In this document: piece after piece, positions 1 to 64,000 of the stretch
Layout of the letters: every line of letters begins with the position of its first letter
Position numbering within the stretch: position 1 is the stretch's first letter
Assembly (NCBI GenBank): GCA_016841745.1
Contig: JAENYO010000003.1
Span: forward strand, 124,001 to 188,000
Length of the DNA stretch: 64,000 nucleotides
Direction of reading: 5' to 3'
DNA from: Acetomicrobium hydrogeniformans
Lineage (GTDB): Bacteria; Synergistota; Synergistia; Synergistales; JAFGMB01
Notes under the pieces: model-generated
Told to the model about the DNA's origin: nothing
Seen by the model: the letters and a program-made list of their open reading frames with translations, nothing else
Databases searched by the model: none
Position numbers and translations under genes: made by a program

Positions 1-338
1 CTGGAGTTCAGAAGGGGACCCTCAGGCCTCTGGTGGTATGTAGTGAAAACCGCCTGGGTTTCATTCCCGATGTGGAAACCCTTCGGGAGAAGGGGTACAA
101 CTTCATGCAGTATTCCTGCATGGGATTCCTGCTTCCCAAGGGAACACCAGAAAATATCAGGAAGATCCTTGAAGATGCCCTGTATCAGTCCACCATGGCC
201 GAGGATGTTCAGGCCAAGTTCAAGGAACTGTTTGTCACTACAGCCTGGCTGGATGGAGCTTCTTATAAAGCCAGGGTAATGCAGTATTACAAGATATGGG
301 GAGATATTCTGGAAGAACTGGGGCTTAAGAAATACTAG
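1..338 (+). CDS. TctC-family substrate-binding protein of a tripartite tricarboxylate transporter, 3' part only
   Basis: This is the C-terminal part, about 111 residues, of the extracytoplasmic solute-binding protein of a TTT transporter; the gene enters from the left edge and is read from base 3. The stretch GTLRPLVVCSENRLGFIPDV followed by TLREKGYN matches the conserved TctC segment (LR.LAV.S..R...PDVPTL.E.G). The rest is the usual helical C-terminus. The tctB and tctA genes follow on the same strand, so this is the binding component of that system. The substrate, some carboxylate, cannot be told from this fragment. Family assignment is based on motif recognition only. Confidence 0.85.
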   Translation, partial: GVQKGTLRPLVVCSENRLGFIPDVETLREKGYNFMQYSCMGFLLPKGTPENIRKILEDALYQSTMAEDVQAKFKELFVTTAWLDGASYKARVMQYYKIWGDILEELGLKKY

Positions 339-420
339 ATTCAAAGAACAGGAGGGGTCTGCCACATATGGAGACTCCTCCATATATATTCCAGTATATA
401 GAGTAAGTGGGGGGTGTGGA

Positions 421-897
421 ATGAAATTATCCAGGGACAGGATCATATCCATTATCTTCATCCTTTTCGGCCTGATAAATCTGTTCGTATTTATACCAAG
501 GGAAATCCGGGCAACCGGAGCGGGGACCATGTTTCCCCAGTTTCTTACCCTTGTGATCCTAGTCCTGGGAGCTGTCATGTTCATACATACCGGCAGAAAG
601 ATCATGGAAGGGAATCAGGAAAGGGGGCCGGAGAGCGACAGGGAAGGGGTCCAGCACATGCTCCTTCTAATGTTGTTCACCTTCTGTTACATCTTTCTCA
701 TAGATCTGGTGGGTTTTTACATCTTAACCATTATTTTCCTTTTTCTTGCCATGACCGTTCTAGGTATCCAGGGTATGGTCGTGAAAAGCAGCATAGCCCT
801 TTCCATGATAGGCGCGAGCTACGTCATATTCAAGATGTGGCTTGGAGCACCTCTGCCCCTGGGGAGGATACTTGAGATGATCCTTTTCGGAGACTGA
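421..897 (+). CDS. tctB: TctB-family small membrane subunit of a TTT transporter
   Basis: A 158-residue protein with four hydrophobic segments (about residues 8-25, 38-55, 80-100 and 105-140), the size and topology of TctB, the poorly conserved small permease subunit of tripartite tricarboxylate transporters. The N-terminus (MKLSRDRI, then GAGTMFPQFL around residues 36-45) has the family's typical R-x-FP pattern. A purine-rich site (ggggggtgtgga) precedes the ATG. It lies between the binding protein and the large permease TctA, the usual gene order. Assignment rests on context plus topology. Confidence 0.85.
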   Translation: MKLSRDRIISIIFILFGLINLFVFIPREIRATGAGTMFPQFLTLVILVLGAVMFIHTGRKIMEGNQERGPESDREGVQHMLLLMLFTFCYIFLIDLVGFYILTIIFLFLAMTVLGIQGMVVKSSIALSMIGASYVIFKMWLGAPLPLGRILEMILFGD

Positions 898-917
898 GCT
901 GAAAGAGGGTGGAGGGG

Positions 918-2453
918 ATGATAAGTAATTTTTTAACAGGCCTTCAGCTTGCTATAAGTATTCCGAATCTGCTTGGTATAAGCTTCGGTTACTGTATCGG
1001 AGTTATCGTTGGAGCCATACCGGGATTGACGGCCACCATGGCCATTTCTCTTCTGGTGCCAATAACCTACCCTCTTGACCCCATCCTGAGCGTTTCCATG
1101 CTCATGGGCTGCTACGCAGGAGGAGTATACGGGGGTTCCATTTCGGCAATTTTGTTGAATACTCCAGGAGCTCCGGGATCAGCTGCCACCTCCCTGGATG
1201 GCTATCCGCTCTATTTACAGGGAAAAGGTAAAAAGGCACTTGGAATGGCCCTGACGGCTTCAGTTTTTGGAGGTCTTTTCAGTTCATTTGTTCTTCTCTT
1301 TCTTGCTGAACCTGTTGCCATGATAGCCCTGAAATTTGGACCTCCGGAGTTTGCGACCCTCATATTCCTTTCCCTGACCATCATTGCGTCAACTGTAGGA
1401 GATACGGTGATCTCCATACTCAAGGGACTGAATCTTGCCATGTTCGGGATCCTTGTTTCCATGGTTGGCCTGGATCCCATCACTGCAGGCAGGAGATACG
1501 TTTTCGGATTCACAATTCTTGATCGTGGATTACCCCTTATCCCGGTGCTGATAGGTATGCTTGCTCTTTCGGAGATCTTTATTCAGACCGAGCAAAGGCT
1601 TCACCATCTAGATACATCAACCATAACAACCAACGGAATACATGATGATAATCCCGAAAATGTCTGGGTTACGTGGAAAGAGGTCTGGTTTTACCGGGTT
1701 ACTCTGCTTAGATCTTCCCTAATAGGTACTCTCATGGGAGCCCTTCCGGGAATAGGAGCCACCACAGCGGCATTTCTCAGCTATGACCAGGCAAAAAAAT
1801 ACTCTAAAAGGGGAAAGAATTTCGGGAATGGAGAGCTGGAAGGCGTAGCGGCTCCCGAGGCGGGTAATAATGCAGTCTGTGCTGCCGCCCTTATACCTCT
1901 CATCACATTGGGCATTCCGGGAAGTGTTGCAGCGGCGGTCCTGGGGGGAGCTTTCCTCATTCATGGAATGATGCCCGGACCCATGCTCATGGTGGAACAT
2001 CCCGATAAACTCTACGCCCTTTTCATTCTGGTCATACTAAGTAACTTCATAGGCTATTTCCTGGCAAGACCCTTTATAAGGGTGGCCCGAAATGCCGTAA
2101 AGATACGACCGGGCATTCTCTTTCCCCTAATAGTTGTATTCTGTGCTCTTGGAGCCTATGGAATTAATCTGTATATCTTTGACATGAAGCTCATGTTCCT
2201 CTTCGGTATTTTCGGTTACCTGATGAAAAAATACGAATTTAGCGTCGTGCCATTCATTCTTGCCTTTATACTGGGACCCTTTGCCGAAGAGTCATTTCGT
2301 CAATCCATGATCCTCTCCGACGGCAGTTTCCTCATATTCTTCACCCGCCCCATAGCGATTCTCTTCATAATCCTCTCCATATTTTCCCTTCTATGGTCTT
2401 TCCGTAACATTAAGGTGGGAGCGGCCCAGAGAGCAGACAAGTCTGACGATTAG
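918..2453 (+). CDS. tctA: TctA-family large permease subunit of a TTT transporter
   Basis: About 511 residues with ten to twelve membrane spans. It carries the two glycine/proline-rich family signatures: VGAIPGLTATMAISLLVPITYP near the N-terminus and MGALPGIGATTAAFLSYDQAK near residue 280. It is the channel-forming subunit that works with TctB and the periplasmic TctC to import carboxylates using an ion gradient. The ATG at 918 is preceded by gaaagagg and ggagggg; an in-frame GTG at 909 is an alternative that adds three residues. The operon seems to end here, since the next genes are on the other strand. Confidence 0.93.
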   Translation: MISNFLTGLQLAISIPNLLGISFGYCIGVIVGAIPGLTATMAISLLVPITYPLDPILSVSMLMGCYAGGVYGGSISAILLNTPGAPGSAATSLDGYPLYLQGKGKKALGMALTASVFGGLFSSFVLLFLAEPVAMIALKFGPPEFATLIFLSLTIIASTVGDTVISILKGLNLAMFGILVSMVGLDPITAGRRYVFGFTILDRGLPLIPVLIGMLALSEIFIQTEQRLHHLDTSTITTNGIHDDNPENVWVTWKEVWFYRVTLLRSSLIGTLMGALPGIGATTAAFLSYDQAKKYSKRGKNFGNGELEGVAAPEAGNNAVCAAALIPLITLGIPGSVAAAVLGGAFLIHGMMPGPMLMVEHPDKLYALFILVILSNFIGYFLARPFIRVARNAVKIRPGILFPLIVVFCALGAYGINLYIFDMKLMFLFGIFGYLMKKYEFSVVPFILAFILGPFAEESFRQSMILSDGSFLIFFTRPIAILFIILSIFSLLWSFRNIKVGAAQRADKSDD

Positions 2454-2497
2454 TCCATAGTGGTTTGCTATCCGAACAGAACTATCCCAAGGATTCC

Positions 2498-2758
2498 TCA
2501 AGCCGCTATTGGCAGGGCAGAATGTCCTTTAAACATTAACATAATCACCAGGGCGGTCAGTCCGATAATGCCAGTGAGGGGGGATACTATTGGCTTGGGT
2601 AACATCTGGTAAACGACAAGAGCCAGGAGGGCCAGTATCACTGGATGGATTCCCTTAATAATGGCGCCGAAAAGAGGGTGGTCCTTCATATGCATAAAGA
2701 ATATAGCCTGGATAAGCATGAGTACTGCTGATGGAAAGGAGTAGCCCCTGGCAAGGGC
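2498..2758 (-). pseudogene. Deleted copy of a half-size chromate transporter gene
   Basis: The minus strand reads ALARGYSFPSAVLMLIQAIF and then FMHMKDHPLFGAIIKGIHPV, followed by a C-terminal half nearly the same as the intact chrA-like gene at 3001-3525. Against that gene, about 33 residues between GYSLP and LPSTILML are missing in frame, the last 15 or so residues are gone, and there is no proper N-terminus. An ATG inside the remnant (2719) could still start a 73-residue peptide, but it would lack the first half of the domain. It is best read as a decayed tandem duplicate. No ribosome-binding site is convincing. Confidence 0.75.
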
Positions 2759-2894
2759 GGAGCAATCCGAAGCCAGACTTCCAGGATCTTCACCGAAGAC
2801 GAATACCGAAACATCATCGATTCTATCCCGTAGAAACCAGCAGGCAGAAATTCTTCGTAAAATGCTGGTCAGTTCTTGAAATATACATAAAAGA

Positions 2895-2926
2895 AAGGCT
2901 ATTTCAGAAACTTCTGAAATAGCCTT
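2895..2926 (-). terminator. Hairpin downstream of the chromate transporter gene
   Basis: A perfect 15-bp inverted repeat (aaggctatttcagaa and its complement) with a 2-base loop. Read on the minus strand, it is followed by a T-rich tract (CTTTCTTTTATG). It sits about 75 bp behind the stop of the minus-strand chrA-like gene, separating it from the deleted copy. This is a plausible intrinsic terminator. Confidence 0.65.
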
Positions 2927-3000
2927 ATGATTGACTGAAGAAGAGGAAACTACCTTACACGGCTGTCAAAATATTTCTGGTATTCTCCGGATGTTTATGT

Positions 3001-3525
3001 TTATCTGAAGAAAAGTGTTCCAAGAACTCCTCCTGCAACAATTAGAAAAGCAGGATGTATCCTGAAGAATATCATTATGGCCAGTGATCCCAGGGCGATC
3101 AAGCCCGTCATGGGAGATACGATGGATTTTGGGAACATCTGGTAAACAACAAGAGCCAGGAGGGCTAGGATCACCGGACGGATCCCCTTCATCATGGCAC
3201 CGAAAAGAGGGTGGTCCTTCATATGCATGAAAAATATTACCAGTACCAGCATGAGAATTGTTGAGGGGAGAACTATTCCCACAAGGGCAGAAAGGGCACC
3301 CTTGATTCCCGAGATCTTGTAGCCTATCGCTGCCGCCATCTTCGTGGCGATAGGTCCGGGCAGGGAATAACCCATAGCCAGGGTGTCCATGAACTCGGTC
3401 AGTGACATCCAACCCGCATTCTCAACCACTTCTATCTGAACCAGAGGGATCATGGCGGGACCTCCTCCATAAGCCAGTATTCCCACTTTCGCAAAAACGT
3501 AAAAAAGTTTTAAGAGAATTGCCAT
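3001..3525 (-). CDS. Half-size chromate transporter (ChrA family)
   Basis: A 174-residue membrane protein made of one chromate-transporter domain. The N-terminal segment VFAKVGILAYGGGPAMIPLV is the family hallmark (KIG...FGGG...I), and GYSLPGPIATKMAAAIGY is the second conserved block (Q.LPGP...). Short ChrA proteins normally work as pairs of half-size subunits. Here the second partner is missing; only a deleted copy of the same half lies downstream (2498-2758). The start at MAILLK (3525) is preferred because gggggt lies about 9 bases upstream; a start five codons earlier is possible. Function as a chromate or anion carrier is inferred from the family. Confidence 0.85.
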   Translation of the reverse strand: MAILLKLFYVFAKVGILAYGGGPAMIPLVQIEVVENAGWMSLTEFMDTLAMGYSLPGPIATKMAAAIGYKISGIKGALSALVGIVLPSTILMLVLVIFFMHMKDHPLFGAMMKGIRPVILALLALVVYQMFPKSIVSPMTGLIALGSLAIMIFFRIHPAFLIVAGGVLGTLFFR

Positions 3526-3649
3526 TACCCATACCCCCATGTAATTGATCAGCGAGATCTATTCAGAATGTCAACAGGACCAATTATACCCCCGCCATTT
3601 GGGATCGCGGGTTCATTTCTCAGTACCCTCTGGTTTTCATGTTCTTATC

Positions 3650-3675
3650 GTGAAAAATCGAGTCTGATTTTTCAC
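3650..3675. repeat. GTGAAAAAT hairpin repeat, copy 1
   Basis: GTGAAAAATC, a 6-base loop and GATTTTTCAC form a perfect 10-bp stem. The same hairpin with compensating or neighbouring changes recurs at 14550-14576, 19771-19797, 23395-23421 and, degraded, at 18268-18296. About 40 bp further on, this copy is followed by ccttgcgtccgtggcgtc and tttgcggttgaga, a member of the dispersed 'tttgcg...gcggt' repeat family. The 208-bp gap between the genes at 3525 and 3749 holds little else. Confidence 0.6.
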
Positions 3676-3748
3676 AGTTATACAGGTATTGAAGGGTTCC
3701 TTGCGTCCGTGGCGTCTTTGCGGTTGAGATATTTCTTCTGGTCCTTCC

Positions 3749-4144
3749 TCACTTCAAAATCTGTACCAGCCTTGGGAAAATAGCTATCCCCACCAGGAAA
3801 AGTCCCCAGAGCCTTCCCTCCATTATGTTGTAGTCGGCCAGCAGATGCTCCCAGGAATGACCTATAACGTAGTGTCCAAAGACAAATTCGAAGCAGATGG
3901 TCATGCCAAGCCAGGTTAATCCAAGGATCCAGGCTTTTCCAGGCGGAATTTCAGAAAGGGTAGGGCCCAGAAGAAAATATATAAGCAGAAAAACCATACC
4001 AAGAACAGCAATGGTTCCAACCTGGTGTGCCCTCAGGGAACCCAGCGCGGGAGTAAGGAATTTCTCTCTCAGAATACCCGAAGTTATTGCCACAATGGCA
4101 AAGAGCAGCCACATAAATAAACCTTTAACAAAAAGACCGTTCAT
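3749..4144 (-). CDS. Small integral membrane protein of unknown function
   Basis: A 131-residue protein with four predicted membrane helices (about residues 8-25, 42-60, 72-95 and 112-128) and few charged residues outside them. I do not recognise a family. Conserved-looking features are the motif REKFLTPALGSLRAHQVGT after the first helix and a histidine-rich loop, FGHYVIGHSWEHL, near residues 88-100. An aaaggagag site stands before the ATG, about 11 bases upstream. It lies between the chromate transporter and the stomatin gene on the same strand, with a terminator before it, so it is probably transcribed alone. Confidence 0.65.
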   Translation of the reverse strand: MNGLFVKGLFMWLLFAIVAITSGILREKFLTPALGSLRAHQVGTIAVLGMVFLLIYFLLGPTLSEIPPGKAWILGLTWLGMTICFEFVFGHYVIGHSWEHLLADYNIMEGRLWGLFLVGIAIFPRLVQILK

Positions 4145-4279
4145 GCACTTTATTCTCTCCTTTAAAAAAACAACCTTTCCAATTATATCAATGTTATTTG
4201 TATCACCCTATATGGTCCTGAATTTCTTAAGAGGCGAAGGGAAAGGTGTAAAAACCATTCTTTCCTGGTTTTTTATAAC

Positions 4280-4310
4280 AAAAAGCCCCTTTCTCCAGGA
4301 AGAAAGGGGC
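4280..4310 (-). terminator. Intrinsic terminator of the nfeD-qmcA operon
   Basis: The inverted repeat gcccctttct / agaaaggggc (10 bp, 6-base loop, 4285-4310) is followed on the minus strand by a T5 tract (complement of 4280-4284). It lies 20 bp beyond the stop codon of the stomatin-like gene. Confidence 0.85.
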
Positions 4311-4329
4311 ATGACTATCGCGAAAAAAA

Positions 4330-5346
4330 TTATTCAGCAGTTCCTTTGCCTGTGCCACCGAGAATATTTTTCAGAGCATCTCCTCCCGGCAGATCCTTCA
4401 GCACTCCCAGGGAGCCTAGAATGGCCGTAGCCTCGTATGGCATGTAAACTGTCTTAGCCCTGTCTCCTTCGGTCATGGATTTCAATGTCTCCAGGTACTT
4501 GAAGGCTATGAGATAGGTAGATGGATCCCCATTGGCTTCCTTCACAGCAGAGGATATCAGTTTTATGGCCTCAGCTTCGGCCTGAGATTCTCTGACCCTT
4601 GCCTGGGCAATACCGTCAGCCCGGAGTATCCTTGCCTGTTTTTCACCCTCTGCCTGGTTGATCTCCGACTGCCTGAAACCCTCTGCCTTGAGAATAGCAG
4701 CGCTCTTTTCTCCTTCTGCTACCAGAACCAGGGCCCGTCTATCTCTTTCGGCCCTCATTTCCTTCTGCATGGCTTCCCTTATTTCCTCGGGAGGATTAAT
4801 GTCCTGGATCTCCACCCTGTTAACCTTTACACCCCACTTGTCGGTAGCTTCGTCCAATACCTTGCAGAGCCGGGCATTGATATCCTCCCTCGAAGAGAGG
4901 GTCTCATCCAGGGTTTTTTCTCCGATCACGTTCCGGAGAGTTGTCTGGGTAAGTTTTTCGATGGCCTCCGGAAGGTTGGTGATTTCGTAAACGGCCCTGA
5001 AGGGGTCAGTTATCTGAAAGTAGAGGAGTCCGTTTATTTCCAGGACGACGTTATCCCTGGTGATAACGTTCTGCCGGGGGAAATCATAAACTGTCTCCCT
5101 CATATCTATTGTTTTCAGAGGTTTCTGAACGGCATATTTCCCCTGGGGACCTTCCAGGGTGTATTTCCAGACAAAAAGCTTTCGTCTGTCGATTAAGGGG
5201 ATGGTAAAGTTGATCCCGGCGCCCAGGGTCCGGTGATATTTCCCAAGCCTTTCTACCACCATGGTCTCACTCTGGGAGACCATGACAATACCCTTTGCAA
5301 CAAAAACTACCACGAAAATGACAAGGGCCATAATTATTTGGAACAA
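4330..5346 (-). CDS. qmcA: SPFH/Band 7 membrane protease-associated protein (stomatin/QmcA type)
   Basis: A 338-residue protein with an N-terminal membrane anchor (residues 2-22) and an SPFH/Band 7 domain (about 25-200) containing the family motifs VVERLGKYHRTLGAGINFTI and DINPPEEIREAMQKEMRAERDRR. An alanine- and glutamate-rich coiled-coil follows (about 195-260). It probably forms large ring assemblies in the membrane together with the NfeD protein encoded 33 bp upstream, a very common gene pair. The start is a TTG at 5346, 8 bases behind a perfect aaggagg; no ATG is as well placed. A terminator follows at 4280-4310. Confidence 0.92.
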   Translation of the reverse strand: MFQIIMALVIFVVVFVAKGIVMVSQSETMVVERLGKYHRTLGAGINFTIPLIDRRKLFVWKYTLEGPQGKYAVQKPLKTIDMRETVYDFPRQNVITRDNVVLEINGLLYFQITDPFRAVYEITNLPEAIEKLTQTTLRNVIGEKTLDETLSSREDINARLCKVLDEATDKWGVKVNRVEIQDINPPEEIREAMQKEMRAERDRRALVLVAEGEKSAAILKAEGFRQSEINQAEGEKQARILRADGIAQARVRESQAEAEAIKLISSAVKEANGDPSTYLIAFKYLETLKSMTEGDRAKTVYMPYEATAILGSLGVLKDLPGGDALKNILGGTGKGTAE

Positions 5347-5379
5347 AAGAAAAACCTCCTTAAATTTATAACTGGCATT

Positions 5380-5835
5380 CTATTCAGCGGTACCAGGCCG
5401 CACAAATACTCTTGTTCCTTCAATTCTTTCGATAACCACCTTTTCGCCTTCTTCGACAGCTTCTCCGGTAACTGAAACAGCTCTCCAGCGGTCACCGGCC
5501 AGCTTCACGTAACCTTCCTCCTTATCTGGATCTATCCGTACAGAAACGATAACCGTTTTGCCTACCATGGCATCCACATTGCTTTCAACCTTCTTAGAAC
5601 CGCTGCTCAACATCTTGAGCACCAGGGGACGAATAAGATATCCAGTCGCCGCAGAGACAAGTGCAAAAACAGTAAGCTGAGCCTTAATACCTATACCCAT
5701 AAAGGTTAGAAGTCCTGCAGCAATGGCACCAACACCAAAACATGCCACCACGAAACCCGGAGTGAATATCTCCCATACAAAAAGAAGGATCCCTGCTATG
5801 ACCCACATGTGCCAGACCTGTAAGAATTCAAACAT
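5380..5835 (-). CDS. NfeD-family membrane protein, short form
   Basis: About 151 residues. Three or four membrane helices occupy the first 80 residues (WHMWVIAGILLFVWEIFTPG is the typical opening), and a C-terminal OB-fold domain follows (about residues 90-151: GKTVIVSVRIDP, GYVKLAGDRWRA). This is the short NfeD class without the ClpP-like protease. It lies directly upstream of the stomatin-like gene on the same strand, and the two products are expected to act together in membrane organisation. The second ATG (5835) is chosen because it lies 7-8 bases behind gggaggt; the first ATG (5841) would abut that site. Confidence 0.88.
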   Translation of the reverse strand: MFEFLQVWHMWVIAGILLFVWEIFTPGFVVACFGVGAIAAGLLTFMGIGIKAQLTVFALVSAATGYLIRPLVLKMLSSGSKKVESNVDAMVGKTVIVSVRIDPDKEEGYVKLAGDRWRAVSVTGEAVEEGEKVVIERIEGTRVFVRPGTAE

Positions 5836-6200
5836 GGACATACCTCCCTGTCTTGATCCTGTTTTTCAGATAATCAAGATTACCCTCTGGTTAACCTGAT
5901 GACAAGGGTAATATGCGCAATTTCCCTATTCTTTATCAATATACCTGATATTACTATATGTTGGACCATTTACGCACTGAAAGTCCACAATACAATGGTA
6001 TTTTCAGTGGGTTATGATATATTTAATGTTTCCATAATATTTGAGATTTCATACTCTAAATTTGCTTTTTTCTTTCAGGTATTCATTGGTGCTCTCCGTT
6101 CTGAACAGGTTTTAACGTTTTTTCGGTTTTCTTTTACGGTGAAGATATCCCTGGTTCTGTTTTTCACTAGAAACTGTTATTCCAAGACCTGACCCTATTC

Positions 6201-6233
6201 AGCAACAGAGGGAAAATACTTCCCTCTATTGCT
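6201..6233 (-). terminator. Hairpin downstream of the first TRAP operon
   Basis: The inverted repeat agcaacagagggaa / ttccctctattgct has one mismatch and a 5-base loop and lies directly after the dctM stop on the minus strand. No T-tract follows, so it may be a 3'-end stabiliser and not a classical terminator. The 5842-6238 gap also contains 'caagacctgaccct' (6184-6195), a relative of the dispersed CTGACCCC motif. Otherwise I see only AT-rich sequence. Confidence 0.5.
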
Positions 6234-6238
6234 ATTTG

Positions 6239-7531
6239 TTAATAACCCCCGGCCCCCCCGAAGAGATTCGGTAAAAACATTATTATCTGGGGAACATAGG
6301 TAACTATAAAAAGGTCAGCGATAAGTATAACCAGGTACGGAAACATGGCTTTTGCTATCCGGTCTATGGATATCCTTGTAACGGCGCTGACCACGAAGAG
6401 ATCAAGCCCGACCGGAGGAGTGATGTTTCCTATGGCCAGGTTGACTATCATCAGTACTCCGAAAAATACGGGGTCAATACCGAACTTCAGAGCTACGGGA
6501 AGCATTATGGGAGCGACGATTATCGTGGCTGCAGATGGATTTACCATGGTTCCGAGGATGAGAAGAAGAATGTTCATGAGGAAGAGGAACACATATTTAT
6601 TGGGTGCAATGGAAGTTACAAAAGCTGCTATCTGCTGAGGGATTTCTGCATTGGTCAGGATCCATCCGAAGATCTTTGCCGCAGCTATGATAAACATGAT
6701 GACGGTTGTACTGTAAACGGCCTTGGCTATGATATCAGGCAGGTCCTTAAGGTGCAGTTCCCTGTAAACGAAAAATCCGATGACCAGACCATATACCGAA
6801 GCCACTGCAGCAGCCTCCGTGGGAGTGAATATGCCTCCATAGATACCGCCGATAATGATTACCGGGGTAAGAAGGGCCCAGAAACTGTCAATAAATGCCT
6901 TGAATACATTTTTCAGACTGAAGGTGCCTTCTCCGCCCCAGCCCCTCTTGCCGCAGATAAAGTAACTCAGCACACACATGGAAACTCCCATTAAGATTCC
7001 CGGACCGAACCCTCCAAGGAACAGATCTCCAATGGAAACTCCCGCTATCACTCCGTAAACCACCAGGGTGATACTCGGGGGAATTATTATGCCCACCATT
7101 CCTCCTGCTGCTACCACACCCGCAGTGAATTCCCGGTCATATCCCTTTTCTTCCATGGAATCTATCATTATGGCTCCGATGGCAGCAGTTGTTGCAGCGG
7201 AGGAACCGGAAATGGCACCAAAGAACATTCCCGAAACGGCAACCACCTGAGCCAGGCCTCCCTTAAAAGGGCCAACCAGGGAGTATGCGAAATTGATGAG
7301 CCGTCTTGTTACTCCCCCGTATGACATGAATGCTCCGGCCAGCATGAAAAAGGGTATGGCCAGGAAAGAAAAGGAGTCCACAGCAGCATACATGTGCTGT
7401 GCAACAAGTACGATGGGAAGGTCCAGGTTGAACACGATAAGATAGGCTGAAGACAGGCCGAGTGAATAGGCTATGGGAACACCAACAGCGATAAGAGCAA
7501 AAAATAAGCCAAAGAAAAGGGCATATTCCAT
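6239..7531 (-). CDS. dctM: TRAP transporter large permease DctM
   Basis: 430 residues with about twelve membrane helices. It shows the DctM/SiaM features: the N-terminal FALIAVGVPIAYSLG, the GAISGSSAATTAAIGAIMI block near residue 110 and GIIIPPSITLVVYG near 150. The second inverted repeat carries TPTEAAAVASVYGL near 235 and NLAIGNITPPVGLDLFV near 370. It is the ion-coupled transport subunit that works with DctQ and the periplasmic DctP. Its ATG overlaps the dctQ stop (TGATG), so the two are translationally coupled. The substrate is not evident; a CitA/DcuS-type sensor next door suggests a small carboxylate. Confidence 0.95.
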   Translation of the reverse strand: MEYALFFGLFFALIAVGVPIAYSLGLSSAYLIVFNLDLPIVLVAQHMYAAVDSFSFLAIPFFMLAGAFMSYGGVTRRLINFAYSLVGPFKGGLAQVVAVSGMFFGAISGSSAATTAAIGAIMIDSMEEKGYDREFTAGVVAAGGMVGIIIPPSITLVVYGVIAGVSIGDLFLGGFGPGILMGVSMCVLSYFICGKRGWGGEGTFSLKNVFKAFIDSFWALLTPVIIIGGIYGGIFTPTEAAAVASVYGLVIGFFVYRELHLKDLPDIIAKAVYSTTVIMFIIAAAKIFGWILTNAEIPQQIAAFVTSIAPNKYVFLFLMNILLLILGTMVNPSAATIIVAPIMLPVALKFGIDPVFFGVLMIVNLAIGNITPPVGLDLFVVSAVTRISIDRIAKAMFPYLVILIADLFIVTYVPQIIMFLPNLFGGAGGY

Positions 7532-8040
7532 CAGGCCTTCTCCCCTTCCTTCTCTTCAGTAAATATCTTCACGAAATTGATCGTATGATGAACCAGCATG
7601 ATGCTGGCACCTATTGGGATCGCCCAGTAAACGTATCCCATGGGTATGCCGAGGGTGGGGCTCGAATACATGTTCATCATGCGGGAAAGGGTTAGCCCCC
7701 CTGCCAGGACTATGCCGATGAAAACAAAGCCTGCCCCTCCGATAAATATCTCAAGGATCTTGCCGCTGAATTTCCTTTCAAGTTTGGACGAAAGGAAACC
7801 AACAGCAACATGTCCCTTATCTTTTATGATTATTGCGGCTCCCAGGAATACCACCCAGACGAAGAGAAATCTGGAAACCTCCTCCGAGAAAGCGATGGAA
7901 TTATGAAAGACGTACCTTCCAACCACGTTGGCGAAGGTAAGAAAAAGCATAAAAGTCATTGCTATTATGGATAACCAGTGAATAGATCTGTCCACGAGAC
8001 CCAGAATATAACTCCCGATCTTCAGAATTGGATTTTTCAT
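7531..8040 (-). CDS. dctQ: TRAP transporter small permease DctQ
   Basis: 169 residues with four membrane helices and the DctQ signature around residues 38-60 (FANVVGRYVFHNSIAFSEE), followed by the WVVFLGAAIIIKDKGHVAV block. This subunit links the binding protein to DctM. An aaagaggc site precedes the ATG. It is separated from dctP by about 106 bp that contain a stem-loop (8086-8116), and it overlaps dctM. Confidence 0.93.
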   Translation of the reverse strand: MKNPILKIGSYILGLVDRSIHWLSIIAMTFMLFLTFANVVGRYVFHNSIAFSEEVSRFLFVWVVFLGAAIIIKDKGHVAVGFLSSKLERKFSGKILEIFIGGAGFVFIGIVLAGGLTLSRMMNMYSSPTLGIPMGYVYWAIPIGASIMLVHHTINFVKIFTEEKEGEKA

Positions 8041-8085
8041 TTCTTAAGCCTCTTTCCTTGTCCATGCATTCGAATGTGTAGAAAG

Positions 8086-8116
8086 GAAGGGCCCTGAAAA
8101 GAGTCCAAGGCCCTTC
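8086..8116 (-). promoter_or_regulatory. Stem-loop between dctP and dctQ
   Basis: GAAGGGCC and GGCCCTTC form an 8-bp perfect stem with a 15-base loop, about 30 bp after the dctP stop. No T-tract follows in the direction of transcription. In binding-protein operons such hairpins typically protect the upstream mRNA, so that the binding protein is made in excess over the permease. A comparable stem-loop lies between dctP and dctQ of the TRAP system at 54.6-57.6 kb. Confidence 0.5.
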
Positions 8117-8146
8117 TGAAGAAAGTTCCTGAATGTGTTCCGTAAC

Positions 8147-9151
8147 TTAATTAATGGCCTGGATCTGATCGATCAGTTCTCTACCTACTGTGCTTTCCAG
8201 CTTTACCCATACAGCTTTGGACTTTTCTTTAAAGGGGGCAAGATCAACTTCGTCAACCTCACATACACCTGATTCGGTGATCATCTTAAAGAATCCCGCT
8301 TCCTGTTCCACGGCAAGATCTCTGGCATAATCAAGGGCTTCTTTATTGGCCTGAACCAGTATCTCCTGGATATCAGCAGGAAGTTTCTTCCAGGTTTTCA
8401 TGGACATGGTAAGAACTTCAGATTCGTAAGTATGGGCTGTTTTGGTGACATATTTGTTTACTTCGTAGAATTTTTTCTGGTAAATGTGAACGGCAGGGCA
8501 TTCAAGGCCGTCAATGGTTCCCTGTTGACAGGCAGTGTAAACCTCTCCGAAAGCCATAGGAGTAGGATCAGCGCCGAGGGATTTCATGAGCTCGATGTAA
8601 ACGGGAGTTCCCATTACACGCATTTTAAGGCCTTCCATGTCCTCTGGTTTTTCTATCTTTCTTTTGTTATTGACCATATGTCTTACGCCGTTCTCGTAGA
8701 AACCGAGAACCTTGATCCCCTTGGGTTCGAGGTTCTTCCCGATCTCCATCCCTATGGAATCTAGAGCTTTATAGGCATGCGCCCTGTCGCGCATCATGTA
8801 GGGGAATCCGAATACAAGAAGCTTGGGCTCAAACTGTCCCAGAACTGCCGTGGTTGTAAGGGCAAAGTCGATAGTACCCAGGGCAAGTCCTTCTATAAGT
8901 TTTTCCTGTTTACCGAGCTGTGCGTTTGGGAAAAGTTTGATGATAACCTTTCCTTCTGTTCGCTCTTTTACAAGTTCTGCCATTTTTGCAGCGCCGAGAG
9001 CGTAAGGGTTATCCGGAACGGCAACATGGCCAAGTTTAAGAACGATTACATCCTCATCCTTTGCCATAGCTACATTTGGTAGTACAGCTGCACTTACCAT
9101 GAATCCAAGTATCAGAAGTATTACAAGCGAAAAAGCTCCCTTTCTCAACAC
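8147..9151 (-). CDS. dctP: TRAP transporter substrate-binding protein DctP
   Basis: 334 residues with a signal peptide (residues 1-30, ending in MVSAAVLPNVAMA) and a DctP domain. Visible family features are LKLGHVAVPDNPY at the start, the carboxylate-binding arginine region KMRVMGTPVYIELMKSLGADP near residue 175, and FGEVYTACQQGTIDGLECP near 205. It captures the substrate in the periplasm for DctQM. The start is GTG at 9151, nine bases behind gggggag. It is the first gene of the minus-strand operon dctP-dctQ-dctM. The two-component genes upstream on the same strand are the likely regulators. Confidence 0.94.
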   Translation of the reverse strand: MLRKGAFSLVILLILGFMVSAAVLPNVAMAKDEDVIVLKLGHVAVPDNPYALGAAKMAELVKERTEGKVIIKLFPNAQLGKQEKLIEGLALGTIDFALTTTAVLGQFEPKLLVFGFPYMMRDRAHAYKALDSIGMEIGKNLEPKGIKVLGFYENGVRHMVNNKRKIEKPEDMEGLKMRVMGTPVYIELMKSLGADPTPMAFGEVYTACQQGTIDGLECPAVHIYQKKFYEVNKYVTKTAHTYESEVLTMSMKTWKKLPADIQEILVQANKEALDYARDLAVEQEAGFFKMITESGVCEVDEVDLAPFKEKSKAVWVKLESTVGRELIDQIQAIN

Positions 9152-9352
9152 GACGGATCACTCCCCCAAATTAAATTTGAAAAACAATACAGGCACTTCT
9201 TATTCATGAAATAAATATACCGTAGGACTTCCGGGCAGTCTGCATTTCTCTCATAGATTTCTATTCTGTTCAATTCTTTTCACGGGACTGAGGTTTTAAA
9301 AGAGGGTAGGGTTTTACCTAAATGCAGGTTCCATGCAGATCTGATCGGCAGA

Positions 9353-10036
9353 TCAGATGAAACTGTATTTCTTTACAGGTCTCCCTGCGCTGGAGTGAGG
9401 AATATGTTTTACCTTTACTGCTCCCGTCGAGAGGAGGTATTCCAGGTATCGCCATGCAGTAACCCGCGAAAAACCTGTAAGAGATGCAACTTCATCGGTA
9501 GAAAGAGACTCTTTACTGTTTTTCATGACGGAGATCACTTTCTCCAGGCTTTCCCTGTTGAGTCCCTTGGGAAGGTTGCTCACTGAGTAACGGTATCTGC
9601 TCCTGTTTATAAGTCCATCCACGTCTTCCTGGCTAAGATCCTTTTTTCTGACCCTCATCCTGACCTTGTATCTCCTGTAGGATTCAAGGGCTGAACTTAT
9701 CCGTTCAAAGGAAAAGGGTTTGATTATATAGTCGAAAGCTCCAAAGCGCATTATATCTTCCACCGTTTCAGGTTCCCTGGAGGCTGTTACAACGATCACG
9801 TCTATATCATTATTCTGTCTTCGTATCTTATGAAGGGTACTTACACCGTCCAGTTTAGGCATGAAGATGTCCAGAATAACAAGGTCCGGGTCTGCTGTTC
9901 TGATAATATCAAGGGCTTCTCTGCCGTTGCTGGCAGTACCCGCAATGCTGAATCCATCCACCGAAATAATGTAATTCCTGTGGATTTCCATAACCATTGG
10001 ATCATCCTCAACAATAAGAACCTTTATCTCATCCAT
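9353..10036 (-). CDS. Response regulator of the CitB/DcuR/DctR type
   Basis: 227 residues. The receiver domain (2-120) has acidic residues E10-D11-D12, the phosphoacceptor D56 in LVILDIFMP, and the conserved K of YIIKPF. A linker and a C-terminal helix-turn-helix (about 170-215, DEVASLTGFSRVTAWRYLEYL) follow, as in CitB/DcuR regulators. The ATG lies behind ggaggcccca inside the end of the kinase gene (8-bp overlap), so the two are co-translated. It probably controls the neighbouring TRAP operon in response to the transported acid; that target is inferred from position only. Confidence 0.92.
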   Translation of the reverse strand: MDEIKVLIVEDDPMVMEIHRNYIISVDGFSIAGTASNGREALDIIRTADPDLVILDIFMPKLDGVSTLHKIRRQNNDIDVIVVTASREPETVEDIMRFGAFDYIIKPFSFERISSALESYRRYKVRMRVRKKDLSQEDVDGLINRSRYRYSVSNLPKGLNRESLEKVISVMKNSKESLSTDEVASLTGFSRVTAWRYLEYLLSTGAVKVKHIPHSSAGRPVKKYSFI

Positions 10037-11633
10037 TGGGGCCTCCCTGTTCTATTTCTGATGGCAGACTTACCAGAAATTCTGCGTATTTCCCTTCCTC
10101 GCTGAGTACCTCTATTTCGCCTCCGTACAAACTGACAATTTCCCTGACTTTAAAAAGGCCGTATCCGCCGCTGTCTTTCCTGGTAGAAAAACCTTTTTCA
10201 AAGATCCTTTCAATGTTTTCAGAAGGAATCCCGCATCCTTCATCGTAAACACTTACCAGGATCCGGCCCGACTGGTCAAAGATTGAACACTTTATAAGCC
10301 GATGTTCTTTGCCCGAATGAATTACCGAGAGCGTGGCATTTTCAAGAAGGTTACCTATTATTGTAACAAGAGAATTACTGTCGATGTTTCCTGTTGAAGC
10401 TATATAGCTTGTCTTATCCAGTTCCAGGTCGATACCCAGTTCCCGGCATCTGCCCATTTTACCCAGAAGAAGCCCGCCCACAGAAGGATCCTTTATTCTC
10501 TTCGTGACGAAGGTCATGGTATCCTGCCATGTTTCTGTGGATTCGGAAATACACTCAAGGGCCTTGGGGAGCTTGCCCATGTGGATCAGTCCTGCTATGG
10601 TGTGGAGTTTATTCAAAAACTCATGATTATAGACCCGCAGAGCCTCCACATAGCGTTTGACACCTGTAAGTTCCTCCGCCATGGCTGTGACCTCCGTCAT
10701 GTCGCGGAAACTGGCAATGGCTCCGATATATTTCCCCTTCAGTTCTATGGGGACCTGGTTAGTCAGGATCCTTTTGTTCAGAACATTCTGTTCCAGGTCG
10801 AAAACTGCTTTGCCTGTTTCCAGCACTTCCATGAGCCTCATGTTCGGCATTATCTCTCTGAGCAGGTTGCCCTTGATCCCGGGCCGCAACCCGAGGATCT
10901 TCCTTGCTGACTGGTTTATCAGGTTTATCCGCCCATCTTCGTCTATAGCTATTATGCCTTCCCTTACGGATTCAAGAATACCTTCTCTTTCCTTGAACAG
11001 CCGAACTATCTCGTGGGGCTCCAGGCCGGAGATGGATTTCTTTATGTTGCTGGCAAGGATGCTGCCCCCAAGGCCTCCGAGAACTAGTCCCAGGATCAGG
11101 GCAAAGAGGAGTTTTTTTGAAAGTATGTTCTGCATTTTGTGGATATCGTTGGACAGAAGGGAAACAGCAACTGTACCTATCTGACGGGTGCCATCCCTGA
11201 CTGGGGCAAAAGCCCTGACCTGGTATCCCAGGGGACCCTTGAAACGGGATACGAAACTTTTACCCTGAAGGGCTTCTTCCAGACCTTCACCCTGAAATGG
11301 CTTATCAATATATTCCAGAAGAGGGTGGGAATATCTCTTGCCGTCCATATCAAGCACCGTTATAGCCATGGCCCCCGTCTGTTCACGATAGATCTCGGCC
11401 AGTGTCTGTATAACCACGGAACCCTGGGGTTGCCCGATGTTGTATCTTACTTCCGGAACAGATGCGAAGAGTTTGGCAATGAACAGGGCATTTTCTGCAG
11501 TCTCTTCTTCCAGTGGAAGGATTATGGTCCGGCGGACCTGTATTCCTGAGATCAGAAGACTTGCCGTTACCAGCAATATGGCGAGGAACAGGATCTTTTG
11601 TTGAAGTCGTATGGGCCTTCTGAAAATCCGCAT
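10029..11633 (-). CDS. Sensor histidine kinase of the CitA/DcuS family
   Basis: 534 residues: first membrane helix 14-32, an extracytoplasmic Cache/PDC-type sensor (about 35-170), a second helix (174-195) and a PAS domain (about 212-320, ESVREGIIAIDEDGRINLIN). The dimerisation helix carries H337 in RVYNHEFLNKLH, which is the CitA-type H-box. The C-terminal ATPase has NLLENA, DEGCGIP and GGYGLF. It senses a small organic acid outside the cell and phosphorylates the regulator encoded next to it. An aagga site precedes the ATG. Its place beside dctP-Q-M makes the TRAP substrate the likely ligand. Confidence 0.93.
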   Translation of the reverse strand: MRIFRRPIRLQQKILFLAILLVTASLLISGIQVRRTIILPLEEETAENALFIAKLFASVPEVRYNIGQPQGSVVIQTLAEIYREQTGAMAITVLDMDGKRYSHPLLEYIDKPFQGEGLEEALQGKSFVSRFKGPLGYQVRAFAPVRDGTRQIGTVAVSLLSNDIHKMQNILSKKLLFALILGLVLGGLGGSILASNIKKSISGLEPHEIVRLFKEREGILESVREGIIAIDEDGRINLINQSARKILGLRPGIKGNLLREIMPNMRLMEVLETGKAVFDLEQNVLNKRILTNQVPIELKGKYIGAIASFRDMTEVTAMAEELTGVKRYVEALRVYNHEFLNKLHTIAGLIHMGKLPKALECISESTETWQDTMTFVTKRIKDPSVGGLLLGKMGRCRELGIDLELDKTSYIASTGNIDSNSLVTIIGNLLENATLSVIHSGKEHRLIKCSIFDQSGRILVSVYDEGCGIPSENIERIFEKGFSTRKDSGGYGLFKVREIVSLYGGEIEVLSEEGKYAEFLVSLPSEIEQGGPNG

Positions 11634-11945
11634 TCAACAGTTCCTTTCCAATGAAGTGGGAATAAAGCTGTATCTTAAGATGTTTCAATTCTAGCACAGC
11701 AGAGCTACCGCTCAGTAGCCCGGAATAGGGCTCTATAATAAGGCCATTTTCAAAAAGAGCTTAAGCTTTTGCAGGCGAGACGGGAGAAGGGTCTTAACCT
11801 CTTGGTAAGGTTGTTCCCGGTCTTATCAGTATCTCCCGGATCAAAGTTTTATCTGGCATCAAGCTCCGATTTACTGGTATACATCAACCTGTATCAGTGG
11901 TTCCATGGTATATTAACTTAACTTCCAAAATTAAGGGGGATCATA
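11634..11945. other. Intergenic region with the upstream part of the MFS duplication
   Basis: This 312-bp gap separates the kinase (minus) from the first MFS gene (plus). From 11812 on it is clearly similar to 15379-15512 (shared aggttgttcccggtcttatc, tctcccggatcaaag and ccatggtatattaa), so the duplication of the MFS gene took its leader with it. The shared leader ends in ttaaggggga, the ribosome-binding site. The two operons here are divergent, so promoters for both must lie in it, but I cannot place them with confidence. Confidence 0.6.
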
Positions 11946-13109
11946 ATGCTACTGGTACTCATGCTTGGCTGGGCTACTCTGTATGCGGACCGCACATGTC
12001 TCTATCCTCTCCTATCGGTGATCGCGGCGGACCTGTCGCTCTCATCCACACAGGCGGGAACACTCACCGGGGCATACTTCCTCACCTACGTGGCAATGCA
12101 GATACCAGCAGGCATAGCGGGTGACAAATGGGGATTCAAGAGGGTGATGATGATCATGTTCGTCATAGCCGGCCTGGGCATGTTAGGCATTGGTACCCTC
12201 GGCAGGACTTATTCCCTTCTGATCTTCTTTTCAGCCCTTTCCGGGATGGGGGCAGGTGCCTACTATCCAACCTGCTACAGTACCCTTTTCCATGTGGTAT
12301 CTCCCGACCGCAGAGCATTGAGCAGTGCCATAGTAGGAATAGGTATGTCCATAGGTCTTTTCATAGGCATGACCATGAGCGGACCTGTCTACGAGGCAGT
12401 GGGCAGCTACAGGCTTCCCTTCCTTATACTCAGTGTCCCAACCCTGGCTATGGCGATCCTGGTATATTTTCTTCTACCCAAAGTCAAATGCGAGTCCACC
12501 CCTTCATTGAAGGATTATCTGGCCCTTTTTGGAGATATGGATATATGGAAGATCAATTTTGCCACATTCACTTCTCTGTACGGATTCTGGGTGGCCATGG
12601 CATGGGGGCCCACCTTCCTGAAGGTCGAAAGGGGCTTTTCTCTCTCCCAGGCGGGGTTCTTCACAGGCCTCATGGCCATAACCGCAATTCCGGCAGGTCT
12701 TTACTGGGGAAGATTGTCCGACAGGGTCAACCGCAAACTGGTAGCTCTGATCGTACTTCCCGCATCTGCCCTGACCCTGCTTTTGCTTACAAAAACACCT
12801 TCCAGGCCCGGGATAATAATCATCCTGCTGGTCTATGGGATGCTCAGTAATTCGGCCATTCAGCCCGTAATGGTCGCCTGGCTCGGGGACGTTGTGAGCA
12901 AAAGACACCCCGGTAAGATGGGTGCAGCCACAGGATTCTTCAACTGTGCCACCATGAGCTCAGCCATATTAGCCCCCATCATCTCCGGTTTTCTGAGGGA
13001 CATGACAGACTCATTGGTTCCCGCTTTCTGGGCCGCAGCTGGTCTGATTCTGGCCGGTACCGCAGTGGTGTCCGTAATGCCTCTGTTCAGAGGTAACAGG
13101 CAAAGATAA
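11946..13109 (+). CDS. MFS transporter, copy 1 of a duplicated pair
   Basis: 387 residues with twelve membrane helices. The MFS signature is visible after helix 2 (GIAGDKWGFKRVMM), and a related GRLSDRVNRKLVALI loop follows helix 8. The opening (GWATLYADRTCLYPLLSVIA) resembles the anion:cation symporter branch that carries organic anions such as hexuronates. A nearly identical gene lies at 15513-16676, with similarity extending about 130 bp upstream. A ggggga site precedes the ATG. An M20 amidohydrolase gene follows 99 bp downstream, so this copy could import a conjugate that the hydrolase splits. The substrate is unknown. Confidence 0.88.
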   Translation: MLLVLMLGWATLYADRTCLYPLLSVIAADLSLSSTQAGTLTGAYFLTYVAMQIPAGIAGDKWGFKRVMMIMFVIAGLGMLGIGTLGRTYSLLIFFSALSGMGAGAYYPTCYSTLFHVVSPDRRALSSAIVGIGMSIGLFIGMTMSGPVYEAVGSYRLPFLILSVPTLAMAILVYFLLPKVKCESTPSLKDYLALFGDMDIWKINFATFTSLYGFWVAMAWGPTFLKVERGFSLSQAGFFTGLMAITAIPAGLYWGRLSDRVNRKLVALIVLPASALTLLLLTKTPSRPGIIIILLVYGMLSNSAIQPVMVAWLGDVVSKRHPGKMGAATGFFNCATMSSAILAPIISGFLRDMTDSLVPAFWAAAGLILAGTAVVSVMPLFRGNRQR

Positions 13110-13208
13110 CTGCAGGGAACGCAGAGGTTATACATAGAGAACCTTCGTCAGAGATCATATACATGATTGACGGGAGGAAAAGAGTGAGACTTAAGGAGGT
13201 AAAGATCA

Positions 13209-14408
13209 ATGCTTGAGAAAATGAGACCGCTTGCAGAGAAGGGACATCCCGAGGTTGTAGAACTGAGGCGTCATTTTCATATGAATCCGGAGATCGCCTG
13301 GAATGAGGTCAAAACCACTGAAAAGGTAGAGGAGATCCTGCAAAGCCTGGGATTTGAAAACATCCAAAAAGGTTTTGGAGGAACCATGTGCGGAGTCACT
13401 GCTGATCTGACTGGATCGAAGCCGGGTCCCTGTGTCGCCCTCAGGGCGGATATGGATGCCCTTCCTCTTCAGGAGGAAAACGAGGTTTCCTACTGTTCTC
13501 AGAATAAAGGAGTAATGCATGCCTGCGGACACGATGCCCATACTGCCATGCTTTTGGGAGCGGCAAAGGTCCTTTCACAGATGAAGGATGAGCTTGCTGG
13601 AAAGGTAAGGTTTATTTTTCAGCCTGCCGAGGAGCACGGCCTTAAATCTGGTGCAGATCATATGGTTCGGGAAGGTGTCCTTGAGGGTGTTGACGTGGTA
13701 TTCGGCATACATGTCAGGTCCTCAATGCCCACCGGAAAGATCGCATTACGTTCTGGTCCGACAATGGCATCCTGTGATGCCTGGGAAGCGGTTATAAAAG
13801 GAAAGGGCGGTCACGGTGCCGAACCAGATCAGGCAGTAGATCCAACCGTACCTGCCGGACATGTTATCACCTCCCTTCAGAGTATCATAGGACGTGAGAT
13901 AAACTCCCAGGAAACTTCTGTCATCAGCCTTGGTAAGATCGAGGCTGGTTCAGCCTTCAATATTATCCCCGAAAGTGTAAAACTTCTTGGAACCTGCAGG
14001 ACCTTCAGACCCGAAGTGCAGGACATGATCGAAGAGAAGTTAGGCAGATTGATCAAGGGGATCTCGGAATCCTTCAGATGCACATCGGAATATGTTTATA
14101 AAAAATATGTTCCTTCAGTTATAAATGATCCTGAAGCCATTGGCCTTGCAAAGAAACTTGGAGATGAGATATTTGGAAATGGCAACGTGATCGAGACTTC
14201 CCTTGAAATGGCCTCTGAGGATTTCAGCTATTTCCAGCAGAAGGTTCCCGGAGCTTTCGGTTTTCTGGGGACTGCCAGAGAGGAAAAGGGCAGTGCAAAT
14301 CCTCATCATTCCCCGTTATTTGACGTGGACGAGGATGCGCTGCTTCAGGGAACTCAGATGCTTGCCGGGTTTGCCCTTTCCTGGAAGGGTTACTCCCGAA
14401 AAGATTAG
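13209..14408 (+). CDS. M20-family metal-dependent amidohydrolase
   Basis: 399 residues of the M20D type (hippurate hydrolase, N-acyl-amino-acid amidohydrolase, IAA-amino-acid hydrolase). The opening RRHFHMNPEIAWNEVKTT and the metal-ligand motifs VMHACGHDAHT (C106, H108) and QPAEEHG (E141, E142) are present. So are FGIHV, a later histidine near residue 200 (KGGHGAEP) and the C-terminal HHSPLFDVDE. It hydrolyses an amide between an acyl group and an amino acid or similar. A perfect aaggaggt lies before the ATG. The neighbouring MFS gene suggests a transport-and-hydrolysis unit. The exact substrate cannot be read from sequence. Confidence 0.93.
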   Translation: MLEKMRPLAEKGHPEVVELRRHFHMNPEIAWNEVKTTEKVEEILQSLGFENIQKGFGGTMCGVTADLTGSKPGPCVALRADMDALPLQEENEVSYCSQNKGVMHACGHDAHTAMLLGAAKVLSQMKDELAGKVRFIFQPAEEHGLKSGADHMVREGVLEGVDVVFGIHVRSSMPTGKIALRSGPTMASCDAWEAVIKGKGGHGAEPDQAVDPTVPAGHVITSLQSIIGREINSQETSVISLGKIEAGSAFNIIPESVKLLGTCRTFRPEVQDMIEEKLGRLIKGISESFRCTSEYVYKKYVPSVINDPEAIGLAKKLGDEIFGNGNVIETSLEMASEDFSYFQQKVPGAFGFLGTAREEKGSANPHHSPLFDVDEDALLQGTQMLAGFALSWKGYSRKD

Positions 14409-14440
14409 CCAGTTACAGGCAAACCGTTTTTAGAGTTGAT

Positions 14441-14472
14441 GCAGGAAGCCGGCAGAGCTGCCGGCTTCCTGC
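14441..14472 (+). terminator. Long hairpin after the M20 amidohydrolase gene
   Basis: A perfect 15-bp GC-rich inverted repeat (gcaggaagccggcag, loop ag, and its complement), 32 bp after the stop codon. Only a weak T-rich stretch follows, so termination may be inefficient or the hairpin may stabilise the 3' end. Confidence 0.65.
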
Positions 14473-14502
14473 TGACTTCTGTGCCATCCATCAACCTTGA
14501 TC

Positions 14503-14760
14503 ATAGGATGTGCTTCAGCGCATCTTAAACCTTTCCCGGTGTTTTATTCGTGAAAAATAGATTCATAATTTTTTCCAGCCGACAAAGTGGCCTATTTCTT
14601 GATCTTCTAGACCCGCGCTGAAAGTCCGCCACTACTTGGGTCTGAATGTTTTATATGATGCTTTACGGCGGAAAGCGTCCGGCCAACTTCGATTTATTTA
14701 TTACTTTTCGACGGATTTCCTTTGCGTGCTTGACGCCTTTACGGTGAGAGGGAATTCCCC
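14503..14760. repeat. Composite dispersed repeat, copy at 14.5 kb
   Basis: This gap holds ATAGGATGTGCTTCAGCGCA followed by TCTTAAACCTTT (palindrome GATGTGCT-tc-AGCGCATC at 14507-14524). The GTGAAAAAT hairpin (14550-14576) comes next, and after about 150 bp 'tttgcgtgcttgacgccttt' and 'acggtgaga'. The first two parts recur in the same order at 19725-19797. No coding capacity is seen. Confidence 0.6.
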
Positions 14761-14771
14761 TTTTCTTATTT

Positions 14772-15260
14772 CTACCTGAACCGGCTGTCCGCCCTTTTTG
14801 AGTCCACCTTGTTGTTCTCGTTTTTGATCCAGCCCGTGCAGTATTCCTTCGAGGTTACATCGAAACAAGGGACAAAGGGCTTTATGTCCAGAAGGGGAGT
14901 GCCGTCAAGAACATCGATATCCTCCACGGTAAGTACATTTTCCTTTATCTCCACCACTTTTACCACAGAAAGGCCGATGGCATTTGGCCTGCATGGGGCC
15001 CTTGTCGAAAAAAGCCCCCTCTGATCGGTATCCATGAAAGGTGTCACTGTAAGCTTGAACCCCTCATTACAGTGAAAGTGGTAGAGCAGATAAATATGGG
15101 AAAAACCATCCAGGTCCTTCAGTCCTTCCTGATATTCAGGATCTACCACAACCTCTCCCCGAACCCCTTTTGCTCCAGGAGGCTGTATAGGCATACCCTT
15201 TCGTTCTTTGAAGGGAGAGTGAATTACACCTACAGGTTTAAACGCGATTATATAGCTCAT
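14772..15260 (-). CDS. trmO: TrmO/TsaA-family tRNA methyltransferase
   Basis: 162 residues, close to the single TsaA-domain length. The opening FKPVGVIHSPFKERKGMPIQ and the signature STRAPCRPNAIGLSVVKV near residue 85 (the TRxPxRPNxIGLS motif) identify the family. Bacterial TrmO uses S-adenosylmethionine to N6-methylate the threonylcarbamoyl-adenosine at position 37 of certain tRNAs. The methionine at 15260 follows an aaagga site. It has no functional link to the MFS genes on either side, which are on the other strand. It sits inside the segment bounded by the two MFS copies. Confidence 0.9.
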   Translation of the reverse strand: MSYIIAFKPVGVIHSPFKERKGMPIQPPGAKGVRGEVVVDPEYQEGLKDLDGFSHIYLLYHFHCNEGFKLTVTPFMDTDQRGLFSTRAPCRPNAIGLSVVKVVEIKENVLTVEDIDVLDGTPLLDIKPFVPCFDVTSKEYCTGWIKNENNKVDSKRADSRFR

Positions 15261-15298
15261 GGTCAGGATCCTTTCAAAATGATGTCAACAGGAAGTAA

Positions 15299-15365
15299 TG
15301 GCAGTTTCTGGAGTTAGTTTACATAAATTCATTTCTTCTTACAAATTAATCAAGGATATCTCTGC
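15299..15365. repeat. 60-bp repeat, copy 1 (partner at 17804-17870)
   Basis: The sequence tttctggagttagtttacat and the following aaattc...cttacaaatt.atcaa.gat.tctctgc recur almost unchanged at 17804-17870. Copy 1 lies between trmO and the duplicated MFS leader; copy 2 abuts the broken end of the tctA remnant. It may be an old insertion or recombination scar. Confidence 0.6.
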
Positions 15366-15512
15366 GCTTGAAGTCAGGTTGTTCCCGGTCTTATCAGTGT
15401 CTCCCGGATCAAAGTCTTATCTGGCAAAAAGCTATGATTCTGCAGCATACACCAGCCTATATCAGTGGATCCATGGTATATTAATTTTACTTTCATTATT
15501 AAGGGGGACCAT

Positions 15513-16676
15513 ATGTTACTGGTACTCATGCTTGGATGGGCTACTCTGTATGCGGACCGCACATGCCTCTACCCGCTCCTTTCGGTGATCGCGGGGGACC
15601 TCTCCCTCTCATCCACACAGGCGGGAACACTCACCGGAGCATACTTCATCACCTACGTGGCAATGCAGATACCCGCAGGCATGGCAGGTGATAACTGGGG
15701 ATTCAAGCGTGTAATGATGATCATGTTCGTCATAGCCGGACTGGGCATGTTCGGTCTGGGAACCCTTGGCAGGACTTATTCCCTTCTGATCTTCTTTTCA
15801 GCCCTTTCCGGGATGGGTGCAGGTGCTTACTTTCCAACCTGCTACGGCACCCTTTTCCAGGTGGTGTCACACGAGCGCAGGGCATTGAGCGCCGCCATCG
15901 TAGACATAGGCATGTCCATGGGTCTTTTCATCGGTATGGCTATGAGCGGGCCAGTCTACGAGGCAGTGGGCAGTTACAGGCTGCCCTTCCTGCTCCTCAG
16001 CATCCCCACCTTAGCCATGGTGTTTCTGGTAAAATTCCTTCTTCCCAAAGTCGAACGTGCTCCCACACCTTCATTAAAGGATTACCTTGCCCTTTTTGGA
16101 GATATGGATATATGGAAGATCAATTTCACCACCTTTACCTCTCTCTACGGATTCTGGGTGGCCATGGCATGGGGACCTACCTTCCTGAAGGTGGAAAGGG
16201 GTTTTTCCCTTTCCCAGGCGGGGTTCTTCACCGGTCTCATGGCCATCACCGCAATCCCGGCAGGCCTTTACTGGGGCAGATTGTCCGACAGGATCAACCG
16301 CAAGCTGGTAGCTCTGATTGTGCTTGCCGCATCAGCCCTGTCTCTGCTTTTGCTTACAAAGATAACTTCCATGCCGGGAATAATAATCACTCTCCTGGTC
16401 TATGGAATGCTCAGCAATTCAGCCATTTGTCCCGTAATGGCGGCCTGGCTGGGGGACGTGGTGAGCACAAGACACCCCGGTAAAATGGGAGCTGCCACAG
16501 GATTTTACAACTGTGTCGTCATGAGTTCCGCCATATTTGCTCCTATAATCTCCGGTTTTTTGAGAGACATGACCGACTCACTGGAGCCTGCTTTCTGGGC
16601 AGCAGGCGGTCTGATATTCGCAGGCACCGCCGTGGTGTTGATCACACCCCTGTTCAGAGATCCGAAGCGAAGCTAA
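15513..16676 (+). CDS. MFS transporter, copy 2 of a duplicated pair
   Basis: 387 residues from the ATG at 15513 (ribosome site aaggggga). It is nearly the same as the protein at 11946-13109 along its whole length, including GWATLYADRTCLYPLLSVIA and GRLSDRINRKLVALIV. Differences are mostly conservative, for example SDNWGF-type changes and LEPAF for LVPAF. Similarity starts at 15379, about 130 bp before the gene. An in-frame ATG at 15465 exists but has no ribosome-binding site and falls in the duplicated leader. Substrate unknown, probably the same organic anion class as copy 1. No other plus-strand gene follows directly. Confidence 0.88.
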   Translation: MLLVLMLGWATLYADRTCLYPLLSVIAGDLSLSSTQAGTLTGAYFITYVAMQIPAGMAGDNWGFKRVMMIMFVIAGLGMFGLGTLGRTYSLLIFFSALSGMGAGAYFPTCYGTLFQVVSHERRALSAAIVDIGMSMGLFIGMAMSGPVYEAVGSYRLPFLLLSIPTLAMVFLVKFLLPKVERAPTPSLKDYLALFGDMDIWKINFTTFTSLYGFWVAMAWGPTFLKVERGFSLSQAGFFTGLMAITAIPAGLYWGRLSDRINRKLVALIVLAASALSLLLLTKITSMPGIIITLLVYGMLSNSAICPVMAAWLGDVVSTRHPGKMGAATGFYNCVVMSSAIFAPIISGFLRDMTDSLEPAFWAAGGLIFAGTAVVLITPLFRDPKRS

Positions 16677-16749
16677 CTGTACTCAGCCCCGCGGTATGCC
16701 ATAGAAAACCTTTGTCAAGGTTGGACAAGTAACCCCGAACATATGAAAA

Positions 16750-16785
16750 AGGGCCACCCTGAATCTGATGACATTCATTGGGTGA
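16750..16785 (-). terminator. Terminator of the rraA gene
   Basis: gggccaccctgaat pairs with attcattgggtgaccc (one mismatch, one bulge), and on the minus strand a T5 tract follows. It stands about 45 bp after the rraA stop. It may work in both directions, since the MFS gene converges on it. Confidence 0.65.
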
Positions 16786-16828
16786 CCCTGAATCAAGCAT
16801 TTTCTTGTGGAAGAAGTAACTCTCTATC

Positions 16829-17509
16829 TTAATAAATAAATTCGCAGTTATTCTCCTTAAGCAGTTTGTCTATCCACCGTCTATCAGCTTCGTTGTTCTC
16901 AGCGGCTTTCACATTTTTGAGATCGTTCCTTTTTAGAACCTTGGAGTCTTCAAGGACTTTAGCGGCATCTTCTTTAGGAATAACAATTACTCCATCATCG
17001 TCCCCCACTATGATATCTCCAGGGTTAACGCTTATTCCACCACAGCTGACAGGGACATTGATCTCACCCGGTCCCAGCTTGTATGGTCCTCCAGGTGTTG
17101 TTCCAGTTGCATAAATTGGCATTTCAAAATTGGAAAGCACATCAACATCTCTTATTGGGCCGTCGAGCACTATTCCAGAAATACCTTTGTTTCTGGCAAA
17201 AATTGCCATGATCTCCCCCATTAGGGATCTATTACGATCTAACCCGTTGCTGACCACAATAATGTCTCCCGGACCTGCCATATTCAACGCTTTATGGAAC
17301 ATGAGATTATCACCAGCCCGGGCTTTGACCGTTAGAGCCACGCCCAGCATCTTTAAACCAGGTTTTGACATTCTCCTGATTTTGGCACTCATTGCACTAA
17401 GTCTGGACATAGTGTCTGCAATGTTCGCGGTACATATATCCCTAAATCCCTCTACTATTTCCGGATCGGGCATTTCCCTGTTCATATAAACTCTGAAACC
17501 TACTCCCAA
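16829..17509 (-). CDS. RraA-family protein (aldolase/decarboxylase-like)
   Basis: About 226 residues. The family core is clear: CTANIADTMSRL near residue 30, the PGDIIVVSNG loop near 95, and GIVLDGPIRDVD near 135, where the R and D are the substrate- and metal-binding residues of the 4-hydroxy-4-methyl-2-oxoglutarate aldolase family. The start is taken as TTG at 17509 because a perfect aaggagg lies 9 bases upstream and the N-terminus GVGFRVY then matches relatives. Longer in-frame starts run into the tctA remnant. RraA-like proteins split or decarboxylate oxo-acids; the substrate here is unknown. It was probably the gene behind tctA in a former TTT operon. Confidence 0.88.
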   Translation of the reverse strand: MGVGFRVYMNREMPDPEIVEGFRDICTANIADTMSRLSAMSAKIRRMSKPGLKMLGVALTVKARAGDNLMFHKALNMAGPGDIIVVSNGLDRNRSLMGEIMAIFARNKGISGIVLDGPIRDVDVLSNFEMPIYATGTTPGGPYKLGPGEINVPVSCGGISVNPGDIIVGDDDGVIVIPKEDAAKVLEDSKVLKRNDLKNVKAAENNEADRRWIDKLLKENNCEFIY

Positions 17510-17565
17510 ATGAAACTCCTCCTTGTAAAAATTACTATTCTTGATAATGGACCTGTGCCATATAC

Positions 17566-17802
17566 TTAGATACTCTTCCTTTTTGAGCGGTGCTCTAGAA
17601 TGATAGGGGTTATGAAAGAGATAACAGCCAGGATTAGAAAAGATAAACAAATTGGTTTAGTAACAAAGGTCATAAGACTGCCATCTGCGATAAGCATCGC
17701 CTGCTGGGAATTACTCTCTATCATTGGTCCCAGTATCAGGCCTAAAACTACCGGTCCTGTTGGAATTTTGGATCGCCTCAAAATAATGTTAAATGGGGAC
17801 AT
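17566..17802 (-). pseudogene. C-terminal stump of a second tctA gene
   Basis: The minus strand encodes only the last 75 or so residues of a TctA permease: RRSKIPTGPVVLGLILGPMI, then ESNSQQAMLIADGSLMTFV. This matches the end of the intact TctA at 918-2453 (VVPFILAFILGPFAEESFRQ). The other 430 residues are absent. The break coincides with a 60-bp repeat (17804-17870) also present at 15299-15365. The downstream rraA gene survives, so this is the residue of a deleted TTT operon. Confidence 0.8.
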
Positions 17803-17803
17803 T

Positions 17804-18398
17804 GTCAGTTTCTGGAGTTAGTTTACATAAATTCCATAGGTCTTACAAATTCATCAAAGATCTCTCTGCTCCCTCTCTGCGGTAGAACAGGTCTTGACTT
17901 TGATTTGCTCCTCCCTGACCGTTGTGGTGAAAAAGGCTGGAGTTGGATAGACGTTTTTCTCAGCGTCCTCTGTATCGAGATCATTACCTGGCACAAATCT
18001 ATGATTTTGTGACATATAACAACCATATTCCAGGTAGTATCAGAACTGAGTGGACGTTATCATGGATATCCATGCAGCTGAGTTAGAAATGTTTTAAGGT
18101 TTCCTCTGCGAGGACTCGTGCTGTAAGTCCGCCTTAACGTCTTTGTATGATGGGTTGCGGCGGAAGTCCTTTGCGATCTCTGCGGTAAAACAGGTTTTGA
18201 CTTTGATTTGCTTTTACTCTGTTTTCCCTGTGTCCTCTGCAGTAAAATAATGTTCCAGGATCCTAGTCGTGTAAATAGGTCCATCATTTTGCCCAGTATG
18301 CCAGTATTCAAGTTTTTCCTGGTATCTTTGCGGTAAAATTGTTCCAGGGTTGAAAAGTAACAAATCAAGACCTGACCCCCAAGTTGGAGGATGATGTT
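17804..18398. repeat. Repeat-filled intergenic region
   Basis: No gene is supported here. It contains copy 2 of the 60-bp repeat (17804-17870) and several members of the 'ctctgcg...gcggtaaaa' family (for example 17868-17895, 18168-18190, 18225-18245 and 18315-18335). Two are followed by aggttttgactttgatttgc or near variants. A decayed GTGAAAAAT hairpin lies at 18268-18296, and the CTGACCCC motif at 18371-18380 is just before the next gene. Confidence 0.6.
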
Positions 18399-19574
18399 GT
18401 GGAACGGATGGAAGAGCAGATCAAAAACATTGCCAGAGAACATGGTGCGAAACTCGTGGGTATTGCTGCAAGGGAACGGCTGAACGATGCCCCTCCCTCA
18501 GGTGATCCCGGTTACCTGTTGCCTTCAGCCCGTTCCGTCATCTCCTTTGCTATACCCTTTGATCGAGTGGCCCTTCGGGAGTTTTTTACCAAAAAGGACT
18601 GGCGATCCTATAACCTGAACAAGAAGGAGATCATCCGGCAGTTCTACGTTATAAGCGATCATCTGGTGGATTTCCTGAAGAGTTCGGGATTCCATGCCCT
18701 TACCGTGGATATCAACAATGACTTCAGGCCAGAGCCTGGTGCCAGGGATGTTACCGAGCTGGTGGCAATGCTCCCCGACTTCTCTCATCGCTATGGTGCT
18801 GTGGCTGCAGGGCTGGGAAGGCTTGGGTGGAGCGGCAACCTCATGACGCCTCAATATGGATCTGCCGTCATGCTGGGTACTGTTCTTACCTCCGCAGAGC
18901 TTGAGTCTGATCCTCTTCTCGAGAAGAATCCCTGTGACGGTTGTAAAATATGTGTTGCTTCCTGCCCTGTAGAAATGATGCACAGGGAAGAAAGTATCAA
19001 TGTGACCATAGCTGGTATCACCGAGAGCATCGCACGGAAGCGGACCAGTAATTGCTGCTGGATCGGCTGTTCGGGTTATCACGGTCTGTCTCCGAATAGA
19101 AAGTGGTCAACCTGGAGCCCCTATCGTGTGGATACGCCTCTGCCCCCAGATGATAAGGCAGTGGATGCTCTATGTACCCGCATAAGAAAGGTAGACCCCG
19201 ATGCCAGCCTGGATGGGGTTAATGTATATACAAACTACCGGGCATCCTTTTTCGACTCCGATTATCTGTTCCTGAGCCCCTGCGGCAATTGCGCAAATGT
19301 ATGCTGGGAGGACCGAAAAGACCGTATCGAGAACCTCAGGCTTCTTAACAGTTCAGGAATCGTGGTGCTGAAGGCGAACGGAGAACGTGTAGTCGTGCAT
19401 GATGAGAGTCAGATTATTGAAGTAGATACATCATTCAATGTCAAAGTGGCCATGTTGCGCAAGGAATACCAGGCAGCATTACGCGGAGAGATCCCCCTGG
19501 AGGATGAAAAAGCCCATACCCTTACTGACAGAGAGGTGCTAAGAGAACTGAAAAGACTGTTACAAGGTTCGTAG
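18399..19574 (+). CDS. QueG-like (epoxyqueuosine reductase-related) iron-sulfur protein
   Basis: About 391 residues. The N-terminal part resembles the QueG/reductive-dehalogenase-like corrinoid domain (ARSVISFAIPF near 50, then GLGRLGWSGNLMTPQYGSAV near 150). A cluster-binding motif CDGCKICVASCPVEM follows near 190, and a second cysteine group, CGNCANVCW, near 305, is consistent with one or two [4Fe-4S] clusters. QueG converts epoxyqueuosine to queuosine. This protein differs in layout (a cysteine-rich SNCCWIGCSG between the motifs, no HEAT tail), so it is more likely a paralogue of unknown substrate. The GTG at 18399 lies 8 bases behind ggagg. Confidence 0.8.
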   Translation: MERMEEQIKNIAREHGAKLVGIAARERLNDAPPSGDPGYLLPSARSVISFAIPFDRVALREFFTKKDWRSYNLNKKEIIRQFYVISDHLVDFLKSSGFHALTVDINNDFRPEPGARDVTELVAMLPDFSHRYGAVAAGLGRLGWSGNLMTPQYGSAVMLGTVLTSAELESDPLLEKNPCDGCKICVASCPVEMMHREESINVTIAGITESIARKRTSNCCWIGCSGYHGLSPNRKWSTWSPYRVDTPLPPDDKAVDALCTRIRKVDPDASLDGVNVYTNYRASFFDSDYLFLSPCGNCANVCWEDRKDRIENLRLLNSSGIVVLKANGERVVVHDESQIIEVDTSFNVKVAMLRKEYQAALRGEIPLEDEKAHTLTDREVLRELKRLLQGS

Positions 19575-20146
19575 AGGTTGTTGGCCTCAAAATTGGTATA
19601 CGTTATCTCAAGATCTGACCCCGTATGTTTTTATTTTGCTCGTATTTCCAGGTTTGAAGATCTCTTGAACTCCTCCGTGTTTCTCAGATCTCCCTCCTTG
19701 GTAAAACAGGTCTTTCAGCAATCCATAGGATGTGCTTCAGCGCATCTTAAACCTTTCTGGGTGTTTTTTCGTGAAAAATGGGTTCATCATTTTTCGCAGT
19801 AATACCAAGGTTCTATACTTTTCTTTGCGTTCTTTGCGCCTTAGCGGTGAGATAGGTTTTGACTTTGGTCTAAATCTTTCAAAACTGTCATTTCCAGATC
19901 TGACCCCGCCTGGTTTGCTTATGAATAGGGGTAGTGGGATGATCAGCCTGAATAAATCCTGTATTCACAAAACGGGGGCGGCAGGGATTGAACGAGAACA
20001 CAACATCCGCAAGTTTCCCATCTTCACATCGAAGGTGACAGAAATTACAGGACTGAGGAGATCTTTTTTCAAAAATTGTATTTGTTATACTTGTGCTCAT
20101 AGAGAAGAGAGTAGATGTTTTCCAACCACAAACGAATTGATATAGA
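19575..20146. repeat. Composite repeat region, copy of the segment at 23.4-23.7 kb
   Basis: From 19725 on this holds, in order, the GATGTGCTTCAGCGCATC palindrome (19729-19746) and the GTGAAAAAT hairpin (19771-19797). 'ctttgcgttctttgcgcctt' with agcggtgaga and 'gactttggtctaaatc' follow, then 'cagatctgaccccgcctggt' and a stretch to about 20055. The last 290 bp match 23393-23680. In the 23.6-kb copy the final part is the start of an HNH endonuclease frame; here the same frame (KTGAAGIEREHNIRKF) is open but leads nowhere. Confidence 0.6.
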
Positions 20147-20245
20147 TTGAAAAAACTGGCCAGAGCAAAACGAGAGTTAGCACAAGTCAAAGAGGTCGGT
20201 GATAAAGCCTATGAAGAGATTACCTCCAAAGTTATCTTTGAATAA
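20147..20245 (+). pseudogene. Short protein remnant, C-terminal tail of an unknown gene
   Basis: A 32-residue frame (LKKLARAKRELAQVKEVGDK, then AYEEITSKVIFE and a stop) has the helical, charged look of a real protein tail. It has no upstream coding sequence in frame; a TGA lies just before it. It stands at the edge of the duplicated repeat block, between that block and the opine dehydrogenase operon. I do not recognise the parent family. Confidence 0.4.
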
Positions 20246-20330
20246 CTTTGGACATCAAGTCTGAAGGAGGAATTTATTGCTCTGGTCTGCTGATACAAAT
20301 CTTACACAAAGGAAGAAGGGATTCAGACCC

Positions 20331-21416
20331 ATGAGAAAAATCACTGTAATGAGTGCAGGGAACGGAGGTCAGGCTCTCGCGGGGGATTTGGCTCTTCGCG
20401 GCCATGAAGTAACTCTTTTCGAACATCCCCTTTTCAGCGCTACAATTGACGCTATACGCCTCAAGGGAAACATCATTGAAATGGAAAATAAAATTTCCGG
20501 AACCGGGCGTCTGCGAAACGCCACCACGAATGCGGAAGAAGCATTGAAGGACGCTGAGATCATATATTTTACTGCTCCGTCATTCGCACAGGAAGCGTTT
20601 TTCGATCTTACCCTCCCTTATTTCAAAGAAGGTCAGATACTCATCCTTTCTCCCGGAAATTATGGAACATTTGCTCTCCGCGAAGCTTTTCATCGATCTG
20701 TAAAGAATGTGATCGTGGGCGAAACGGATAATCTTCCCTATGTCTGCAAGGCAGTTGAACCTGGACGGGTGAATGTACGGGGAGTGAAAAACCCTGTTAC
20801 TTTGGCTGTTCTTCCCAACAGCAAATATGACCAGGTTGATGAAATCATGCGGGACGCTTTTTGCACTTCGTATAACAAAGGGCTGAACGTCCTTCAGACG
20901 AGCATGTCCAATACGAATATGATCGTTCACTGTGTTCCCATGCTTATGAATGCCGGACGGATCGAAAATACGAAAGGCAATTTCCGCTTTTATTTTGACG
21001 GCATGCCCCACGCCGTCTGCCGAGCCATGGAGGCGGTCGACAAAGAACGGATGGCTGTGGGTAAAGCCTTCGGTCTTGACCTGACCAGCACGGTGGAGAC
21101 CATCAGGACACAATATCATGTTCAGGGGGAAGATCTCTATTCCGTTATCCAGGCCAATCCTGCCTTCGGCGGTGACAAACCGGATGCGCCCAAAACCCTT
21201 GACCATAGATTCCTCACAGAGGATACTCCATTTTCTGCCGTTCCCCTGATCGAACTCGGCAGACTTGCCGGAGTAGATACTCCGTCCTTGCATGCTGCCG
21301 TTCAGCTCTGCGGTGCCGTGATGGGGAAAAATTATTTCAAGACCGGGATGTCGCTTGCAAAAATGGGACTCGAGGGGAAAACTGTTCCTGAGATAAAAGA
21401 AATATTGCTTGCCTAG
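20331..21416 (+). CDS. Opine dehydrogenase-family (octopine/nopaline DH-like) NAD(P) enzyme
   Basis: About 361 residues. The N-terminal Rossmann domain begins MRKITVMSAGNGGQALAGDL (the GxGNGG nucleotide motif) and contains DAEIIYFTAPSFAQEAF. The C-terminal octopine-dehydrogenase domain has MIVHCVPMLMNAGRIENTKG and an F-Y-F-D-G-M-P-H-A stretch, where the histidine aligns with the catalytic one of the family. Such enzymes reductively couple an amino acid and an oxo-acid, or oxidise such conjugates. The start at MRKIT (20331) follows aaggaagaaggg; an in-frame start at 20277 lacks a site. The gene lies 25 bp before a split UxaA pair, so all three act in one pathway, probably catabolic. Confidence 0.87.
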   Translation: MRKITVMSAGNGGQALAGDLALRGHEVTLFEHPLFSATIDAIRLKGNIIEMENKISGTGRLRNATTNAEEALKDAEIIYFTAPSFAQEAFFDLTLPYFKEGQILILSPGNYGTFALREAFHRSVKNVIVGETDNLPYVCKAVEPGRVNVRGVKNPVTLAVLPNSKYDQVDEIMRDAFCTSYNKGLNVLQTSMSNTNMIVHCVPMLMNAGRIENTKGNFRFYFDGMPHAVCRAMEAVDKERMAVGKAFGLDLTSTVETIRTQYHVQGEDLYSVIQANPAFGGDKPDAPKTLDHRFLTEDTPFSAVPLIELGRLAGVDTPSLHAAVQLCGAVMGKNYFKTGMSLAKMGLEGKTVPEIKEILLA

Positions 21417-21441
21417 ACATTTGGGAGGTGGAAGATCAGTG

Positions 21442-21747
21442 ATGAAAAAAGTTATTCAAATCGAATCTGAGGATAACGTAGGGGTTGCTGTTCAGGATAT
21501 TTTTGTTGGAGAAAGGGTGGGCTGCTCGGGAACGGAAATGATCGCTCAGAATGATATCCCGGCCGGACATAAGATCGCTCTTGTTACCATTCCGCAAGGT
21601 GAAAGAATAATAAAATATGCAGTTACTATTGGAAAATCTTCTCGAGAGATTTTACAGGGGGAGCATGTTCATTCCCATAACGTTGAAGACATCACTAACC
21701 AGCTCTGCAATGAATATGAACGCCAGTTTCGATCTGTGAAAGGATAA
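21442..21747 (+). CDS. UxaA-family hydro-lyase, small (SAF-domain) subunit
   Basis: About 101 residues forming one SAF domain, as in the N-terminal part of altronate dehydratase or the SuyA subunit of sulfolactate sulfo-lyase. Visible features are SEDNVGVAVQDIFVGERVG at the start and DIPAGHKIALVTIPQGERII with KYAVTIG, the loops that position the substrate. The final HSHNVEDIT is the usual end of the domain. The ATG at 21442 follows gggaggtgg. It is encoded directly before the large subunit and after an opine dehydrogenase. Confidence 0.88.
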   Translation: MKKVIQIESEDNVGVAVQDIFVGERVGCSGTEMIAQNDIPAGHKIALVTIPQGERIIKYAVTIGKSSREILQGEHVHSHNVEDITNQLCNEYERQFRSVKG

Positions 21748-22941
21748 ATGGCCATGATGACGATCAATGCATTTAAAAGGACCGATGGGAAAATTGGTAT
21801 AAGGAATTATGTTATCGCCATCTCCATGGTATCGTGCTCCAACACAGTGACGGAAAGAATAGCTCGTGCAACAGGAATTATCCCGATCGTTCACGAACAG
21901 GGCTGCAATGAATTTGAGCGTGATCATCAAAGGACGAAGCTCGCGCTTATAGCGGCCGGAAGAAATCCCAATGTCGGAGGGGTTTTGCTTGTAGGCAACG
22001 GCTGTGAAAAGACAAATATAAATGAAGTACAAAAAGCCATAGCCGAAACGGGGAAACCCGTTGAATCCATTCTCATCCAAACTGAAGGAGGATCACCGGA
22101 AGCGGAGGCAAAGGGCATTTCCATAGTGAAAAAACTAAAGGAGCAGACCGACCTTGAGCAGCGTGTTAAATGTCCCCTCTCCGGACTTGTCGTTGGAGTG
22201 CAATGCGGAGGCTCGGACTGGACCACTGCCCTGTCGGGAAATACCGCTATTGGTGCAATGACCGACATGGTGGTACGAAATGGCGGAAGTGTACTCATGT
22301 CAGAAGTTGACGGATTTCCCGGGAGTGAACATATCGTTGCTTCCCGAGCTGCAACTCGAAAGATCGGCTTGCAGGTTCTCGATATGATCTCTGAGCTTCG
22401 GGCTGAATACATAGAAATGTACGGACAGAAAATTGAAGAAATAAATCCAACACCAGGAAATAAGGCGGGCGGCATAACGACCCTCGTAGAAAAATCAATG
22501 GGAAATATAAAAAAGATGGGGACATCTCCTGTTCAGGGAGTGCTGAAACTTGGAGATCCCATAACGCACCCAGGTTTATGGGTGGTAGATAACCGTACCC
22601 AGGGACCGGATCCATTCAACCTGACCGGACTCGCCATGGAAGGTGCTGTGGTGACAGTTTTCAGTACCGGAAGAGGTTCACCTGTCGGAAATGCTGTAAT
22701 GCCTACCCTCAAGTTAACGGGCAATCCCGAGACCTTTCAGAAATTGGGAAGTATTACCGATTTCAATGCGGGGGTTATCCTCGAAGGGACATCTATCCCG
22801 GAAACGGGTGAGAGACTCTTTGAAATGCTTCTGGAGATTGCAAATGGCAAAACGACCAAGTCGGAGATCAACGGCGATTTTGAATATACTATTCCCCGAG
22901 AATCAGCCAGGAAAAATTATGGAGGCTGCCCGAGAGAGTAA
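21748..22941 (+). CDS. UxaA-family hydro-lyase, large (catalytic) subunit
   Basis: 397 residues matching the C-terminal domain of altronate/galactarate dehydratases and SuyB. The opening FKRTDGKIGIRNYVIAISMV is the family signature, with VSCSNTV, HEQGCN, GNGCEKTN and VGVQCGGSDWTTALSGN carrying the cysteines and polar residues of the metal site. The enzyme eliminates water (or another leaving group) from a hydroxy acid. Its start directly abuts the small-subunit stop, with the aaagga site inside that gene. A hairpin follows the stop. The substrate cannot be told; the opine dehydrogenase partner is not typical of sugar-acid pathways. Confidence 0.88.
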   Translation: MAMMTINAFKRTDGKIGIRNYVIAISMVSCSNTVTERIARATGIIPIVHEQGCNEFERDHQRTKLALIAAGRNPNVGGVLLVGNGCEKTNINEVQKAIAETGKPVESILIQTEGGSPEAEAKGISIVKKLKEQTDLEQRVKCPLSGLVVGVQCGGSDWTTALSGNTAIGAMTDMVVRNGGSVLMSEVDGFPGSEHIVASRAATRKIGLQVLDMISELRAEYIEMYGQKIEEINPTPGNKAGGITTLVEKSMGNIKKMGTSPVQGVLKLGDPITHPGLWVVDNRTQGPDPFNLTGLAMEGAVVTVFSTGRGSPVGNAVMPTLKLTGNPETFQKLGSITDFNAGVILEGTSIPETGERLFEMLLEIANGKTTKSEINGDFEYTIPRESARKNYGGCPRE

Positions 22942-22960
22942 TTCCCCCCTTACTAACCCT

Positions 22961-22993
22961 CACTGCCGCTCCGGAATCTTCGTAGCGGCAGTG
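22961..22993 (+). terminator. Hairpin after the opine dehydrogenase-UxaA operon
   Basis: cactgccgct and agcggcagtg form a perfect 10-bp stem with a 13-base loop, 20 bp beyond the stop codon. No T-tract follows. Confidence 0.6.
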
Positions 22994-22999
22994 AGTTCG

Positions 23000-23600
23000 T
23001 GTGCCATGCATGGAAATTAGAAAAAGAAACATTGTATATTAATATAAAAGACAATATGTGAACATCCTGGATTATCATATAAGTGGCATAAATCATAATG
23101 AGTAAGCCAATCTATAATGCGGATTTCCTTTCCTGTTTTCCCGAACTACCTCCATGTATCTCAGTTATAGACATGTTTTAAAATGTTTAATTTTTTTCTC
23201 CGCGCCTTCCGGTTCGAAAGCCTTACCTGGCATAAATCTCCGATTTCATGACATACACCAACCTTTATCTTAGTAGGATATGGTCTGTGCGGACGAATAT
23301 GCAATGTTACCCCTGAACATTTACCTCAGGGGTTTATGCCTTCCTCTGCGCTCTCTGCGTCCTCTGCGGTAAAATAGTTATTTAATGTTTTCTCGTGAAA
23401 AATAGGTTTATCATTTTTCGCAGTAATATCAAAGTTTTAGGTTATCTCAGCGACCTCCGTGGTGAAAAGGTCTTTAAACAGGTTCTGACTTTGATTTAAA
23501 TCTTTTAAAACTGTCATTTCCAGATCTGACCCCCGCCTGGTTTGATTATGAATCGGGGGAGTGGGATAATCAGCCTGAATAAATCCTGTATTCACTAAAC
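23000..23600. repeat. Repeat-rich gap before the defence island
   Basis: No gene is supported. It holds a clear copy of the 'ctctgcg' family ('cctctgcgctctctgcgtcc' and tctgcggtaaaatag, 23343-23377) and the GTGAAAAAT hairpin (23395-23421). 'cagcgacctccgtggtgaaa' (23450-23469), 'ctgactttgatttaaatc' and 'cagatctgacccccgcctgg' (23521-23540) follow. The part from 23393 on repeats 19766-20055. A weak leader-like section (23215-23285) resembles the MFS leader (cttacctggcataaatctcc, acatacaccaacc). Confidence 0.6.
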
Positions 23601-23601
23601 G

Positions 23602-24582
23602 GGGGCGGCAGGGATAGATAAAGAACATTACATCCTCAAGTTCTCTCATCTTCATACCGCAGGCGGCAGAAATTACTGGACCGAAGATACAGCTTTCAAG
23701 GCTCCCAACAAACCTCTCCTTCTCCTATCTGTACTGGACCTTATCCAGGAGGGTATGTCCAGTCCTGAACTTATACAGCTCACACCCGACCTTTGCGATA
23801 TCTTTGCCCGGTACTGGTCTCTCTGTATGCCTCCCCACCGAAAAGGAGACATCGCACTTCCATTTCTTCATCTCCAGTCCGAAGGATTCTGGCACCTTAT
23901 CCCCCAGCCAGGAAAAGAGGAGATCCTCTGCCGTACAAAAGAACCCGGTTCTCTTTCAAATCTCAAAAATCTAATTCTCGGAGCAAGTCTGGATAAAGAA
24001 CTTGCAGTTCTGGCGACTGATCCATCATCTCGTGATGACCTGAGATTTGCCCTTATAAGAACATATTTTTCACCCAGTATTCAGACAAAGCTGCTGGAAC
24101 AGTCTCTGATAAATAATGAAGCTCTGAAATACAGCGAAGATCTCCTGACCCTGAAAAGAGCAGCAAGTCCAAGGGGAGAAGAAGGGCTGAACCAGTTTTC
24201 GAGGGACCAGGGTTTTCGAAGGGCAGTTGTTACTGCCTACGATCACAGATGTGCATTGTGCGGAATCCGCATGCAGACCAGCCAGGGACATACGGCAGTA
24301 GACGCAGCCCATATCATCCCCTGGAGCGAGACCCACAACGACGATCCCCGAAACGGACTGGCCCTGTGCAAACTGTGCCACTGGGCATTCGACGAAGGGC
24401 TAATGACCGTGTCTGGAAAATACCAGGTTGTGACCTCTCCTCAGATTTCAACCAGACCCAACTTCCCGGCCCATCTCTAGGCCCTGTCCGGCAGGGGAAT
24501 GATCTTACCCGAAAAAGAACTGTATAACCCCGACCTGGAAAGCCTCAAATGGCATAGGGGAAGGGTGTTTAAAAGGATATAA
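23602..24582 (+). pseudogene. HNH restriction endonuclease gene, broken at both ends
   Basis: The plus frame reads an HNH restriction enzyme of the McrA-like kind: EHYILKFSHLHTAGGRNYWT, APNKPLLLLSVLDLIQEG, then the HNH core RCALCGIRM, AAHIIPWSE and NGLALCKLCHWAFDEG. It lacks a usable start: an in-frame TAA lies at 23596-23598 and the first ATG is at 23755, inside the conserved N-terminus. A TAG at 24478-24480 interrupts the C-terminus; beyond it the frame continues with LSGRGMILPEKELYNPDLES and LKWHRGRVF, the normal end of this family, to a TAA at 24582. The 241-residue frame 23755-24480 might still be made but would lack the C-terminal segment. Confidence 0.8.
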
Positions 24583-24622
24583 TTCGTTTCCTGAAGGAGG
24601 TAATTTGAAAGGGATACAACCA

Positions 24623-25036
24623 TTATTGAACTATGATAAAACCATATTCTTTTAGATTTTCTATATATTTTCCTGATTTGACTTCGCATTCCCAGATCAC
24701 AATCACTTTCCATTCCATTTCTCGAAGTTCTGATTGTACTTTTTCATCTCTTGCGATATTTCCCTCGAATTTCTTTTGCCACTTTTCAATGTTTGATTTT
24801 GGTTTGTAGCAGTATTTACAACCCTTATGCCTGTGCCAGAAACAACCGTGAATAAAAATCACAGTTCTATATTTAGGCAGAATAATATCTGGTTTTCCCG
24901 GAAGGTCTTTTCTGTGTAACCTGAAACGATAACCTGATTTATGTAAAGTTGAACGGACTATCATTTCGGGTTTGGTATCTTTGCTTTTGATCTGGGACAT
25001 ATTCCAGCTTCTATGGGATTTACTTATCCTGTCCAT
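24623..25036 (-). CDS. vsr: Very short patch repair endonuclease Vsr
   Basis: 137 residues, the family length. The N-terminus MDRISKSHRSWNMSQIKSKD and TKPE is typical. The nuclease core has D50 (GKPDII), H63, C65, W67 and H68 in IHGCFWHRH, then C73, and a late cysteine in IWECEV, the catalytic and zinc residues known from E. coli Vsr. It nicks next to T:G mismatches left by deamination of 5-methylcytosine. It stands 5 bp after the cytosine methyltransferase gene on the same strand, the usual pairing. In GHKL/Z1 restriction-like operons, Vsr proteins may also act as effectors. Confidence 0.94.
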   Translation of the reverse strand: MDRISKSHRSWNMSQIKSKDTKPEMIVRSTLHKSGYRFRLHRKDLPGKPDIILPKYRTVIFIHGCFWHRHKGCKYCYKPKSNIEKWQKKFEGNIARDEKVQSELREMEWKVIVIWECEVKSGKYIENLKEYGFIIVQ

Positions 25037-25041
25037 ATTTT

Positions 25042-26637
25042 TTACAAGATGCCTGCTTTTTGAAAAATCTTATATACCACTTCTGCAATTTGTCTTGCGA
25101 GGAAAGGTGGAACTGCGTTACCAACCTGCCTGTGTTGTGCTGTTCTTGGGCCTTCAAAGAAATAATTGTCAGGGAAAGTCTGAAGTCTTGCTGCTTCTCT
25201 AACTGTCAGGCTTCTGCATTGTTGTGGATCCGGATGAATATAATAATGCCCATCTTTTGCCATATGACTGGTTATTGTTGATGATGGTTTATCATCTAGT
25301 TGTACTCTGAATCTATCGGCGAAAATAGGATTTTTAGGGCCTTTTTTAACATTATTATGAGCAGGCCATATTTCTTCGGGAAAATCTTTGATTTTTGGAG
25401 ATATTTTATGTACTTTTGCATAACATGATGCAAAAAAGTATCTATGTAAATCAGTTTTCATATGCCCTTTGGGGCAGTGATTTGTACACCCCGTTAACCT
25501 GGGGTCAAGATACCATTTTCTATATAATTCATCCATTACACTTTTAGTTTCATTTCTTTCGGGGCAATACACTTCTTGTCCTTTTGGGAGAATCGACTGT
25601 TTCAATCTATTTATTTCTTCTTGGATAAAATTTTTTAATTCAGGTTTTTTCAGGTTGTTAAACCATTGTTCTTCTTCTATGGAGATGATTGCTTCCTTCC
25701 AGGAGGAAGCAGAATCTTTACCTCGAGATAAAGTACTTCTGATTTCAGGTAAATCAGAGATAGCCTGACTGAGTGTGAATGATGTATTTGACTCCGATAA
25801 ACACTCAGGCTTACCGATCTTTTTTAAGATATCAGATCTTATTCCTAGAAGAATTACTCTGTGTCTAGCCTGTGGGAGACCGTAGTGTTCTGATTTTACT
25901 ATGAAATCTGATGATTTTGCCTGCAAAGGGTCTTTAATTGACTGATTAAGCGGTTCTAAGGGCCATATGCTATAGCTTAAGTTTTCCATGTCTGAAAGCT
26001 CCAAGGCTTTGGCTGGAGAGTGAAAGTCCTTCAATATCTTAGGGAATATTTGTTCTCCCTTGACCTTGGATGAAAGAATACCTTTGACATTTTCCATGAC
26101 AAAAACTGCAGGCTGAACCTGAGTGATAACTTTCAGATATTCCTGGTATAGAAAATGTCTTTTGTCCTTTTCAAATTTTTCTTTGTTGCCATTCATTCTG
26201 GAGCGACCCATAAGAGAATATGCCTGACAGGGTGGACCGCCTATCAGGACTTTTTCATGTTCAGAGTGTTTGTGTAAAGCACTTTCGATCAATTCCTTGA
26301 CATCATCATCCTTACCAAGTTCTCGTTTGACCGCTTCCTTCAATGCTAAGTTTTTTTGTTTAGGGAATGCATTAAATAGTGTCTTCTTGGAAATCTCTCC
26401 CCTCAGGTATTGATAATATTCTTCAGGAGCTTTACCTTTGGGGAATTTCCTGAAAAAGCTCCTGAGTTGGAGAGTCTCATGCGCAAAGTTTTCCATCTCG
26501 ATTGAAAGGGCAATATTAAACAGGTTCTCAAATTTACCGCTGTTTCTTGGAGAAAAAGATGCAAATCCTTCTCCTAATCCTCCAGGACCGGCGAAAAGGT
26601 CAATTACAGGAATTCGGTTTTGTTTGGTTGATGACAT
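25042..26637 (-). CDS. dcm: C5-cytosine DNA methyltransferase (Dcm type)
   Basis: About 531 residues, longer than the minimal 330-420, with a large insert around the target-recognition region. Motifs in order: VIDLFAGPGGLGEGF (I), LIGGPPCQAYS with the catalytic C137 (IV), FVMENVKGI (VI), QARHRVILLGIR (VIII), SLTVREAARLQTFPDNYFF (IX) and QVGNAVPPFLA (X). It transfers a methyl group from S-adenosylmethionine to cytosine C5 and thereby marks self DNA. The ATG at 26637 follows cgggtga; a GTG at 26646 is an alternative. It is divergent from the GHKL ATPase gene and is the only DNA methyltransferase in the island. Confidence 0.95.
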   Translation of the reverse strand: MSSTKQNRIPVIDLFAGPGGLGEGFASFSPRNSGKFENLFNIALSIEMENFAHETLQLRSFFRKFPKGKAPEEYYQYLRGEISKKTLFNAFPKQKNLALKEAVKRELGKDDDVKELIESALHKHSEHEKVLIGGPPCQAYSLMGRSRMNGNKEKFEKDKRHFLYQEYLKVITQVQPAVFVMENVKGILSSKVKGEQIFPKILKDFHSPAKALELSDMENLSYSIWPLEPLNQSIKDPLQAKSSDFIVKSEHYGLPQARHRVILLGIRSDILKKIGKPECLSESNTSFTLSQAISDLPEIRSTLSRGKDSASSWKEAIISIEEEQWFNNLKKPELKNFIQEEINRLKQSILPKGQEVYCPERNETKSVMDELYRKWYLDPRLTGCTNHCPKGHMKTDLHRYFFASCYAKVHKISPKIKDFPEEIWPAHNNVKKGPKNPIFADRFRVQLDDKPSSTITSHMAKDGHYYIHPDPQQCRSLTVREAARLQTFPDNYFFEGPRTAQHRQVGNAVPPFLARQIAEVVYKIFQKAGIL

Positions 26638-26803
26638 TATATTCACCCGATGTAATGAAAATATATGTAGCTTTTAATAATCTATGTTTTCCTTTAGATA
26701 TCAATATACCATAAAGATTTTTTCATAAGATGATCCTTGAATAATATGTTATAAATAGATGATAGTGAATACAAAGTAAATCGTTTTTACCTTTATTGTT
26801 TAG

Positions 26804-26834
26804 TTGAAACCTATTTACATGGTGCAACTATTAC
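26804..26834 (+). promoter_or_regulatory. Possible promoter of the GHKL-Z1 operon
   Basis: TTGAAA (26804-26809) and TATTAC (26829-26834) are separated by 19 bp in the AT-rich space between the divergent dcm and GHKL genes. The boxes are imperfect and the spacing is long. The following inverted repeat would cover the transcription start. Confidence 0.3.
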
Positions 26835-26865
26835 AAACGATCTCCTTAGATTGGAAATCGTTTGT
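26833..26865. promoter_or_regulatory. Inverted repeat upstream of the GHKL ATPase gene
   Basis: ACAAACGAT (26833-26841) and ATCGTTTGT (26857-26865) form a perfect 9-bp inverted repeat with centres 24 bp apart, ending 38 bp before the ATG. It could be an operator or an mRNA hairpin in the leader. No regulator gene is visible in the island. Confidence 0.5.
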
Positions 26866-26903
26866 TTTCAATAATAGAGTCTATTGGAAGAGGGGAATTC
26901 TAC

Positions 26904-28511
26904 ATGAAAGAAATTGAAAGTATACCAAATGCTTCCAGAACTTTACAGGCACTGAAAAATCTTGGTTATGATATTAATTCCTCTATAGCGGATGTAGTTG
27001 ATAATTCAATATCCGCTAAAGTAGATTCAAATAATATTGATGTTAGTCTGATTATTGACCCCAGTGATAATATTGTATGTCGAATTCAGGATGATGGATG
27101 CGGCATGGACGAGAACACACTAAAGGAAGCAATGCGTTTCGGTACTGATACGACATATGAAAATAATAGCTTGGGTAAGTTTGGAATGGGTATGAAGACA
27201 GCATCCTTAAGTCATTGCGATGTTCTTACTGTAATTTCGAAAACAATGACTTCAGATATTTCTGGATTCAGATGGGATATCAGAAAGATTAATCACTCAC
27301 CCAACAAATGGACCCTTCTTCACCTTACTAAAAGAGAAATTCAAGACATTCTTGATAAAGAAAATCTCCAGCTTTCTTCACAAGGCACTATTGTGATGTG
27401 GGATGAACTTTTTTCAATCAATGAAGATTATCATTCATATCAGATTAGTAAATTTGCCAATAATTATTACTTCAGAATTTGTTCTCAACTCAAGGTGTAC
27501 CTTGGAATGATATATCACAGGTTTCTTGAAGGTAGTGTCGATAACCATCCCTCTTTTAATTTAACTGTTAATGGCGAACCAGTAACCCCCTGGGATCCCT
27601 TTTGGAGAAGTGAGGAAAACACAGAAGAAATACATTTCAATAAGGGGTTTTCTGAGCTGTTTTTCACTGGATGTTCTAAACCTGTCAGAATTTCTGGATA
27701 TGTCCTTCCGAATAAAGAAGGTTTTTCCACTGAAGAAGCCTGGAAAAATGCGAAAGGGCTTTTGTCATGGAATGATTCTCAAGGGTATTATATTTACAGA
27801 GCAAACCGGATGATTCGTTTTGGGGGGTGGCATGGAACCAAGGCTAAGGATGAACATGACAAACTTGCACGTCTCAGTATTGATATTGATCCAAGTCTGG
27901 ATGAATTGTTCCGAATTACAGTCAATAAATCAAAAGTCCAATTTCCTGAAAAATTATTCCTGCATTTAAAACAGAAAATTAATCCAAAGATTATTGGAAA
28001 AGCGAAATCCAAATATAACAAATCCAAAGAAAAACTTCATGTAAAAAATAAAATCAGAAGTAGTGAAAAGGGAAAGATAATCCCGAAAGAATTACTATCT
28101 GACAATAATATTCATACTAATAGAGGAAAAAGGGAGAATATAGGTTTTGTGGAAGTTAACAATCCAAATGGTACGTGGCTGGCTAACAGAATTAATGATT
28201 TTCTCAAATACGGTACCAGTAAAGATTTTGAGATTATCTCAGAAAATCTGAAAGAAGAAAAACTGTGGAAGATTGTCTGTCATAGTAGTGGTAAGTTCAA
28301 GGTAATTGTAAATGCTTCTCACCCATTTTACTTAAAATACTATAATTCATCAACAAATAAGGCCGTCACTGAAGCATTGGATGCGCTAATCTTTTCCTTA
28401 GCTTTTGCAGAGCTTTATAATCGAAATGATCAGAATAGCCAATTGTTCAAAACCTATAAAACGGTTTGTTCAAAGTCACTTGAAAGACTTTTGATGGAAG
28501 GGATTATTTAA
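26904..28511 (+). CDS. GHKL (MORC/MutL-like) ATPase of a restriction-modification-linked system
   Basis: About 535 residues. The N-terminal GHKL fold has the N-box SSIADVVDNSISA (D33, N34), the G1 box DDGCGMD (residues 63-69) and the G2 box GKFGMGMKTAS (91-101). A transducer domain and a lysine-rich linker (about 370-410, near KSKYNKSKEKLHVKN) follow, then a C-terminal domain. GHKL ATPases of this kind are known to cluster with Z1 helicases, cytosine methylases and Vsr, and are proposed to sense or remodel unmodified DNA. The ATG at 26904 is preceded by ggaagagggg; a TTG at 26862 lies within the inverted repeat and is unlikely. The Z1 gene follows after one base. Confidence 0.92.
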   Translation: MKEIESIPNASRTLQALKNLGYDINSSIADVVDNSISAKVDSNNIDVSLIIDPSDNIVCRIQDDGCGMDENTLKEAMRFGTDTTYENNSLGKFGMGMKTASLSHCDVLTVISKTMTSDISGFRWDIRKINHSPNKWTLLHLTKREIQDILDKENLQLSSQGTIVMWDELFSINEDYHSYQISKFANNYYFRICSQLKVYLGMIYHRFLEGSVDNHPSFNLTVNGEPVTPWDPFWRSEENTEEIHFNKGFSELFFTGCSKPVRISGYVLPNKEGFSTEEAWKNAKGLLSWNDSQGYYIYRANRMIRFGGWHGTKAKDEHDKLARLSIDIDPSLDELFRITVNKSKVQFPEKLFLHLKQKINPKIIGKAKSKYNKSKEKLHVKNKIRSSEKGKIIPKELLSDNNIHTNRGKRENIGFVEVNNPNGTWLANRINDFLKYGTSKDFEIISENLKEEKLWKIVCHSSGKFKVIVNASHPFYLKYYNSSTNKAVTEALDALIFSLAFAELYNRNDQNSQLFKTYKTVCSKSLERLLMEGII

Positions 28512-28512
28512 T

Positions 28513-31164
28513 ATGAAAATTGAATCACATTATCTTGATCATTTTGTATATATCCTTGTTCAGAGATTTTACTATCAGGGTGAACAATTATTTAATATTG
28601 ATGATGAATTGAAAGGTCTTACACATCCAGTTACAAATGCACAACTTGACCCGGAATCACGAGATGCAATTGAAAAAGGTTTTTTAGACAAGATCCGATA
28701 TAGAAAATCACGTGAAGGTTCTGTTATTGTTCCAGTATCAATGGTTTCGGATCCCAGAGGCCATGAAGAATGGTATGAAGAATGGCTTTCTTCTAATGAT
28801 AATGATGAGGGGATGTATTATTGGAAGCGATTAGAGGATTTTCTCTCGCAAGAATTCACTCCCAAGTATGGTCCGGAAAGAGCTGGTAAGATTATTAAGT
28901 CCATAGATGAAGCAACTCACTCGATTATGGGGAAAATGGCTAATCCATTGAGAACTGAATTTAATTACAAAGGCCTGGTACTTGGTCATGTTCAAAGTGG
29001 GAAGACAGCTAATTTCACGGCTCTTATTGCTAAAGCGGCAGATTCAGGTTACAAATTGATCATCGTACTGGCTGGAATCCATAATATCCTGCGAAGACAG
29101 ACTCAAATTCGATTAGATAGAGAATTGACAGGAATTACAGATGTTACAGATCCTAGATCGTATATTTCCATACCAGGGCCAGCTAAACGTTGGAATAGAT
29201 TCACCAGTGCTGGACATGATTTCTCAATTGGGACAAACGGTCTCTTTGAAAATTACTGCAGTATCGACAACCCTTCCTTATTTGTTGTGAAAAAAAATGT
29301 AAGTGTCTTAGATAAGCTGATAGAGTATTTTAATCATGCATCAACAGAATTGAGAGCACAACTTCCCGTTCTAGTGATAGATGATGAAGCTGACCAGGCA
29401 TCTGTTGATACAAATGCTAATGACCCTGATTCTGATCCGACAAGAACGAATCGTTGCATTAGAAGTATCCTCAAGCTCTTTCCTTGTAAAACATATGTTG
29501 GATATACTGCTACACCTTTTGCCAATGTTCTTATTGATATGCAATCTGAACATGATGCTTTCGAGGATGATTTGTATCCAAGGAACTTTATTGTATCTTT
29601 ACCTCAACCAGAAGGCTATTTTGGTACTGCAGAACTATTTAAGAGTGATTTATCGGAAAAATTTGTTGAAGCGATTTCTCCTGAAGAAGGAGATATCTTG
29701 GTCAGTAATGGGAAGATGTCTGTTCATTTATCAGAAGCAATTGATGAATTTATTCTAGGTTGTGCTGTAAGAAATCTCCGTCAAGATAGAATGAAACCAA
29801 TGAGCATGCTTGTGCATGTTTCTCGTAGAATCGATGACATGAAAATCATCAAAAAGCTGATAGATGAATATGTTTCAGAAATTGCTGGTCGCTATTACAA
29901 CCAAGCCCTTTCAGCACCTTTGAAAGATGAATTTAGATATATCTGGGATCGTTTTCATGAGGACGGATTAGCAATTAGAGAACAATTAGATCTAGAACAT
30001 TTCACCCCTGATTATCATCAGGTCTGGGATGAAGTTGGAAATATTTTCGATATTTTACGAGTTATGGAGCTGAGCAGTGATTCAGGCGATAGTTTGGACT
30101 ATGAAACAGGAGAAGAGATTAAGGTTATTGCAGTAGGTGGAGACAAGCTCTCAAGAGGTTTAACCTTAGAAGGACTCATGACAAGTTATTATCTCAGAGA
30201 GAGCCGACAATATGATACGTTGCTTCAAATGGGAAGATGGTTCGGTTACCGTAAGGGATACGAAGATTTAACGCGGATTCATACTACCGAAGGAATCTGG
30301 AGTTTTTTCGAACATTTAGCTCTAGTCGAAGATGAATTAAGAAGTGAAATATATAGATATGAAGAAGAAAATATGACACCACTTCAGATGGCAGTTGCAA
30401 TTAGAGATCATAGATATCTGAACGTTACTGCTCCAAATAAAATGGGAGCTGCACGAGCCAGGCAAATTTCTTATAGTGATTCTTTAAACCAGACAATATG
30501 GTTTCCCTTGGATAAGCCAGAAATCCTCAGGGCTAATTATCATCTAGGTGACAGTTTCATAAGAGATATCAATACTGAGAATGGATTTGAGAATATCAAT
30601 GGTAGAGGTGTATATCTCGCAAAGCAAAAAGTTCCAGGCGAATGGTTATTGGAGAGTTTTTTAAACCGGTATACTTTTGCTAACAGGGAGGAAACGGCAG
30701 GCCCTGGTTTAGATGCAAACAGATTACTTAAGTATATTTTCAGGAGATTGAATGATACAAATCCCGAATTAACAAAATGGAGTGTTGCTGTGGTAGGAAA
30801 TCAAAAATCGACAAAAGACAATCCATCCGTCAAGTATGGTGATCTTTCATTGAACATGATTCAGCGTAGCAGGAAACACACTGAACATGGCTATAATATT
30901 GGCGTGTTAACTGAACCTGCTCATCTGAAAATTAATGGTGTCTCCAGGGAATTAAGATCGCCGCAAAACCCACTGCTATTACTGTATTTGGTTTGGAAGG
31001 GCAGTAAAGCTGTAAAATTTGTAGAAACAGATAGATTACGTCCTAATGTAAGGATTGACCTGTATCGATTTATAGATACTCAAAAAGTGGATCTATTGGG
31101 AATAGCTGTCGTGTTACCAAAGAGTGATTATGAACCTGAAAATTATATTGGGCAGTTGTTATGA
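28513..31164 (+). CDS. Z1-domain helicase-like protein
   Basis: 883 residues. A helicase-like ATPase core has Walker A GHVQSGKT (158-165), LIIVLAGIHNILRRQTQIRL, the Walker B-like VLVIDDEADQ (D290-D294) and YVGYTATPFANVL. The Z1 region carries VGGDKLSRGLTLEGLMTSYY and RQYDTLLQMGRWFGYRKGYE, which resemble helicase motifs V and VI. It is the translocase expected to act with the GHKL ATPase and the nuclease encoded on both sides. It follows the GHKL gene after one base and overlaps the next gene by 4 bp (ATGA), so all three form one operon. Confidence 0.94.
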   Translation: MKIESHYLDHFVYILVQRFYYQGEQLFNIDDELKGLTHPVTNAQLDPESRDAIEKGFLDKIRYRKSREGSVIVPVSMVSDPRGHEEWYEEWLSSNDNDEGMYYWKRLEDFLSQEFTPKYGPERAGKIIKSIDEATHSIMGKMANPLRTEFNYKGLVLGHVQSGKTANFTALIAKAADSGYKLIIVLAGIHNILRRQTQIRLDRELTGITDVTDPRSYISIPGPAKRWNRFTSAGHDFSIGTNGLFENYCSIDNPSLFVVKKNVSVLDKLIEYFNHASTELRAQLPVLVIDDEADQASVDTNANDPDSDPTRTNRCIRSILKLFPCKTYVGYTATPFANVLIDMQSEHDAFEDDLYPRNFIVSLPQPEGYFGTAELFKSDLSEKFVEAISPEEGDILVSNGKMSVHLSEAIDEFILGCAVRNLRQDRMKPMSMLVHVSRRIDDMKIIKKLIDEYVSEIAGRYYNQALSAPLKDEFRYIWDRFHEDGLAIREQLDLEHFTPDYHQVWDEVGNIFDILRVMELSSDSGDSLDYETGEEIKVIAVGGDKLSRGLTLEGLMTSYYLRESRQYDTLLQMGRWFGYRKGYEDLTRIHTTEGIWSFFEHLALVEDELRSEIYRYEEENMTPLQMAVAIRDHRYLNVTAPNKMGAARARQISYSDSLNQTIWFPLDKPEILRANYHLGDSFIRDINTENGFENINGRGVYLAKQKVPGEWLLESFLNRYTFANREETAGPGLDANRLLKYIFRRLNDTNPELTKWSVAVVGNQKSTKDNPSVKYGDLSLNMIQRSRKHTEHGYNIGVLTEPAHLKINGVSRELRSPQNPLLLLYLVWKGSKAVKFVETDRLRPNVRIDLYRFIDTQKVDLLGIAVVLPKSDYEPENYIGQLL

Positions 31165-32174
31165 ATTACTCAGAATTGTGTATTGACACGTGGAATCAGC
31201 TTGACACATCAGGTGACCTTATATTTGGGTATAGAACATGTTGTTTAGGCTTGAATGATGATGATAAGACTGATTTACATATTTTTGTAGATGAGCAGAA
31301 TAGATACCACCTGGCAATTATAGTATCAGATGCCATAACAAAAGATATTAAAGATCCACATGTAAATGGGTTGCGAATAGGATTATGTCAGTACAGATTT
31401 GATGATGACAGGGTAAATCAGGTTATTGATTTGACATGCCATATAGGAGGTTACCTTGAAGAGTTTACCGAGATTGTCAGGCAGATAGCCAGGGCGATTC
31501 TGGAAAATGGAGACCTACCTGACATTGCAGTCAATGAGGTAATCAACAGCTGGATCTCCTTCTGGTCCAACCAGCGGAAGGAAGCTTTATCGGAAGAAGA
31601 CCAGATTGGGCTTTTCTGTGAACTGCTAGTTCTTCAAAAGATGTGTGGTATAAACCCCAGTAATGCTATAAATGCCTGGAGAGGTCCACTAGGTGAAAAA
31701 CATGATTTCAATTTTACCGATTGGACTGTTGAGGTAAAGGGCACACGCAGGAAAAAACGCATTCACACAATAAATGGAATTGACCAGTTAAAACGTTTAT
31801 ATAACAAAAATTTAGCATTTGTCTCATTCATGCTGTGTGTTTCTGATGGCGAGAAATCTAGCAATTTGCCTTCTCTGATTGAATCTATAATTCAAGACTA
31901 TTTTCGTGAGAAACCAAATCTAGTTGTCCGGTTTAATGATTTACTCTCCGCCTATGGATATAGCCCAATGCATGAAAGGGAATACAGTAAATTCAATATT
32001 GAAATAATAGAATCATTTTTTTATGAAATTGATGATACCTTTCCTAAGATCATTTCTGACATGTTCAATGAAACTCTTAACCCGAGAGTTTTATCTGTAC
32101 GTTATGATATTTCTCTTGAGGGTATCCAGGGGACAGACTTTCATCAGATTCGTTGGGGAGATTATTGTTATTGA
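31161..32174 (+). CDS. PD-(D/E)XK motif protein (DUF4420), probable nuclease
   Basis: 337 residues. The nuclease signature is HDFNFTDWTVEVKGTRRKK (D182, E191-V-K193), preceded by the helix DQIGLFCELLVLQKM, which holds the conserved glutamate of this fold. This family regularly follows Z1 genes and is thought to cut DNA for the system. It begins in the last codon of the Z1 gene (ATGA overlap). In many such operons an AIPR-family protein comes next; here there is instead a 305-bp gap and a DISARM-like set. Confidence 0.9.
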   Translation: MNYSELCIDTWNQLDTSGDLIFGYRTCCLGLNDDDKTDLHIFVDEQNRYHLAIIVSDAITKDIKDPHVNGLRIGLCQYRFDDDRVNQVIDLTCHIGGYLEEFTEIVRQIARAILENGDLPDIAVNEVINSWISFWSNQRKEALSEEDQIGLFCELLVLQKMCGINPSNAINAWRGPLGEKHDFNFTDWTVEVKGTRRKKRIHTINGIDQLKRLYNKNLAFVSFMLCVSDGEKSSNLPSLIESIIQDYFREKPNLVVRFNDLLSAYGYSPMHEREYSKFNIEIIESFFYEIDDTFPKIISDMFNETLNPRVLSVRYDISLEGIQGTDFHQIRWGDYCY

Positions 32175-32479
32175 TCTTAATTTTTCCGGGATTTGGTTCA
32201 GTTTCCATGTGGATTTCTGACACTGTTCAAAGACAGGGTGACGATTTATGGGTTCTGAGAATATGTCTCTTAATCATGTTCGTTCCGCCAGAAAGACCCA
32301 GAGACTTCAGAGCTTGAAATGACTCTTTTCCATTATAGAGAGAGGTTTTCCCCTATTCGATATGATTTTTAAAGTAACTATTGTTGTATTTAAAGGTACA
32401 TTTATGATTATGATGAAAGTAGTGATAAAAAAACAGGACATTAAATGAAGAAGATCAATGAATTTCCCGGAGGAATAAT
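32175..32479. other. Gap between the GHKL-Z1 set and the DISARM-like set
   Basis: No gene is supported. A 24-codon frame starting near 32250 (MGSENMSLNHVRSARKTQRL) is protein-like but too short to call. I see no clear terminator. The segment just before 32480 is AT-rich and ends in the ribosome site ggaggaat, so a promoter for the second set may lie here. Confidence 0.4.
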
Positions 32480-35050
32480 ATGACTATTGCCTCAGGCAAT
32501 CCGTTTTTTGATTTTCAAAAAGCTTTAAACAATCTCCCAGGGAGCCAAAGTTTATCTTTTAAACATCTTTGGGAGCAAATGAACATTGCTTATCTGGTTG
32601 GTTCCCGTATGGTTCTACCAACTGAATTAGATAAAATTAATTCAGCCCTTGTCAATGCTACAATTTTAGAAAGAACTTCTTTATTATTAGTGTTACCAGA
32701 CTCAGATCCATCTCATTTAAGTTTCATATTGGCTCCTGCTATACTTCAAACTGCTCATTTTACATTGAAAAATCAAGTGATAAATAAACATATTCTTTGT
32801 TTTAGTTCGAATATTCAACTGCGTAAAGATCTTTTAAACGTCAGGGTTAAGAGATTAGAAGATTCAAATATCGTTCAACAGGTCATATTAGGAGAAAGAG
32901 CTCGAATCCAATTTAGAGACCCTAAAGAGCTTCCTACATTCATTTTTACTTCATTATCCCCTGAAAAAATGGTCAGATCACCTGAGAATCTTCAGCCTTT
33001 GTGGACTTTCATCGATTGCGATAGAGTTGAAAGAAATATTTGTTCTTCAAATATTATAAAAATACTCGAAGAGAAAAAAATTCCAGTAATAGCGGTTACA
33101 TCAAATCCATTCTCACCCATAATCGATACATTTAGATCTAATAATATGAATGTGTTCCAGTGGCCATCAAGTGGTATTAGAAATCTTAGAACACCTAAAA
33201 CAACTGAAAATCTCTTAACAATGTGTATTGAAGGCCTTGAAAATCCAGAGAAGACATTAGTACACTCTTTAGCAGTAGTCAAAGAAAATTCCAGTATATC
33301 TACGCTCTTTAGAAATGTGTACCGTAAATTGATGCGGGCAAAAGAAAATGCAAAGGGGGGCTTGCAATCAAAAGCGATCGCCTTGAGTTTCCGATATTTC
33401 AACGCTCTAAAAACTCTAACTGTCCCAATTAATCTATTTGATTGTGAATGCAAGAATTTCTGGGGAGTTCAAACCCTGGAAACAAGAAAAGGTTCATTAC
33501 AATATGTTCTGAGATATTTGGAAAAAACAGATTCTGCTTTAATTGACACCTTGTCAGATGTATATGGTGATTTGGCTAAAATTCATACAATATTTGAGAA
33601 TCAATTACCTCCCAGAGGCCTATCAATTATCAAAGCTTTGGAAAGGATACAAGGAAATGAAAAGTGTGTTTTCTGTTTCAATACAATGGCAAACAAGATA
33701 ATCTTTTCATATTATCTATTGGCGAAACATAACATTACCATGAGCAAACTGGCAACGAAAAACATCTTTCTTCTATCAGTCAAAGAATTTGCAGCGTTTT
33801 TCAATGCCCAGAAGAGGAGAAGTCAATGTAGTTTTTTGAAGTTACCTGAGGATATTTTAAATTCACTAAATAGGGACTTTTCTGTTGAGAGAACCGAAGT
33901 AGTTTTTATGTCTTTGCCCAATAGTTATTTGTTAAAGTACCTATGTGTTTTCGCTTGTTTTAAGGATTTACACTTCCTGATTTACCCCTATGAATACCAT
34001 TCATTAATGATTCTACTTAAGTATGCCCAAAAAAATATGATATTAGATATTAATGACAATTTTACTTCGCTCTCTAATTTGAGTAAGATCCCAATCTGTT
34101 CTGTAAATGTTAAGCGATCTAAAATCTTTGAGCTGGTTAATTTTACCGAAGAATTAGCTTGTGATTTCAAAACAAGTATTCCAGTACTTGATACTAATCA
34201 AACAACAACAGACGAGTTTTCTCTACAAAAGGAGTTAGCCTTTTTGTTGAGCGATGAAGAAGATACAGAGATAACTACGTCTTCTTTACACAGAATTAGT
34301 GATTCTGTAAGTCTGGAACTTGAGGATGATCAGGTGAGAAATGATTTTGTACAAAAGGCAGTGGAACTCCAATTTGAAGAATCATATATTGGAAGGTTTA
34401 GCGAAGATACTCTCTTGTACGTTATCAAATCATTTAGAGGTAAATTGAAGTTGCAAAAAGCGTTTGTGAAATCTCTTAGAAAAGGAGAAAGAATAGTATT
34501 TCTCCCGCAACAGAAACGACAAAATCTATATGATCTATTGATTGAAAAATTACATAACCAAGGGCCTATTCAGATTCATCTCTCATTCATTTCACATTGG
34601 CAAACTGAATTACTAGAAGCATATATGGTGTGGAAGCATAACGGAGGGAATCTGAAGGATTTATTGTCAAAGATGCAAGGAAGTGGAAGTAAAATACAAT
34701 CTCTTCAGGCGATTAGGTCCTGGATTAATGGATATATCCTTCACCCGCGAGATCCCAATGACCTTCTAAGACTTTCCCAGATACTGAATATGTCATTTAC
34801 ACAACAAAATTATAAGCGGATTCACAAAGCAGCGACAAGACTGGCTAATTTACACCGGATGATATCCCACAGATTAAGCAAATCTATAGAAACTGGTATG
34901 GATAAAAACTCTGGGGATTTAATTGACAATGAAACTGGACTGACTAATCAGGATCTGATGGAATCAGTATTGGTCCTGACTCTACAATCGATGCGAGTTG
35001 TATCCGGGATATATTTTGAATCTGATCTGGGCATATTTGAAAAGGGATAA
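32480..35050 (+). CDS. Large protein in the position of DrmE, possibly a degenerate helicase
   Basis: 856 residues, AT-rich, with a strong ggaggaat before the ATG. No intact Walker motif is visible. The first 230 residues nevertheless have the layout of a decayed helicase domain: RTSLLLVLPDSDPSHLSFIL where motif I would be, PLWTFIDCDRVER where motif II would be, and PVIAVTSNP where motif III (SAT) would be. The C-terminal 250 residues are helical and basic. In class 2 DISARM systems a large first gene, drmE, precedes drmA and drmB; length, position and neighbours fit, so a DrmE-like role is likely but not proven. It may recognise or hold DNA without hydrolysing ATP. Confidence 0.5.
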   Translation: MTIASGNPFFDFQKALNNLPGSQSLSFKHLWEQMNIAYLVGSRMVLPTELDKINSALVNATILERTSLLLVLPDSDPSHLSFILAPAILQTAHFTLKNQVINKHILCFSSNIQLRKDLLNVRVKRLEDSNIVQQVILGERARIQFRDPKELPTFIFTSLSPEKMVRSPENLQPLWTFIDCDRVERNICSSNIIKILEEKKIPVIAVTSNPFSPIIDTFRSNNMNVFQWPSSGIRNLRTPKTTENLLTMCIEGLENPEKTLVHSLAVVKENSSISTLFRNVYRKLMRAKENAKGGLQSKAIALSFRYFNALKTLTVPINLFDCECKNFWGVQTLETRKGSLQYVLRYLEKTDSALIDTLSDVYGDLAKIHTIFENQLPPRGLSIIKALERIQGNEKCVFCFNTMANKIIFSYYLLAKHNITMSKLATKNIFLLSVKEFAAFFNAQKRRSQCSFLKLPEDILNSLNRDFSVERTEVVFMSLPNSYLLKYLCVFACFKDLHFLIYPYEYHSLMILLKYAQKNMILDINDNFTSLSNLSKIPICSVNVKRSKIFELVNFTEELACDFKTSIPVLDTNQTTTDEFSLQKELAFLLSDEEDTEITTSSLHRISDSVSLELEDDQVRNDFVQKAVELQFEESYIGRFSEDTLLYVIKSFRGKLKLQKAFVKSLRKGERIVFLPQQKRQNLYDLLIEKLHNQGPIQIHLSFISHWQTELLEAYMVWKHNGGNLKDLLSKMQGSGSKIQSLQAIRSWINGYILHPRDPNDLLRLSQILNMSFTQQNYKRIHKAATRLANLHRMISHRLSKSIETGMDKNSGDLIDNETGLTNQDLMESVLVLTLQSMRVVSGIYFESDLGIFEKG

Positions 35051-35493
35051 AAATTTGATCCGGATTTTGTGATTATTGCAAGATGTCTAGCTAATATTTC
35101 TTGTGTATTTTCTCTTCTTCGGTAAATTATGTTAATTATGAGAGAGATTTTTATAATTGTATCACTCTTGTTCCAGCCTCAAGATAAACTGAATTTCAAG
35201 CAGAAAAAGATAGTATATTCACGAAGGATTGAATTTCTCCATCAAGGATCAAGTAGAAATGGAGCAAGGAATAAGCAGGTTAATTTCGTCATTTTCTCAA
35301 GACCTTTTTTATTCTTCGGGAATGTCTTGGATGTAACGTTCCGTAATATTTCGAGAGGTTCTGAATCTGTATTAGTTAGCTTTCTGTTAAACTTCAAACA
35401 TAAACAGCAATTCTCAGTTCAGACATCAGATTCTTTTTAACTGTATTTCTCTGATTGTTCTGACTTGTCTTGAGGATAAATAGGGAGGAAATA
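35051..35493. other. Gap inside the DISARM-like set
   Basis: 443 bp without a supported gene. An open frame of 103 codons (35129-35440) has no ribosome site and a non-protein-like composition. A reverse-strand frame over 35270-35380 is open but has no start. No hairpin or repeat stands out. The last 20 bases carry gggaggaa, the site for the next gene. Confidence 0.4.
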
Positions 35494-37341
35494 ATGCCTG
35501 AGTGGACTCAAGAGCAACAAGATGTAATTTATATACACCCCGAGTCGAGGGTTGTTGTAAATGCTGGACCTGGAACCGGTAAAACTGCGGTTGCTTGTGC
35601 CAGAGTTGCAGCTCTTGTTGATAAGTATGATATTGAGCCTTCAAACATCATGCTAATTAGTTTTACAAGGGTTGCTGTTGCGGAAATTCGTGACAGGATT
35701 GCAAAGTATCTGAAGGATAATCAATCTGTTTTTTCGGTAACAATTGCTACTCTTGATTCATTTGCATGGACTTTACATTCAGGTTTTAGAGATAATCTTC
35801 CAAAGCTGGATTATAACGAGAATATTTCCAGTGTTATTAAGCTTGTCCAGACTGATGAAGGTGTGCAGGATTATCTCAAGACTATTGAACATCTTGTTGT
35901 AGATGAGGCACAAGATATTGTTGGCCAGAGGGCGGAATTGATACTGCAGATTTTGGGGCAACTCTCAGAAGATTGTGGTGTAACTGTTTTCTCTGATGAA
36001 GCCCAGGCAATTTATGGTTTTGCTGACGATGAAGAGAGTAATGCTAATGAGAATCAAAGGAGCATGCTTGTTGAGTATATTGCTCAGGCAGATAGTTTGG
36101 ATTTTCAGGCTCTCACGTTGAAGGAAATTCACCGAGTTCATTCAGAAAATTTAAAGTATATTTTCAGTGAAACCAGAGTGAAAGTAATGGAAACGGTTCA
36201 ACACCCTTTACCTGATAGCTGGGAGATCATCAAACAGGAAATTAAAGATCATGCAGATAGGTCAATAGAAGTACCAATCCATAGGCTCCATGAACTTCCT
36301 GAAAATTCGTTTGTTCTCTATCGTCGGAGAGTTGAAGTTCTCCTTGCTTCCTCCTTTATGAGTCTTCGCCAGCATCGAATAAGAATGTCCGGGTTACCTA
36401 CCTGTATTGCCCCATGGGTTGGAGCTTGTCTTTCAGGTCATACAGAGCCTAAGCTTCAGGAAAAGACCTTTCTTCAACTTTGGGTTGAAAATGTTTCAGA
36501 AGAATTATCAGGTTCTCTGGAGCCTGAAAAAGCATGGGATATGCTTTTCCGTACTGCAGGTGAGAATGCAAATCAGGTTGACATGAGCTGTCTGAGGAGG
36601 CGTCTTGGGAGAAAAAAGCCACCTTCCGAGTTTTGTCTTCCAACTGTTGGATTCAATGGCCCGCTTTTCGGGACAATACATGCCTCAAAGGGCAGAGAGG
36701 CTGATCATGTATTCTTGATGTTTCCTCAAAACGGAGGAAATAATAATGGTGATGCAGGGGAAGAAATAAGAGTGTTGTTTGTTGGTGCTACCAGAGCTCG
36801 TGAAACTCTTGTTGTTGGTGATGGTTACAGACACTGGTCCAGTACACTTTTAACAAAGAAACGTAACTATCATATTCATGATGACCATTATGTACAGGTT
36901 GAGTTCGGCAGGGAAAATGATATCGACGCATTGAGTATTGCTTCAAGGGAAATTATTGATCAGACTGCTCAGAAAATCCAGAAGAACCTGAGAGATATTG
37001 GAACTAATCCTATAGAAGTTAATGTATATCAGCTTCCTAACCATGCCTTTAAAATCTTTTCTTCTGAAAAGTGCATGGGTTATTTGAGTCTGGGAGTTAA
37101 CTCAGACCTTTTTAAGATTGGAGATGCAATCCAGACAGATTACGGTGGCTACAAACGTAAACCCCCGAGAGAAATCAATCACCTTAGAATAATGGGGATT
37201 AGAACAATTGTCCTGCCTCCTGATTCGCCGATTTGCGAAAAACTCTGGGAACCCTGGTCTTCAAGCGGTTTAATTCTTGCACCTGTTATTGTGGGTTATC
37301 CAAAATGTTATTTCCCGTTCCAGGCCCGAAGAAGATATTAA
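35494..37341 (+). CDS. SF1 (UvrD/Rep-like) DNA helicase of the DISARM-like set
   Basis: About 615 residues, near the lower end for UvrD-type helicases. Motifs: WTQEQQDVIYIHPESRVVV (Q motif), GPGTGKT (25-31, Walker A), SFTRVAVAEIRDRI (Ia), VVDEAQD (137-141, II), VTVFSDEAQAIYGF (III), LFGTIHASKGREADHVFL (V) and LFVGATRARETLVVG (VI). It should unwind or translocate on DNA using ATP. The ATG at 35494 lies behind gggaggaa. The drmA gene starts about 19 bp further on. An SF1 helicase here is not part of the standard DISARM gene list. Confidence 0.9.
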   Translation: MPEWTQEQQDVIYIHPESRVVVNAGPGTGKTAVACARVAALVDKYDIEPSNIMLISFTRVAVAEIRDRIAKYLKDNQSVFSVTIATLDSFAWTLHSGFRDNLPKLDYNENISSVIKLVQTDEGVQDYLKTIEHLVVDEAQDIVGQRAELILQILGQLSEDCGVTVFSDEAQAIYGFADDEESNANENQRSMLVEYIAQADSLDFQALTLKEIHRVHSENLKYIFSETRVKVMETVQHPLPDSWEIIKQEIKDHADRSIEVPIHRLHELPENSFVLYRRRVEVLLASSFMSLRQHRIRMSGLPTCIAPWVGACLSGHTEPKLQEKTFLQLWVENVSEELSGSLEPEKAWDMLFRTAGENANQVDMSCLRRRLGRKKPPSEFCLPTVGFNGPLFGTIHASKGREADHVFLMFPQNGGNNNGDAGEEIRVLFVGATRARETLVVGDGYRHWSSTLLTKKRNYHIHDDHYVQVEFGRENDIDALSIASREIIDQTAQKIQKNLRDIGTNPIEVNVYQLPNHAFKIFSSEKCMGYLSLGVNSDLFKIGDAIQTDYGGYKRKPPREINHLRIMGIRTIVLPPDSPICEKLWEPWSSSGLILAPVIVGYPKCYFPFQARRRY

Positions 37342-37360
37342 ATGAATGGAGGATGTCTCA

Positions 37361-40300
37361 GTGAAAAATTCAGCTAGAGAAAGCATTCTTTCAAGGCTAG
37401 TAGAAGATCTTGTCGGCCCACATGATGAAGAAGAAATATTGGAAGGAAGACCATCTGATACATATATCACAGGAATTCTATGGCCAATGCAGACCCAGAT
37501 GTTACCAGATGAAGATGAAAAAATTTCTTCCAACTCGTCACTTAATGGGGATGAGCCTCTTTCTGGTGAAGAAGAAGAGGTATCATTCAGGGCTCTGATA
37601 AAGCCCAGTGTAGCTGGATTGTCATTTGCTATTTCCTCAGTTGAACTGACTCTGTCCCTGTCCCTGTCAGTATCTTTTGGAATATATAGGCCATTTCATG
37701 AATCTATCCCAGAAGGGGCAGATAGAAAATGTAGTATGAAAAAGAACTTTAACACCTCATTATGGAAGCGTAGTGTTTACAATATTTCTGACATTATATG
37801 TGAAATTTGTCCAGGGACAAGAAACATTGATCTGGATACTTTCGGGGTACCTTCTGGAGTCTGTCTTAATATAAGGACTGTCCCGTGGGAGGAGGGGAAA
37901 TTGCTTGTTACTGTAACCCTGCTTAACAAGCAGAATGAAGGAAATTTTATGAACAGGGAATCCACAGAGAAATTAACTCTTTTCCAGACTCGGGTTGAAA
38001 TTAAACCACGAGGTTCAACCAGGTTGATAGCTCGACCTTCCCGGCGACCTATAGTTGATGAAAATGACATGTCTTCTGCTTTACTTTATCGCCACGTACT
38101 TGAATATGCGGTAGGGCATACCTGTTCTGCTTCATGGACCGAATCTGATGAGCCAGGAATAGCAAGTTCTGTATTTACAGAATGGGTTCCAAGGGCGAAT
38201 GTCAGAAGTATTGATCCCAATGGCCATGACTACTTCAGGGATCTTAACACTTTAGGAGATATCGATCCATTATCCGCCGATTGGCTCTCTAGAGCTGATG
38301 ATAACCAATTGACCAAAGCTCTTGAAATGGTACCCTCCATCTACGGTAAATGGATTGAGGAACAGAAGGGTAAGATAGAAGAAGTTCCAGAAGAATTCAA
38401 AAATCAGGCTTACAATAACCTCTCAGGATGCAAAGAAGCTCAGGAAAGAATGCTTAATGGAGTAGAATCCATTGCAATTGACTCATCCAAAGCTAAGGCC
38501 TTTAGATTTGCCAATGCTGCCATATCACTTCAGAATAGCTGGGATGAAAAAAAGAGCACAAGAGGATCTTTTCGCTGGCGCCCTTTCCAGATTGGCTTTC
38601 TACTTATCGCTGCAAATTCAGCGATAGATCCATCTGATGCATACAGAGACACAATGGATCTGCTATGGTTTCCTACAGGAGGAGGTAAAACAGAGGCATA
38701 TCTTGGATTAATAGCTTATCTTCTTTTTTATAGACGTTTTTCTTCAAGACCTGATGATCAAGCTAAACCAAGAGTCAATGCAATTATGAGATACACATTG
38801 AGAACATTAACAACACAGCAATTTGACAGAGCTGCGTGTCTGATATTTGCTTGCGAAGTTATTCGCCGGAATGAAATCTCAGAAACTGCTCCATTAGGTT
38901 TAGGAACAGAACCTTTTTCAATTGGACTCTGGGTTGGTTGTGAAGCAACACCAAACAGATTTGAGGATGTTCCCGTAAATCCTATGACAGCAACAGAAAA
39001 AACGCCTGCCCAATTGGTTTATTGTCCTGCATGTCATCATAAAATCTATTGGGAAAGGGTGGTTGAAAAAGGGAGTGTTGAGGCGAGGTGCAGGAACAGT
39101 AAATGTCCACTCTTCCATGATTCTCAACCCTTGCCAATATGGACTGTCGATGAAGATATTTATAGGTGTAAACCTTCACTCGTTATAGGAACAGTAGATA
39201 AATTTGCTCAGATAACAAGAAATCCCAAAATAAAAGATTTTTTTGGTATAGGTGATTGTCCTCCTGACCTGATAATACAGGATGAACTTCACCTAATTTC
39301 TGGACCTCTGGGGACAATTGCTGGTCTTTATGAGGTCGCGATCGATAGACTCTTTTCTTGCGCTTTTCACAAACCTAAAATAATAGGTTCGACAGCTACA
39401 ATCCGGAGAGCAGGTGATCAGGTAAGAGCTCTTTTTGATCGAAGGACATGTCAATTTCCTCCACCTGCGTTAGATGCAGATGATTCCGGGTTTGCCGTGA
39501 CAGACTTAAATGCTCCTGGTAGATTGTATGCTTCAGTTACTACTGCTGGGAGATCTGCTAAATTTACTTTACAGGCAGTTGCTTCATCACTACTTCAGTC
39601 CGCCAAGTTTGGTATCTCTGATACAGAAACAAGAGACCCTTACTCGACCTTGGTTTCATATTTTAACTCAAGGCGTGAGCTCGGAGGTGCACTTGTAATG
39701 ATGCAGGATGACGTGAGGAAAAGCATGGAAATCTTCGGAAAAATAAGAAGAGAAGAAACCCGTTCAGTTAATCTCGTTGAAGAAATGACCTCAAGAAGAA
39801 ATCAGACAGAAATCCGGGATTTACTCCAAAGCCTTGGCGTCACTTGTGATCATGATGGATGTGTTGATGTCCTTCTGGCTACGAATATGCTTAGTGTTGG
39901 GGTTGATATTCCTAGACTTGGACTAATGCTTGTTAATGGGCAACCAAAGGGTATTTCAGAGTATATTCAGGCTACCAGCCGCGTCGGCAGGGGAAATGTT
40001 CCTGGACTTATAATTTCAGTCTTGAATAATGTAAAGGCGAGGGACAGATCCCACTATGAATCTTTTGTAACATGGCATTCATCATTATACCGTGATGTCG
40101 AAGTCAGTAGTGTTACACCATTCGCCTCCAGAGCAAGGGACAAAGCTCTTCATGCAGCACTTGTTGCCCTTGTAAGATGTCTTGTTCCCGGAATGCTCGA
40201 AAAACCTGATCCAAAACTATTGCAAGGACAAATTTTGGAGGATATCGTGACTTATATAGTAGGAAGAGCTTCTTCAGTGGATCCAAAAGAGACTGCTATT

Positions 40301-40510
40301 GAATCAGAACTCAGAAATCTTATTGTAAGATGGAAACAGATGAACCCCAGGCATTATTGGAATCCCAGGAATCGGCAGGATTCACTGTTGCAGGATGCAG
40401 AGAAGGCTGCTGAAGAACTGGCAGCAGGTAATCTTGTTTCAGCCGCATGGCCAACTCCAAACACTATGAGAAGTGTGGAGCCATCAACGAAGTTTTTTCT
40501 AAGGGGGTAA
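37361..40510 (+). CDS. drmA: DrmA-like SF2 helicase of DISARM
   Basis: About 1049 residues. An N-terminal domain (1-420) precedes an SF2 helicase core: FPTGGGKTEAYLGL (Walker A, about 438-444), IIQDELHLISGPLGT (DELH near 641) and IIGSTATIRRA (motif III). The second RecA domain has LATNMLSVGVDIPRLGLMLV and YIQATSRVGRG. A zinc-binding insert with CPACHH and CRNSKCPLF lies between motifs I and II. This matches DrmA, which with DrmB forms the core DISARM complex that blocks incoming phage DNA. The GTG at 37361 is preferred, being 8 bases behind ggagg; an ATG at 37346 overlaps that site. drmB begins 5 bp after the stop. Confidence 0.9.
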   Translation: MKNSARESILSRLVEDLVGPHDEEEILEGRPSDTYITGILWPMQTQMLPDEDEKISSNSSLNGDEPLSGEEEEVSFRALIKPSVAGLSFAISSVELTLSLSLSVSFGIYRPFHESIPEGADRKCSMKKNFNTSLWKRSVYNISDIICEICPGTRNIDLDTFGVPSGVCLNIRTVPWEEGKLLVTVTLLNKQNEGNFMNRESTEKLTLFQTRVEIKPRGSTRLIARPSRRPIVDENDMSSALLYRHVLEYAVGHTCSASWTESDEPGIASSVFTEWVPRANVRSIDPNGHDYFRDLNTLGDIDPLSADWLSRADDNQLTKALEMVPSIYGKWIEEQKGKIEEVPEEFKNQAYNNLSGCKEAQERMLNGVESIAIDSSKAKAFRFANAAISLQNSWDEKKSTRGSFRWRPFQIGFLLIAANSAIDPSDAYRDTMDLLWFPTGGGKTEAYLGLIAYLLFYRRFSSRPDDQAKPRVNAIMRYTLRTLTTQQFDRAACLIFACEVIRRNEISETAPLGLGTEPFSIGLWVGCEATPNRFEDVPVNPMTATEKTPAQLVYCPACHHKIYWERVVEKGSVEARCRNSKCPLFHDSQPLPIWTVDEDIYRCKPSLVIGTVDKFAQITRNPKIKDFFGIGDCPPDLIIQDELHLISGPLGTIAGLYEVAIDRLFSCAFHKPKIIGSTATIRRAGDQVRALFDRRTCQFPPPALDADDSGFAVTDLNAPGRLYASVTTAGRSAKFTLQAVASSLLQSAKFGISDTETRDPYSTLVSYFNSRRELGGALVMMQDDVRKSMEIFGKIRREETRSVNLVEEMTSRRNQTEIRDLLQSLGVTCDHDGCVDVLLATNMLSVGVDIPRLGLMLVNGQPKGISEYIQATSRVGRGNVPGLIISVLNNVKARDRSHYESFVTWHSSLYRDVEVSSVTPFASRARDKALHAALVALVRCLVPGMLEKPDPKLLQGQILEDIVTYIVGRASSVDPKETAIESELRNLIVRWKQMNPRHYWNPRNRQDSLLQDAEKAAEELAAGNLVSAAWPTPNTMRSVEPSTKFFLRG

Positions 40511-40515
40511 ATGAT

Positions 40516-42348
40516 TTGCCAAATAATCAGTTGGGGGAATTACGTCGCAGTTCGATTATTTCGCTATTTGGGCCTGGCTCAATAGTCGATTTCAGGGCCG
40601 ACGGGGCTCCTGTATCTGCAATAATTTCCGGTCTTGAAGCATGGGATAATACTGCCCCCCCGAGAGGAACTCGGAATCCACAAAGTATCCATGAACCTCG
40701 TCTAGAGAAAAAACTCATTGTTAGTGGTTTCAGGCTCCCACCAGTGCAGATTTCTGTTTCTAGAAACAATCCAATTCAAGGTAGGCTTGTGGCGTATCGT
40801 TTCCCGGATTGGCTCCAATGTCCAATGTGCGGGGTAATTGCCCCGTCGAAAAAATGGAAAAGTGATCCTGGAAAGACATATCGTTATTGTGCAACCTGCA
40901 CAAGCAGGATGCCAGGTAGAAAAAAAGTTTTCGCAGTTCCAGTCCGATTCATTTTTGCATGTGAAAAAGGGCATCTTGATGAATTTCCCTGGCATTACTG
41001 GGTTGAGCATAAAACGGGATGTGCCAATACCAGTGGAAAGTTGTTGCTTAAATCTGAGAAGCCAGGCCTTTCCGGTCTTTTCCTAAGCTGTCCAATATGT
41101 AGCTCCAAAAGGTCTATGGATGGAATTTTTTCTGCATCAACCTGGGAAAGATTCCATTGTAAAGGTCGCAGGCCGTGGCTAGATTGTGAGAATGAAGAAT
41201 GTACCCGGAAACCCAGAGTTTTACAAAGAGGGGCATCGAACGTCTATTTTCCTTTTATTGAATCAGCACTGAGCATTCCTCCCTGGTCCGATCGACTTCA
41301 ACACTATCTTGGGGTTTACTGGTCCCCACTTATTAATACTGCAGAGGAGGACAGGTCCAGTTTTATCCGAATGCTGGCAAGGGGCCCTTTGCAAGCCATT
41401 TTGACAGAGCTAAGAATGACTCCAGATGAGTTGGCAAGGGAAATCCAGTTGAGGGTTGAAGCAATCTCCTGTTCAGAAGATACACAGAACAGTATCAGGA
41501 AGGAAGAGTACTTTCAGCTAGACTCAGGAATTAATACTGAGCCTGACAATTCGGAAGAATTTGAAATACGCAATGAAACTATTCCAGAATCTCTTGCACC
41601 CTTTCTTTCAAGAATTGTAAGAGTCGTCAGACTTAGAGAGGTCCGTGTATTAAAAGGATTCACAAGAATTAATCCCCCCGAGGGACAGTCAACTAATTTC
41701 GCCAAACTTTCACAAAACAGACTTGACTGGCTTCCTGCTGTTGATGTCAGAGGAGAAGGAATATTCCTGGCCATAAATAAGACACAACTTATAAGCTGGA
41801 AACAGAATGAATCTGTAAAAAAACGAATACTACGTATACAGGAAGAGTATGACGCTGAATGCCACAATAACAGCGAGAACAGAAGTCACGAGTTGAGTAT
41901 TACCCCTGAGTTTATACTTGTTCATACTGTTGCGCATGTTCTCATGAGACAACTTACAATGGAATGTGGCTATTCAAGTGCTGCCCTTCGGGAAAGGCTT
42001 TATGTGGATGAAGAAGGTATGGCCGGGTTACTGATTTACACTGCAACACCAGATACTGATGGTACTCTCGGAGGACTCCAGCGCCAGGGAAAGTCTGAAA
42101 GGATTGAAAGAGTGATTCGGGGGAGCATCGAGGCTGTTCAATGGTGTTCATCAGATCCATTGTGTATCGAGGGTATCATGGCTGGACCTGGTTCATGCTC
42201 AAATGCTGCATGCCATGCCTGTGTTCTAGTGCCGGAAACTTCATGTGAATATTTCAACCGTTTCCTGGATCGAGCACTCCTCGTGGGCTTGCCAGATGAT
42301 CTTGCCGTTGGCTTTTTCTCAACTCTGAGAGGGATTGGAGTTGAATAG
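40516..42348 (+). CDS. drmB: DrmB-like DUF1998 protein of DISARM
   Basis: About 610 residues. The N-terminus has LRRSSIISLFGPGSIVDF, the typical FGPG motif. Several zinc-type cysteine groups follow (CPMCGVI, YCATC, CEKGHLDEFPWHYW, CPICSS). The C-terminal DUF1998 domain reads HTVAHVLMRQLTMECGYSS and ALRERLY, then CSNAACHACVLVPETSCEYF with NRFLDRALL. DrmB partners the DrmA helicase. The TTG at 40516 is chosen because aaggggg lies 7 bases upstream and it avoids a 64-bp overlap with drmA; an ATG at 40447 exists inside drmA. The NERD-helicase gene follows after 2 bp. Confidence 0.9.
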   Translation: MPNNQLGELRRSSIISLFGPGSIVDFRADGAPVSAIISGLEAWDNTAPPRGTRNPQSIHEPRLEKKLIVSGFRLPPVQISVSRNNPIQGRLVAYRFPDWLQCPMCGVIAPSKKWKSDPGKTYRYCATCTSRMPGRKKVFAVPVRFIFACEKGHLDEFPWHYWVEHKTGCANTSGKLLLKSEKPGLSGLFLSCPICSSKRSMDGIFSASTWERFHCKGRRPWLDCENEECTRKPRVLQRGASNVYFPFIESALSIPPWSDRLQHYLGVYWSPLINTAEEDRSSFIRMLARGPLQAILTELRMTPDELAREIQLRVEAISCSEDTQNSIRKEEYFQLDSGINTEPDNSEEFEIRNETIPESLAPFLSRIVRVVRLREVRVLKGFTRINPPEGQSTNFAKLSQNRLDWLPAVDVRGEGIFLAINKTQLISWKQNESVKKRILRIQEEYDAECHNNSENRSHELSITPEFILVHTVAHVLMRQLTMECGYSSAALRERLYVDEEGMAGLLIYTATPDTDGTLGGLQRQGKSERIERVIRGSIEAVQWCSSDPLCIEGIMAGPGSCSNAACHACVLVPETSCEYFNRFLDRALLVGLPDDLAVGFFSTLRGIGVE

Positions 42349-42350
42349 TA

Positions 42351-44033
42351 ATGGCAAAAATGTGGCCGCGCAAACTCCCAATTGATATTCTTGAAAACCC
42401 CTTAAGGAATTCTGAGATAAAAGTTTTTAATAAACTTCAGAATCAGCTTGGTGACAGATTTGTAGTTTTCTATTCACGACCATGGCTAGGTTTAAAGCCC
42501 AATGGTGAGGAAATAGATGGAGAGTGTGATTTTGTTATAGCTGATCCCGAATCAGGTGTACTAGTAATTGAAGTTAAAGGAGGAGGTATTAGACATGATC
42601 CCATATCTGGTACCTGGACAAGTACGGATCGGATGGGTTTCAGGCACAGAATCAAAAACCCTGTGGAACAGGCAAGATCATCAAAACATATTCTTCTTGA
42701 AAAACTGAAGAGATCTCATGGTGGATTTCAACGATATATTCATATTCGACATTGTGTCATTTTCCCAGATTCTTCAAAACCAGGACAGGACCTTGCTCCA
42801 GATATGCCTCTTGAAATGTTTTGTTTTATCGAAGACTTTGAAGATAACTTTATACACTGGATCAAGTCGAGATTAACGTTCCCAGAAATCAATCAGGGGC
42901 AAACCCGGCCTCTTGGAAATGATGGGATAAGAGCCCTCGAAAATCTTCTTGCCCGACCTTTTCATCTCAGGACTCCTTTGGGGCATATCCTCAAAGAAAG
43001 TGAGAAAGAGATTCAGATTCTCACGCAACAGCAATATCATATTTTGAATGCAATAAGGGAAATTCAACGGGCTGCTATTGCAGGTAGTGCAGGTACAGGA
43101 AAAACTGTTCTTGCCATGGAAGAGGCAGTCAGGTTTTCTGAAAGTGGAGCCAGGACATTATTTACCTGTTTCAACCGGGCTTTGGCAGATTTTGTAAGAA
43201 AATCTATTCAAAATAGTTCATTACTTCATGTATCAGGTTTTCATGGCTGGTGTTTCTCAATAATCAAAGAGGCTGGTTTTGAAAGACCAACTGGAAGGAT
43301 TCCTGGGAATTTTTTTGAGGAAACTCTGCCTGAACTAACTCTTCAGGCACTGGAATTACTTCCTGAACAACGGTTTGATGCAATTGTGATTGATGAAGGG
43401 CAGGATTTTTTACCATTCTGGTGGCCAGTTCTGGATGCGGCTTTGTCAGAAAATGGTCCCAAGTTGTTACGCGTTTTTTATGATGATAACCAGAAAGTGT
43501 ATGGGAAAAGGTTATCTCTTCCAACTGAAATTATTGCTGTTCCAATAAGGCTTGGTTTTAATTTGCGAAATACAAAAAGAATTCATGAAGTCTCAAGGCA
43601 GTATTACCGGGGACCAGAAGTTACAGCAATTGGCCCTTGGGGACTTCCTGTTGATTGGATTAAAGTAAATGTTGAAAACCAGATATGGGTTAAGTCACTT
43701 AATTGTGCAAGGCACATGATTGGTACAGATGGAGTTTTGCCAGAAGACTTGGCAATTCTAGTGATAAATGAAGACGAAATCAGAATATTAGAGGATCAAA
43801 AGAATATATCAGGGTGTCATCTTAAAACATGCAGATGCGATAATCCTCTTGTTGGTCATGTTGTTATTGATACGTTGCGTCGGTTCAAGGGACTAGAGAG
43901 ATCTGTTGTGATTATGCCAGCAAGTAAAGCTTTGATGCGGGAACCTGAATTGGTTTATGTAGGATTGACTAGAGCCCGCACCCATCTTTCTATTGTTGGT
44001 GAAGAATCGGTAGTAGAACAAATCAAGATTTAG
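42351..44033 (+). CDS. NERD nuclease-SF1 helicase fusion of the DISARM-like set
   Basis: 560 residues. The NERD nuclease-like domain (about 15-135) shows the PD-(D/E)XK core GECDFVIADPESGVLVIEVKG (D60, E74, K76). An SF1 helicase follows: Walker A GSAGTGKT (245-252), TCFNRALADFV, AIVIDEGQDFLPFWW (348-352), FYDDNQKVYGKR and a C-terminal VYVGLTRARTHLSIVG. It couples DNA translocation to cleavage. It starts 2 bp behind drmB, exactly where DISARM operons usually carry the phospholipase-D nuclease DrmC, so it may supply the nuclease activity instead. That substitution is an inference. A terminator lies 270 bp downstream. Confidence 0.88.
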   Translation: MAKMWPRKLPIDILENPLRNSEIKVFNKLQNQLGDRFVVFYSRPWLGLKPNGEEIDGECDFVIADPESGVLVIEVKGGGIRHDPISGTWTSTDRMGFRHRIKNPVEQARSSKHILLEKLKRSHGGFQRYIHIRHCVIFPDSSKPGQDLAPDMPLEMFCFIEDFEDNFIHWIKSRLTFPEINQGQTRPLGNDGIRALENLLARPFHLRTPLGHILKESEKEIQILTQQQYHILNAIREIQRAAIAGSAGTGKTVLAMEEAVRFSESGARTLFTCFNRALADFVRKSIQNSSLLHVSGFHGWCFSIIKEAGFERPTGRIPGNFFEETLPELTLQALELLPEQRFDAIVIDEGQDFLPFWWPVLDAALSENGPKLLRVFYDDNQKVYGKRLSLPTEIIAVPIRLGFNLRNTKRIHEVSRQYYRGPEVTAIGPWGLPVDWIKVNVENQIWVKSLNCARHMIGTDGVLPEDLAILVINEDEIRILEDQKNISGCHLKTCRCDNPLVGHVVIDTLRRFKGLERSVVIMPASKALMREPELVYVGLTRARTHLSIVGEESVVEQIKI

Positions 44034-44300
44034 CAGTGTGAACTTGGGAAAGTGAGAGGGGGTGTGGGAAAGTTTCAAAAGAATTGGGCTCAGCCCTTGC
44101 ACGTACGGTTTTGTGGAATAATATGTTTTCTGCCAAGCCTCCCTCCAGTCAAGGATTTATCTGTATTTTCCACTTATCTTGATCAGATGCCTTTTTTCAT
44201 AACGGCATATAATCTGTCCCAATTTATCTGTTACACTAATTCTTAGAGAGAAGAGAATAGTTTCCCCGTCACAATTGAATGTTCTCAAAAATAGTCGAGT

Positions 44301-44335
44301 ATCAGAGCTGCTTCATGTCAATGGAGCAGCTCTGA
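44301..44335 (+). terminator. Terminator after the DISARM-like set
   Basis: atcagagctgct and agcagctctgat form a perfect 12-bp stem with an 11-base loop, followed by tgttta. It is the only strong hairpin in the 44034-44602 gap, which otherwise holds no gene that I can support. Confidence 0.65.
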
Positions 44336-44602
44336 TTGTTTAGTGGGGCAGGTTTACATCAAAACTTATCCTTCCAGGGAGCATTGCTACAAAAACAACA
44401 CTGTTTTCCATTCCAGATCTAAATGCTAAAATATATACAAATAGTATTTATATGGAGAGGCAGCCTTTATTTGTTAGATCAGACTTGTTTGAGTTAGAGG
44501 TCCTGTTAGCAGCTTTCTATGGAGAATCAATGAGTTTATGAGCATAGATAGGAAATACGGGGGGTGTTCTCACTGGGAAACCGTACGAAAGGTCAAAGGC
44601 AG

Positions 44603-45640
44603 ATGATCCGGAACTCAACATCGGAATTTTTGATATTTACTGCTCAGAGTGGTGAAGCAAGCATAGAAGCCAGGTATGAGTATGACACAATATGGTTATC
44701 ACAAAAACTTATGGCAGAGCTTTTCTCTGTTACGGTAGCTACTATAAATGAACATCTCAAAAACATTTATGAGCAAGGCGAACTCATTAGCAAATCAACT
44801 ATTAGGAAATTCCTAATAGTTCAAACGGAGGGTAAACGACAGGTTAGCCGTAGTGTGGATTTCTATAACCTAGATGCCATCATATCTGTGGGCTACAGGG
44901 TCAATTCCATTAGAGCGACACAGTTCCGCCAGTGGGCTACCCAGGTTCTCAAAGAATTTGCTATCAAGGGTTATGTACTTGATAAAAAAAGGATGGAAAA
45001 TGGTTCTTTCCTGGGGGAAGATTATTTTGAGCATCTTCTTGAAGAGATCCGGGAGATCCGACTGAGCGAGAGACGTTTTTATCAGAAAATTACCGATATA
45101 TATTCTACCAGTATTGACTACAACAGAGATGCACCCACAACCAGAGCCTTTTTTGCCAAGGTTCAGAATAAACTTCATTTTGCTATTCATGGTCACACCG
45201 CTGCAGAACTTATCACGAAGCGTTCTGATAGCAGCAAGGAAAATATGGGATTGACTTCATGGAAGAATGGCCCCGATGGAAAGATTCTGAAAAGTGATGT
45301 TTCTATTGCTAAGAACTATTTAACGAAAGAAGAACTGGGAGCTCTTGGCAGAATTGTAAATGCCTACCTTGATCTGGCGGAGGAGCGTGCCATACGCAGG
45401 ATCCCTATGACTATGGAAGACTGGTCGAAACGACTGGATATGTTTATTGAATTTACTGATAGAGATATCTTGAAGGACAGTGGGCAAATTTCGGCTGAAA
45501 TGGCAAAAAACTTTGCTGAAAGCGAGTTTGAAAAATACAGAATAGTCCAGGATCATCTTTTCGAAAATGATTTTGATAAGGCACTAAAGGATATTCAGGT
45601 TCTGGGTAAAGGTTCATCAGAAAGAGATCCTGGAGAATAG
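44603..45640 (+). CDS. RhuM-family protein (virulence protein RhuM-like)
   Basis: About 345 residues. The N-terminal half is a winged-helix-like domain of the RhuM family: IWLSQKLMAELFSVTVATIN, HLKNIYEQGEL, and then VDFYNLDAIISVGYRVNSIR with ATQFRQWATQVL, the signature of this family. The C-terminal half (EEDYFEHLLEEIREIRLSER onwards) is helical with a conserved HFAIHGHTAAELI. Such genes are frequent in mobile and defence islands, but the biochemical role is not settled. The ATG at 44603 follows aaagg; a GTG at 44564 is possible. It is separated from the DISARM-like set by a terminator. Confidence 0.85.
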   Translation: MIRNSTSEFLIFTAQSGEASIEARYEYDTIWLSQKLMAELFSVTVATINEHLKNIYEQGELISKSTIRKFLIVQTEGKRQVSRSVDFYNLDAIISVGYRVNSIRATQFRQWATQVLKEFAIKGYVLDKKRMENGSFLGEDYFEHLLEEIREIRLSERRFYQKITDIYSTSIDYNRDAPTTRAFFAKVQNKLHFAIHGHTAAELITKRSDSSKENMGLTSWKNGPDGKILKSDVSIAKNYLTKEELGALGRIVNAYLDLAEERAIRRIPMTMEDWSKRLDMFIEFTDRDILKDSGQISAEMAKNFAESEFEKYRIVQDHLFENDFDKALKDIQVLGKGSSERDPGE

Positions 45641-45725
45641 AAATAGGTTAACACAAATGGGGGACTTGCATTGAAATAACAGGTAACGCTGGTTCCAAGG
45701 CATGGATAAGGTATAAGAAAATAAC

Positions 45726-45801
45726 AGACGGAGGTCTGGCTCATGGGGTCTGTTATCTGGTTCGCCAGAATAATCTGGCCCCAATGTTTCCTCCGTTTTT
45801 T
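45726..45801 (+). ncRNA. Structured intergenic element with UUCG hairpin, copy B
   Basis: Outer stem ACGGAGG (45728-45734) / CCTCCGT (45790-45796), an inner stem ATGGGG / CCCCAA, and a central TTAT-CTGG-TTCG-CCAG-A-ATAA hairpin (loop 45761-45764), ending in T6. The first 16 bases (AGACGGAGGT.TGGCTC) and the TCTGGTTCGCCAGA hairpin are the same in the copy at 48888-48966. It follows rhuM and precedes a convergent DUF169 gene. It could be a small RNA or a special terminator; no known riboswitch class fits to my eye. Confidence 0.45.
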
Positions 45802-45918
45802 CATTGGCATAACAATAATGATAGGGGCAGGTCTGGAATTAACAGTTATGCGTCCAATTATAGCCAGGAAGTTTTCTGGTGAAAGCAAAAGGGTTGTTTG
45901 CATAAGATGTGATTATAA

Positions 45919-45954
45919 ACAGTAAGGGGAAGCTGTATAGCTTCCCCTTACTGT
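45919..45954. terminator. Bidirectional-type hairpin between rhuM and DUF169 gene 1
   Basis: acagtaaggggaagct and agcttccccttactgt form a perfect 16-bp stem with a 4-base loop (gtat). It lies in the gap where two genes converge, about 70 bp beyond the DUF169 stop. A similar hairpin follows DUF169 gene 2. Confidence 0.75.
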
Positions 45955-46022
45955 AGTCTGTTATTGGTAATTTTAAATTTATATTTAATAAATTGATTGT
46001 ATCTCCGTGTTTACAGATATTC

Positions 46023-46814
46023 TCAGTCCAGTTTCATTCCTATTTCCAGACCCATTTTTTTATAATGAGGTTCCAGCGGGTATTCTTCTTTAAGTGTAAA
46101 TTGCACAGGAAGTCCGCCATCTGCTTCTCCTACTGCATCAAGGGCTTCAACAAGTTTTTCAAGTTTATTAACGGGGAAACTGAAAATGATCTCGTTATCC
46201 TGAGCTGCTGCTCTTCTTCTGTCCCCGCCACAGGGTACAACAACCTGAAAACTATTTTCCAGCATAGTTGGGATTACCGCATATACGCAGGCGGCATGCG
46301 CAGAAATCCTTGAATATATATCATTTCCATCGATCCAGTTCACGGCTCTCATAATATGAGTTAACTGGGATGGATCACAGTATATTATTACGACATCAGG
46401 AGATCTGTCCTTTGGGAATAAATATAGAGGAGCGGAAAGCACTCCCTGGTATTTCCCTACCTCGAAACGCGGCATGTTGGAAGCCCATTGTTTCCCTGCT
46501 TCAAGAGAACTTGCAGTTCCGGGATACCTGTTATGCCCCTCCAGAAAATCTTCTGGTGGAGTAGCCAGGCCAAATCCCACAACTGGTTCAAAGCACCACA
46601 TATCATCCATTGTCATCAACAGGGACATTTTGCTTCTTCTGGATAAAGCAAAACCCTGGCAAGTGGATAGATGATAGCCCAGATCTTTATAAGGCTGAAG
46701 AAATCCATCTGGTTTTTCTTCTCCGTACTTCAGCATCCCAATGCCCAATGGTTCTGTTCTCAGAAAAAGATGTTTCCTGAGTTTCGCAGAACAGTCTTCA
46801 AGATTGATAGCCAT
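46023..46814 (-). CDS. DUF169-family protein, copy 1
   Basis: 263 residues covering one DUF169 domain: LFLRTEPLGIGMLKYGEEKP at the start, HLSTCQGFALSRR with a conserved cysteine, CFEPVVGFG with a second one, and HAACVYAVIPTMLENSFQVV with CGGDRRRAAAQDNEIIFSFP near the end. The family has no established activity; the conserved cysteines could bind a metal or cluster. No signal peptide is present, so it is cytoplasmic. Copy 2 at 52449-53240 is nearly the same along its full length and about 60 bp upstream. gaggagg lies before the ATG. It is divergent from a photolyase-like gene. Confidence 0.9.
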   Translation of the reverse strand: MAINLEDCSAKLRKHLFLRTEPLGIGMLKYGEEKPDGFLQPYKDLGYHLSTCQGFALSRRSKMSLLMTMDDMWCFEPVVGFGLATPPEDFLEGHNRYPGTASSLEAGKQWASNMPRFEVGKYQGVLSAPLYLFPKDRSPDVVIIYCDPSQLTHIMRAVNWIDGNDIYSRISAHAACVYAVIPTMLENSFQVVVPCGGDRRRAAAQDNEIIFSFPVNKLEKLVEALDAVGEADGGLPVQFTLKEEYPLEPHYKKMGLEIGMKLD

Positions 46815-47193
46815 TCTCTTCCTCCTCTAAAGTTCTGATAAATAAGAATTACCTGGACACTCCATTCAAGCTAATAAAATCCTGGATAACGGATCCCATT
46901 AACCATACCTTTGTCATGTATTTATCTTATACCCTTTTCTACCTGTGCGGGGGGTAACGTTATTGTTTGTTGCAGGATAAAATTCCACTTCTGTATTACT
47001 TGTTCCTATGGGGGAGCAGTTTTATTATCCCGACAGAAACCGTTGGTCATTAAGCTTTCATACAACTTCCCCGGTCAGTTTTAAATCTGCTTCATTCCTT
47101 CAGATGCTGATTCTGGTCAAAGTCTATTTACAAAATCAGTGTGTTAATGAAAGAATATATTACAAAGAATAATTATTGGAGAGTGTGATTTTT
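46815..47193. other. Divergent promoter region of DUF169 copy 1 and the photolyase-like gene
   Basis: The first 65 bp match the region upstream of DUF169 copy 2 (shared gacactccattcaa and ctaaagtt). Read on the minus strand this contains TTGAAT as a possible -35 box, followed about 17-18 bp later by an AT-rich -10-like stretch in both copies. The rest is AT-rich and shows no repeat. Promoter assignment is tentative. Confidence 0.4.
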
Positions 47194-48726
47194 ATGAAGG
47201 ATGAAAAGATAAAAATAGAAAAAGTGGAATCTTCACCCCTTAATGAGGGAGTTCTTATTTTCCCGACACAGCTTTTCAGACACCATCCTTGTTTAAAAAG
47301 GGGAAGAAGGGTCTTTATAGTTCAGGACCAGCTTTTCTGGAAAGATTGGAAGTACCCCTGCAGTTTCTCGAAACAGAAGCTACTTCTTCACCTGGCATCA
47401 TGTCTTGAATATCAGAAAAACCTTTCATCCAGAGGATACGAAACTGCAATTGTCAGTTATCAAAAGGGAGCTTCAGCATACAGGGATCTTTTTGAAAATA
47501 TTAATGAAAAAGGAATTCTAAAACTTTTCCTGGCAGATCCCGCAGATTACCTTCTTGAAAAGAGACTTAGGGATGCTTCAGAACAAACTGGCCTTTCACT
47601 GGAAATTCTGGAATCACCTGCTTTCCTTTGTCTCAGGGGAGAGGAGGAGCAACTTCCCCTGAGGGGAAAACAGCTTTCCATGACCAGTTTTTACATAAAC
47701 CAGAGAAAACGTTTTCACATACTTGTTGATGAAAAAGAGAGACCGAAAGGCGGTAAATGGAGTCATGATCCATCCAATCGACAAAAACTGCCTCAGGAAA
47801 TTGAAGTCCCTTCCCTGCCTTGTTTTTCTTATTCCCCTGATCTGAAGGATCTTGCTGCTGAAATCGAAAAAAATCATCCTCATAATCCAGGTAACTGTAA
47901 AAATCTTATCTATCCTGTTACGGGGGATCATGCAAGGGAGATGCTTGATGATTTTTTAAATAACAGACTGTGTCATTTTGGTGACTATGAGGATGCCATG
48001 AGCCCTCAACATCCCTTTCTTTTCCATTCCGTGATCTCTTCTTCTCTTAATATCGGGTTACTGACTCCCTCGGAAGTTCTTGAGGACACGATGAAATACG
48101 TGGCAGAAAAAGATATACCTGTTAACAATATAGAAGGATTTATCAGGCAGATCTGCGGGTGGAGAGAATTTATGCGTCTTGTTTATCGTAAAAGAGGTAA
48201 TATCATGAGAACTTCAAATTTCTGGCGCCATGAAAGGGCGATTCCTGAATCTTTTATTAATGGTGAAACGGGGATTATCCCGATAGATATCTGCCTTAAA
48301 AAAGTAGAACAATATTCCTATGCTCATCATATCGAGAGGCTGATGCTGCTCGGGAATTTTCTTCTTCTCTGCGAGGTCCATCCTGACGAGGTTTATGGGT
48401 GGTTCATGTCCCGTTTTATCGATGCCTTCGACTGGGTAATGGTTCCAAATGTATATGGCATGAGCCAGTACTCGGACGGCGGAGGCATGGTAACTAAACC
48501 TTATCTGTGCAGTTCAGGCTACCTGTTGAGAATGGGCCGTTACCAGAAGGGAGACTGGTGCCAGATACTTGATTCCCTTTTCTGGCGATTCATTCATGTT
48601 CACAGGGATGAATTCAGCATAAATCCAAGGCAGAAAATAATGCTGAAAAACCTTGAACGAATGGACAGGAGTAAACTGAATAGACATTTAAAGCAGGCAG
48701 GATCCTACCTCGAGAATCTGAAATAA
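47194..48726 (+). CDS. Photolyase/cryptochrome-like protein of the bacterial (FeS-BCP) class, cluster motif apparently lost
   Basis: About 510 residues, the size of the prokaryotic photolyase-related family (COG3046). The N-terminal domain (GVLIFPTQLFRHHPCLKRGR) resembles its antenna-binding fold. The C-terminal FAD domain has GFIRQICGWREFMRLVYRKR, ERLMLLGNFLLL, FIDAFDWVMVPNVYGMSQYS and DGGGMVTKPYLCSSGYLLRM, the family's most conserved stretch. Relatives then carry a CxxC...CPF group for a [4Fe-4S] cluster; here the text runs YQKGDWCQILDSLFWRF, with only one cysteine and a shortened spacer. It probably repairs UV lesions or senses light. The ATG at 47194 follows ttggagag. Confidence 0.82.
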   Translation: MKDEKIKIEKVESSPLNEGVLIFPTQLFRHHPCLKRGRRVFIVQDQLFWKDWKYPCSFSKQKLLLHLASCLEYQKNLSSRGYETAIVSYQKGASAYRDLFENINEKGILKLFLADPADYLLEKRLRDASEQTGLSLEILESPAFLCLRGEEEQLPLRGKQLSMTSFYINQRKRFHILVDEKERPKGGKWSHDPSNRQKLPQEIEVPSLPCFSYSPDLKDLAAEIEKNHPHNPGNCKNLIYPVTGDHAREMLDDFLNNRLCHFGDYEDAMSPQHPFLFHSVISSSLNIGLLTPSEVLEDTMKYVAEKDIPVNNIEGFIRQICGWREFMRLVYRKRGNIMRTSNFWRHERAIPESFINGETGIIPIDICLKKVEQYSYAHHIERLMLLGNFLLLCEVHPDEVYGWFMSRFIDAFDWVMVPNVYGMSQYSDGGGMVTKPYLCSSGYLLRMGRYQKGDWCQILDSLFWRFIHVHRDEFSINPRQKIMLKNLERMDRSKLNRHLKQAGSYLENLK

Positions 48727-48887
48727 AAAATCGATTCAATATTATTGCGTGTTCTTTTGAAATCCATAAGATGGTCCAGGGACAGATACAAGAACTGGTT
48801 TAGATCGGAATAAGCATAGATCTGGGGAGAAACAGGTTCTCATGTCCTCACTGGATTTTAAGGTATGCAAGGTCTAAAATAACATTT

Positions 48888-48966
48888 GAGACGGAGGTAT
48901 GGCTCTAGTCGCCCGTCTGGTTCGCCAGATGGATCAGACTCTATTATGCCGCCCCGTCTCTTTTTT
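48888..48966 (+). ncRNA. Structured intergenic element with UUCG hairpin, copy A
   Basis: Outer stem GAGACGG-a-GG-tat-GGC paired with GCC-g-CC-CCGTCTC (closing at 48960), an inner AGTC / GACT pair and a TCTGG-TTCG-CCAGA hairpin (48916-48929), ending in T6 (48961-48966). It shares its 5' domain and UUCG hairpin with the element at 45726-45801, while the outer and inner stems differ but stay paired. About 20 bp further on, 'ggggtcagatctagaatt' is a member of the dispersed motif family. The nearest downstream gene is the betaine-type binding protein, 500 bp away. Confidence 0.45.
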
Positions 48967-49473
48967 ATTCACATAAAAAAATTGGGGTCAGATCTAGAAT
49001 TAGCAGTTTTCATGAATGCCGATCCCTGGAAACAGGATATACTCCAAAACTGGCCATAACTATGATCTGAATTACAAACTGGGTACAAATAGCATTCAAA
49101 CTTTTGTCCGGAAAATGGGAATTGCCGGAGCTAGCGAGAACAGATCCTGCAGATACGGGGATCTGTTCTAATTCTTTGCCGGGATCCGCAAGTCTGTGAA
49201 CACCCATTAAGGAACCATTTTCTCCTATATGTTATAATAATAAACAATATTTCATTTTAGTGTTTCCCTCTGGGGTTTTCATCGGGTCTAAGGCCCTCCG
49301 ATGATCCCAAAGAATTTTTACCCTGTTTAATGGAACGTTCTATAGGCCTTTTGCCTTCTTTAAGCTGAAGAAGGTCCAGTTTTGTGTTGCTTTCTCACGG
49401 GATATTCAGGAATGAACATATCCCGGAGGATGTCTATTGGTGAAGCATTTATAGAGAAGAGAGGAGTTTTTGT
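48967..49473. other. Leader and gap upstream of the betaine-type binding protein
   Basis: No gene is supported. It holds the motif ggggtcagatctagaattag (48985-49004). A CATCGG / CCGATG hairpin lies near 49278-49303, and a perfect 8-bp hairpin CGGGATAT / ATATCCCG sits at 49398-49425, about 50 bp before the ATG. The last could be a leader structure. No clear promoter can be assigned. Confidence 0.4.
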
Positions 49474-50484
49474 ATGAGAAATGAGAAAAAGAGCTTGAAG
49501 GCTATTGGCGGGTTTATTCTGGCAGTTTTATTACTTTTCGGAGGTATTAACCCCGGATATTCCGCTGACGAAAGGATAACTTTTGGCGACTTCAGCTGGG
49601 AAAGTGTCCAGTTCCATAACCGCGTGGCCGGTTTTCTGATAGAAAAGGGATGGAACCGGGAAGTTGGATATACATTTGTTGAAGAGATCCCTGGTTTTAT
49701 GGGACTCGAAAGAGGGGATCTGCAGATCGCTATGGAAGCATGGATAGATAATTCTGCTTCTTACTGGGAAAAGGCTGAAAAACGCGGGGAGATAGTGAGC
49801 CTTGGCAAGAATTTCCCCGATGCACCACAGGGCTGGTATGTACCAACATACATTATCAAAGGTGATGAAGCCCGGGGTATCAAACCAACGGCACCAGATC
49901 TCAGATCCGTTACAGACCTTCCCCGCTATTGGGAACTTTTCAAGGATCCGGAAAAGAAGACAAAAGGACGTTTCAACAATGGGCCATCGGGGTGGATAGT
50001 CAGCGTGACAAATGCTAAACGCCTGGAATCCTACGGGCTTGATGAGACCTTCGTGAATTTCTATACTGGCTCAGCCGCAGCACTTGCTATTTCGATCGCT
50101 GAGGCCTATGAAAAAGGTAAACCAGTGCTGGCATATTACTGGGAACCAACACCTATTCTTGGAATGTATGACATGACTAAACTGGAAGAGCCTCCCTATG
50201 ATAAAAAAGTCTTTGACGAAACAGGAGGCTGTGCATTTCCAAAATGCAGAGTCCTCAAGGTAGCTAATCGTGAGTTCCTGGAAGGTTCACCGGAGATACG
50301 GGATATGCTCGAACATTATCAGACTTCTCTTGAACTGACGAATGAAGCTTTAGCTTACATGAAGAAGAATGGCGTAGGCCCGGTTGAAACCGCAAAATGG
50401 TTCCTGCAGTCACACTCTGAATTGTGGAAATCATGGGTCAGCGATCCAGAAGCAGTGGCAAGGATCAGTAAGGCCCTTCTTTAA
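49474..50484 (+). CDS. Glycine betaine/carnitine/choline-type ABC transporter binding protein (OpuAC domain)
   Basis: 336 residues with a signal peptide (residues 1-30, GFILAVLLLFGGINPGYSAD) and an OpuAC-type domain: ITFGDFSWESVQFHNRVAGF, LQIAMEAWIDNSASYWEKA, NNGPSGWIVSVTNAKRLESY and GKPVLAYYWEPTPILGMYD. Family members bind quaternary ammonium compounds in an aromatic cage, and several W and Y residues occur at likely sites. No ABC ATPase or permease gene is adjacent, so it must work with a distant one. A gagaggag site precedes the ATG. The next gene, 14 bp on, encodes a carnitine/choline acyltransferase homologue, which points to a quaternary amine substrate. Confidence 0.87.
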   Translation: MRNEKKSLKAIGGFILAVLLLFGGINPGYSADERITFGDFSWESVQFHNRVAGFLIEKGWNREVGYTFVEEIPGFMGLERGDLQIAMEAWIDNSASYWEKAEKRGEIVSLGKNFPDAPQGWYVPTYIIKGDEARGIKPTAPDLRSVTDLPRYWELFKDPEKKTKGRFNNGPSGWIVSVTNAKRLESYGLDETFVNFYTGSAAALAISIAEAYEKGKPVLAYYWEPTPILGMYDMTKLEEPPYDKKVFDETGGCAFPKCRVLKVANREFLEGSPEIRDMLEHYQTSLELTNEALAYMKKNGVGPVETAKWFLQSHSELWKSWVSDPEAVARISKALL

Positions 50485-50498
50485 AGGAGAATCTTACG

Positions 50499-52265
50499 TT
50501 GCTCAATTCCAGAAAAATAATTGCATCAGCTCCGACAGGGAAAATACCTTTATGGTCCTTTCCACCTCTGGAAAAAACCTGTGATCGAATGCTTGAATGG
50601 GCAAAACCCTTGCTTTCGGATAATGAATATGGGGAGAGCCTGCAAGCGTTACAAAGCTTTCTAAGACCTGGAAAGGAGGGGGAGATCCTGCGCGCTGAAC
50701 TTGATACCCTCTACCCCTCCGATCCGGAGGTCCTCAAATGGATGCCTTACTGTGAGAAATGGTATCTTTCTCACAGATCATCTCTGTCTGTTCTGAGTAA
50801 CCCCTTTTACCTTCTGGATCCCAGGGGAGAAGAACTGGGAATAGATAATGCAGAACTTGCGGCAAGGGCAGTACAGACTATTCTAAAGTTCTACAAAGAT
50901 GTCCAGGAGGGTGCAATGGAACCCGACTTCTGGAAAAATCAGCCCTTATCTATGGAGCAGTATGAAGATATTATTGGAGTGACCCGGATACCAGAAAAAG
51001 AATTTGATAAGAACATCCGAACCAGAACGGACTGGATCGCTGTTATATGCAATGGACATATCTTCCGGCAAAGAGTCCTGGATGATAATGGGGATCTTTT
51101 GCCCGGCAAAGGGCTGGCAAGGTCTTTTGCTTCCATCCTCCGTATCTGCAGGGAACCTGAACCATTTCCACTTGCAGCACTAACCTGCCTGCCAAGGCCA
51201 AGATGGGCATCTCTTAGAATAAGCCTTATGCAAAATTTTCCATCTGTTGCAAAGGCAATTGAAACTGCTGAGCACAGTCTATTTGTGCTATGTCTGGATC
51301 AACCAGGATCAATGAATGACGAAGATCTTTGCAGGGAACTACTGTATGGTAACCCGGGGAGCCGATGGTTTGACAAATCATTACAGCTCGTTGTCTTTGG
51401 AAAAGGCCGGATGGGCATCAATTTCGAACATTCCAGGCTGGACGGAACACCTATGGGGCGCTTTGTCCGTTATCTATGCAATGGAACCAGAAAGTACAGC
51501 CTGAAGCCTGGAGAAGCTCCCCTTGCAGAGGAAGTGACTCCCCTGGCAGGGGAAGACCTTCAGGAAGCAGTTATGGAAGCCCAAACATGTGCATACAGTC
51601 TTTTTTCAAAGACTAACCTGAGCCTTCTGCATTTCAATGAGTTTGGCAAAGATCGGATAAAACAACTTGGCGTTAGCCCTGATGGATTTCTCCAGACAGC
51701 CCTCTTTCTGGCACAGCATCGGGCATGGGGAAAAGTCCGCACAGTATTTGAATCGGTCATGATGCGACAATTTCGACATGCACGGACTGATGGTATGCGT
51801 CCCTTTAATTCCGGAACAAAACAGTTCCTGGATATGATGGATAGAAAAAACATTGATCGCAATGAATGTGCGAAAGCTCTGCGAACCACAACAGAAATAC
51901 ATAGAGACAGAATTTCCCTATGTATGAACGGAGAAGGGATCGATGGTATCCTGATGTTACTTCTAGCCATCGCAGAAGGAAAGGCTGGAAACAGGCCTCT
52001 TGATCCCTTGCCAGATATCTACCAGAGCCCGGCATGGAGGGTTCTGCAGGATATCGGGATCACCACCAGTACAACTTCGGGAGAAGGGATCGAATCTGGA
52101 GGTTACGCACCCGCAGTGGATGACGGACTGGGTGTTCGTTACCTTCAGCGCCCTGATCACCTTATCCTTTCAGTTACCGGATTCAGCCCGTATGAGGCAG
52201 ACCGGACAGCATTTATTGAACAGCTTCCTGGTGCTCTTCGAGACATGGAACAAGTCCTGTCCTGA
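50499..52265 (+). CDS. Carnitine/choline O-acyltransferase family protein
   Basis: 588 residues, the size of eukaryotic carnitine and choline acyltransferases. Landmarks: the N-terminal LWSFPPLEKTCDRMLEWAKP, RWFDKSLQLVVFGKGRMGIN followed by FEHSRLDGT with the catalytic H311. Further on are FGKDRIKQLGVSPDGFLQTA, HARTDGMRPFNS, ITTSTTSGEG (counterpart of the STS loop) and DGLGVRYLQRPDHLILSV. The enzyme would move an acyl group between CoA and carnitine or choline. The start is TTG at 50499, 9 bases behind aaggag. It shares an operon with a betaine-type binding protein. Homologues are common in eukaryotes and sparse in bacteria. The actual acceptor is unknown. Confidence 0.88.
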   Translation: MLNSRKIIASAPTGKIPLWSFPPLEKTCDRMLEWAKPLLSDNEYGESLQALQSFLRPGKEGEILRAELDTLYPSDPEVLKWMPYCEKWYLSHRSSLSVLSNPFYLLDPRGEELGIDNAELAARAVQTILKFYKDVQEGAMEPDFWKNQPLSMEQYEDIIGVTRIPEKEFDKNIRTRTDWIAVICNGHIFRQRVLDDNGDLLPGKGLARSFASILRICREPEPFPLAALTCLPRPRWASLRISLMQNFPSVAKAIETAEHSLFVLCLDQPGSMNDEDLCRELLYGNPGSRWFDKSLQLVVFGKGRMGINFEHSRLDGTPMGRFVRYLCNGTRKYSLKPGEAPLAEEVTPLAGEDLQEAVMEAQTCAYSLFSKTNLSLLHFNEFGKDRIKQLGVSPDGFLQTALFLAQHRAWGKVRTVFESVMMRQFRHARTDGMRPFNSGTKQFLDMMDRKNIDRNECAKALRTTTEIHRDRISLCMNGEGIDGILMLLLAIAEGKAGNRPLDPLPDIYQSPAWRVLQDIGITTSTTSGEGIESGGYAPAVDDGLGVRYLQRPDHLILSVTGFSPYEADRTAFIEQLPGALRDMEQVLS

Positions 52266-52380
52266 ACCTGAGCTGAATATGGAAATAGAGGCAGGGCTTG
52301 ATGTAGAAGTATTGCGTCCAATTACAGCTGAGATGTTTTGTGGTTACAGCAAAAAGAGCGGTTTACATAATATGTGCTCA

Positions 52381-52422
52381 TAAAACTCAGGGGGAAGCGT
52401 TTACGATTCCCCCTGAGTTTTA
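52381..52422. terminator. Hairpin between the acyltransferase gene and DUF169 copy 2
   Basis: taaaactcagggggaa and its complement form a perfect 16-bp stem with a 10-base loop. A/T ends on both sides allow it to terminate transcription in both directions between convergent genes. It corresponds in position to the hairpin after DUF169 copy 1. Confidence 0.8.
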
Positions 52423-52448
52423 TGATGGTTCTCTTCTTACAGGTATTC

Positions 52449-53240
52449 TTAATCCAGTTTCATTCCTATTTCCAAACCCATTTTTTTATAATGAGGTTCC
52501 AAAGGGTATTCTTCTTTAAGTGTAAATTGCACAGGAAGCCCGCCATCTGCTTCTCCTACCGCATCAAGTCCTTCAACAAGTTTTTCGAGTTTATTAAAGG
52601 GTAAACTGAAGATGATCTCGTTATCCTGGGCTGCTGCTCTTCTTCTGTCCCCGCCGCAGGGGACAACAACCTGGAAATTATTTTCCACCATAGTGGGTAT
52701 TACCGCATATACGCAGGCGGCATGGGCAGAAATTCTTGAATATATATCATGTCCATCGATCCAGTTCACGCCTCTCATAATATGGGTTAACTGGGATGGA
52801 TCACAGTATATGATTACCACATCAGGAGACCTGTCCTTTCCAAATGAAGATAAAGGAGCGGAAAGAACTCCCTGATATTTCCCTACCGGGAAACGCGGCA
52901 TGTTGGAAGCCCACTGTTTCCCCGCTTCAAGAGAACTTGCAGTCCCGGGATACCTGTTATGACCCTCCAGAAAATCTTCTGGCGGAGTAGCCAGGCCAAA
53001 TCCCACAACTGGTTCAAAGCACCACATATCATCCATTGTCATTAACAGGGACATCTTGCTTCTTCTTGATAATGCAAAACCCTGGCAAGTTGATAAATGA
53101 TAGCCCAGATCTTTATAAGGCTGAAGAAATCCATCCGGTTTTTCTTCTCCGATCTTCAGCATTCCAATGCCCAATGGTTCTGTTCTCAGAAAAAGATGTT
53201 TCTTGAGTTTCGCCGAACATTCTTCAAGATTGATAGCCAT
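52449..53240 (-). CDS. DUF169-family protein, copy 2
   Basis: 263 residues, almost the same as the protein at 46023-46814; most differences are single conservative changes (KIGEEKP for KYGEEKP, PVGKYQG for EVGKYQG, SSFGKDRSPD for LFPKDRSPD). All cysteines of copy 1 are kept. agggagga precedes the ATG. The upstream 60 bp, and part of the downstream DNA, also resemble copy 1, so the duplicated unit was larger than the gene. It converges with the acyltransferase gene. Function unknown; the repeated association with the betaine-type cluster may hint at quaternary amine metabolism. Confidence 0.9.
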   Translation of the reverse strand: MAINLEECSAKLKKHLFLRTEPLGIGMLKIGEEKPDGFLQPYKDLGYHLSTCQGFALSRRSKMSLLMTMDDMWCFEPVVGFGLATPPEDFLEGHNRYPGTASSLEAGKQWASNMPRFPVGKYQGVLSAPLSSFGKDRSPDVVIIYCDPSQLTHIMRGVNWIDGHDIYSRISAHAACVYAVIPTMVENNFQVVVPCGGDRRRAAAQDNEIIFSLPFNKLEKLVEGLDAVGEADGGLPVQFTLKEEYPLEPHYKKMGLEIGMKLD

Positions 53241-53480
53241 TTTTGTCCTCCCTAAAGTTGTAGTAACTAAAAATTATCTCGACACTCCATTCAAACTCAT
53301 AACATATCAGCTTCCAGTTTACTAAAAGATTTCCTGAAAATCTTTCAAGTCGGCCAATTCTTTTTTAAGTTCTTTAAGATCAGAGTGTTCACAAAAGCTT
53401 AAATGTCCTGAAAACCTTCCATATGTTTTATGCCTTAAAGGCATTTAAATGTCTAACATGTTCCCGATAAACAATATAGG

Positions 53481-53497
53481 GTTTCAAATATAGAAAC
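53481..53497. promoter_or_regulatory. Candidate IclR operator, distal site
   Basis: GTTTC-aaatata-GAAAC, a 5-bp perfect inverted repeat with a 7-bp centre, identical in arms and spacing to the site at 53695-53711. It lies between the divergent DUF169 copy 2 and the IclR gene. Confidence 0.5.
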
Positions 53498-53644
53498 ACA
53501 AAATAAAAGTAAAAGGGGTTGCCTTTTCGTCAATATATTGTAAAATAATAATACTGAATTTTCAGAATAAAGATATTTCACGGTAGTATCAATGTTATAG
53601 GTCAAGAGACGCGTAATATTATTTTACTGTTGTATACGTTAGAT

Positions 53645-53672
53645 TTGTTGGAAGAAGACGTCATTGTATATA
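53645..53672 (+). promoter_or_regulatory. Probable promoter of the IclR gene
   Basis: TTGTTG (53645-53650), a 16-bp spacer and TATATA (53667-53672). The palindromic sites at 53674-53711 begin right behind the -10 box, so a bound repressor would block the start site. Confidence 0.4.
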
Positions 53673-53673
53673 T

Positions 53674-53711
53674 TTTTCATATATAGCAAAGACAGTTTCA
53701 TATATAGAAAC
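53674..53711. promoter_or_regulatory. Candidate IclR operator pair over its own promoter
   Basis: GTTTC-atatata-GAAAC (53695-53711) is a perfect inverted repeat. A second, degenerate copy (TTTTCATATATAGCAAA, 53674-53690) lies exactly 21 bp upstream, two helical turns. With the distal site at 53481-53497 this suggests cooperative binding and autoregulation by the IclR protein. Confidence 0.55.
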
Positions 53712-53729
53712 AAGTAGGTGATGGTTTTT

Positions 53730-54485
53730 ATGTCAAGAACAGTTGGTAAAGCATTAGATATTCTCGAGTTGTTAAACGAACATGGATCATTAGGTGTTTC
53801 CAATATCAGTAAAGAATTAGAACTCGATAAGAGTACTATTTATCGGCTGGTATCTACATTAAGAAGACGAGGTTATGTTGACCAAGATCCGGAATCAAAA
53901 AAGTATTCGAATACTTTTAAGCTTTTTCAAATGGGAAACATAGAGATTTCTCGTTTAGGAATACGTGAAGTTGCCCATCCTTTTTTAGAGCGTTTGGCTG
54001 AAGAAACTCGCGAGACTATAAATCTTGCAGTTTTAGCAGGAAAGCAGGTTATGTACATTGACAAAATCGAAAGCTCGAAAACAGTGAAGGTGGACTTAGG
54101 TATAGGACGAACACTTCCTGCATATGCCTCAAGCCTGGGAAAAGTGATTCTTGCCAATATGTCTTCAGAAAAAGTTTGTAAGATGCATGAAATGGATACT
54201 TTTACACAATTTACCCCTAAATCAATAATGACTATTGGGGATTTACTGGTCAAGCTGGAGTTTGTGCGCCAGTTGGGTTATTGCATCGAACATGAAGAAT
54301 TGATTCCAGGGCTTTCCTGTGTGGCCGTCCCAATCAAAAACCACGAAAGAAAGGTTATAGCTGCGGTGAGTATAGCTTTCCCGACATATCGATACAAAGA
54401 CAACAAAAAAGAGCTGGAAAATATAATCGAAAGGCTTCTTCTTGCTTCAAAACATATCTCACATAAATTTGGTTTCCTGGAGTGA
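53730..54485 (+). CDS. IclR-family transcriptional regulator
   Basis: About 251 residues. An N-terminal winged helix-turn-helix (residues 1-65, SRTVGKALDILELLNEHGSL, NISKELELDKSTIYRLVSTL) is followed by the IclR ligand domain (80-245) with REVAHPFLERLAEETRETIN, YIDKIESS, LPAYASSLGKVILA and GLSCVAVPI. IclR proteins bind small carboxylates or aromatic acids and usually act as repressors, often of their own gene. Start choice between 53721 and 53730 is open; taggtgatgg favours 53730. It stands 98 bp before the TRAP/aconitase X cluster on the same strand and is its likely regulator. Confidence 0.92.
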   Translation: MSRTVGKALDILELLNEHGSLGVSNISKELELDKSTIYRLVSTLRRRGYVDQDPESKKYSNTFKLFQMGNIEISRLGIREVAHPFLERLAEETRETINLAVLAGKQVMYIDKIESSKTVKVDLGIGRTLPAYASSLGKVILANMSSEKVCKMHEMDTFTQFTPKSIMTIGDLLVKLEFVRQLGYCIEHEELIPGLSCVAVPIKNHERKVIAAVSIAFPTYRYKDNKKELENIIERLLLASKHISHKFGFLE

Positions 54486-54583
54486 GAATTAAATAATATT
54501 ATATTTTTTCTCCTTTCGTGGTCAGAAGAATGAGTCTTTTGGTGTTGTTAATAGATCAAAAAAATAAAGGAGGCTGGTTTAAC

Positions 54584-55699
54584 ATGAAAAGTACTGGAAC
54601 TATTCGTAGTATCTCAGGATGTATGTTGCTTACCTTTATCCTTATTTTTGCCTTTTTCGTAACACCTGTGATAAGTGCAGAAACTCTTGAATTACCAGTT
54701 GTTACATGGAAAATGACTACTACATGTGGTCCGGGAACCTTGATGTGGGACGCAAATATGATTGTTCCTAGAATTGTCAAAGAACTTACCGGGGGGCGGT
54801 TTGAAATTAAGCCCTTCGCGCCTGGTGCTCTCGTCCCTTCCTTCGAAGCTTACGATGCGGTAAAAAGTGGTTCCATAGAATGTTCTCAAGAATGGGGATG
54901 TTACTGGGTTGGAAAAAATACTGCATATGGAGCAATTAATAGTATTTGTACAGGTCTTAATGGTTGGGATCTTCTCAATTGGTATTACCAGGGAGGCGGG
55001 GAAAAACTTTGCCAGGAAATCTGGGCAAAGGATGGTTTTGTATGGTTTGCTGACTGGGGACATGGTGCAGAACAGGGATTTTTGACTAATAAGCCTATCA
55101 GAACATTAGAAGACTTTAAGGGTCTAAAATTGAGAGTTTCCGGGCAGGTCTCTCGGAAAGTTGTTGAAGCCGTAGGTGCTTCTGCCGTAATGCTTCCAGG
55201 GGGAGAAGTATTTGAAGCCATGAAACGTGGAGTAATTGATGGTGTTGAAATGGCAACCCCCTATGTCAATTGGCAGTTGGGTCTTCAGGATACTGCTAAA
55301 TATTGGTCTACTCCGGTATGGCATCAGAGATCTGGTCTTCATGGTTTGATGGTAAATCAAGAAGCTTTTGATAAATTGCCGGAAGTATATAAAGCTGTTT
55401 TGAAGTATGCATGCCAGGCCAGTACCATTGAAGGTATGTTGCTCCAGGACTACAAAGGTGCAGAAGGTACAAAACTCTTCCTGGAACATGGGATCGAAGT
55501 TGTACGTATGAATGATGAAACGATACGAGGAATTGAGTTAGCTGCCGTTAAAGTAAAACAGCAGTTTGCAGAAGAGAATCCTGATTTTGCCAAAATTCTT
55601 GAATCTCAACAGGCCTATCTTGATAACTATGCAGAATGGAGAAATATGCAGGTTCCCAGTATCGGATCTGAACCAATTCATTTTGAGATGCCTCATTAG
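54584..55699 (+). CDS. dctP: TRAP transporter substrate-binding protein, system 1 (TakP-like)
   Basis: About 371 residues: signal peptide (1-30), then a DctP domain of the branch that includes the 2-oxoacid-binding TakP. Features are WKMTTTCGPGTLMWDANMIV, the R of FKGLKLRVSGQVSRKVVEAV, GASAVMLPGGEVFEAMKRGV and IDGVEMATPYVNWQLGLQDT. YWSTPVWHQRS and GLMVNQEAFDKLPEVYK follow. Binding proteins of this branch hold carboxylates through the arginine and aromatic residues. The ATG at 54584 lies 9 bases behind aaaggagg; an upstream in-frame start at 54518 lacks a site. It is followed by a strong stem-loop and then dctQ and dctM. Confidence 0.92.
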   Translation: MKSTGTIRSISGCMLLTFILIFAFFVTPVISAETLELPVVTWKMTTTCGPGTLMWDANMIVPRIVKELTGGRFEIKPFAPGALVPSFEAYDAVKSGSIECSQEWGCYWVGKNTAYGAINSICTGLNGWDLLNWYYQGGGEKLCQEIWAKDGFVWFADWGHGAEQGFLTNKPIRTLEDFKGLKLRVSGQVSRKVVEAVGASAVMLPGGEVFEAMKRGVIDGVEMATPYVNWQLGLQDTAKYWSTPVWHQRSGLHGLMVNQEAFDKLPEVYKAVLKYACQASTIEGMLLQDYKGAEGTKLFLEHGIEVVRMNDETIRGIELAAVKVKQQFAEENPDFAKILESQQAYLDNYAEWRNMQVPSIGSEPIHFEMPH

Positions 55700-55716
55700 C
55701 TAATGTGTCATTGTAT

Positions 55717-55753
55717 GTTAATTGGATCCCATAATTTATGGGATCCAATTAAC
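55717..55753 (+). promoter_or_regulatory. Perfect palindrome between dctP and dctQ, system 1
   Basis: A 37-base near-perfect palindrome (gttaattggatcccataa and its complement), 18 bp after the dctP stop and about 25 bp before dctQ. There is no T-tract. It should form a very stable mRNA hairpin, probably protecting the dctP transcript and lowering expression of the permease genes. Confidence 0.65.
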
Positions 55754-55778
55754 AACATAAGGTTTTGGAGGTGTACGC

Positions 55779-56294
55779 ATGAAGTTTATCAATGTTCTTA
55801 CGCACTTCATTGATTCTCTTAATGAATGGGTAGGTAGAATTGTAGCCTGGTTAATTGTTCCTGCTGTAATGGTAGTTGTTATAGACGTCATATCAAGAAA
55901 GTTCTTTAGCAAGGCTTTTCCTTGGGGGTATGATTTGAGCCTTCAGTGTATAGGTTTCTTTTTTATGATGGGAATGGGTTTTACTTTGCTTAAGAAAGGG
56001 CATGTAAATGTTGATTTCATTTCTCAACGTTTTTCAAATAAGACAGATGCAGTAATGAACATTCTATTATATGCACTTCTTGTGTTTCCAATGCTTCTTA
56101 TTTTTACCAAAGTGGGAATGGATTATGCTATAAGATCCTGGGTTATCAAAGAAAGGATTGGAATTACCAGTTGGAACCCCATTATATATCCTTTTAAAAC
56201 AGCCATTCCAGTAGGTTTTATTCTTCTGAGTATTCAAGCAATTTCTGAGATTCTTAAAAACATAATGCGGTTGATAGGGAGGTCAGAAGGATGA
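55779..56294 (+). CDS. dctQ: TRAP transporter small permease DctQ, system 1
   Basis: 171 residues with four membrane helices. DctQ signatures are VVIDVISRKFFSKAFPWGYD and FFFMMGMGFTLLKKGHVNVD. tttggaggtg precedes the ATG. The last codons overlap the dctM start (ATGA), giving translational coupling. It resembles the DctQ of system 2 (59501-60007) in having KKGHVNVDFIS / HKSHVVVDIIY in the same place. Confidence 0.92.
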   Translation: MKFINVLTHFIDSLNEWVGRIVAWLIVPAVMVVVIDVISRKFFSKAFPWGYDLSLQCIGFFFMMGMGFTLLKKGHVNVDFISQRFSNKTDAVMNILLYALLVFPMLLIFTKVGMDYAIRSWVIKERIGITSWNPIIYPFKTAIPVGFILLSIQAISEILKNIMRLIGRSEG

Positions 56295-57613
56295 GTCCTG
56301 AATTCGCTTCAGTAATGATGTTTGTTGTTCTTTTGATTTTCCTGGTTATAGGGATGCCTCTTGCTTTTGCTCTTGGGACTGTAGGATGTATCTTTGGATA
56401 TTTGTCTTTAGGTTCTTGTGTCTTTCCCATTTTTGCCAGCCGAGTCTATTCGTTGATGACGAATTATATAATGACCGCTGTTCCTGTATTTGTCTTTATG
56501 GCCTACCTCCTTGAAATTTCAGGTGCCGCAGAACGGCTTTATATTGGTTTTCGCAACCTATTTGGGCCACTAAGAGGTGGTTTAGCGATCGGTACGGTGG
56601 CTATCTGCACGCTGTTTGCTGCAAGTACAGGAGTTATAGGAGCTGCAGTGGTGACAATGAGCCTCCTGGCTGTACCGTCGATGTTGAAATATGGATATGC
56701 CCAGGATCTTGCAACAGGAACGACATGTGCGGCTGGCACGCTAGGAATACTAATCCCACCAAGTATTATGTTGGTTGTTTATGGTTCCCTTTCAGGGATT
56801 TCTGTAGGTAAATTATTCATGGCTGCTTTTTTACCAGGGCTTTTGCTTTCTTCTCTATACATTCTATATATAGCGATCAGATGTTTCATTCGTCCTGATG
56901 ATGGACCTGCTATGTCATATGCTGAAATCTCAGAAACGTCTTTGTCTCAAAGGTTATGGAAAGCAATGTTAGGTATTGCGCCAATGTTATTGTTAATTAT
57001 TGCAGTGCTTGGAACTATTTTTACAGGGATTGCAACTCCCACGGAGGCAGCGGCGGTTGGATGTTTTATTGCATTTCTGATGGTAATTGGAAATGGACAG
57101 TTCTCATTGAAAAGTATGTCTTCTATTGTCATAAAAACTCTGAAAACAACTTGCATGGTTAACTTAATTGTTATTTTTGCCGGTTGTTTTACTACTGTTT
57201 TTCTGGGTATAGGCGGTGGTGAGACTGTAACCAATTTTTTATTAGGCTTAGGACTTCCTGACTGGGGAATTCTGTTCCTGATGTTATTCATTGTTTTTAT
57301 TCTAGGGATGTTTATAGATTGGATCGGAATACTTCTAATATGTACCCCCCTGTTTTTACCAATTGCGAAACAAATCGGTTATGACCCCTTATGGTTTGCT
57401 TTATTAATATGCCTGACTTTACAGATGGCATTTATTACGCCTCCCTTTGCGTATGCAATTTTTTATCTAAAGGGGGTTGCTCCAAAGGAAGTCCAATTAA
57501 CAAATATTTATAAGGGGGTCTTGCCTTTTGTAGCTTTGCAATGGGTAGCAGTACTGTTATGCATTATTTTCCCACAGATTATTCTTTGGCTGCCTTCTTT
57601 AATTAAAAGTTGA
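56291..57613 (+). CDS. dctM: TRAP transporter large permease DctM, system 1
   Basis: 440 residues, about twelve membrane helices. Motifs: LVIGMPLAFALGTVGCIFGY, STGVIGAAVVTMSLLAVPSM near residue 115, GILIPPSIMLVVYGSLSGIS near 155, ATPTEAAAVGCFIAFLM near 250 and FITPPFAYAIFYLKGVAPKE near 385. It is the ion-driven transport channel. It is clearly similar to DctM of system 2 (60004-61323), so the two permeases probably arose by duplication. The aconitase X genes follow 122 bp on. Confidence 0.94.
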   Translation: MSPEFASVMMFVVLLIFLVIGMPLAFALGTVGCIFGYLSLGSCVFPIFASRVYSLMTNYIMTAVPVFVFMAYLLEISGAAERLYIGFRNLFGPLRGGLAIGTVAICTLFAASTGVIGAAVVTMSLLAVPSMLKYGYAQDLATGTTCAAGTLGILIPPSIMLVVYGSLSGISVGKLFMAAFLPGLLLSSLYILYIAIRCFIRPDDGPAMSYAEISETSLSQRLWKAMLGIAPMLLLIIAVLGTIFTGIATPTEAAAVGCFIAFLMVIGNGQFSLKSMSSIVIKTLKTTCMVNLIVIFAGCFTTVFLGIGGGETVTNFLLGLGLPDWGILFLMLFIVFILGMFIDWIGILLICTPLFLPIAKQIGYDPLWFALLICLTLQMAFITPPFAYAIFYLKGVAPKEVQLTNIYKGVLPFVALQWVAVLLCIIFPQIILWLPSLIKS

Positions 57614-57735
57614 TGAAAGTCAATTAGAGGTTCCAACCTATCAATTCTTTGTCAAGAGGTTGAAAAAATTCTCCAACATTGAATTGAGTAATCCAAAATA
57701 TTTTTGAACAAGTGTGAACACAGGAGGTGTTGTTT

Positions 57736-59031
57736 TTGAAATTGACAAGTAAAGAGCAAAAGATGCTTTCCGGAGAAATGGGGCTTGCAAGACAGAAGGC
57801 TATGGAGCTTTTAGTTAAATATGGAGAAGCGCTAGGGGCAGATTCTTTTGTAGATACACGCAATGTCCATTCGTTAACACCCTTTTATTTTTATCCCGAT
57901 GTACTTAATTCTTATTTAGATATAAAGGATATGGATGATTTTATTTCCAAATCAGTATTGGATTCTGATGAAAAAGTAATAATAGATGAGCTTGAAGCAT
58001 TCACAAGTTCGCACATCTATAGTGTTGATCTTGACCATTTGGACTTTTTAGAGGCCAGCAAAGGAAGAGATCCGGCAAATTTCAGAGAAATGGTTGTTTC
58101 AATGAGAGATTATTGCAAAAAAATTGGAATGACTATGATGTCAACTTGTACTCCCTATACTTCCGGTAATGTGCCAAGGTTTGGCGAGCATTGTGCCTGG
58201 ACTGAGTCTTCTGCTATTTCTTATCTTAATTCGGTAATAGGTGGCAGGTCTAATATTGAAGGGGATCATAGCTCTTTTGCCAGTGCTGTGACTGGAAAGA
58301 CACCTTATTGGGGTTTTCATATCCCGGAGAATCGGTATGGGAACGTTATTGTTCAAGTCGAATATCAACCCAAATCATTGCAGGATTGGGATTTACTTGG
58401 TTACTCTACCGGTTTTGAGGTTGGTTTAGATATCCCGATCTATTCCAATATTGAACAACAGGGAAGTATGTGCAATTTTATGGCATTGAGTTCTGCTGGC
58501 GCTGCGAGCGGAGCAATAGTGATGTATCACGTTCTGGGGCAGACCCCGGAGGCCAAGACATTAGATGAAGCTCTTGGCGGGAGGAACGAGAAATATGTCA
58601 TTACTTTTGGCAATGATGAAAGAAAGAAAGCCTATGAAAAGCTGAATTGTGCTCATGATGAACATGTTGAATATGTTGTTTTGGGTTGTCCCCACTATCC
58701 GCCAGAACGACTGAGAAAAGTTGCATCTTTGCTTGAAGGGAAAAGGATAAACCCTGGTGTGAGCTTGCTTATATTTACATGTTTCCAGCATAAAGCTCTT
58801 GCGGAGAGAAATGGATATCTCGAGATTATAGAGAGGGCAGGAGGAAAAGTAGTAATAGATAGTTGTCCATTGAACACCAAAATAGCCCCCTCGAGAATAG
58901 TGGCCACTGATGCAGCGAAAATTGCCCATACTAGCGGGGGTATGAAGGGGTGGACCGATGTGTGGTATGGAACTCTTGAAGAATGTATCAATGCGGCTGT
59001 TACCGGGAAATGGGAAGGTGAGCTAAATTGA
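57736..59031 (+). CDS. Aconitase X large (catalytic) subunit
   Basis: About 431 residues. The family opening KLTSKEQKMLSGEMGLARQK is present, followed by MTMMSTCTPYTSGNVPRFGE, AWTESSAISYLNSVIGGRSN and GVEL-like turns. Cysteines occur in YVVLGCPHYPPERL and VIDSCPLN, with GGMKGWTDVWYGTLEECI at the end. The cysteines are those that hold the iron-sulfur centre in AcnX enzymes. Known members dehydrate cis-3-hydroxy-L-proline or phosphomevalonate. The start is TTG at 57736, 8 bases behind aggagg; a GTG at 57727 overlaps that site. It overlaps the small-subunit gene by 4 bp. The flanking TRAP systems suggest a carboxylate or hydroxyproline-like substrate. Confidence 0.9.
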   Translation: MKLTSKEQKMLSGEMGLARQKAMELLVKYGEALGADSFVDTRNVHSLTPFYFYPDVLNSYLDIKDMDDFISKSVLDSDEKVIIDELEAFTSSHIYSVDLDHLDFLEASKGRDPANFREMVVSMRDYCKKIGMTMMSTCTPYTSGNVPRFGEHCAWTESSAISYLNSVIGGRSNIEGDHSSFASAVTGKTPYWGFHIPENRYGNVIVQVEYQPKSLQDWDLLGYSTGFEVGLDIPIYSNIEQQGSMCNFMALSSAGAASGAIVMYHVLGQTPEAKTLDEALGGRNEKYVITFGNDERKKAYEKLNCAHDEHVEYVVLGCPHYPPERLRKVASLLEGKRINPGVSLLIFTCFQHKALAERNGYLEIIERAGGKVVIDSCPLNTKIAPSRIVATDAAKIAHTSGGMKGWTDVWYGTLEECINAAVTGKWEGELN

Positions 59032-59444
59032 AAAAGATTACGCTAAAAGGAAGAAAAATATTTGGTGGGAAAGCAAAAGGGAAAGCGTTAGTATCTCATA
59101 ATCCGGTGGCCTTTTGTGCGGGTATAGACCCAAATACAGGTGAAATTACGGAAAGGGGTCATGAACTTCAGGGAGAAATACTCAAAGATAAGGTCCTGGT
59201 CTTCCCCTGCGGAAAGGGATCTTCCGCCTTTTCAAAGGCGGCTTATGCATTAGCCCTGGCGGGTAATAGCCCAGTCGCTTGTATTATTGAAAAAGTTGAC
59301 CCCAAAACAGCATTAGCTTCAATTGTTATGCATACTCCGACCATAGCTGAAGTGGAGGAAGATCTTTTCTCGGTAATCAAAACGGGAGATACGGTAGAAA
59401 TAGATGCAGATTTAGGAGAGATTTCAATATATAAAAATAGTTAA
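59028..59444 (+). CDS. Aconitase X small (swivel) subunit
   Basis: 138 residues forming the swivel domain: LKGRKIFGGKAKGKALVSHN at the start, DPNTGEITERGHELQGEILK, VLVFPCGKGSSAFSKAAYAL (the conserved PxGKGS) and IEKVDPKTALASIVM. It closes over the active site of the large subunit. It begins with TTG inside the last codons of the large-subunit gene, so production is coupled. Many AcnX proteins have both parts fused; the split form is common in bacteria and archaea. Confidence 0.92.
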   Translation: MKKITLKGRKIFGGKAKGKALVSHNPVAFCAGIDPNTGEITERGHELQGEILKDKVLVFPCGKGSSAFSKAAYALALAGNSPVACIIEKVDPKTALASIVMHTPTIAEVEEDLFSVIKTGDTVEIDADLGEISIYKNS

Positions 59445-59500
59445 ATCCCAGATACTTCTCAAATCTTTCTAGAGATACTTGGGATGCCTAGGAGGTTAAG

Positions 59501-60007
59501 ATGTTTTTTCTTGATTTTATTGAGAAAATCAGTGAATTAACGGGACGTATATTTGCTGTTTTATTGGGACTGCTTGAAATTTTAGTAGTCAGCGAAGTTG
59601 TCATGAGATATGTTTTTAACAATCCTTCCGTATGGAGTTTCCCGGTTATTAAGATGTTATTTGGCGCAAATTTCATGTTGGCAATGGCATATACATTACT
59701 TCATAAATCCCATGTAGTGGTTGATATCATCTATTCTCATCTACACTTTAAAGTACAGCAAATTCTTGATCTCTTAAGTTATTCCATATTTTTCTTCCCT
59801 TTTGTTGGGATTGTGATATTTCACGGTTATCATTATGCATTTCGGTCCCTGGCACATGGAGAGACAACGTTTGATGCATGTTTAATTCCTCTGTATCCTA
59901 TTAAAATTGTAATTCCTATTGCTTTTATCTTGCTATTTTCCCAAGGTCTGGTTGTTTTTTTAAAAACAGCAATTCAACTTAGAAATAAGAGAGGGATCTC
60001 ATCATGA
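59501..60007 (+). CDS. dctQ: TRAP transporter small permease DctQ, system 2
   Basis: 168 residues with four membrane helices. VSEVVMRYVFNNPSVWSFPV is the DctQ signature, and LAMAYTLLHKSHVVVDIIYS the second block. taggaggttaag precedes the ATG. It overlaps dctM by the ATGA arrangement. Unlike system 1, the binding-protein gene of this system follows dctM and does not precede dctQ. Confidence 0.92.
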   Translation: MFFLDFIEKISELTGRIFAVLLGLLEILVVSEVVMRYVFNNPSVWSFPVIKMLFGANFMLAMAYTLLHKSHVVVDIIYSHLHFKVQQILDLLSYSIFFFPFVGIVIFHGYHYAFRSLAHGETTFDACLIPLYPIKIVIPIAFILLFSQGLVVFLKTAIQLRNKRGISS

Positions 60008-61323
60008 GTTCTGGGATATTAGTTGGTCTTTTGTTTGTTTCCTTACTCCTCGGTTTAATGATGGGACATCCTCTTGCTTTTGTGCTTGGTGGTTTAAGCG
60101 TCATATTCGGGTATTTAGGTTGGGGTGGACATTGTTTTGTAATGTTTGTAAATCGCATATACAGCATTATGGATAATTATGTATTAGTCTGTATCCCATT
60201 ATTTGTACTGATGGCAAAAATATTAGACTACTCGGGAATAGCCGAGGATTTATTTGATACCTTGAGATATGTTTTTGGAAAACTCCATGGTGGTATTGCT
60301 GTTGCGGTTATTGCTGTTTCTACAATATTTGCTGCATGTACTGGAATTATTGGTGCTTCTGTCGTGACCATGGGGTTATTGGGGTTACCGCTTATGTTGA
60401 AATATGGATACAACAAAAGGCTGAGTTGCGGGGTAATCTGCTCAGGAGGCACTTTAGGAATTCTTATTCCTCCTAGCATAATGCTTGTCGTCATGGGGGC
60501 AGAATCAAATGTTTCAGTAGGAAAACTATTTGCGGGAGCTTTTGGTCCTGGTTTAGTCTTGTCTGCTTTATATATGATCTATATTGCAGTCTTATGTAAG
60601 ATAAGGCCCGATTATGCCCCGGCTGTTTCGGAAGAAGAAATGGTTGGTATTACCAAAAAACATTTGATGTTCAAATTACTTACATCATTCCTTCCAACAT
60701 TCCTTTTAATATTGGGTGTTCTGGGAAGCATTGTTACTGGTGTTGCAACCGCGACTGAAGCTGCAGGGGTTGGAGCTGCTTTAGCTCTTTTGTTAATGAT
60801 AATTTCGGGGCAATTCTCCTGGAAAAAGCTATATGCCGCACTTCTTGATACAACTAAAACTGCTTCAATGGTTCTTACGATAATAATTGCAGCTAGTTGT
60901 TTTGCTGCTGTTTTCATCGGAATTGGTGGGGATGAAGTTGTAGCGAAGATGCTTCTGGGTTTTGGATTAGGTAAATGGGGAACCTTTGCTGTAATGATGT
61001 CTATATTGTTGTTTTTAGGATGTTTTATTGATTGGACTGCAATAGTGATGCTTGTTTTCCCGATTTTTCTTCCAATTGGTGATCTTCTGGGTTTCGAACG
61101 ATTATGGTTTGTTCTCATAATGGCGGTAATGCTTCAGGATAGCTTCATTACCCCTCCATTTGGCTATGCCCTTTTCTTCTTAAAAGGGATTGCTCCTAAA
61201 GAAATATCTACTACAGATATCTATTGGGGAGTATTTCCCTTTTGGGTCTTAATGAAAATAGGGCTTGTTATTTGTTGTGTTTTCCCAGCGGTTATTACCT
61301 GGTTACCATCGATTTGGTTTTAG
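60004..61323 (+). CDS. dctM: TRAP transporter large permease DctM, system 2
   Basis: 439 residues, about twelve membrane helices. MGHPLAFVLGGLSVIFGYLG at the start, CTGIIGASVVTMGLLGLPLM near residue 115, GILIPPSIMLVVMGAESNVS near 155, ATATEAAGVGAALALLL near 250 and FITPPFGYALFFLKGIAPKE near 385. The spacing and many residues match DctM of system 1. It moves the substrate delivered by its DctP (61430-62539). Confidence 0.94.
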   Translation: MSSGILVGLLFVSLLLGLMMGHPLAFVLGGLSVIFGYLGWGGHCFVMFVNRIYSIMDNYVLVCIPLFVLMAKILDYSGIAEDLFDTLRYVFGKLHGGIAVAVIAVSTIFAACTGIIGASVVTMGLLGLPLMLKYGYNKRLSCGVICSGGTLGILIPPSIMLVVMGAESNVSVGKLFAGAFGPGLVLSALYMIYIAVLCKIRPDYAPAVSEEEMVGITKKHLMFKLLTSFLPTFLLILGVLGSIVTGVATATEAAGVGAALALLLMIISGQFSWKKLYAALLDTTKTASMVLTIIIAASCFAAVFIGIGGDEVVAKMLLGFGLGKWGTFAVMMSILLFLGCFIDWTAIVMLVFPIFLPIGDLLGFERLWFVLIMAVMLQDSFITPPFGYALFFLKGIAPKEISTTDIYWGVFPFWVLMKIGLVICCVFPAVITWLPSIWF

Positions 61324-61429
61324 CTATTTGTTTTAAACCAACATTTGGAAATAGAGAGGAGGGTAATAGCGAATTAACAGGATGAGTATCTTGAGAGTTA
61401 GTGAAAATACATTTAGGGGAGGTCTTGTA

Positions 61430-62539
61430 ATGAAAAACAGGTTTTGGATTTCCATTTTAGTGTTTGTTGTAGTGTTTTCAAGCTGTTTTGTATTGTTGGG
61501 TAATCAAAAAGCTTTAGCAGAAGAACAAAAGGTTATTCATTGGAAACTGGCAAGTTGTTGGGCCGGTAGATTGCAGGCTTTGTTGGATGCTGACCGTTAT
61601 TTTGCTGAAAGAGTGAATAAATTAAGTAATGGGAAACTTCAAATTAAAGTCTATCCGGCGGGGGAATTATGTTCAGCTAATGAAGTGTTAGAAATGGTTT
61701 CTTCAGGAGCAGTAGAGGCTGGGGGAGATGTGCCATGTTATTGGGGTGGCAAAAACTCAGTTTTTGATCTTCTGTGTACTTCGCAAGTTGGTTTTACCGC
61801 GGAAGATTATATGTCGTGGATATATCAGGCCGGAGGTTTTGAGATTTACAATGAGATGTATGGGAAATTTAATTGTCTCTATTTCCCTCATAACTTAGGT
61901 CATATGGAGTCTGGAATAAGGAGTAAGAAGCCAATTTATAAATTAACTGACCTAAAAGGGAAAAAAATAAGAATGTCGGGTATTGTCCAGAGTAAGTTGC
62001 TACAGCACTATGGTGGTAAACCCGTTTCTATTTCCGTAGCGGAATTGTATGAAGCGATCAGAAGAGGAACAATTGATGGAGCAGAAGTGAGCAATCCCTA
62101 TAACGATAAATCTTTCCACGTAGAGGAGGTTGCAAAATATTGGCTTGCTCCTGGTTGGCATCAAACCGGGGTAGTTTATGGAATTATGGTAAATCAGGAA
62201 GCGTATCAATCTCTTCCGGAGTATTTACAAGAAATTGTAAAATCAGCAGCCAGAGATTGTCTTGTTGAAAAAACAACCTTTATGGTATTTCAGGATGCGT
62301 TAGCTACTCAGTATTTCATAGAACAAGGGGTTCAGATCAATCGTTTGAGTAAAGAAGAACTGGACGAAATGAAGCTGGTAAGAAATAAAATACAGGAAGA
62401 ACTTGCTGTAAGTAATCCTGATTATGCCAAAGCTCTGAAATCACAAATTAACTATCTCAAATTATTTGCGCCGTATAGGAGCGCTTCTGCACCGTTTATT
62501 TTCGGTGTCAATCAAGATGAATATCCAAACGTTGAATAA
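61430..62539 (+). CDS. dctP: TRAP transporter substrate-binding protein, system 2 (TakP-like)
   Basis: About 369 residues: signal peptide (1-32, ILVFVVVFSSCFVLLGNQKA), then a DctP domain with WKLASCWAGRLQALLDADRY, LKGKKIRMSGIVQSKLLQHY and VAELYEAIRRGTIDGAEVSN. YWLAPGWHQTGVVYGIMVNQ and EAYQSLPEYLQEIVK follow. It is related to the DctP of system 1 but well diverged, so the two systems may bind related, non-identical compounds. The ATG at 61430 is 7 bases behind ggggaggt; an ATG at 61382 lacks a site. A hairpin with a short T-run follows the gene. Confidence 0.92.
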   Translation: MKNRFWISILVFVVVFSSCFVLLGNQKALAEEQKVIHWKLASCWAGRLQALLDADRYFAERVNKLSNGKLQIKVYPAGELCSANEVLEMVSSGAVEAGGDVPCYWGGKNSVFDLLCTSQVGFTAEDYMSWIYQAGGFEIYNEMYGKFNCLYFPHNLGHMESGIRSKKPIYKLTDLKGKKIRMSGIVQSKLLQHYGGKPVSISVAELYEAIRRGTIDGAEVSNPYNDKSFHVEEVAKYWLAPGWHQTGVVYGIMVNQEAYQSLPEYLQEIVKSAARDCLVEKTTFMVFQDALATQYFIEQGVQINRLSKEELDEMKLVRNKIQEELAVSNPDYAKALKSQINYLKLFAPYRSASAPFIFGVNQDEYPNVE

Positions 62540-62621
62540 TCAAATCTTTATTCCAAAAATGTAAAAATATCATATCCTGTTCAAATAGCTCGAAGAAACT
62601 AAGAGCCATTTTAATCCTGTC

Positions 62622-62675
62622 AACCCTGCTTTATATGTTTTACCCATTAGCAGAAGTTTCTTATAAAGCAGGGTT
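62622..62675 (+). terminator. Hairpin after the TRAP-aconitase X cluster
   Basis: aaccctgctttat and ataaagcagggtt form a perfect 13-bp stem with a 28-base loop, followed by ttccc. It lies between the second dctP and the cupin gene. A short palindrome, atacgg-gtaaa-ccgtat, follows at 62684-62700 and could be a site for the next transcript. Confidence 0.6.
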
Positions 62676-62746
62676 TTCCCTATACGGGTAAACCGTATCT
62701 GAAAATATGTCCGCTATTATTTAATCTAACAAAAGGTGGTTAAGTT

Positions 62747-63115
62747 ATGACAAAAGAATATGTCTGGAAATTAGATGATGTTATTGCAAGTCATCCTCTT
62801 AGTAATGATAAAGAAATGGAATTATCTTTCATGGCTCATGGCAAGTTTGCAAGTGTTAATGTTGCTCAGGTTCACGAAACAGTTAAAGCTCATCAACATG
62901 TTGATCATGACGAAATCATTTACATTCTTAGGGGAAGACACCAGCTCACTGTAGAAGATAAGGTTTACGAAGTAGAACCTGGTGATCTTATAGTAGTGCC
63001 CTGTGGGATAACACATGAAATTAAATGCGGTGAAGGATATGCAGCTTTATCAATTTATGCACCTGGATGGGATGAAAAAATGCCAGATAGAGTGTTAATT
63101 GAAAGTAAGGAATAA
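62747..63115 (+). CDS. Small cupin-domain protein
   Basis: 122 residues, one cupin barrel. The metal-binding motif is visible as HQHVDHDEIIYILRGRHQLT (the HxHxxxxE...G pattern), and the second motif as PGDLIVVPCGITHEIKCGEG (PxGxxH). It may be an isomerase, a dioxygenase-like enzyme or a binding protein. aaaaggtggtt precedes the ATG. It sits between the TRAP-AcnX cluster and an MmgE/PrpD gene and so probably handles an intermediate of the same pathway. Nothing more specific can be said. Confidence 0.88.
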   Translation: MTKEYVWKLDDVIASHPLSNDKEMELSFMAHGKFASVNVAQVHETVKAHQHVDHDEIIYILRGRHQLTVEDKVYEVEPGDLIVVPCGITHEIKCGEGYAALSIYAPGWDEKMPDRVLIESKE

Positions 63116-63226
63116 AAAATATTCATTTGATAATAATAAAAATCTTTTATCCATTTGAAAGTCACATATGTTGAGTTTAATTTTTTAATGGATAAACTTG
63201 TTAGTCAGATCTGGAGGTTGTGCGAG

Positions 63227-64000
63227 ATGTCTGATTTGATGAAAAGAGTAGTTGCGTTTGTAGATAGTACTGAATATGAAGATCTTTCAAATGATGTGAT
63301 TGAATATGCCAAGAAACATATTATGGATACCATCGGAATTATCATAGCGGGTACATCTGCTGAGGGAATCCGTGAAGTAGTCGAATTATCCCATGAATGG
63401 GGTGGTATAGCTGAAAGCACTATTCCAGTTTTTGGATATAAAGTACCTTCTACATCCGCTGCTTTTGCCATTGGTCCCATGGCACGGGCGTGGGATTTCG
63501 GAGGTGTCCACCCTGATGCAAATGAACATACTTCAGAATATGTATTGCCAGCTGCGCTTCCAATAGCAGAAAAACTAGGAAGTTCAGGAAAGGATCTCAT
63601 TCTGGCTGTAGCATTGGGAAATGAAGTTATTTCACGGATTGGAGCTTCAGTTCATACCATCACCGGTGTCAGCATGGCCAAAACATATTCGGTTTTTAAA
63701 ATCTGGGGAGCAGTTGCGGCAGTGGGAAAACTTATGAATCTCAATTCTAGTGAACTGATGAATGCAATGGGATTAGCTTATACCCAGGGTGGTTGCGATA
63801 ACCAAATGTTTGTTGATGGTGTTCTTAAGATAAGACTTCAACATGCTTTCGTTGCAGATTCTGCTATCAAGTCATGCTTATTAGCAAAGAAAGGTCTTAC
63901 GGGGACCCGAAATATCCTTGAAGGTGAAAAAGGCTTTTATTCAGCTTTTTTCCCGAGAAATGATAAGAAATGGGTTCTAGAAGGACTTGATGAGAAGCAC
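63227..64000 (+). CDS. MmgE/PrpD-family protein, 5' part (runs off the window)
   Basis: The first 258 residues of a protein usually about 450 long. The opening RVVAFVDSTEYEDLSNDVIE with AKKHIMDTIGIIIAGTSAEG is the family start. FAIGPMARAWDFGGVHPDAN then carries the active-site D and H region, and KIWGAVAAVGKLMNLNSSEL the helical core. Relatives include 2-methylcitrate dehydratase, cis-aconitate decarboxylase and iminodisuccinate epimerase. ctggaggttg lies before the ATG. Its presence behind aconitase X and two TRAP systems suggests a pathway for a di- or tricarboxylic compound. Confidence 0.9.
   Translation, partial: MSDLMKRVVAFVDSTEYEDLSNDVIEYAKKHIMDTIGIIIAGTSAEGIREVVELSHEWGGIAESTIPVFGYKVPSTSAAFAIGPMARAWDFGGVHPDANEHTSEYVLPAALPIAEKLGSSGKDLILAVALGNEVISRIGASVHTITGVSMAKTYSVFKIWGAVAAVGKLMNLNSSELMNAMGLAYTQGGCDNQMFVDGVLKIRLQHAFVADSAIKSCLLAKKGLTGTRNILEGEKGFYSAFFPRNDKKWVLEGLDEKH

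What the first reader, a model, noticed from the sequence alone, without database searches (positions are those of the whole stretch)
32480..44033. DISARM-like operon without drmC but with two extra SF1 helicases, one fused to a NERD nuclease
Seen: an 856-residue protein, an SF1 helicase, DrmA and DrmB homologues and a NERD-SF1 helicase in one direction, the last four closely packed. Known: class 2 DISARM is drmE-drmA-drmB-drmC-drmMII, with DrmC a phospholipase-D nuclease. No PLD motif (HxKxxxxD) is visible in any of these genes. Inference: the NERD domain (D60, E74, K76) replaces DrmC as nuclease, and the UvrD-like helicase adds a translocation step, making a distinct DISARM subtype.
Basis: partly seen in the sequence, partly recalled or inferred. 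Interest (0 to 1): 0.85.

Follow-up and report, generated by a model that had tools for sequence, protein, structure and literature searches.

The report
DISARM relative with swapped nuclease
This bacterial gene island carries a relative of the known anti-virus system DISARM in which the usual nuclease gene is replaced, in the same operon position, by a nuclease-helicase fusion, and the same four-gene block recurs in many unrelated bacteria; this suggests, but does not yet show, which nuclease this branch of DISARM uses to destroy phage DNA.

Summary
The tight unit is a four-gene operon, UvrD-DrmA-DrmB-NERD/SF1-helicase (35494-44033). DrmE (32480-35050) lies 420-440 bp upstream and is probably a separate unit. 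I found the same four-gene order in 47 loci across several phyla. DrmA and DrmB of this type form a strongly supported branch apart from class 1 and class 2 DISARM. Within that branch the fourth position holds either the NERD-helicase (PD-(D/E)XK residues conserved in about 93%) or a true PLD-type DrmC (3 genome loci, one viral contig). A single origin of the DrmC loci is rejected (p-AU 1.8e-59), so the nuclease slot has been switched. The window genome has no DrmC, and its only cytosine-5 methyltransferase is a DrmMII-type gene in this island. In 20 of 28 related genomes such a methyltransferase lies within 10 kb (expected about 0.01 per locus). Between that gene and the operon sits an MZA-like MORC-Z1-DUF4420 module. 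The five-gene order with DrmE was seen only here, so 'class 2 DISARM lacking drmC' is wrong: it is a distinct DISARM-like branch plus an added DrmE. I found no published description. Function is inferred, not tested.

The parts
24623..25036 (-). Vsr-type mismatch endonuclease
   Evidence: NCBIfam vsr 142 bits, cut-off 98. Vsr lies near Dcm in 31 of 60 UvrD loci.
25042..26646 (-). DrmMII-type cytosine-5 DNA methyltransferase; the only C5-MTase in the genome
   Evidence: Best PADLOC hit DrmMII 323 bits; Pfam DNA_methylase 1.8e-44; sole PF00145 gene in G000. Close relatives sit beside the cassette in L013, L018, L025, L035, L047, L051, L054, L069 and others.
26862..28511 (+). MORC/MutL-like GHKL ATPase (MzaB-like)
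   Evidence: Pfam HATPase_c_3 2.8e-27; NF041932 203 bits, below the MzaB cut-off of 850.
28513..31164 (+). Z1-domain helicase-like protein (MzaC-like)
   Evidence: Pfam Z1 9e-70; NF041933 440 bits, cut-off 1500.
31161..32174 (+). DUF4420 predicted PD-(D/E)XK nuclease (MzaD-like)
   Evidence: Pfam DUF4420 8.7e-61; NF041934 80 bits, cut-off 420.
32480..35050 (+). DrmE-family protein, function unknown; probably a separate transcription unit
   Evidence: Pfam DrmE_C 2.3e-42; NF038316 108 bits, cut-off 80. Only about 15% identical to DrmE of DrmE-DrmA-DrmB loci. About 420-440 bp gap before UvrD.
35494..37341 (+). UvrD-like SF1 helicase, first gene of the four-gene operon
   Evidence: Pfam UvrD-helicase 4e-29. 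Walker A G33-T39, DEAQD 145-149, R222, H404-K407-G408 and R442 conserved in 63 homologues. Ribosome site and ATG at 35494.
37346..40510 (+). DrmA SF2 helicase; acidic trigger-loop-like linker kept, N-terminal EVE-like domain missing
   Evidence: NF038325 885 bits; 7s9v 1.6e-135, aligned from Serratia residue 205. Acidic linker with 10 of 39 residues D/E. Motifs and K619 (Serratia K803) invariant.
40447..42348 (+). DrmB, DUF1998/MZB canopy protein; likely start TTG 40516
   Evidence: NF038324 522 bits. Start argued from a ribosome site 5 bp after the DrmA stop and from homologues.
42351..44033 (+). NERD (PD-(D/E)XK) nuclease fused to an SF1 helicase, in the position DrmC has in other DISARM operons
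   Evidence: Pfam NERD and UvrD_C_2. E22, D60, E74, K76, Q107 and Walker A/B conserved. AlphaFold pLDDT 89.6 with D60, E74/K76 and Q107 on the expected strands and helix.
44301..44336 (+). Terminator-like 16-pair hairpin downstream of the operon
   Evidence: Pattern scan; tail is poor and the overall number of such sites is no more than chance, so suggestive only.

Best explanation
A DISARM-like restriction system of a separate branch. The DrmMII-type methyltransferase marks host DNA (inferred). DrmA with DrmB forms the DNA-end sensor and translocase, held off by an acidic trigger-loop-like segment and loaded by 5'-overhang single-stranded ends of unmodified phage or plasmid DNA (shown for Serratia DrmAB in PMC9142583; inferred here from homology and conserved residues). 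Once DrmAB has engaged, the UvrD-like helicase unwinds or feeds the DNA and the NERD-helicase cuts the exposed strand, taking the place of DrmC much as a PD-(D/E)XK nuclease works with SF1 motors in RecBCD/AddAB-type machines (inferred). The adjoining MORC-Z1-DUF4420 module probably acts as a second restriction arm that uses the same methyl mark and makes breaks that feed the DrmAB machine (speculative).
For: Fixed gene order UvrD-DrmA-DrmB-NERD in 47 loci of several phyla and on plasmids, with near-zero spacing in the window. DrmC or NERD in the fourth slot of the same cassette, never both beside DrmAB in 101 loci. AU test rejects one origin for the DrmC loci; the UvrD branch has SH-aLRT support 100. 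Nuclease and ATPase residues conserved. C5-MTase within 10 kb in 20 of 28 cassette loci against about 0.01 expected each, and the window's genome has just one. No DrmC in the genome. K803 of Serratia DrmA, needed for full defence, is invariant, and the acidic linker is kept.
Against: No experiment. DrmC is reported dispensable in known DISARM (PMC9142583), so its slot need not carry an essential nuclease and 'replacement' may be loose. Some UvrD loci have neither nuclease after DrmB (L061, L066, L067). Enrichment of methyltransferases near the cassette partly reflects clustering in defence islands in general. The locus survey used a query built from cassette members, so counts are not frequencies. 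DrmE and the MZA-like module are not part of the cassette elsewhere, so their involvement is uncertain.
Confidence: 0.62

Rival explanations
1. It is an ordinary class 2 DISARM in which drmC was lost, with unrelated SF1 helicase genes lying next to it by defence-island clustering.
For: DrmE, DrmA, DrmB and a DrmMII-type methyltransferase are all present. DrmC is often missing and dispensable in known DISARM (PMC9142583).
Against: DrmA and DrmB do not group with DrmE-type systems. UvrD and NERD-helicase flank DrmAB in fixed order in 47 loci, which clustering by chance does not give. DrmE is absent from 30 other cassette genomes.
Confidence: 0.1
2. The four-gene cassette is a general DNA-end processing add-on: its main role is to degrade fragments made by whichever restriction enzyme sits next to it (EcoRII-type, McrBC-like, Type III, MORC-Z1-DUF4420), not a self-contained methylation-sensing DISARM.
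For: The neighbouring restriction module changes while the cassette stays fixed: EcoRII-C, McrBC-like, Type III Mod/Res, SNF2 plus an unknown protein, MORC-Z1-DUF4420.
Against: A particular DrmMII-type methyltransferase recurs beside the cassette in 13 other UvrD loci, several without an evident restriction enzyme, and in the closest relative L013 the visible unit is just Dcm-Vsr-UvrD-DrmA-DrmB-NERD (contig is cut upstream).
Confidence: 0.22
3. NERD-helicase and UvrD act as an anti-replication or RNA-targeting module (the NERD-helicase motor resembles Schlafen helicases) and do not degrade incoming DNA.
For: Best fold match of the NERD-helicase model is human SLFN11, 8e-21, and Pfam SLFN group 3 helicase matches weakly. 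NERD-helicases also occur with reverse-transcriptase systems (PADLOC name).
Against: The match is to the helicase part (TM 0.47 with rmsd 18 over the whole chain); UvrD and Dna2, DNA enzymes, follow closely. NERD residues follow the DNA-cutting PD-(D/E)XK pattern.
Confidence: 0.06

Closest known systems
DISARM class 1 (drmD, drmMI, drmA, drmB, drmC)
   Same: DrmA and DrmB homologous along their length; cassette variants L041-L043 even keep DrmC after DrmB.
   Different: No DrmD or DrmMI found beside it; UvrD before DrmA; NERD-helicase in place of DrmC; N-terminal EVE-like domain of DrmA missing.
DISARM class 2 (drmE, drmA, drmB, drmC, drmMII)
   Same: DrmE-family protein, DrmA, DrmB and DrmMII-type methyltransferase present.
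   Different: DrmA/DrmB belong to another branch; no DrmC; DrmE only about 15% identical to DrmE of DrmE-DrmA-DrmB loci and separately spaced; two SF1 helicases added.
MZA-like / MutL-Z1-DUF4420 restriction systems
   Same: MORC ATPase, Z1 protein and DUF4420 protein in order next to Dcm and Vsr.
   Different: All three below NCBIfam MZA cut-offs; MzaA and MzaE not seen among the scanned neighbours; coupled to the DISARM-like operon.
TALON (PMC12458937)
   Same: A YprA-family helicase together with a NERD-type nuclease.
   Different: TALON has an ARMADA-like single-chain YprA helicase plus TPR-CSD and TBP genes; here the helicase is split into DISARM-type DrmA and DrmB and NERD is fused to an SF1 helicase.
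ARMADA (PMC12458937)
   Same: A YprA-family helicase working with a UvrD/GajB-like helicase (type II).
   Different: No BrxHII-like helicase or PglX methyltransferase found here; DrmA/DrmB are separate genes.

Membership tests
DISARM (core) | DrmA helicase present | tested here: met
   Serratia DrmA 7s9v E=1.6e-135; NF038325 885 bits, slightly under its 950 cut-off.
DISARM (core) | Separate DrmB with DUF1998/MZB domain | tested here: met
   NF038324 522 bits, cut-off 240; Pfam MZB 7.4e-10.
DISARM class 2 (PADLOC definition: DrmA, DrmB, DrmC, DrmE, DrmMII) | DrmC PLD nuclease | tested here: not met
   No DrmC hit in the genome; only two PLD-containing genes, unrelated.
DISARM class 2 (PADLOC definition: DrmA, DrmB, DrmC, DrmE, DrmMII) | DrmE | tested here: met
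   DrmE_fam subfamily cut-off passed (108 against 80) but the DISARM_DrmE equivalog not (63 against 250).
DISARM class 2 (PADLOC definition: DrmA, DrmB, DrmC, DrmE, DrmMII) | DrmMII cytosine-5 methyltransferase | tested here: met
   Best PADLOC hit DrmMII 323 bits; divergent, about 9 kb from UvrD.
DISARM class 2 (PADLOC definition: DrmA, DrmB, DrmC, DrmE, DrmMII) | DrmA/DrmB group with other DrmE-bearing systems | tested here: not met
   UvrD branch apart from DrmE branch.
DISARM class 1 | DrmD and DrmMI present | tested here: not met
   None among the proteins of 23.7-45.6 kb scanned.
MZA | MzaA-MzaE present above cut-offs | tested here: not met
   MzaB, C, D relatives only, all far below cut-offs.
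TALON | ARMADA-like single-chain YprA helicase with TPR-CSD and TBP genes | tested here: not met
   Helicase is split into DrmA/DrmB; no such neighbours among scanned proteins.
Phage defence system | Protects cells against phage | not testable with these tools

The most novel reading that the evidence does not exclude
A widespread, so far unnamed third branch of DISARM in which a NERD nuclease-SF1 helicase fusion and a UvrD helicase form the effector of DrmAB, the nuclease module being interchangeable with DrmC, and which works as a shared end-processing engine coupled to diverse restriction-modification modules through a common cytosine-5 methyltransferase.
Probability: 0.4. Interest if true: 0.78.

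Novelty: new variant of a known kind. Interest (0 to 1): 0.62.

Why it matters
How DISARM destroys DNA is open: DrmAB recognises DNA ends, but DrmC is dispensable and often missing, and recruitment of other nucleases has only been proposed (PMC9142583). Here a whole branch of DISARM carries, in the DrmC position, a different nuclease fused to a motor, with conserved catalytic residues, and there are natural swaps between the two inside one branch. That gives concrete, single-residue tests of the nuclease step and suggests that detection rules which require DrmC miss or mislabel this branch.

Tried and rejected
Class 2 DISARM without drmC: rejected by the DrmA and DrmB trees and the absence of DrmE in relatives. 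Hidden drmC elsewhere in the genome: rejected. TALON or ARMADA: rejected on architecture. The unknown ~1000-aa protein that stands upstream of UvrD in about 20 loci as a diverged DrmE: no profile similarity. DrmE structure: AlphaFold model too poor to use (pLDDT 48), no PDB sequence relative; the hhalign of window DrmE against the DrmE profile is circular (the profile contained the window) and is not used. DrmE relatives in viral contigs: none. Promoter and terminator scans: no more hits than chance.
Full report
Observation. The five genes exist as described. The tight unit is four genes: UvrD-like helicase (ATG 35494 with a ribosome site), DrmA 4 bp later, DrmB (ORF from 40447; likely start TTG 40516), and NERD-helicase 2 bp after DrmB. 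DrmE is separated from this unit by 420-440 bp and from DUF4420 by about 300 bp. The region 24-46 kb has 34-44% G+C against about 46% to its left, and DrmE_fam is found in no other of 188 genomes searched in the phylum, both consistent with an acquired island.

What was missed. Directly left lie Vsr, a DrmMII-type cytosine-5 methyltransferase and MORC, Z1 and DUF4420 proteins that resemble MzaB, MzaC and MzaD. The methyltransferase is the only PF00145 gene in the 3.04-Mb, 99.6% complete genome. No DrmC is present in that genome; the two PLD-containing genes are a cardiolipin-synthase-like and a polyphosphate-kinase-like protein by their sequence.

The cassette recurs. DrmB relatives on plasmids first showed UvrD-DrmA-DrmB-NERD in Rhizobium, Shinella and Azospirillum. 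A scan of genome contigs with six such DrmB proteins gave 80 loci; mapping gave 47 loci with UvrD before DrmA and NERD-helicase after DrmB in Pseudomonadota, Bacteroidota, Bdellovibrionota, Cyanobacteriota and others, including another genome of the window's order (L109). The query was built from members, so these numbers show recurrence, not frequency. NERD-helicases also occur as DrmE-DrmA-DrmB-NERD (L087, L090) and as (DrmE-)NERD-DrmA-DrmB (L103-L105, L134).

Nuclease swap. In L041, L042 and L043 (and viral contig L149) the cassette UvrD-DrmA-DrmB is followed instead by a PLD protein of one cluster; the L042 member matches DrmC (PADLOC 8.2e-30; Pfam PLDc_2 5.3e-16). Over 101 scorable loci, none had both a NERD-helicase next to DrmAB and DrmC after DrmB (66, 11 and 24 for NERD only, DrmC only, neither; Fisher p 2.6e-6, not corrected for relatedness). 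On a DrmA tree of 39 rows the UvrD-type loci form one branch (SH-aLRT 100) holding both NERD- and DrmC-bearing members, apart from class 1-like and DrmE-type loci; holding all DrmC loci together is rejected (p-AU 1.8e-59). The DrmB tree of 103 rows agrees. One same-order locus, L109, and L076 are placed outside the branch on long end branches, so the UvrD association may have more than one origin. The window pairs with a Bacteroidota MAG, L013 (DrmB 58%, DrmA 53% identity), whose visible unit is Dcm-Vsr-UvrD-DrmA-DrmB-NERD.

Active sites. In 60 NERD-helicases E22, D60, E74, K76 and Q107 are kept at 93-95%, Walker A and B at 95-100%; in 63 UvrD proteins the SF1 motifs are nearly invariant. The AlphaFold model of the NERD-helicase (pLDDT 89.6) places D60, E74/K76 and Q107 on the strands and helix expected for PD-(D/E)XK enzymes; the helicase half resembles Schlafen 11, UvrD and Dna2. 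DrmA keeps an acidic linker like the trigger loop and K619, equivalent to Serratia K803, but aligns only from Serratia residue about 205 and so lacks most of the N-terminal EVE-like region.

Coupling to methylation. In 28 cassette genomes (123 Mb) there are 59 C5-methyltransferase ORFs, about 0.01 per 22 kb, yet 20 of 28 cassettes have one within 10 kb. This is far above chance, although defence genes cluster anyway. Relatives of the window's own long DrmMII-type enzyme sit beside 13 other UvrD cassettes, often ending a few bases from the NERD-helicase. Other neighbours vary: EcoRII-C restriction enzymes, McrBC-like pairs, Type III Mod/Res, an SNF2 helicase with a protein of unknown kind, WYL regulators.

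Mechanism. Shown elsewhere: Serratia DrmAB is autoinhibited by its trigger loop, loads on 5'-overhang DNA, is stimulated less by methylated DNA, and does not need DrmC (PMC9142583). Inferred here: DrmAB of this branch senses and opens unmodified ends, UvrD extends unwinding and NERD-helicase degrades. Speculative: the MORC-Z1-DUF4420 module shares the methyl mark and makes the breaks.

Comparison and novelty. Core DISARM criteria are met; class 2 membership fails on DrmC and on phylogeny, class 1 on DrmD/DrmMI, MZA on cut-offs, TALON/ARMADA on architecture. Searches of the open-access library found no paper describing DISARM with a NERD-helicase; the YprA survey PMC12458937 describes NERD only in TALON in the parts read, but its supplementary tables and subscription papers could not be read. 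Verdict: new variant of a known kind; the exact DrmE-containing five-gene order has been seen only in this window.

Noticed in passing
L054:1335-4370 and L010:3358-6324 (cluster of 21 loci): A protein of about 1000 aa with no Pfam or PADLOC match lies divergent from UvrD, paired with an SNF2/BrxH-like helicase, in about 20 cassette loci; it is not a diverged DrmE.
   Followed up: partly
L022:194-1105, L008, L020, L025, L069: WYL-domain regulators stand just before UvrD in several cassettes, suggesting switched expression.
   Followed up: no
L017:40-4764 and L034, L076, L016, L025, L035: A protein of about 1570 aa with a TmtA-like N-terminus and a C-terminal SF2 helicase stands near the cassette in six loci.
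   Followed up: no
L086:11909-13750: In an Oscillospiraceae DrmE-DrmA-DrmB locus the place after DrmB holds a GmrSD-type (DUF262) protein, possibly a further nuclease swap.
   Followed up: no
window 23755-24480: HNH endonuclease gene just outside the Vsr gene at the left edge of the island.
   Followed up: no
window 44564-45640: RhuM-family protein (PADLOC candidate PDC-S05, 526 bits) directly downstream of the operon.
   Followed up: no
L072:14892-18087: A second cassette locus with a MORC-like ATPase, Vsr and Dcm nearby (Roseivivax), again linking the MutL/MORC restriction type with this cassette.
   Followed up: partly
L149-L153 (IMG/VR contigs): DrmAB of this type occurs on five contigs classed as viral; one (L149) has DrmC in place of NERD-helicase and a DrmA identical in the compared columns to that of an Elusimicrobiota MAG.
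   Followed up: partly

Follow-up and report, generated by a model that had tools for sequence, protein, structure and literature searches.

A carnitine/choline-type acyltransferase paired with a ProX-type receptor in an Acetomicrobium operon: a candidate for acyl transfer to a choline-like acceptor

To our knowledge, work on carnitine and choline acyltransferases has been done almost wholly in animals and fungi. What, then, does a member of this family do in an anaerobic bacterium, encoded directly behind the gene of a solute receptor, and which acceptor would it use? The question is raised by an operon in the window analysed here, a stretch of 64,000 nucleotides from Acetomicrobium hydrogeniformans. 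Its features are as follows.

49460-49466, + strand: ribosome-binding site AGAGGAG of the receptor gene (read from the sequence)
49474-50484, + strand: ProX/OpuAC-type substrate-binding protein (the receptor), 336 residues (PF04069, PDB match, pocket alignment)
49684-49686, + strand: codon of receptor Glu71 (pocket alignment)
50484-50489, + strand: ribosome-binding site AAGGAG of the acyltransferase gene, overlapping the upstream stop codon and lying 9 nt 5' of the TTG (read from the sequence)
50499-52265, + strand: choline/carnitine-type acyltransferase, 588 residues, clade B, TTG start (PF00755, fold, pocket alignment, trees)
51429-51431, + strand: codon of His311, the equivalent of CrAT His343 (alignment)
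52378-52425, + strand: intrinsic-terminator-like hairpin ending the two-gene operon (folding energy against shuffles)

A full-length acyltransferase in a two-gene operon

The receptor gene ends at 50484, leaving the gap of 14 bp to the acyltransferase gene that a preliminary description of this DNA had given, and the hairpin downstream folds at -34 kcal/mol (z -8.96), with none of 200 shuffles equally good. That description had also called the second gene a carnitine/choline acyltransferase homologue in a bacterial operon, keeping full length, the catalytic histidine and an STS-like loop, and all of this agrees with what we found. Residues 22-576 match PF00755 (E 3.6e-122; 409 bits against a Pfam cut-off of 22.3), covering positions 4-572 of the 574 in the profile. 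A sequence search of the PDB returned CrAT, CPT2, ChAT and COT at the top (E 3e-50 to 4e-35), similarity being highest to CrAT and CPT2, not ChAT. The AlphaFold model, made from 15 family members, has a mean pLDDT of 87.9 and a pTM of 0.88, and its two-domain fold superimposes on CrAT over 572 residues (Z 43.7, rmsd 2.0); matches to other families, such as condensation domains and wax synthases, score no higher than about Z 16. The open reading frame at 50499-52265 is thus truly related to the carnitine and choline acyltransferases of animals. No NCBIfam model named any of the bacterial acyltransferases tried, which were those of Synergistota and of one Clostridiales genome.

His311, in the motif FEHSRLDG, which fits the pattern (Y/F)EH...(E/D)G, aligns with the catalytic His343 of CrAT. 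Loss of this histidine in close relatives had been named beforehand as a finding that would speak against the enzyme, and the alignment shows the residue in all bacterial relatives that cover the position. Asp315-Gly316 is retained, and the STS loop reads T-T-S, Ser552 (CrAT numbering) having become Thr and Ser554 being kept. Judged by the conserved catalytic residues and the predicted fold, the protein is very probably an active CoA-dependent enzyme, in line with the activity first proposed for it.

Several other features of the window deserve mention. Two DUF169 genes, at 46023-46814 and 52449-53240, both on the minus strand, encode 263 residues each and are about 92% identical in DNA; the pair, a recent duplication, flanks a photolyase-like gene and the operon. 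Positions 24623-44033 hold a dense anti-phage defence island with genes for a Vsr nickase, a DrmMII-like cytosine methyltransferase, MzaB-, MzaC- and MzaD-like proteins, a DrmE-like protein, a GajB-like helicase, DrmA, DrmB and a NERD-helicase, suggesting that Mza- and DISARM-like systems adjoin there. Between two TRAP transporter sets, the large and small (swivel) subunits of an Aconitase X are encoded at 57727-59444; by profile they are kin of cis-3-hydroxy-L-proline dehydratase, far under its cut-off. Finally, the transporter-like genes at 11946-13109 and 15465-16676, 3.5 kb apart, have nearly identical N-terminal stretches, a local duplication.

Residue changes at the acceptor sites of both partners

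Established work on CrAT and ChAT has Arg518, Tyr452 and Thr465 contacting the carboxylate of carnitine, and carnitine enzymes differ from choline enzymes at positions 106, 465, 467 and 518, the last being Asn in ChAT. A search of open-access text found no paper with both CrAT labels R518 and T465 plus carnitine. The pocket alignment places W88, F417, G432 and G483 of the window acyltransferase at CrAT positions 106, 452, 467 and 518, so that Ala106 is replaced by Trp, Tyr452 by Phe, Thr467 by Gly and the carboxylate-binding Arg518 by Gly. Met564 is also Gly, a change that, as in the CrAT variant M564G, should open the acyl pocket. The residues that ChAT has at 465, 467 and 518 (Val, Asn, Asn) are likewise absent, the window enzyme having Thr, Gly and Gly. 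For COT and ChAT, the sequences analysed were those from the PDB.

The window acyltransferase belongs to a clade of 17 bacterial enzymes, clade B, which a branch at 100/99 sets apart from the other sequences in two trees; ChAT joins CrAT, also at 100/99. Position 518 is Gly in 15 of the 17 and Ala and Arg in one each, position 467 is mostly Gly, position 106 is Trp in all except L036, and Thr465 is retained. Arg518 is present in CrAT, COT, CPT2 and every enzyme of a second group, clade A, whose members also keep Tyr452 and Thr465, a second copy in the host genome included. The single Arg518 of clade B is that of L036, where the enzyme has regained or kept it and no receptor adjoins. One further PF00755 fragment, L083, on a 3.2 kb contig (G174 contig 312), groups with eukaryotic enzymes at 99/97; it may be eukaryotic DNA contaminating a metagenome bin and was excluded from the second tree for that reason.

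The receptor matches PF04069 at E 7e-46, and its best PDB match is a distant receptor, DmpX (7yle; E 3.7e-33). In DmpX, which binds DMSP, the ligand sits in a cage of four Trp residues, its carboxylate held by Thr64 and Ala153 (PMC10030565). The aromatic cage is intact in the window receptor (W42, W90, W174 and W223, with Y221), and, in the alignment with this distant protein, the position of the carboxylate contact Thr64 is taken not by Ser or Thr but by Glu71.

The two proteins travel together. The same receptor is encoded directly upstream of 11/17 clade B enzymes, with gaps of -14 to +24 bp, at loci spanning five families (f1, f3, f4, f9 and f10). A branch at 100/99 likewise separates these receptors from the rest, and they branch in nearly the order of the enzymes; they are 60-68% identical to the window receptor, the enzymes only 32-52% to the window enzyme. 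A twelfth locus, L079, retains only part of the receptor gene, which has suffered an internal deletion, beside an enzyme frame that is still open. Glu occupies the Thr64 position in 10 of the 11 paired receptors (L080 has Val) as against 0/31 other ProX-like receptors of the same order, four of them from the host genome, most of which carry Ser or Thr there. In three f6 genomes with Gly518 enzymes we found no ProX-like receptor, so such an enzyme can do without a Glu receptor; at the f6 loci analysed (L039-L041) a family-3, amino-acid type ABC system, whole or in part, adjoins the enzyme gene.

Relatives of the operon and the host genome

Outside clade B, transport genes are again found beside the enzyme. 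The clade A enzymes of L028, L077 and L078 are encoded by the last genes of ProX-ProV-ProW operons (the L078 ATPase scores above the NCBIfam proV cut-off), and in their receptors Ser stands in place of Glu71; at L134 and L135, Arg-keeping enzymes adjoin an ABC ATPase, two permeases and an OpuAC receptor. A third group, C, comes from Bacillota (L120, L121 and L122); in these enzymes position 518 is Gly, Gly and Thr, and position 465 is Ile. Two of its three genes adjoin one for a ProX-type receptor with Glu at the Glu71 position, and the third a glycerophosphodiester phosphodiesterase gene, so that Bacillota too hold a Gly518 enzyme beside a Glu receptor, the combination of the window pair. We considered an independent loss of Arg518 in group C. 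The trees separate B and C, yet a common origin was not rejected (p-AU 0.25 for the enzymes, 0.49 for the receptors), and group C is therefore not counted as an independent replicate.

Two further neighbourhoods were observed. At L133:8401-12059 the gene of a Thr518 enzyme precedes, on the same strand, that of a membrane glycerophosphodiester phosphodiesterase, a type of enzyme that can free choline from glycerophosphocholine. In the f4 genomes at L034, L035, L036, L037 and L075, the acyltransferase gene adjoins divergently oriented genes for methylmalonyl-CoA mutase subunits and a MeaB-type protein.

Overall, the PF00755 family is rare and patchy in bacteria, and found in anaerobes. It occurs in 30/188 Synergistota genomes, in 4/398 genomes sampled from the phylum of a Clostridiales locus (L044), in 11/198 genomes of that locus's order and in 0/14 control genomes; a search of plasmids gave no match to the acyltransferase. 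The scan for relatives returned none with a single-protein query and 14 loci with an alignment-based query. Because the counts are low across the genomes searched, the earlier characterization of the family as largely eukaryotic was fair.

The host genome, of 3.04 Mb, carries the operon on contig C14, a ProXVW set on C6 and the second acyltransferase copy, which keeps Arg518, on C7, adjoining butyrate kinase and an amino-acid-type ABC system. A role in quaternary amine breakdown, as first suggested, finds no backing there: of the three choline-degrading genes sought, MttB and BCCT were not found, and CutC was represented only by a sub-threshold glycyl-radical enzyme, of which E. coli shows one too.

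These data bear on an ordinary carnitine acyltransferase, for which the receptor would import carnitine and the enzyme make or use acylcarnitines, other contacts replacing the arginine. The greater similarity to CrAT and CPT2 than to ChAT, the retained Thr465 and Ser554 and the Arg-keeping relatives in ProXVW operons would suit it. Set against this are the changes at Arg518, Thr467, Ala106 and Tyr452, the Arg-keeping copy that the host already has on C7, and the Glu at the carboxylate contact of the paired receptor, and we regard it as unlikely. The preliminary proposal, import of the acceptor followed by its acylation, accordingly divides: its link to a quaternary-amine receptor holds across families and extends to the ProXVW operons, and, of the acceptors that it named, carnitine is probably wrong and betaines such as hydroxyproline betaine are unsupported, given Gly for Arg518, Phe for Tyr452 and the receptor's Glu.

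A proposed choline-like acceptor and comparison with known systems

The contacts that would grip a carboxylate are absent from both proteins, so the solute is likely to be a choline-like alcohol and not carnitine or betaine. We therefore favour, at a probability of roughly 0.55, CoA-dependent acyl transfer to or from a carboxylate-free cationic alcohol, for example choline, that the receptor would deliver. From the fold, the catalytic residue, the operon, the conserved pairing and the residue swaps in both partners we infer a route, with its permease, acceptor, acyl group, direction and physiological role, as follows. Outside the inner membrane, the secreted ProX-type receptor would bind a small cationic solute and pass it on to an ABC permease of the ProVW type, shared and encoded away from the operon, presumably by the set on C6 of the host genome (G000); the title of Chen et al. 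2010, cited in PMC10030565, gives a precedent for one ABC transporter sharing several receptors. In the cytoplasm, His311 would serve as the general base as an acyl group moves between CoA and the hydroxyl of the solute, which is most likely choline or a similar alcohol, or else an acyl ester of one. Since the reaction is reversible, it could serve as a store for short or branched acyl groups arising in amino-acid fermentation, or imported acyl esters could be scavenged as acyl-CoA. The divergent methylmalonyl-CoA mutase-type genes (L034-L037, L075) hint at a propionyl or branched acyl group.

The acceptor might instead be a different cation, such as an amino alcohol, a sulfonium compound or one with a second positive charge pairing with Glu71. 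Trp106 together with Gly467 and Gly518 gives a pocket shape found in neither CrAT nor ChAT, the f6 enzyme genes adjoin ABC genes of the amino-acid type, and the closest solved receptor has a sulfonium ligand. We nevertheless consider such an acceptor rather improbable, as the four-Trp cage, typical for quaternary ammonium and sulfonium ligands, is intact, and so are Ser554 and the aromatic residue at 566, which face the trimethylammonium group in CrAT. That the pair is degenerate or the enzyme inactive, the operon being maintained for osmolyte uptake by the receptor alone, would fit the better conservation of the receptors but is highly improbable, with His311, Asp315-Gly316, the Ser-loop and the fold all preserved and with L079 having a broken receptor and an enzyme that is still open.

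Extending the choline-like reading beyond this operon is more tentative. Clade B, and perhaps group C, may be choline or choline-like acyltransferases that arose apart from animal ChAT through loss of the arginine and a switch to Glu in the receptor, and the pair could represent an overlooked way in which anaerobic amino-acid fermenters make or scavenge acylcholines, though we hold this to be somewhat less probable than its alternatives taken together. If true, matched changes in a bacterial clade and its dedicated receptor would be a natural experiment in changing the acceptor of this fold, and acylcholine chemistry in anaerobes would gain a candidate class of enzymes. Production of long-chain acylcholines was recently reported for Limosilactobacillus reuteri, in a text that makes no mention of an acyltransferase (PMC12803358); we do not claim that L. 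reuteri uses the PF00755 family.

Among known systems, CrAT (PDB 1t7q, 2h3p, 1ndb) shares with the window acyltransferase the fold over some 570 residues, the catalytic histidine, Thr465 and Ser554, at about 25% identity, and differs at 518, 452, 467, 106 and 564. ChAT (PDB 1q6x, 2fy2) is alike in fold (Z 42-43.6), in a residue other than Arg at 518 and in Tyr at 566, but has Val and Asn at 465 and 467 in place of Thr and Gly, and Met at 106 in place of Trp; the two are not sisters in the tree. The clade A enzymes of Synergistota (the C7 copy, L028, L077 and L078) belong to the same family, and three of them share an operon with a ProX-type receptor; unlike the window operon, they keep Arg518, their receptors have Ser, and ProV and ProW are encoded alongside. 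On the receptor side, DmpX (7yle, PMC10030565) and other ProX-type receptors share with the window receptor the four-Trp cage and the equivalent of Tyr200, whereas DmpX holds the carboxylate with Thr64 where the window receptor has Glu71, and the gene of the window receptor has no ABC genes beside it.
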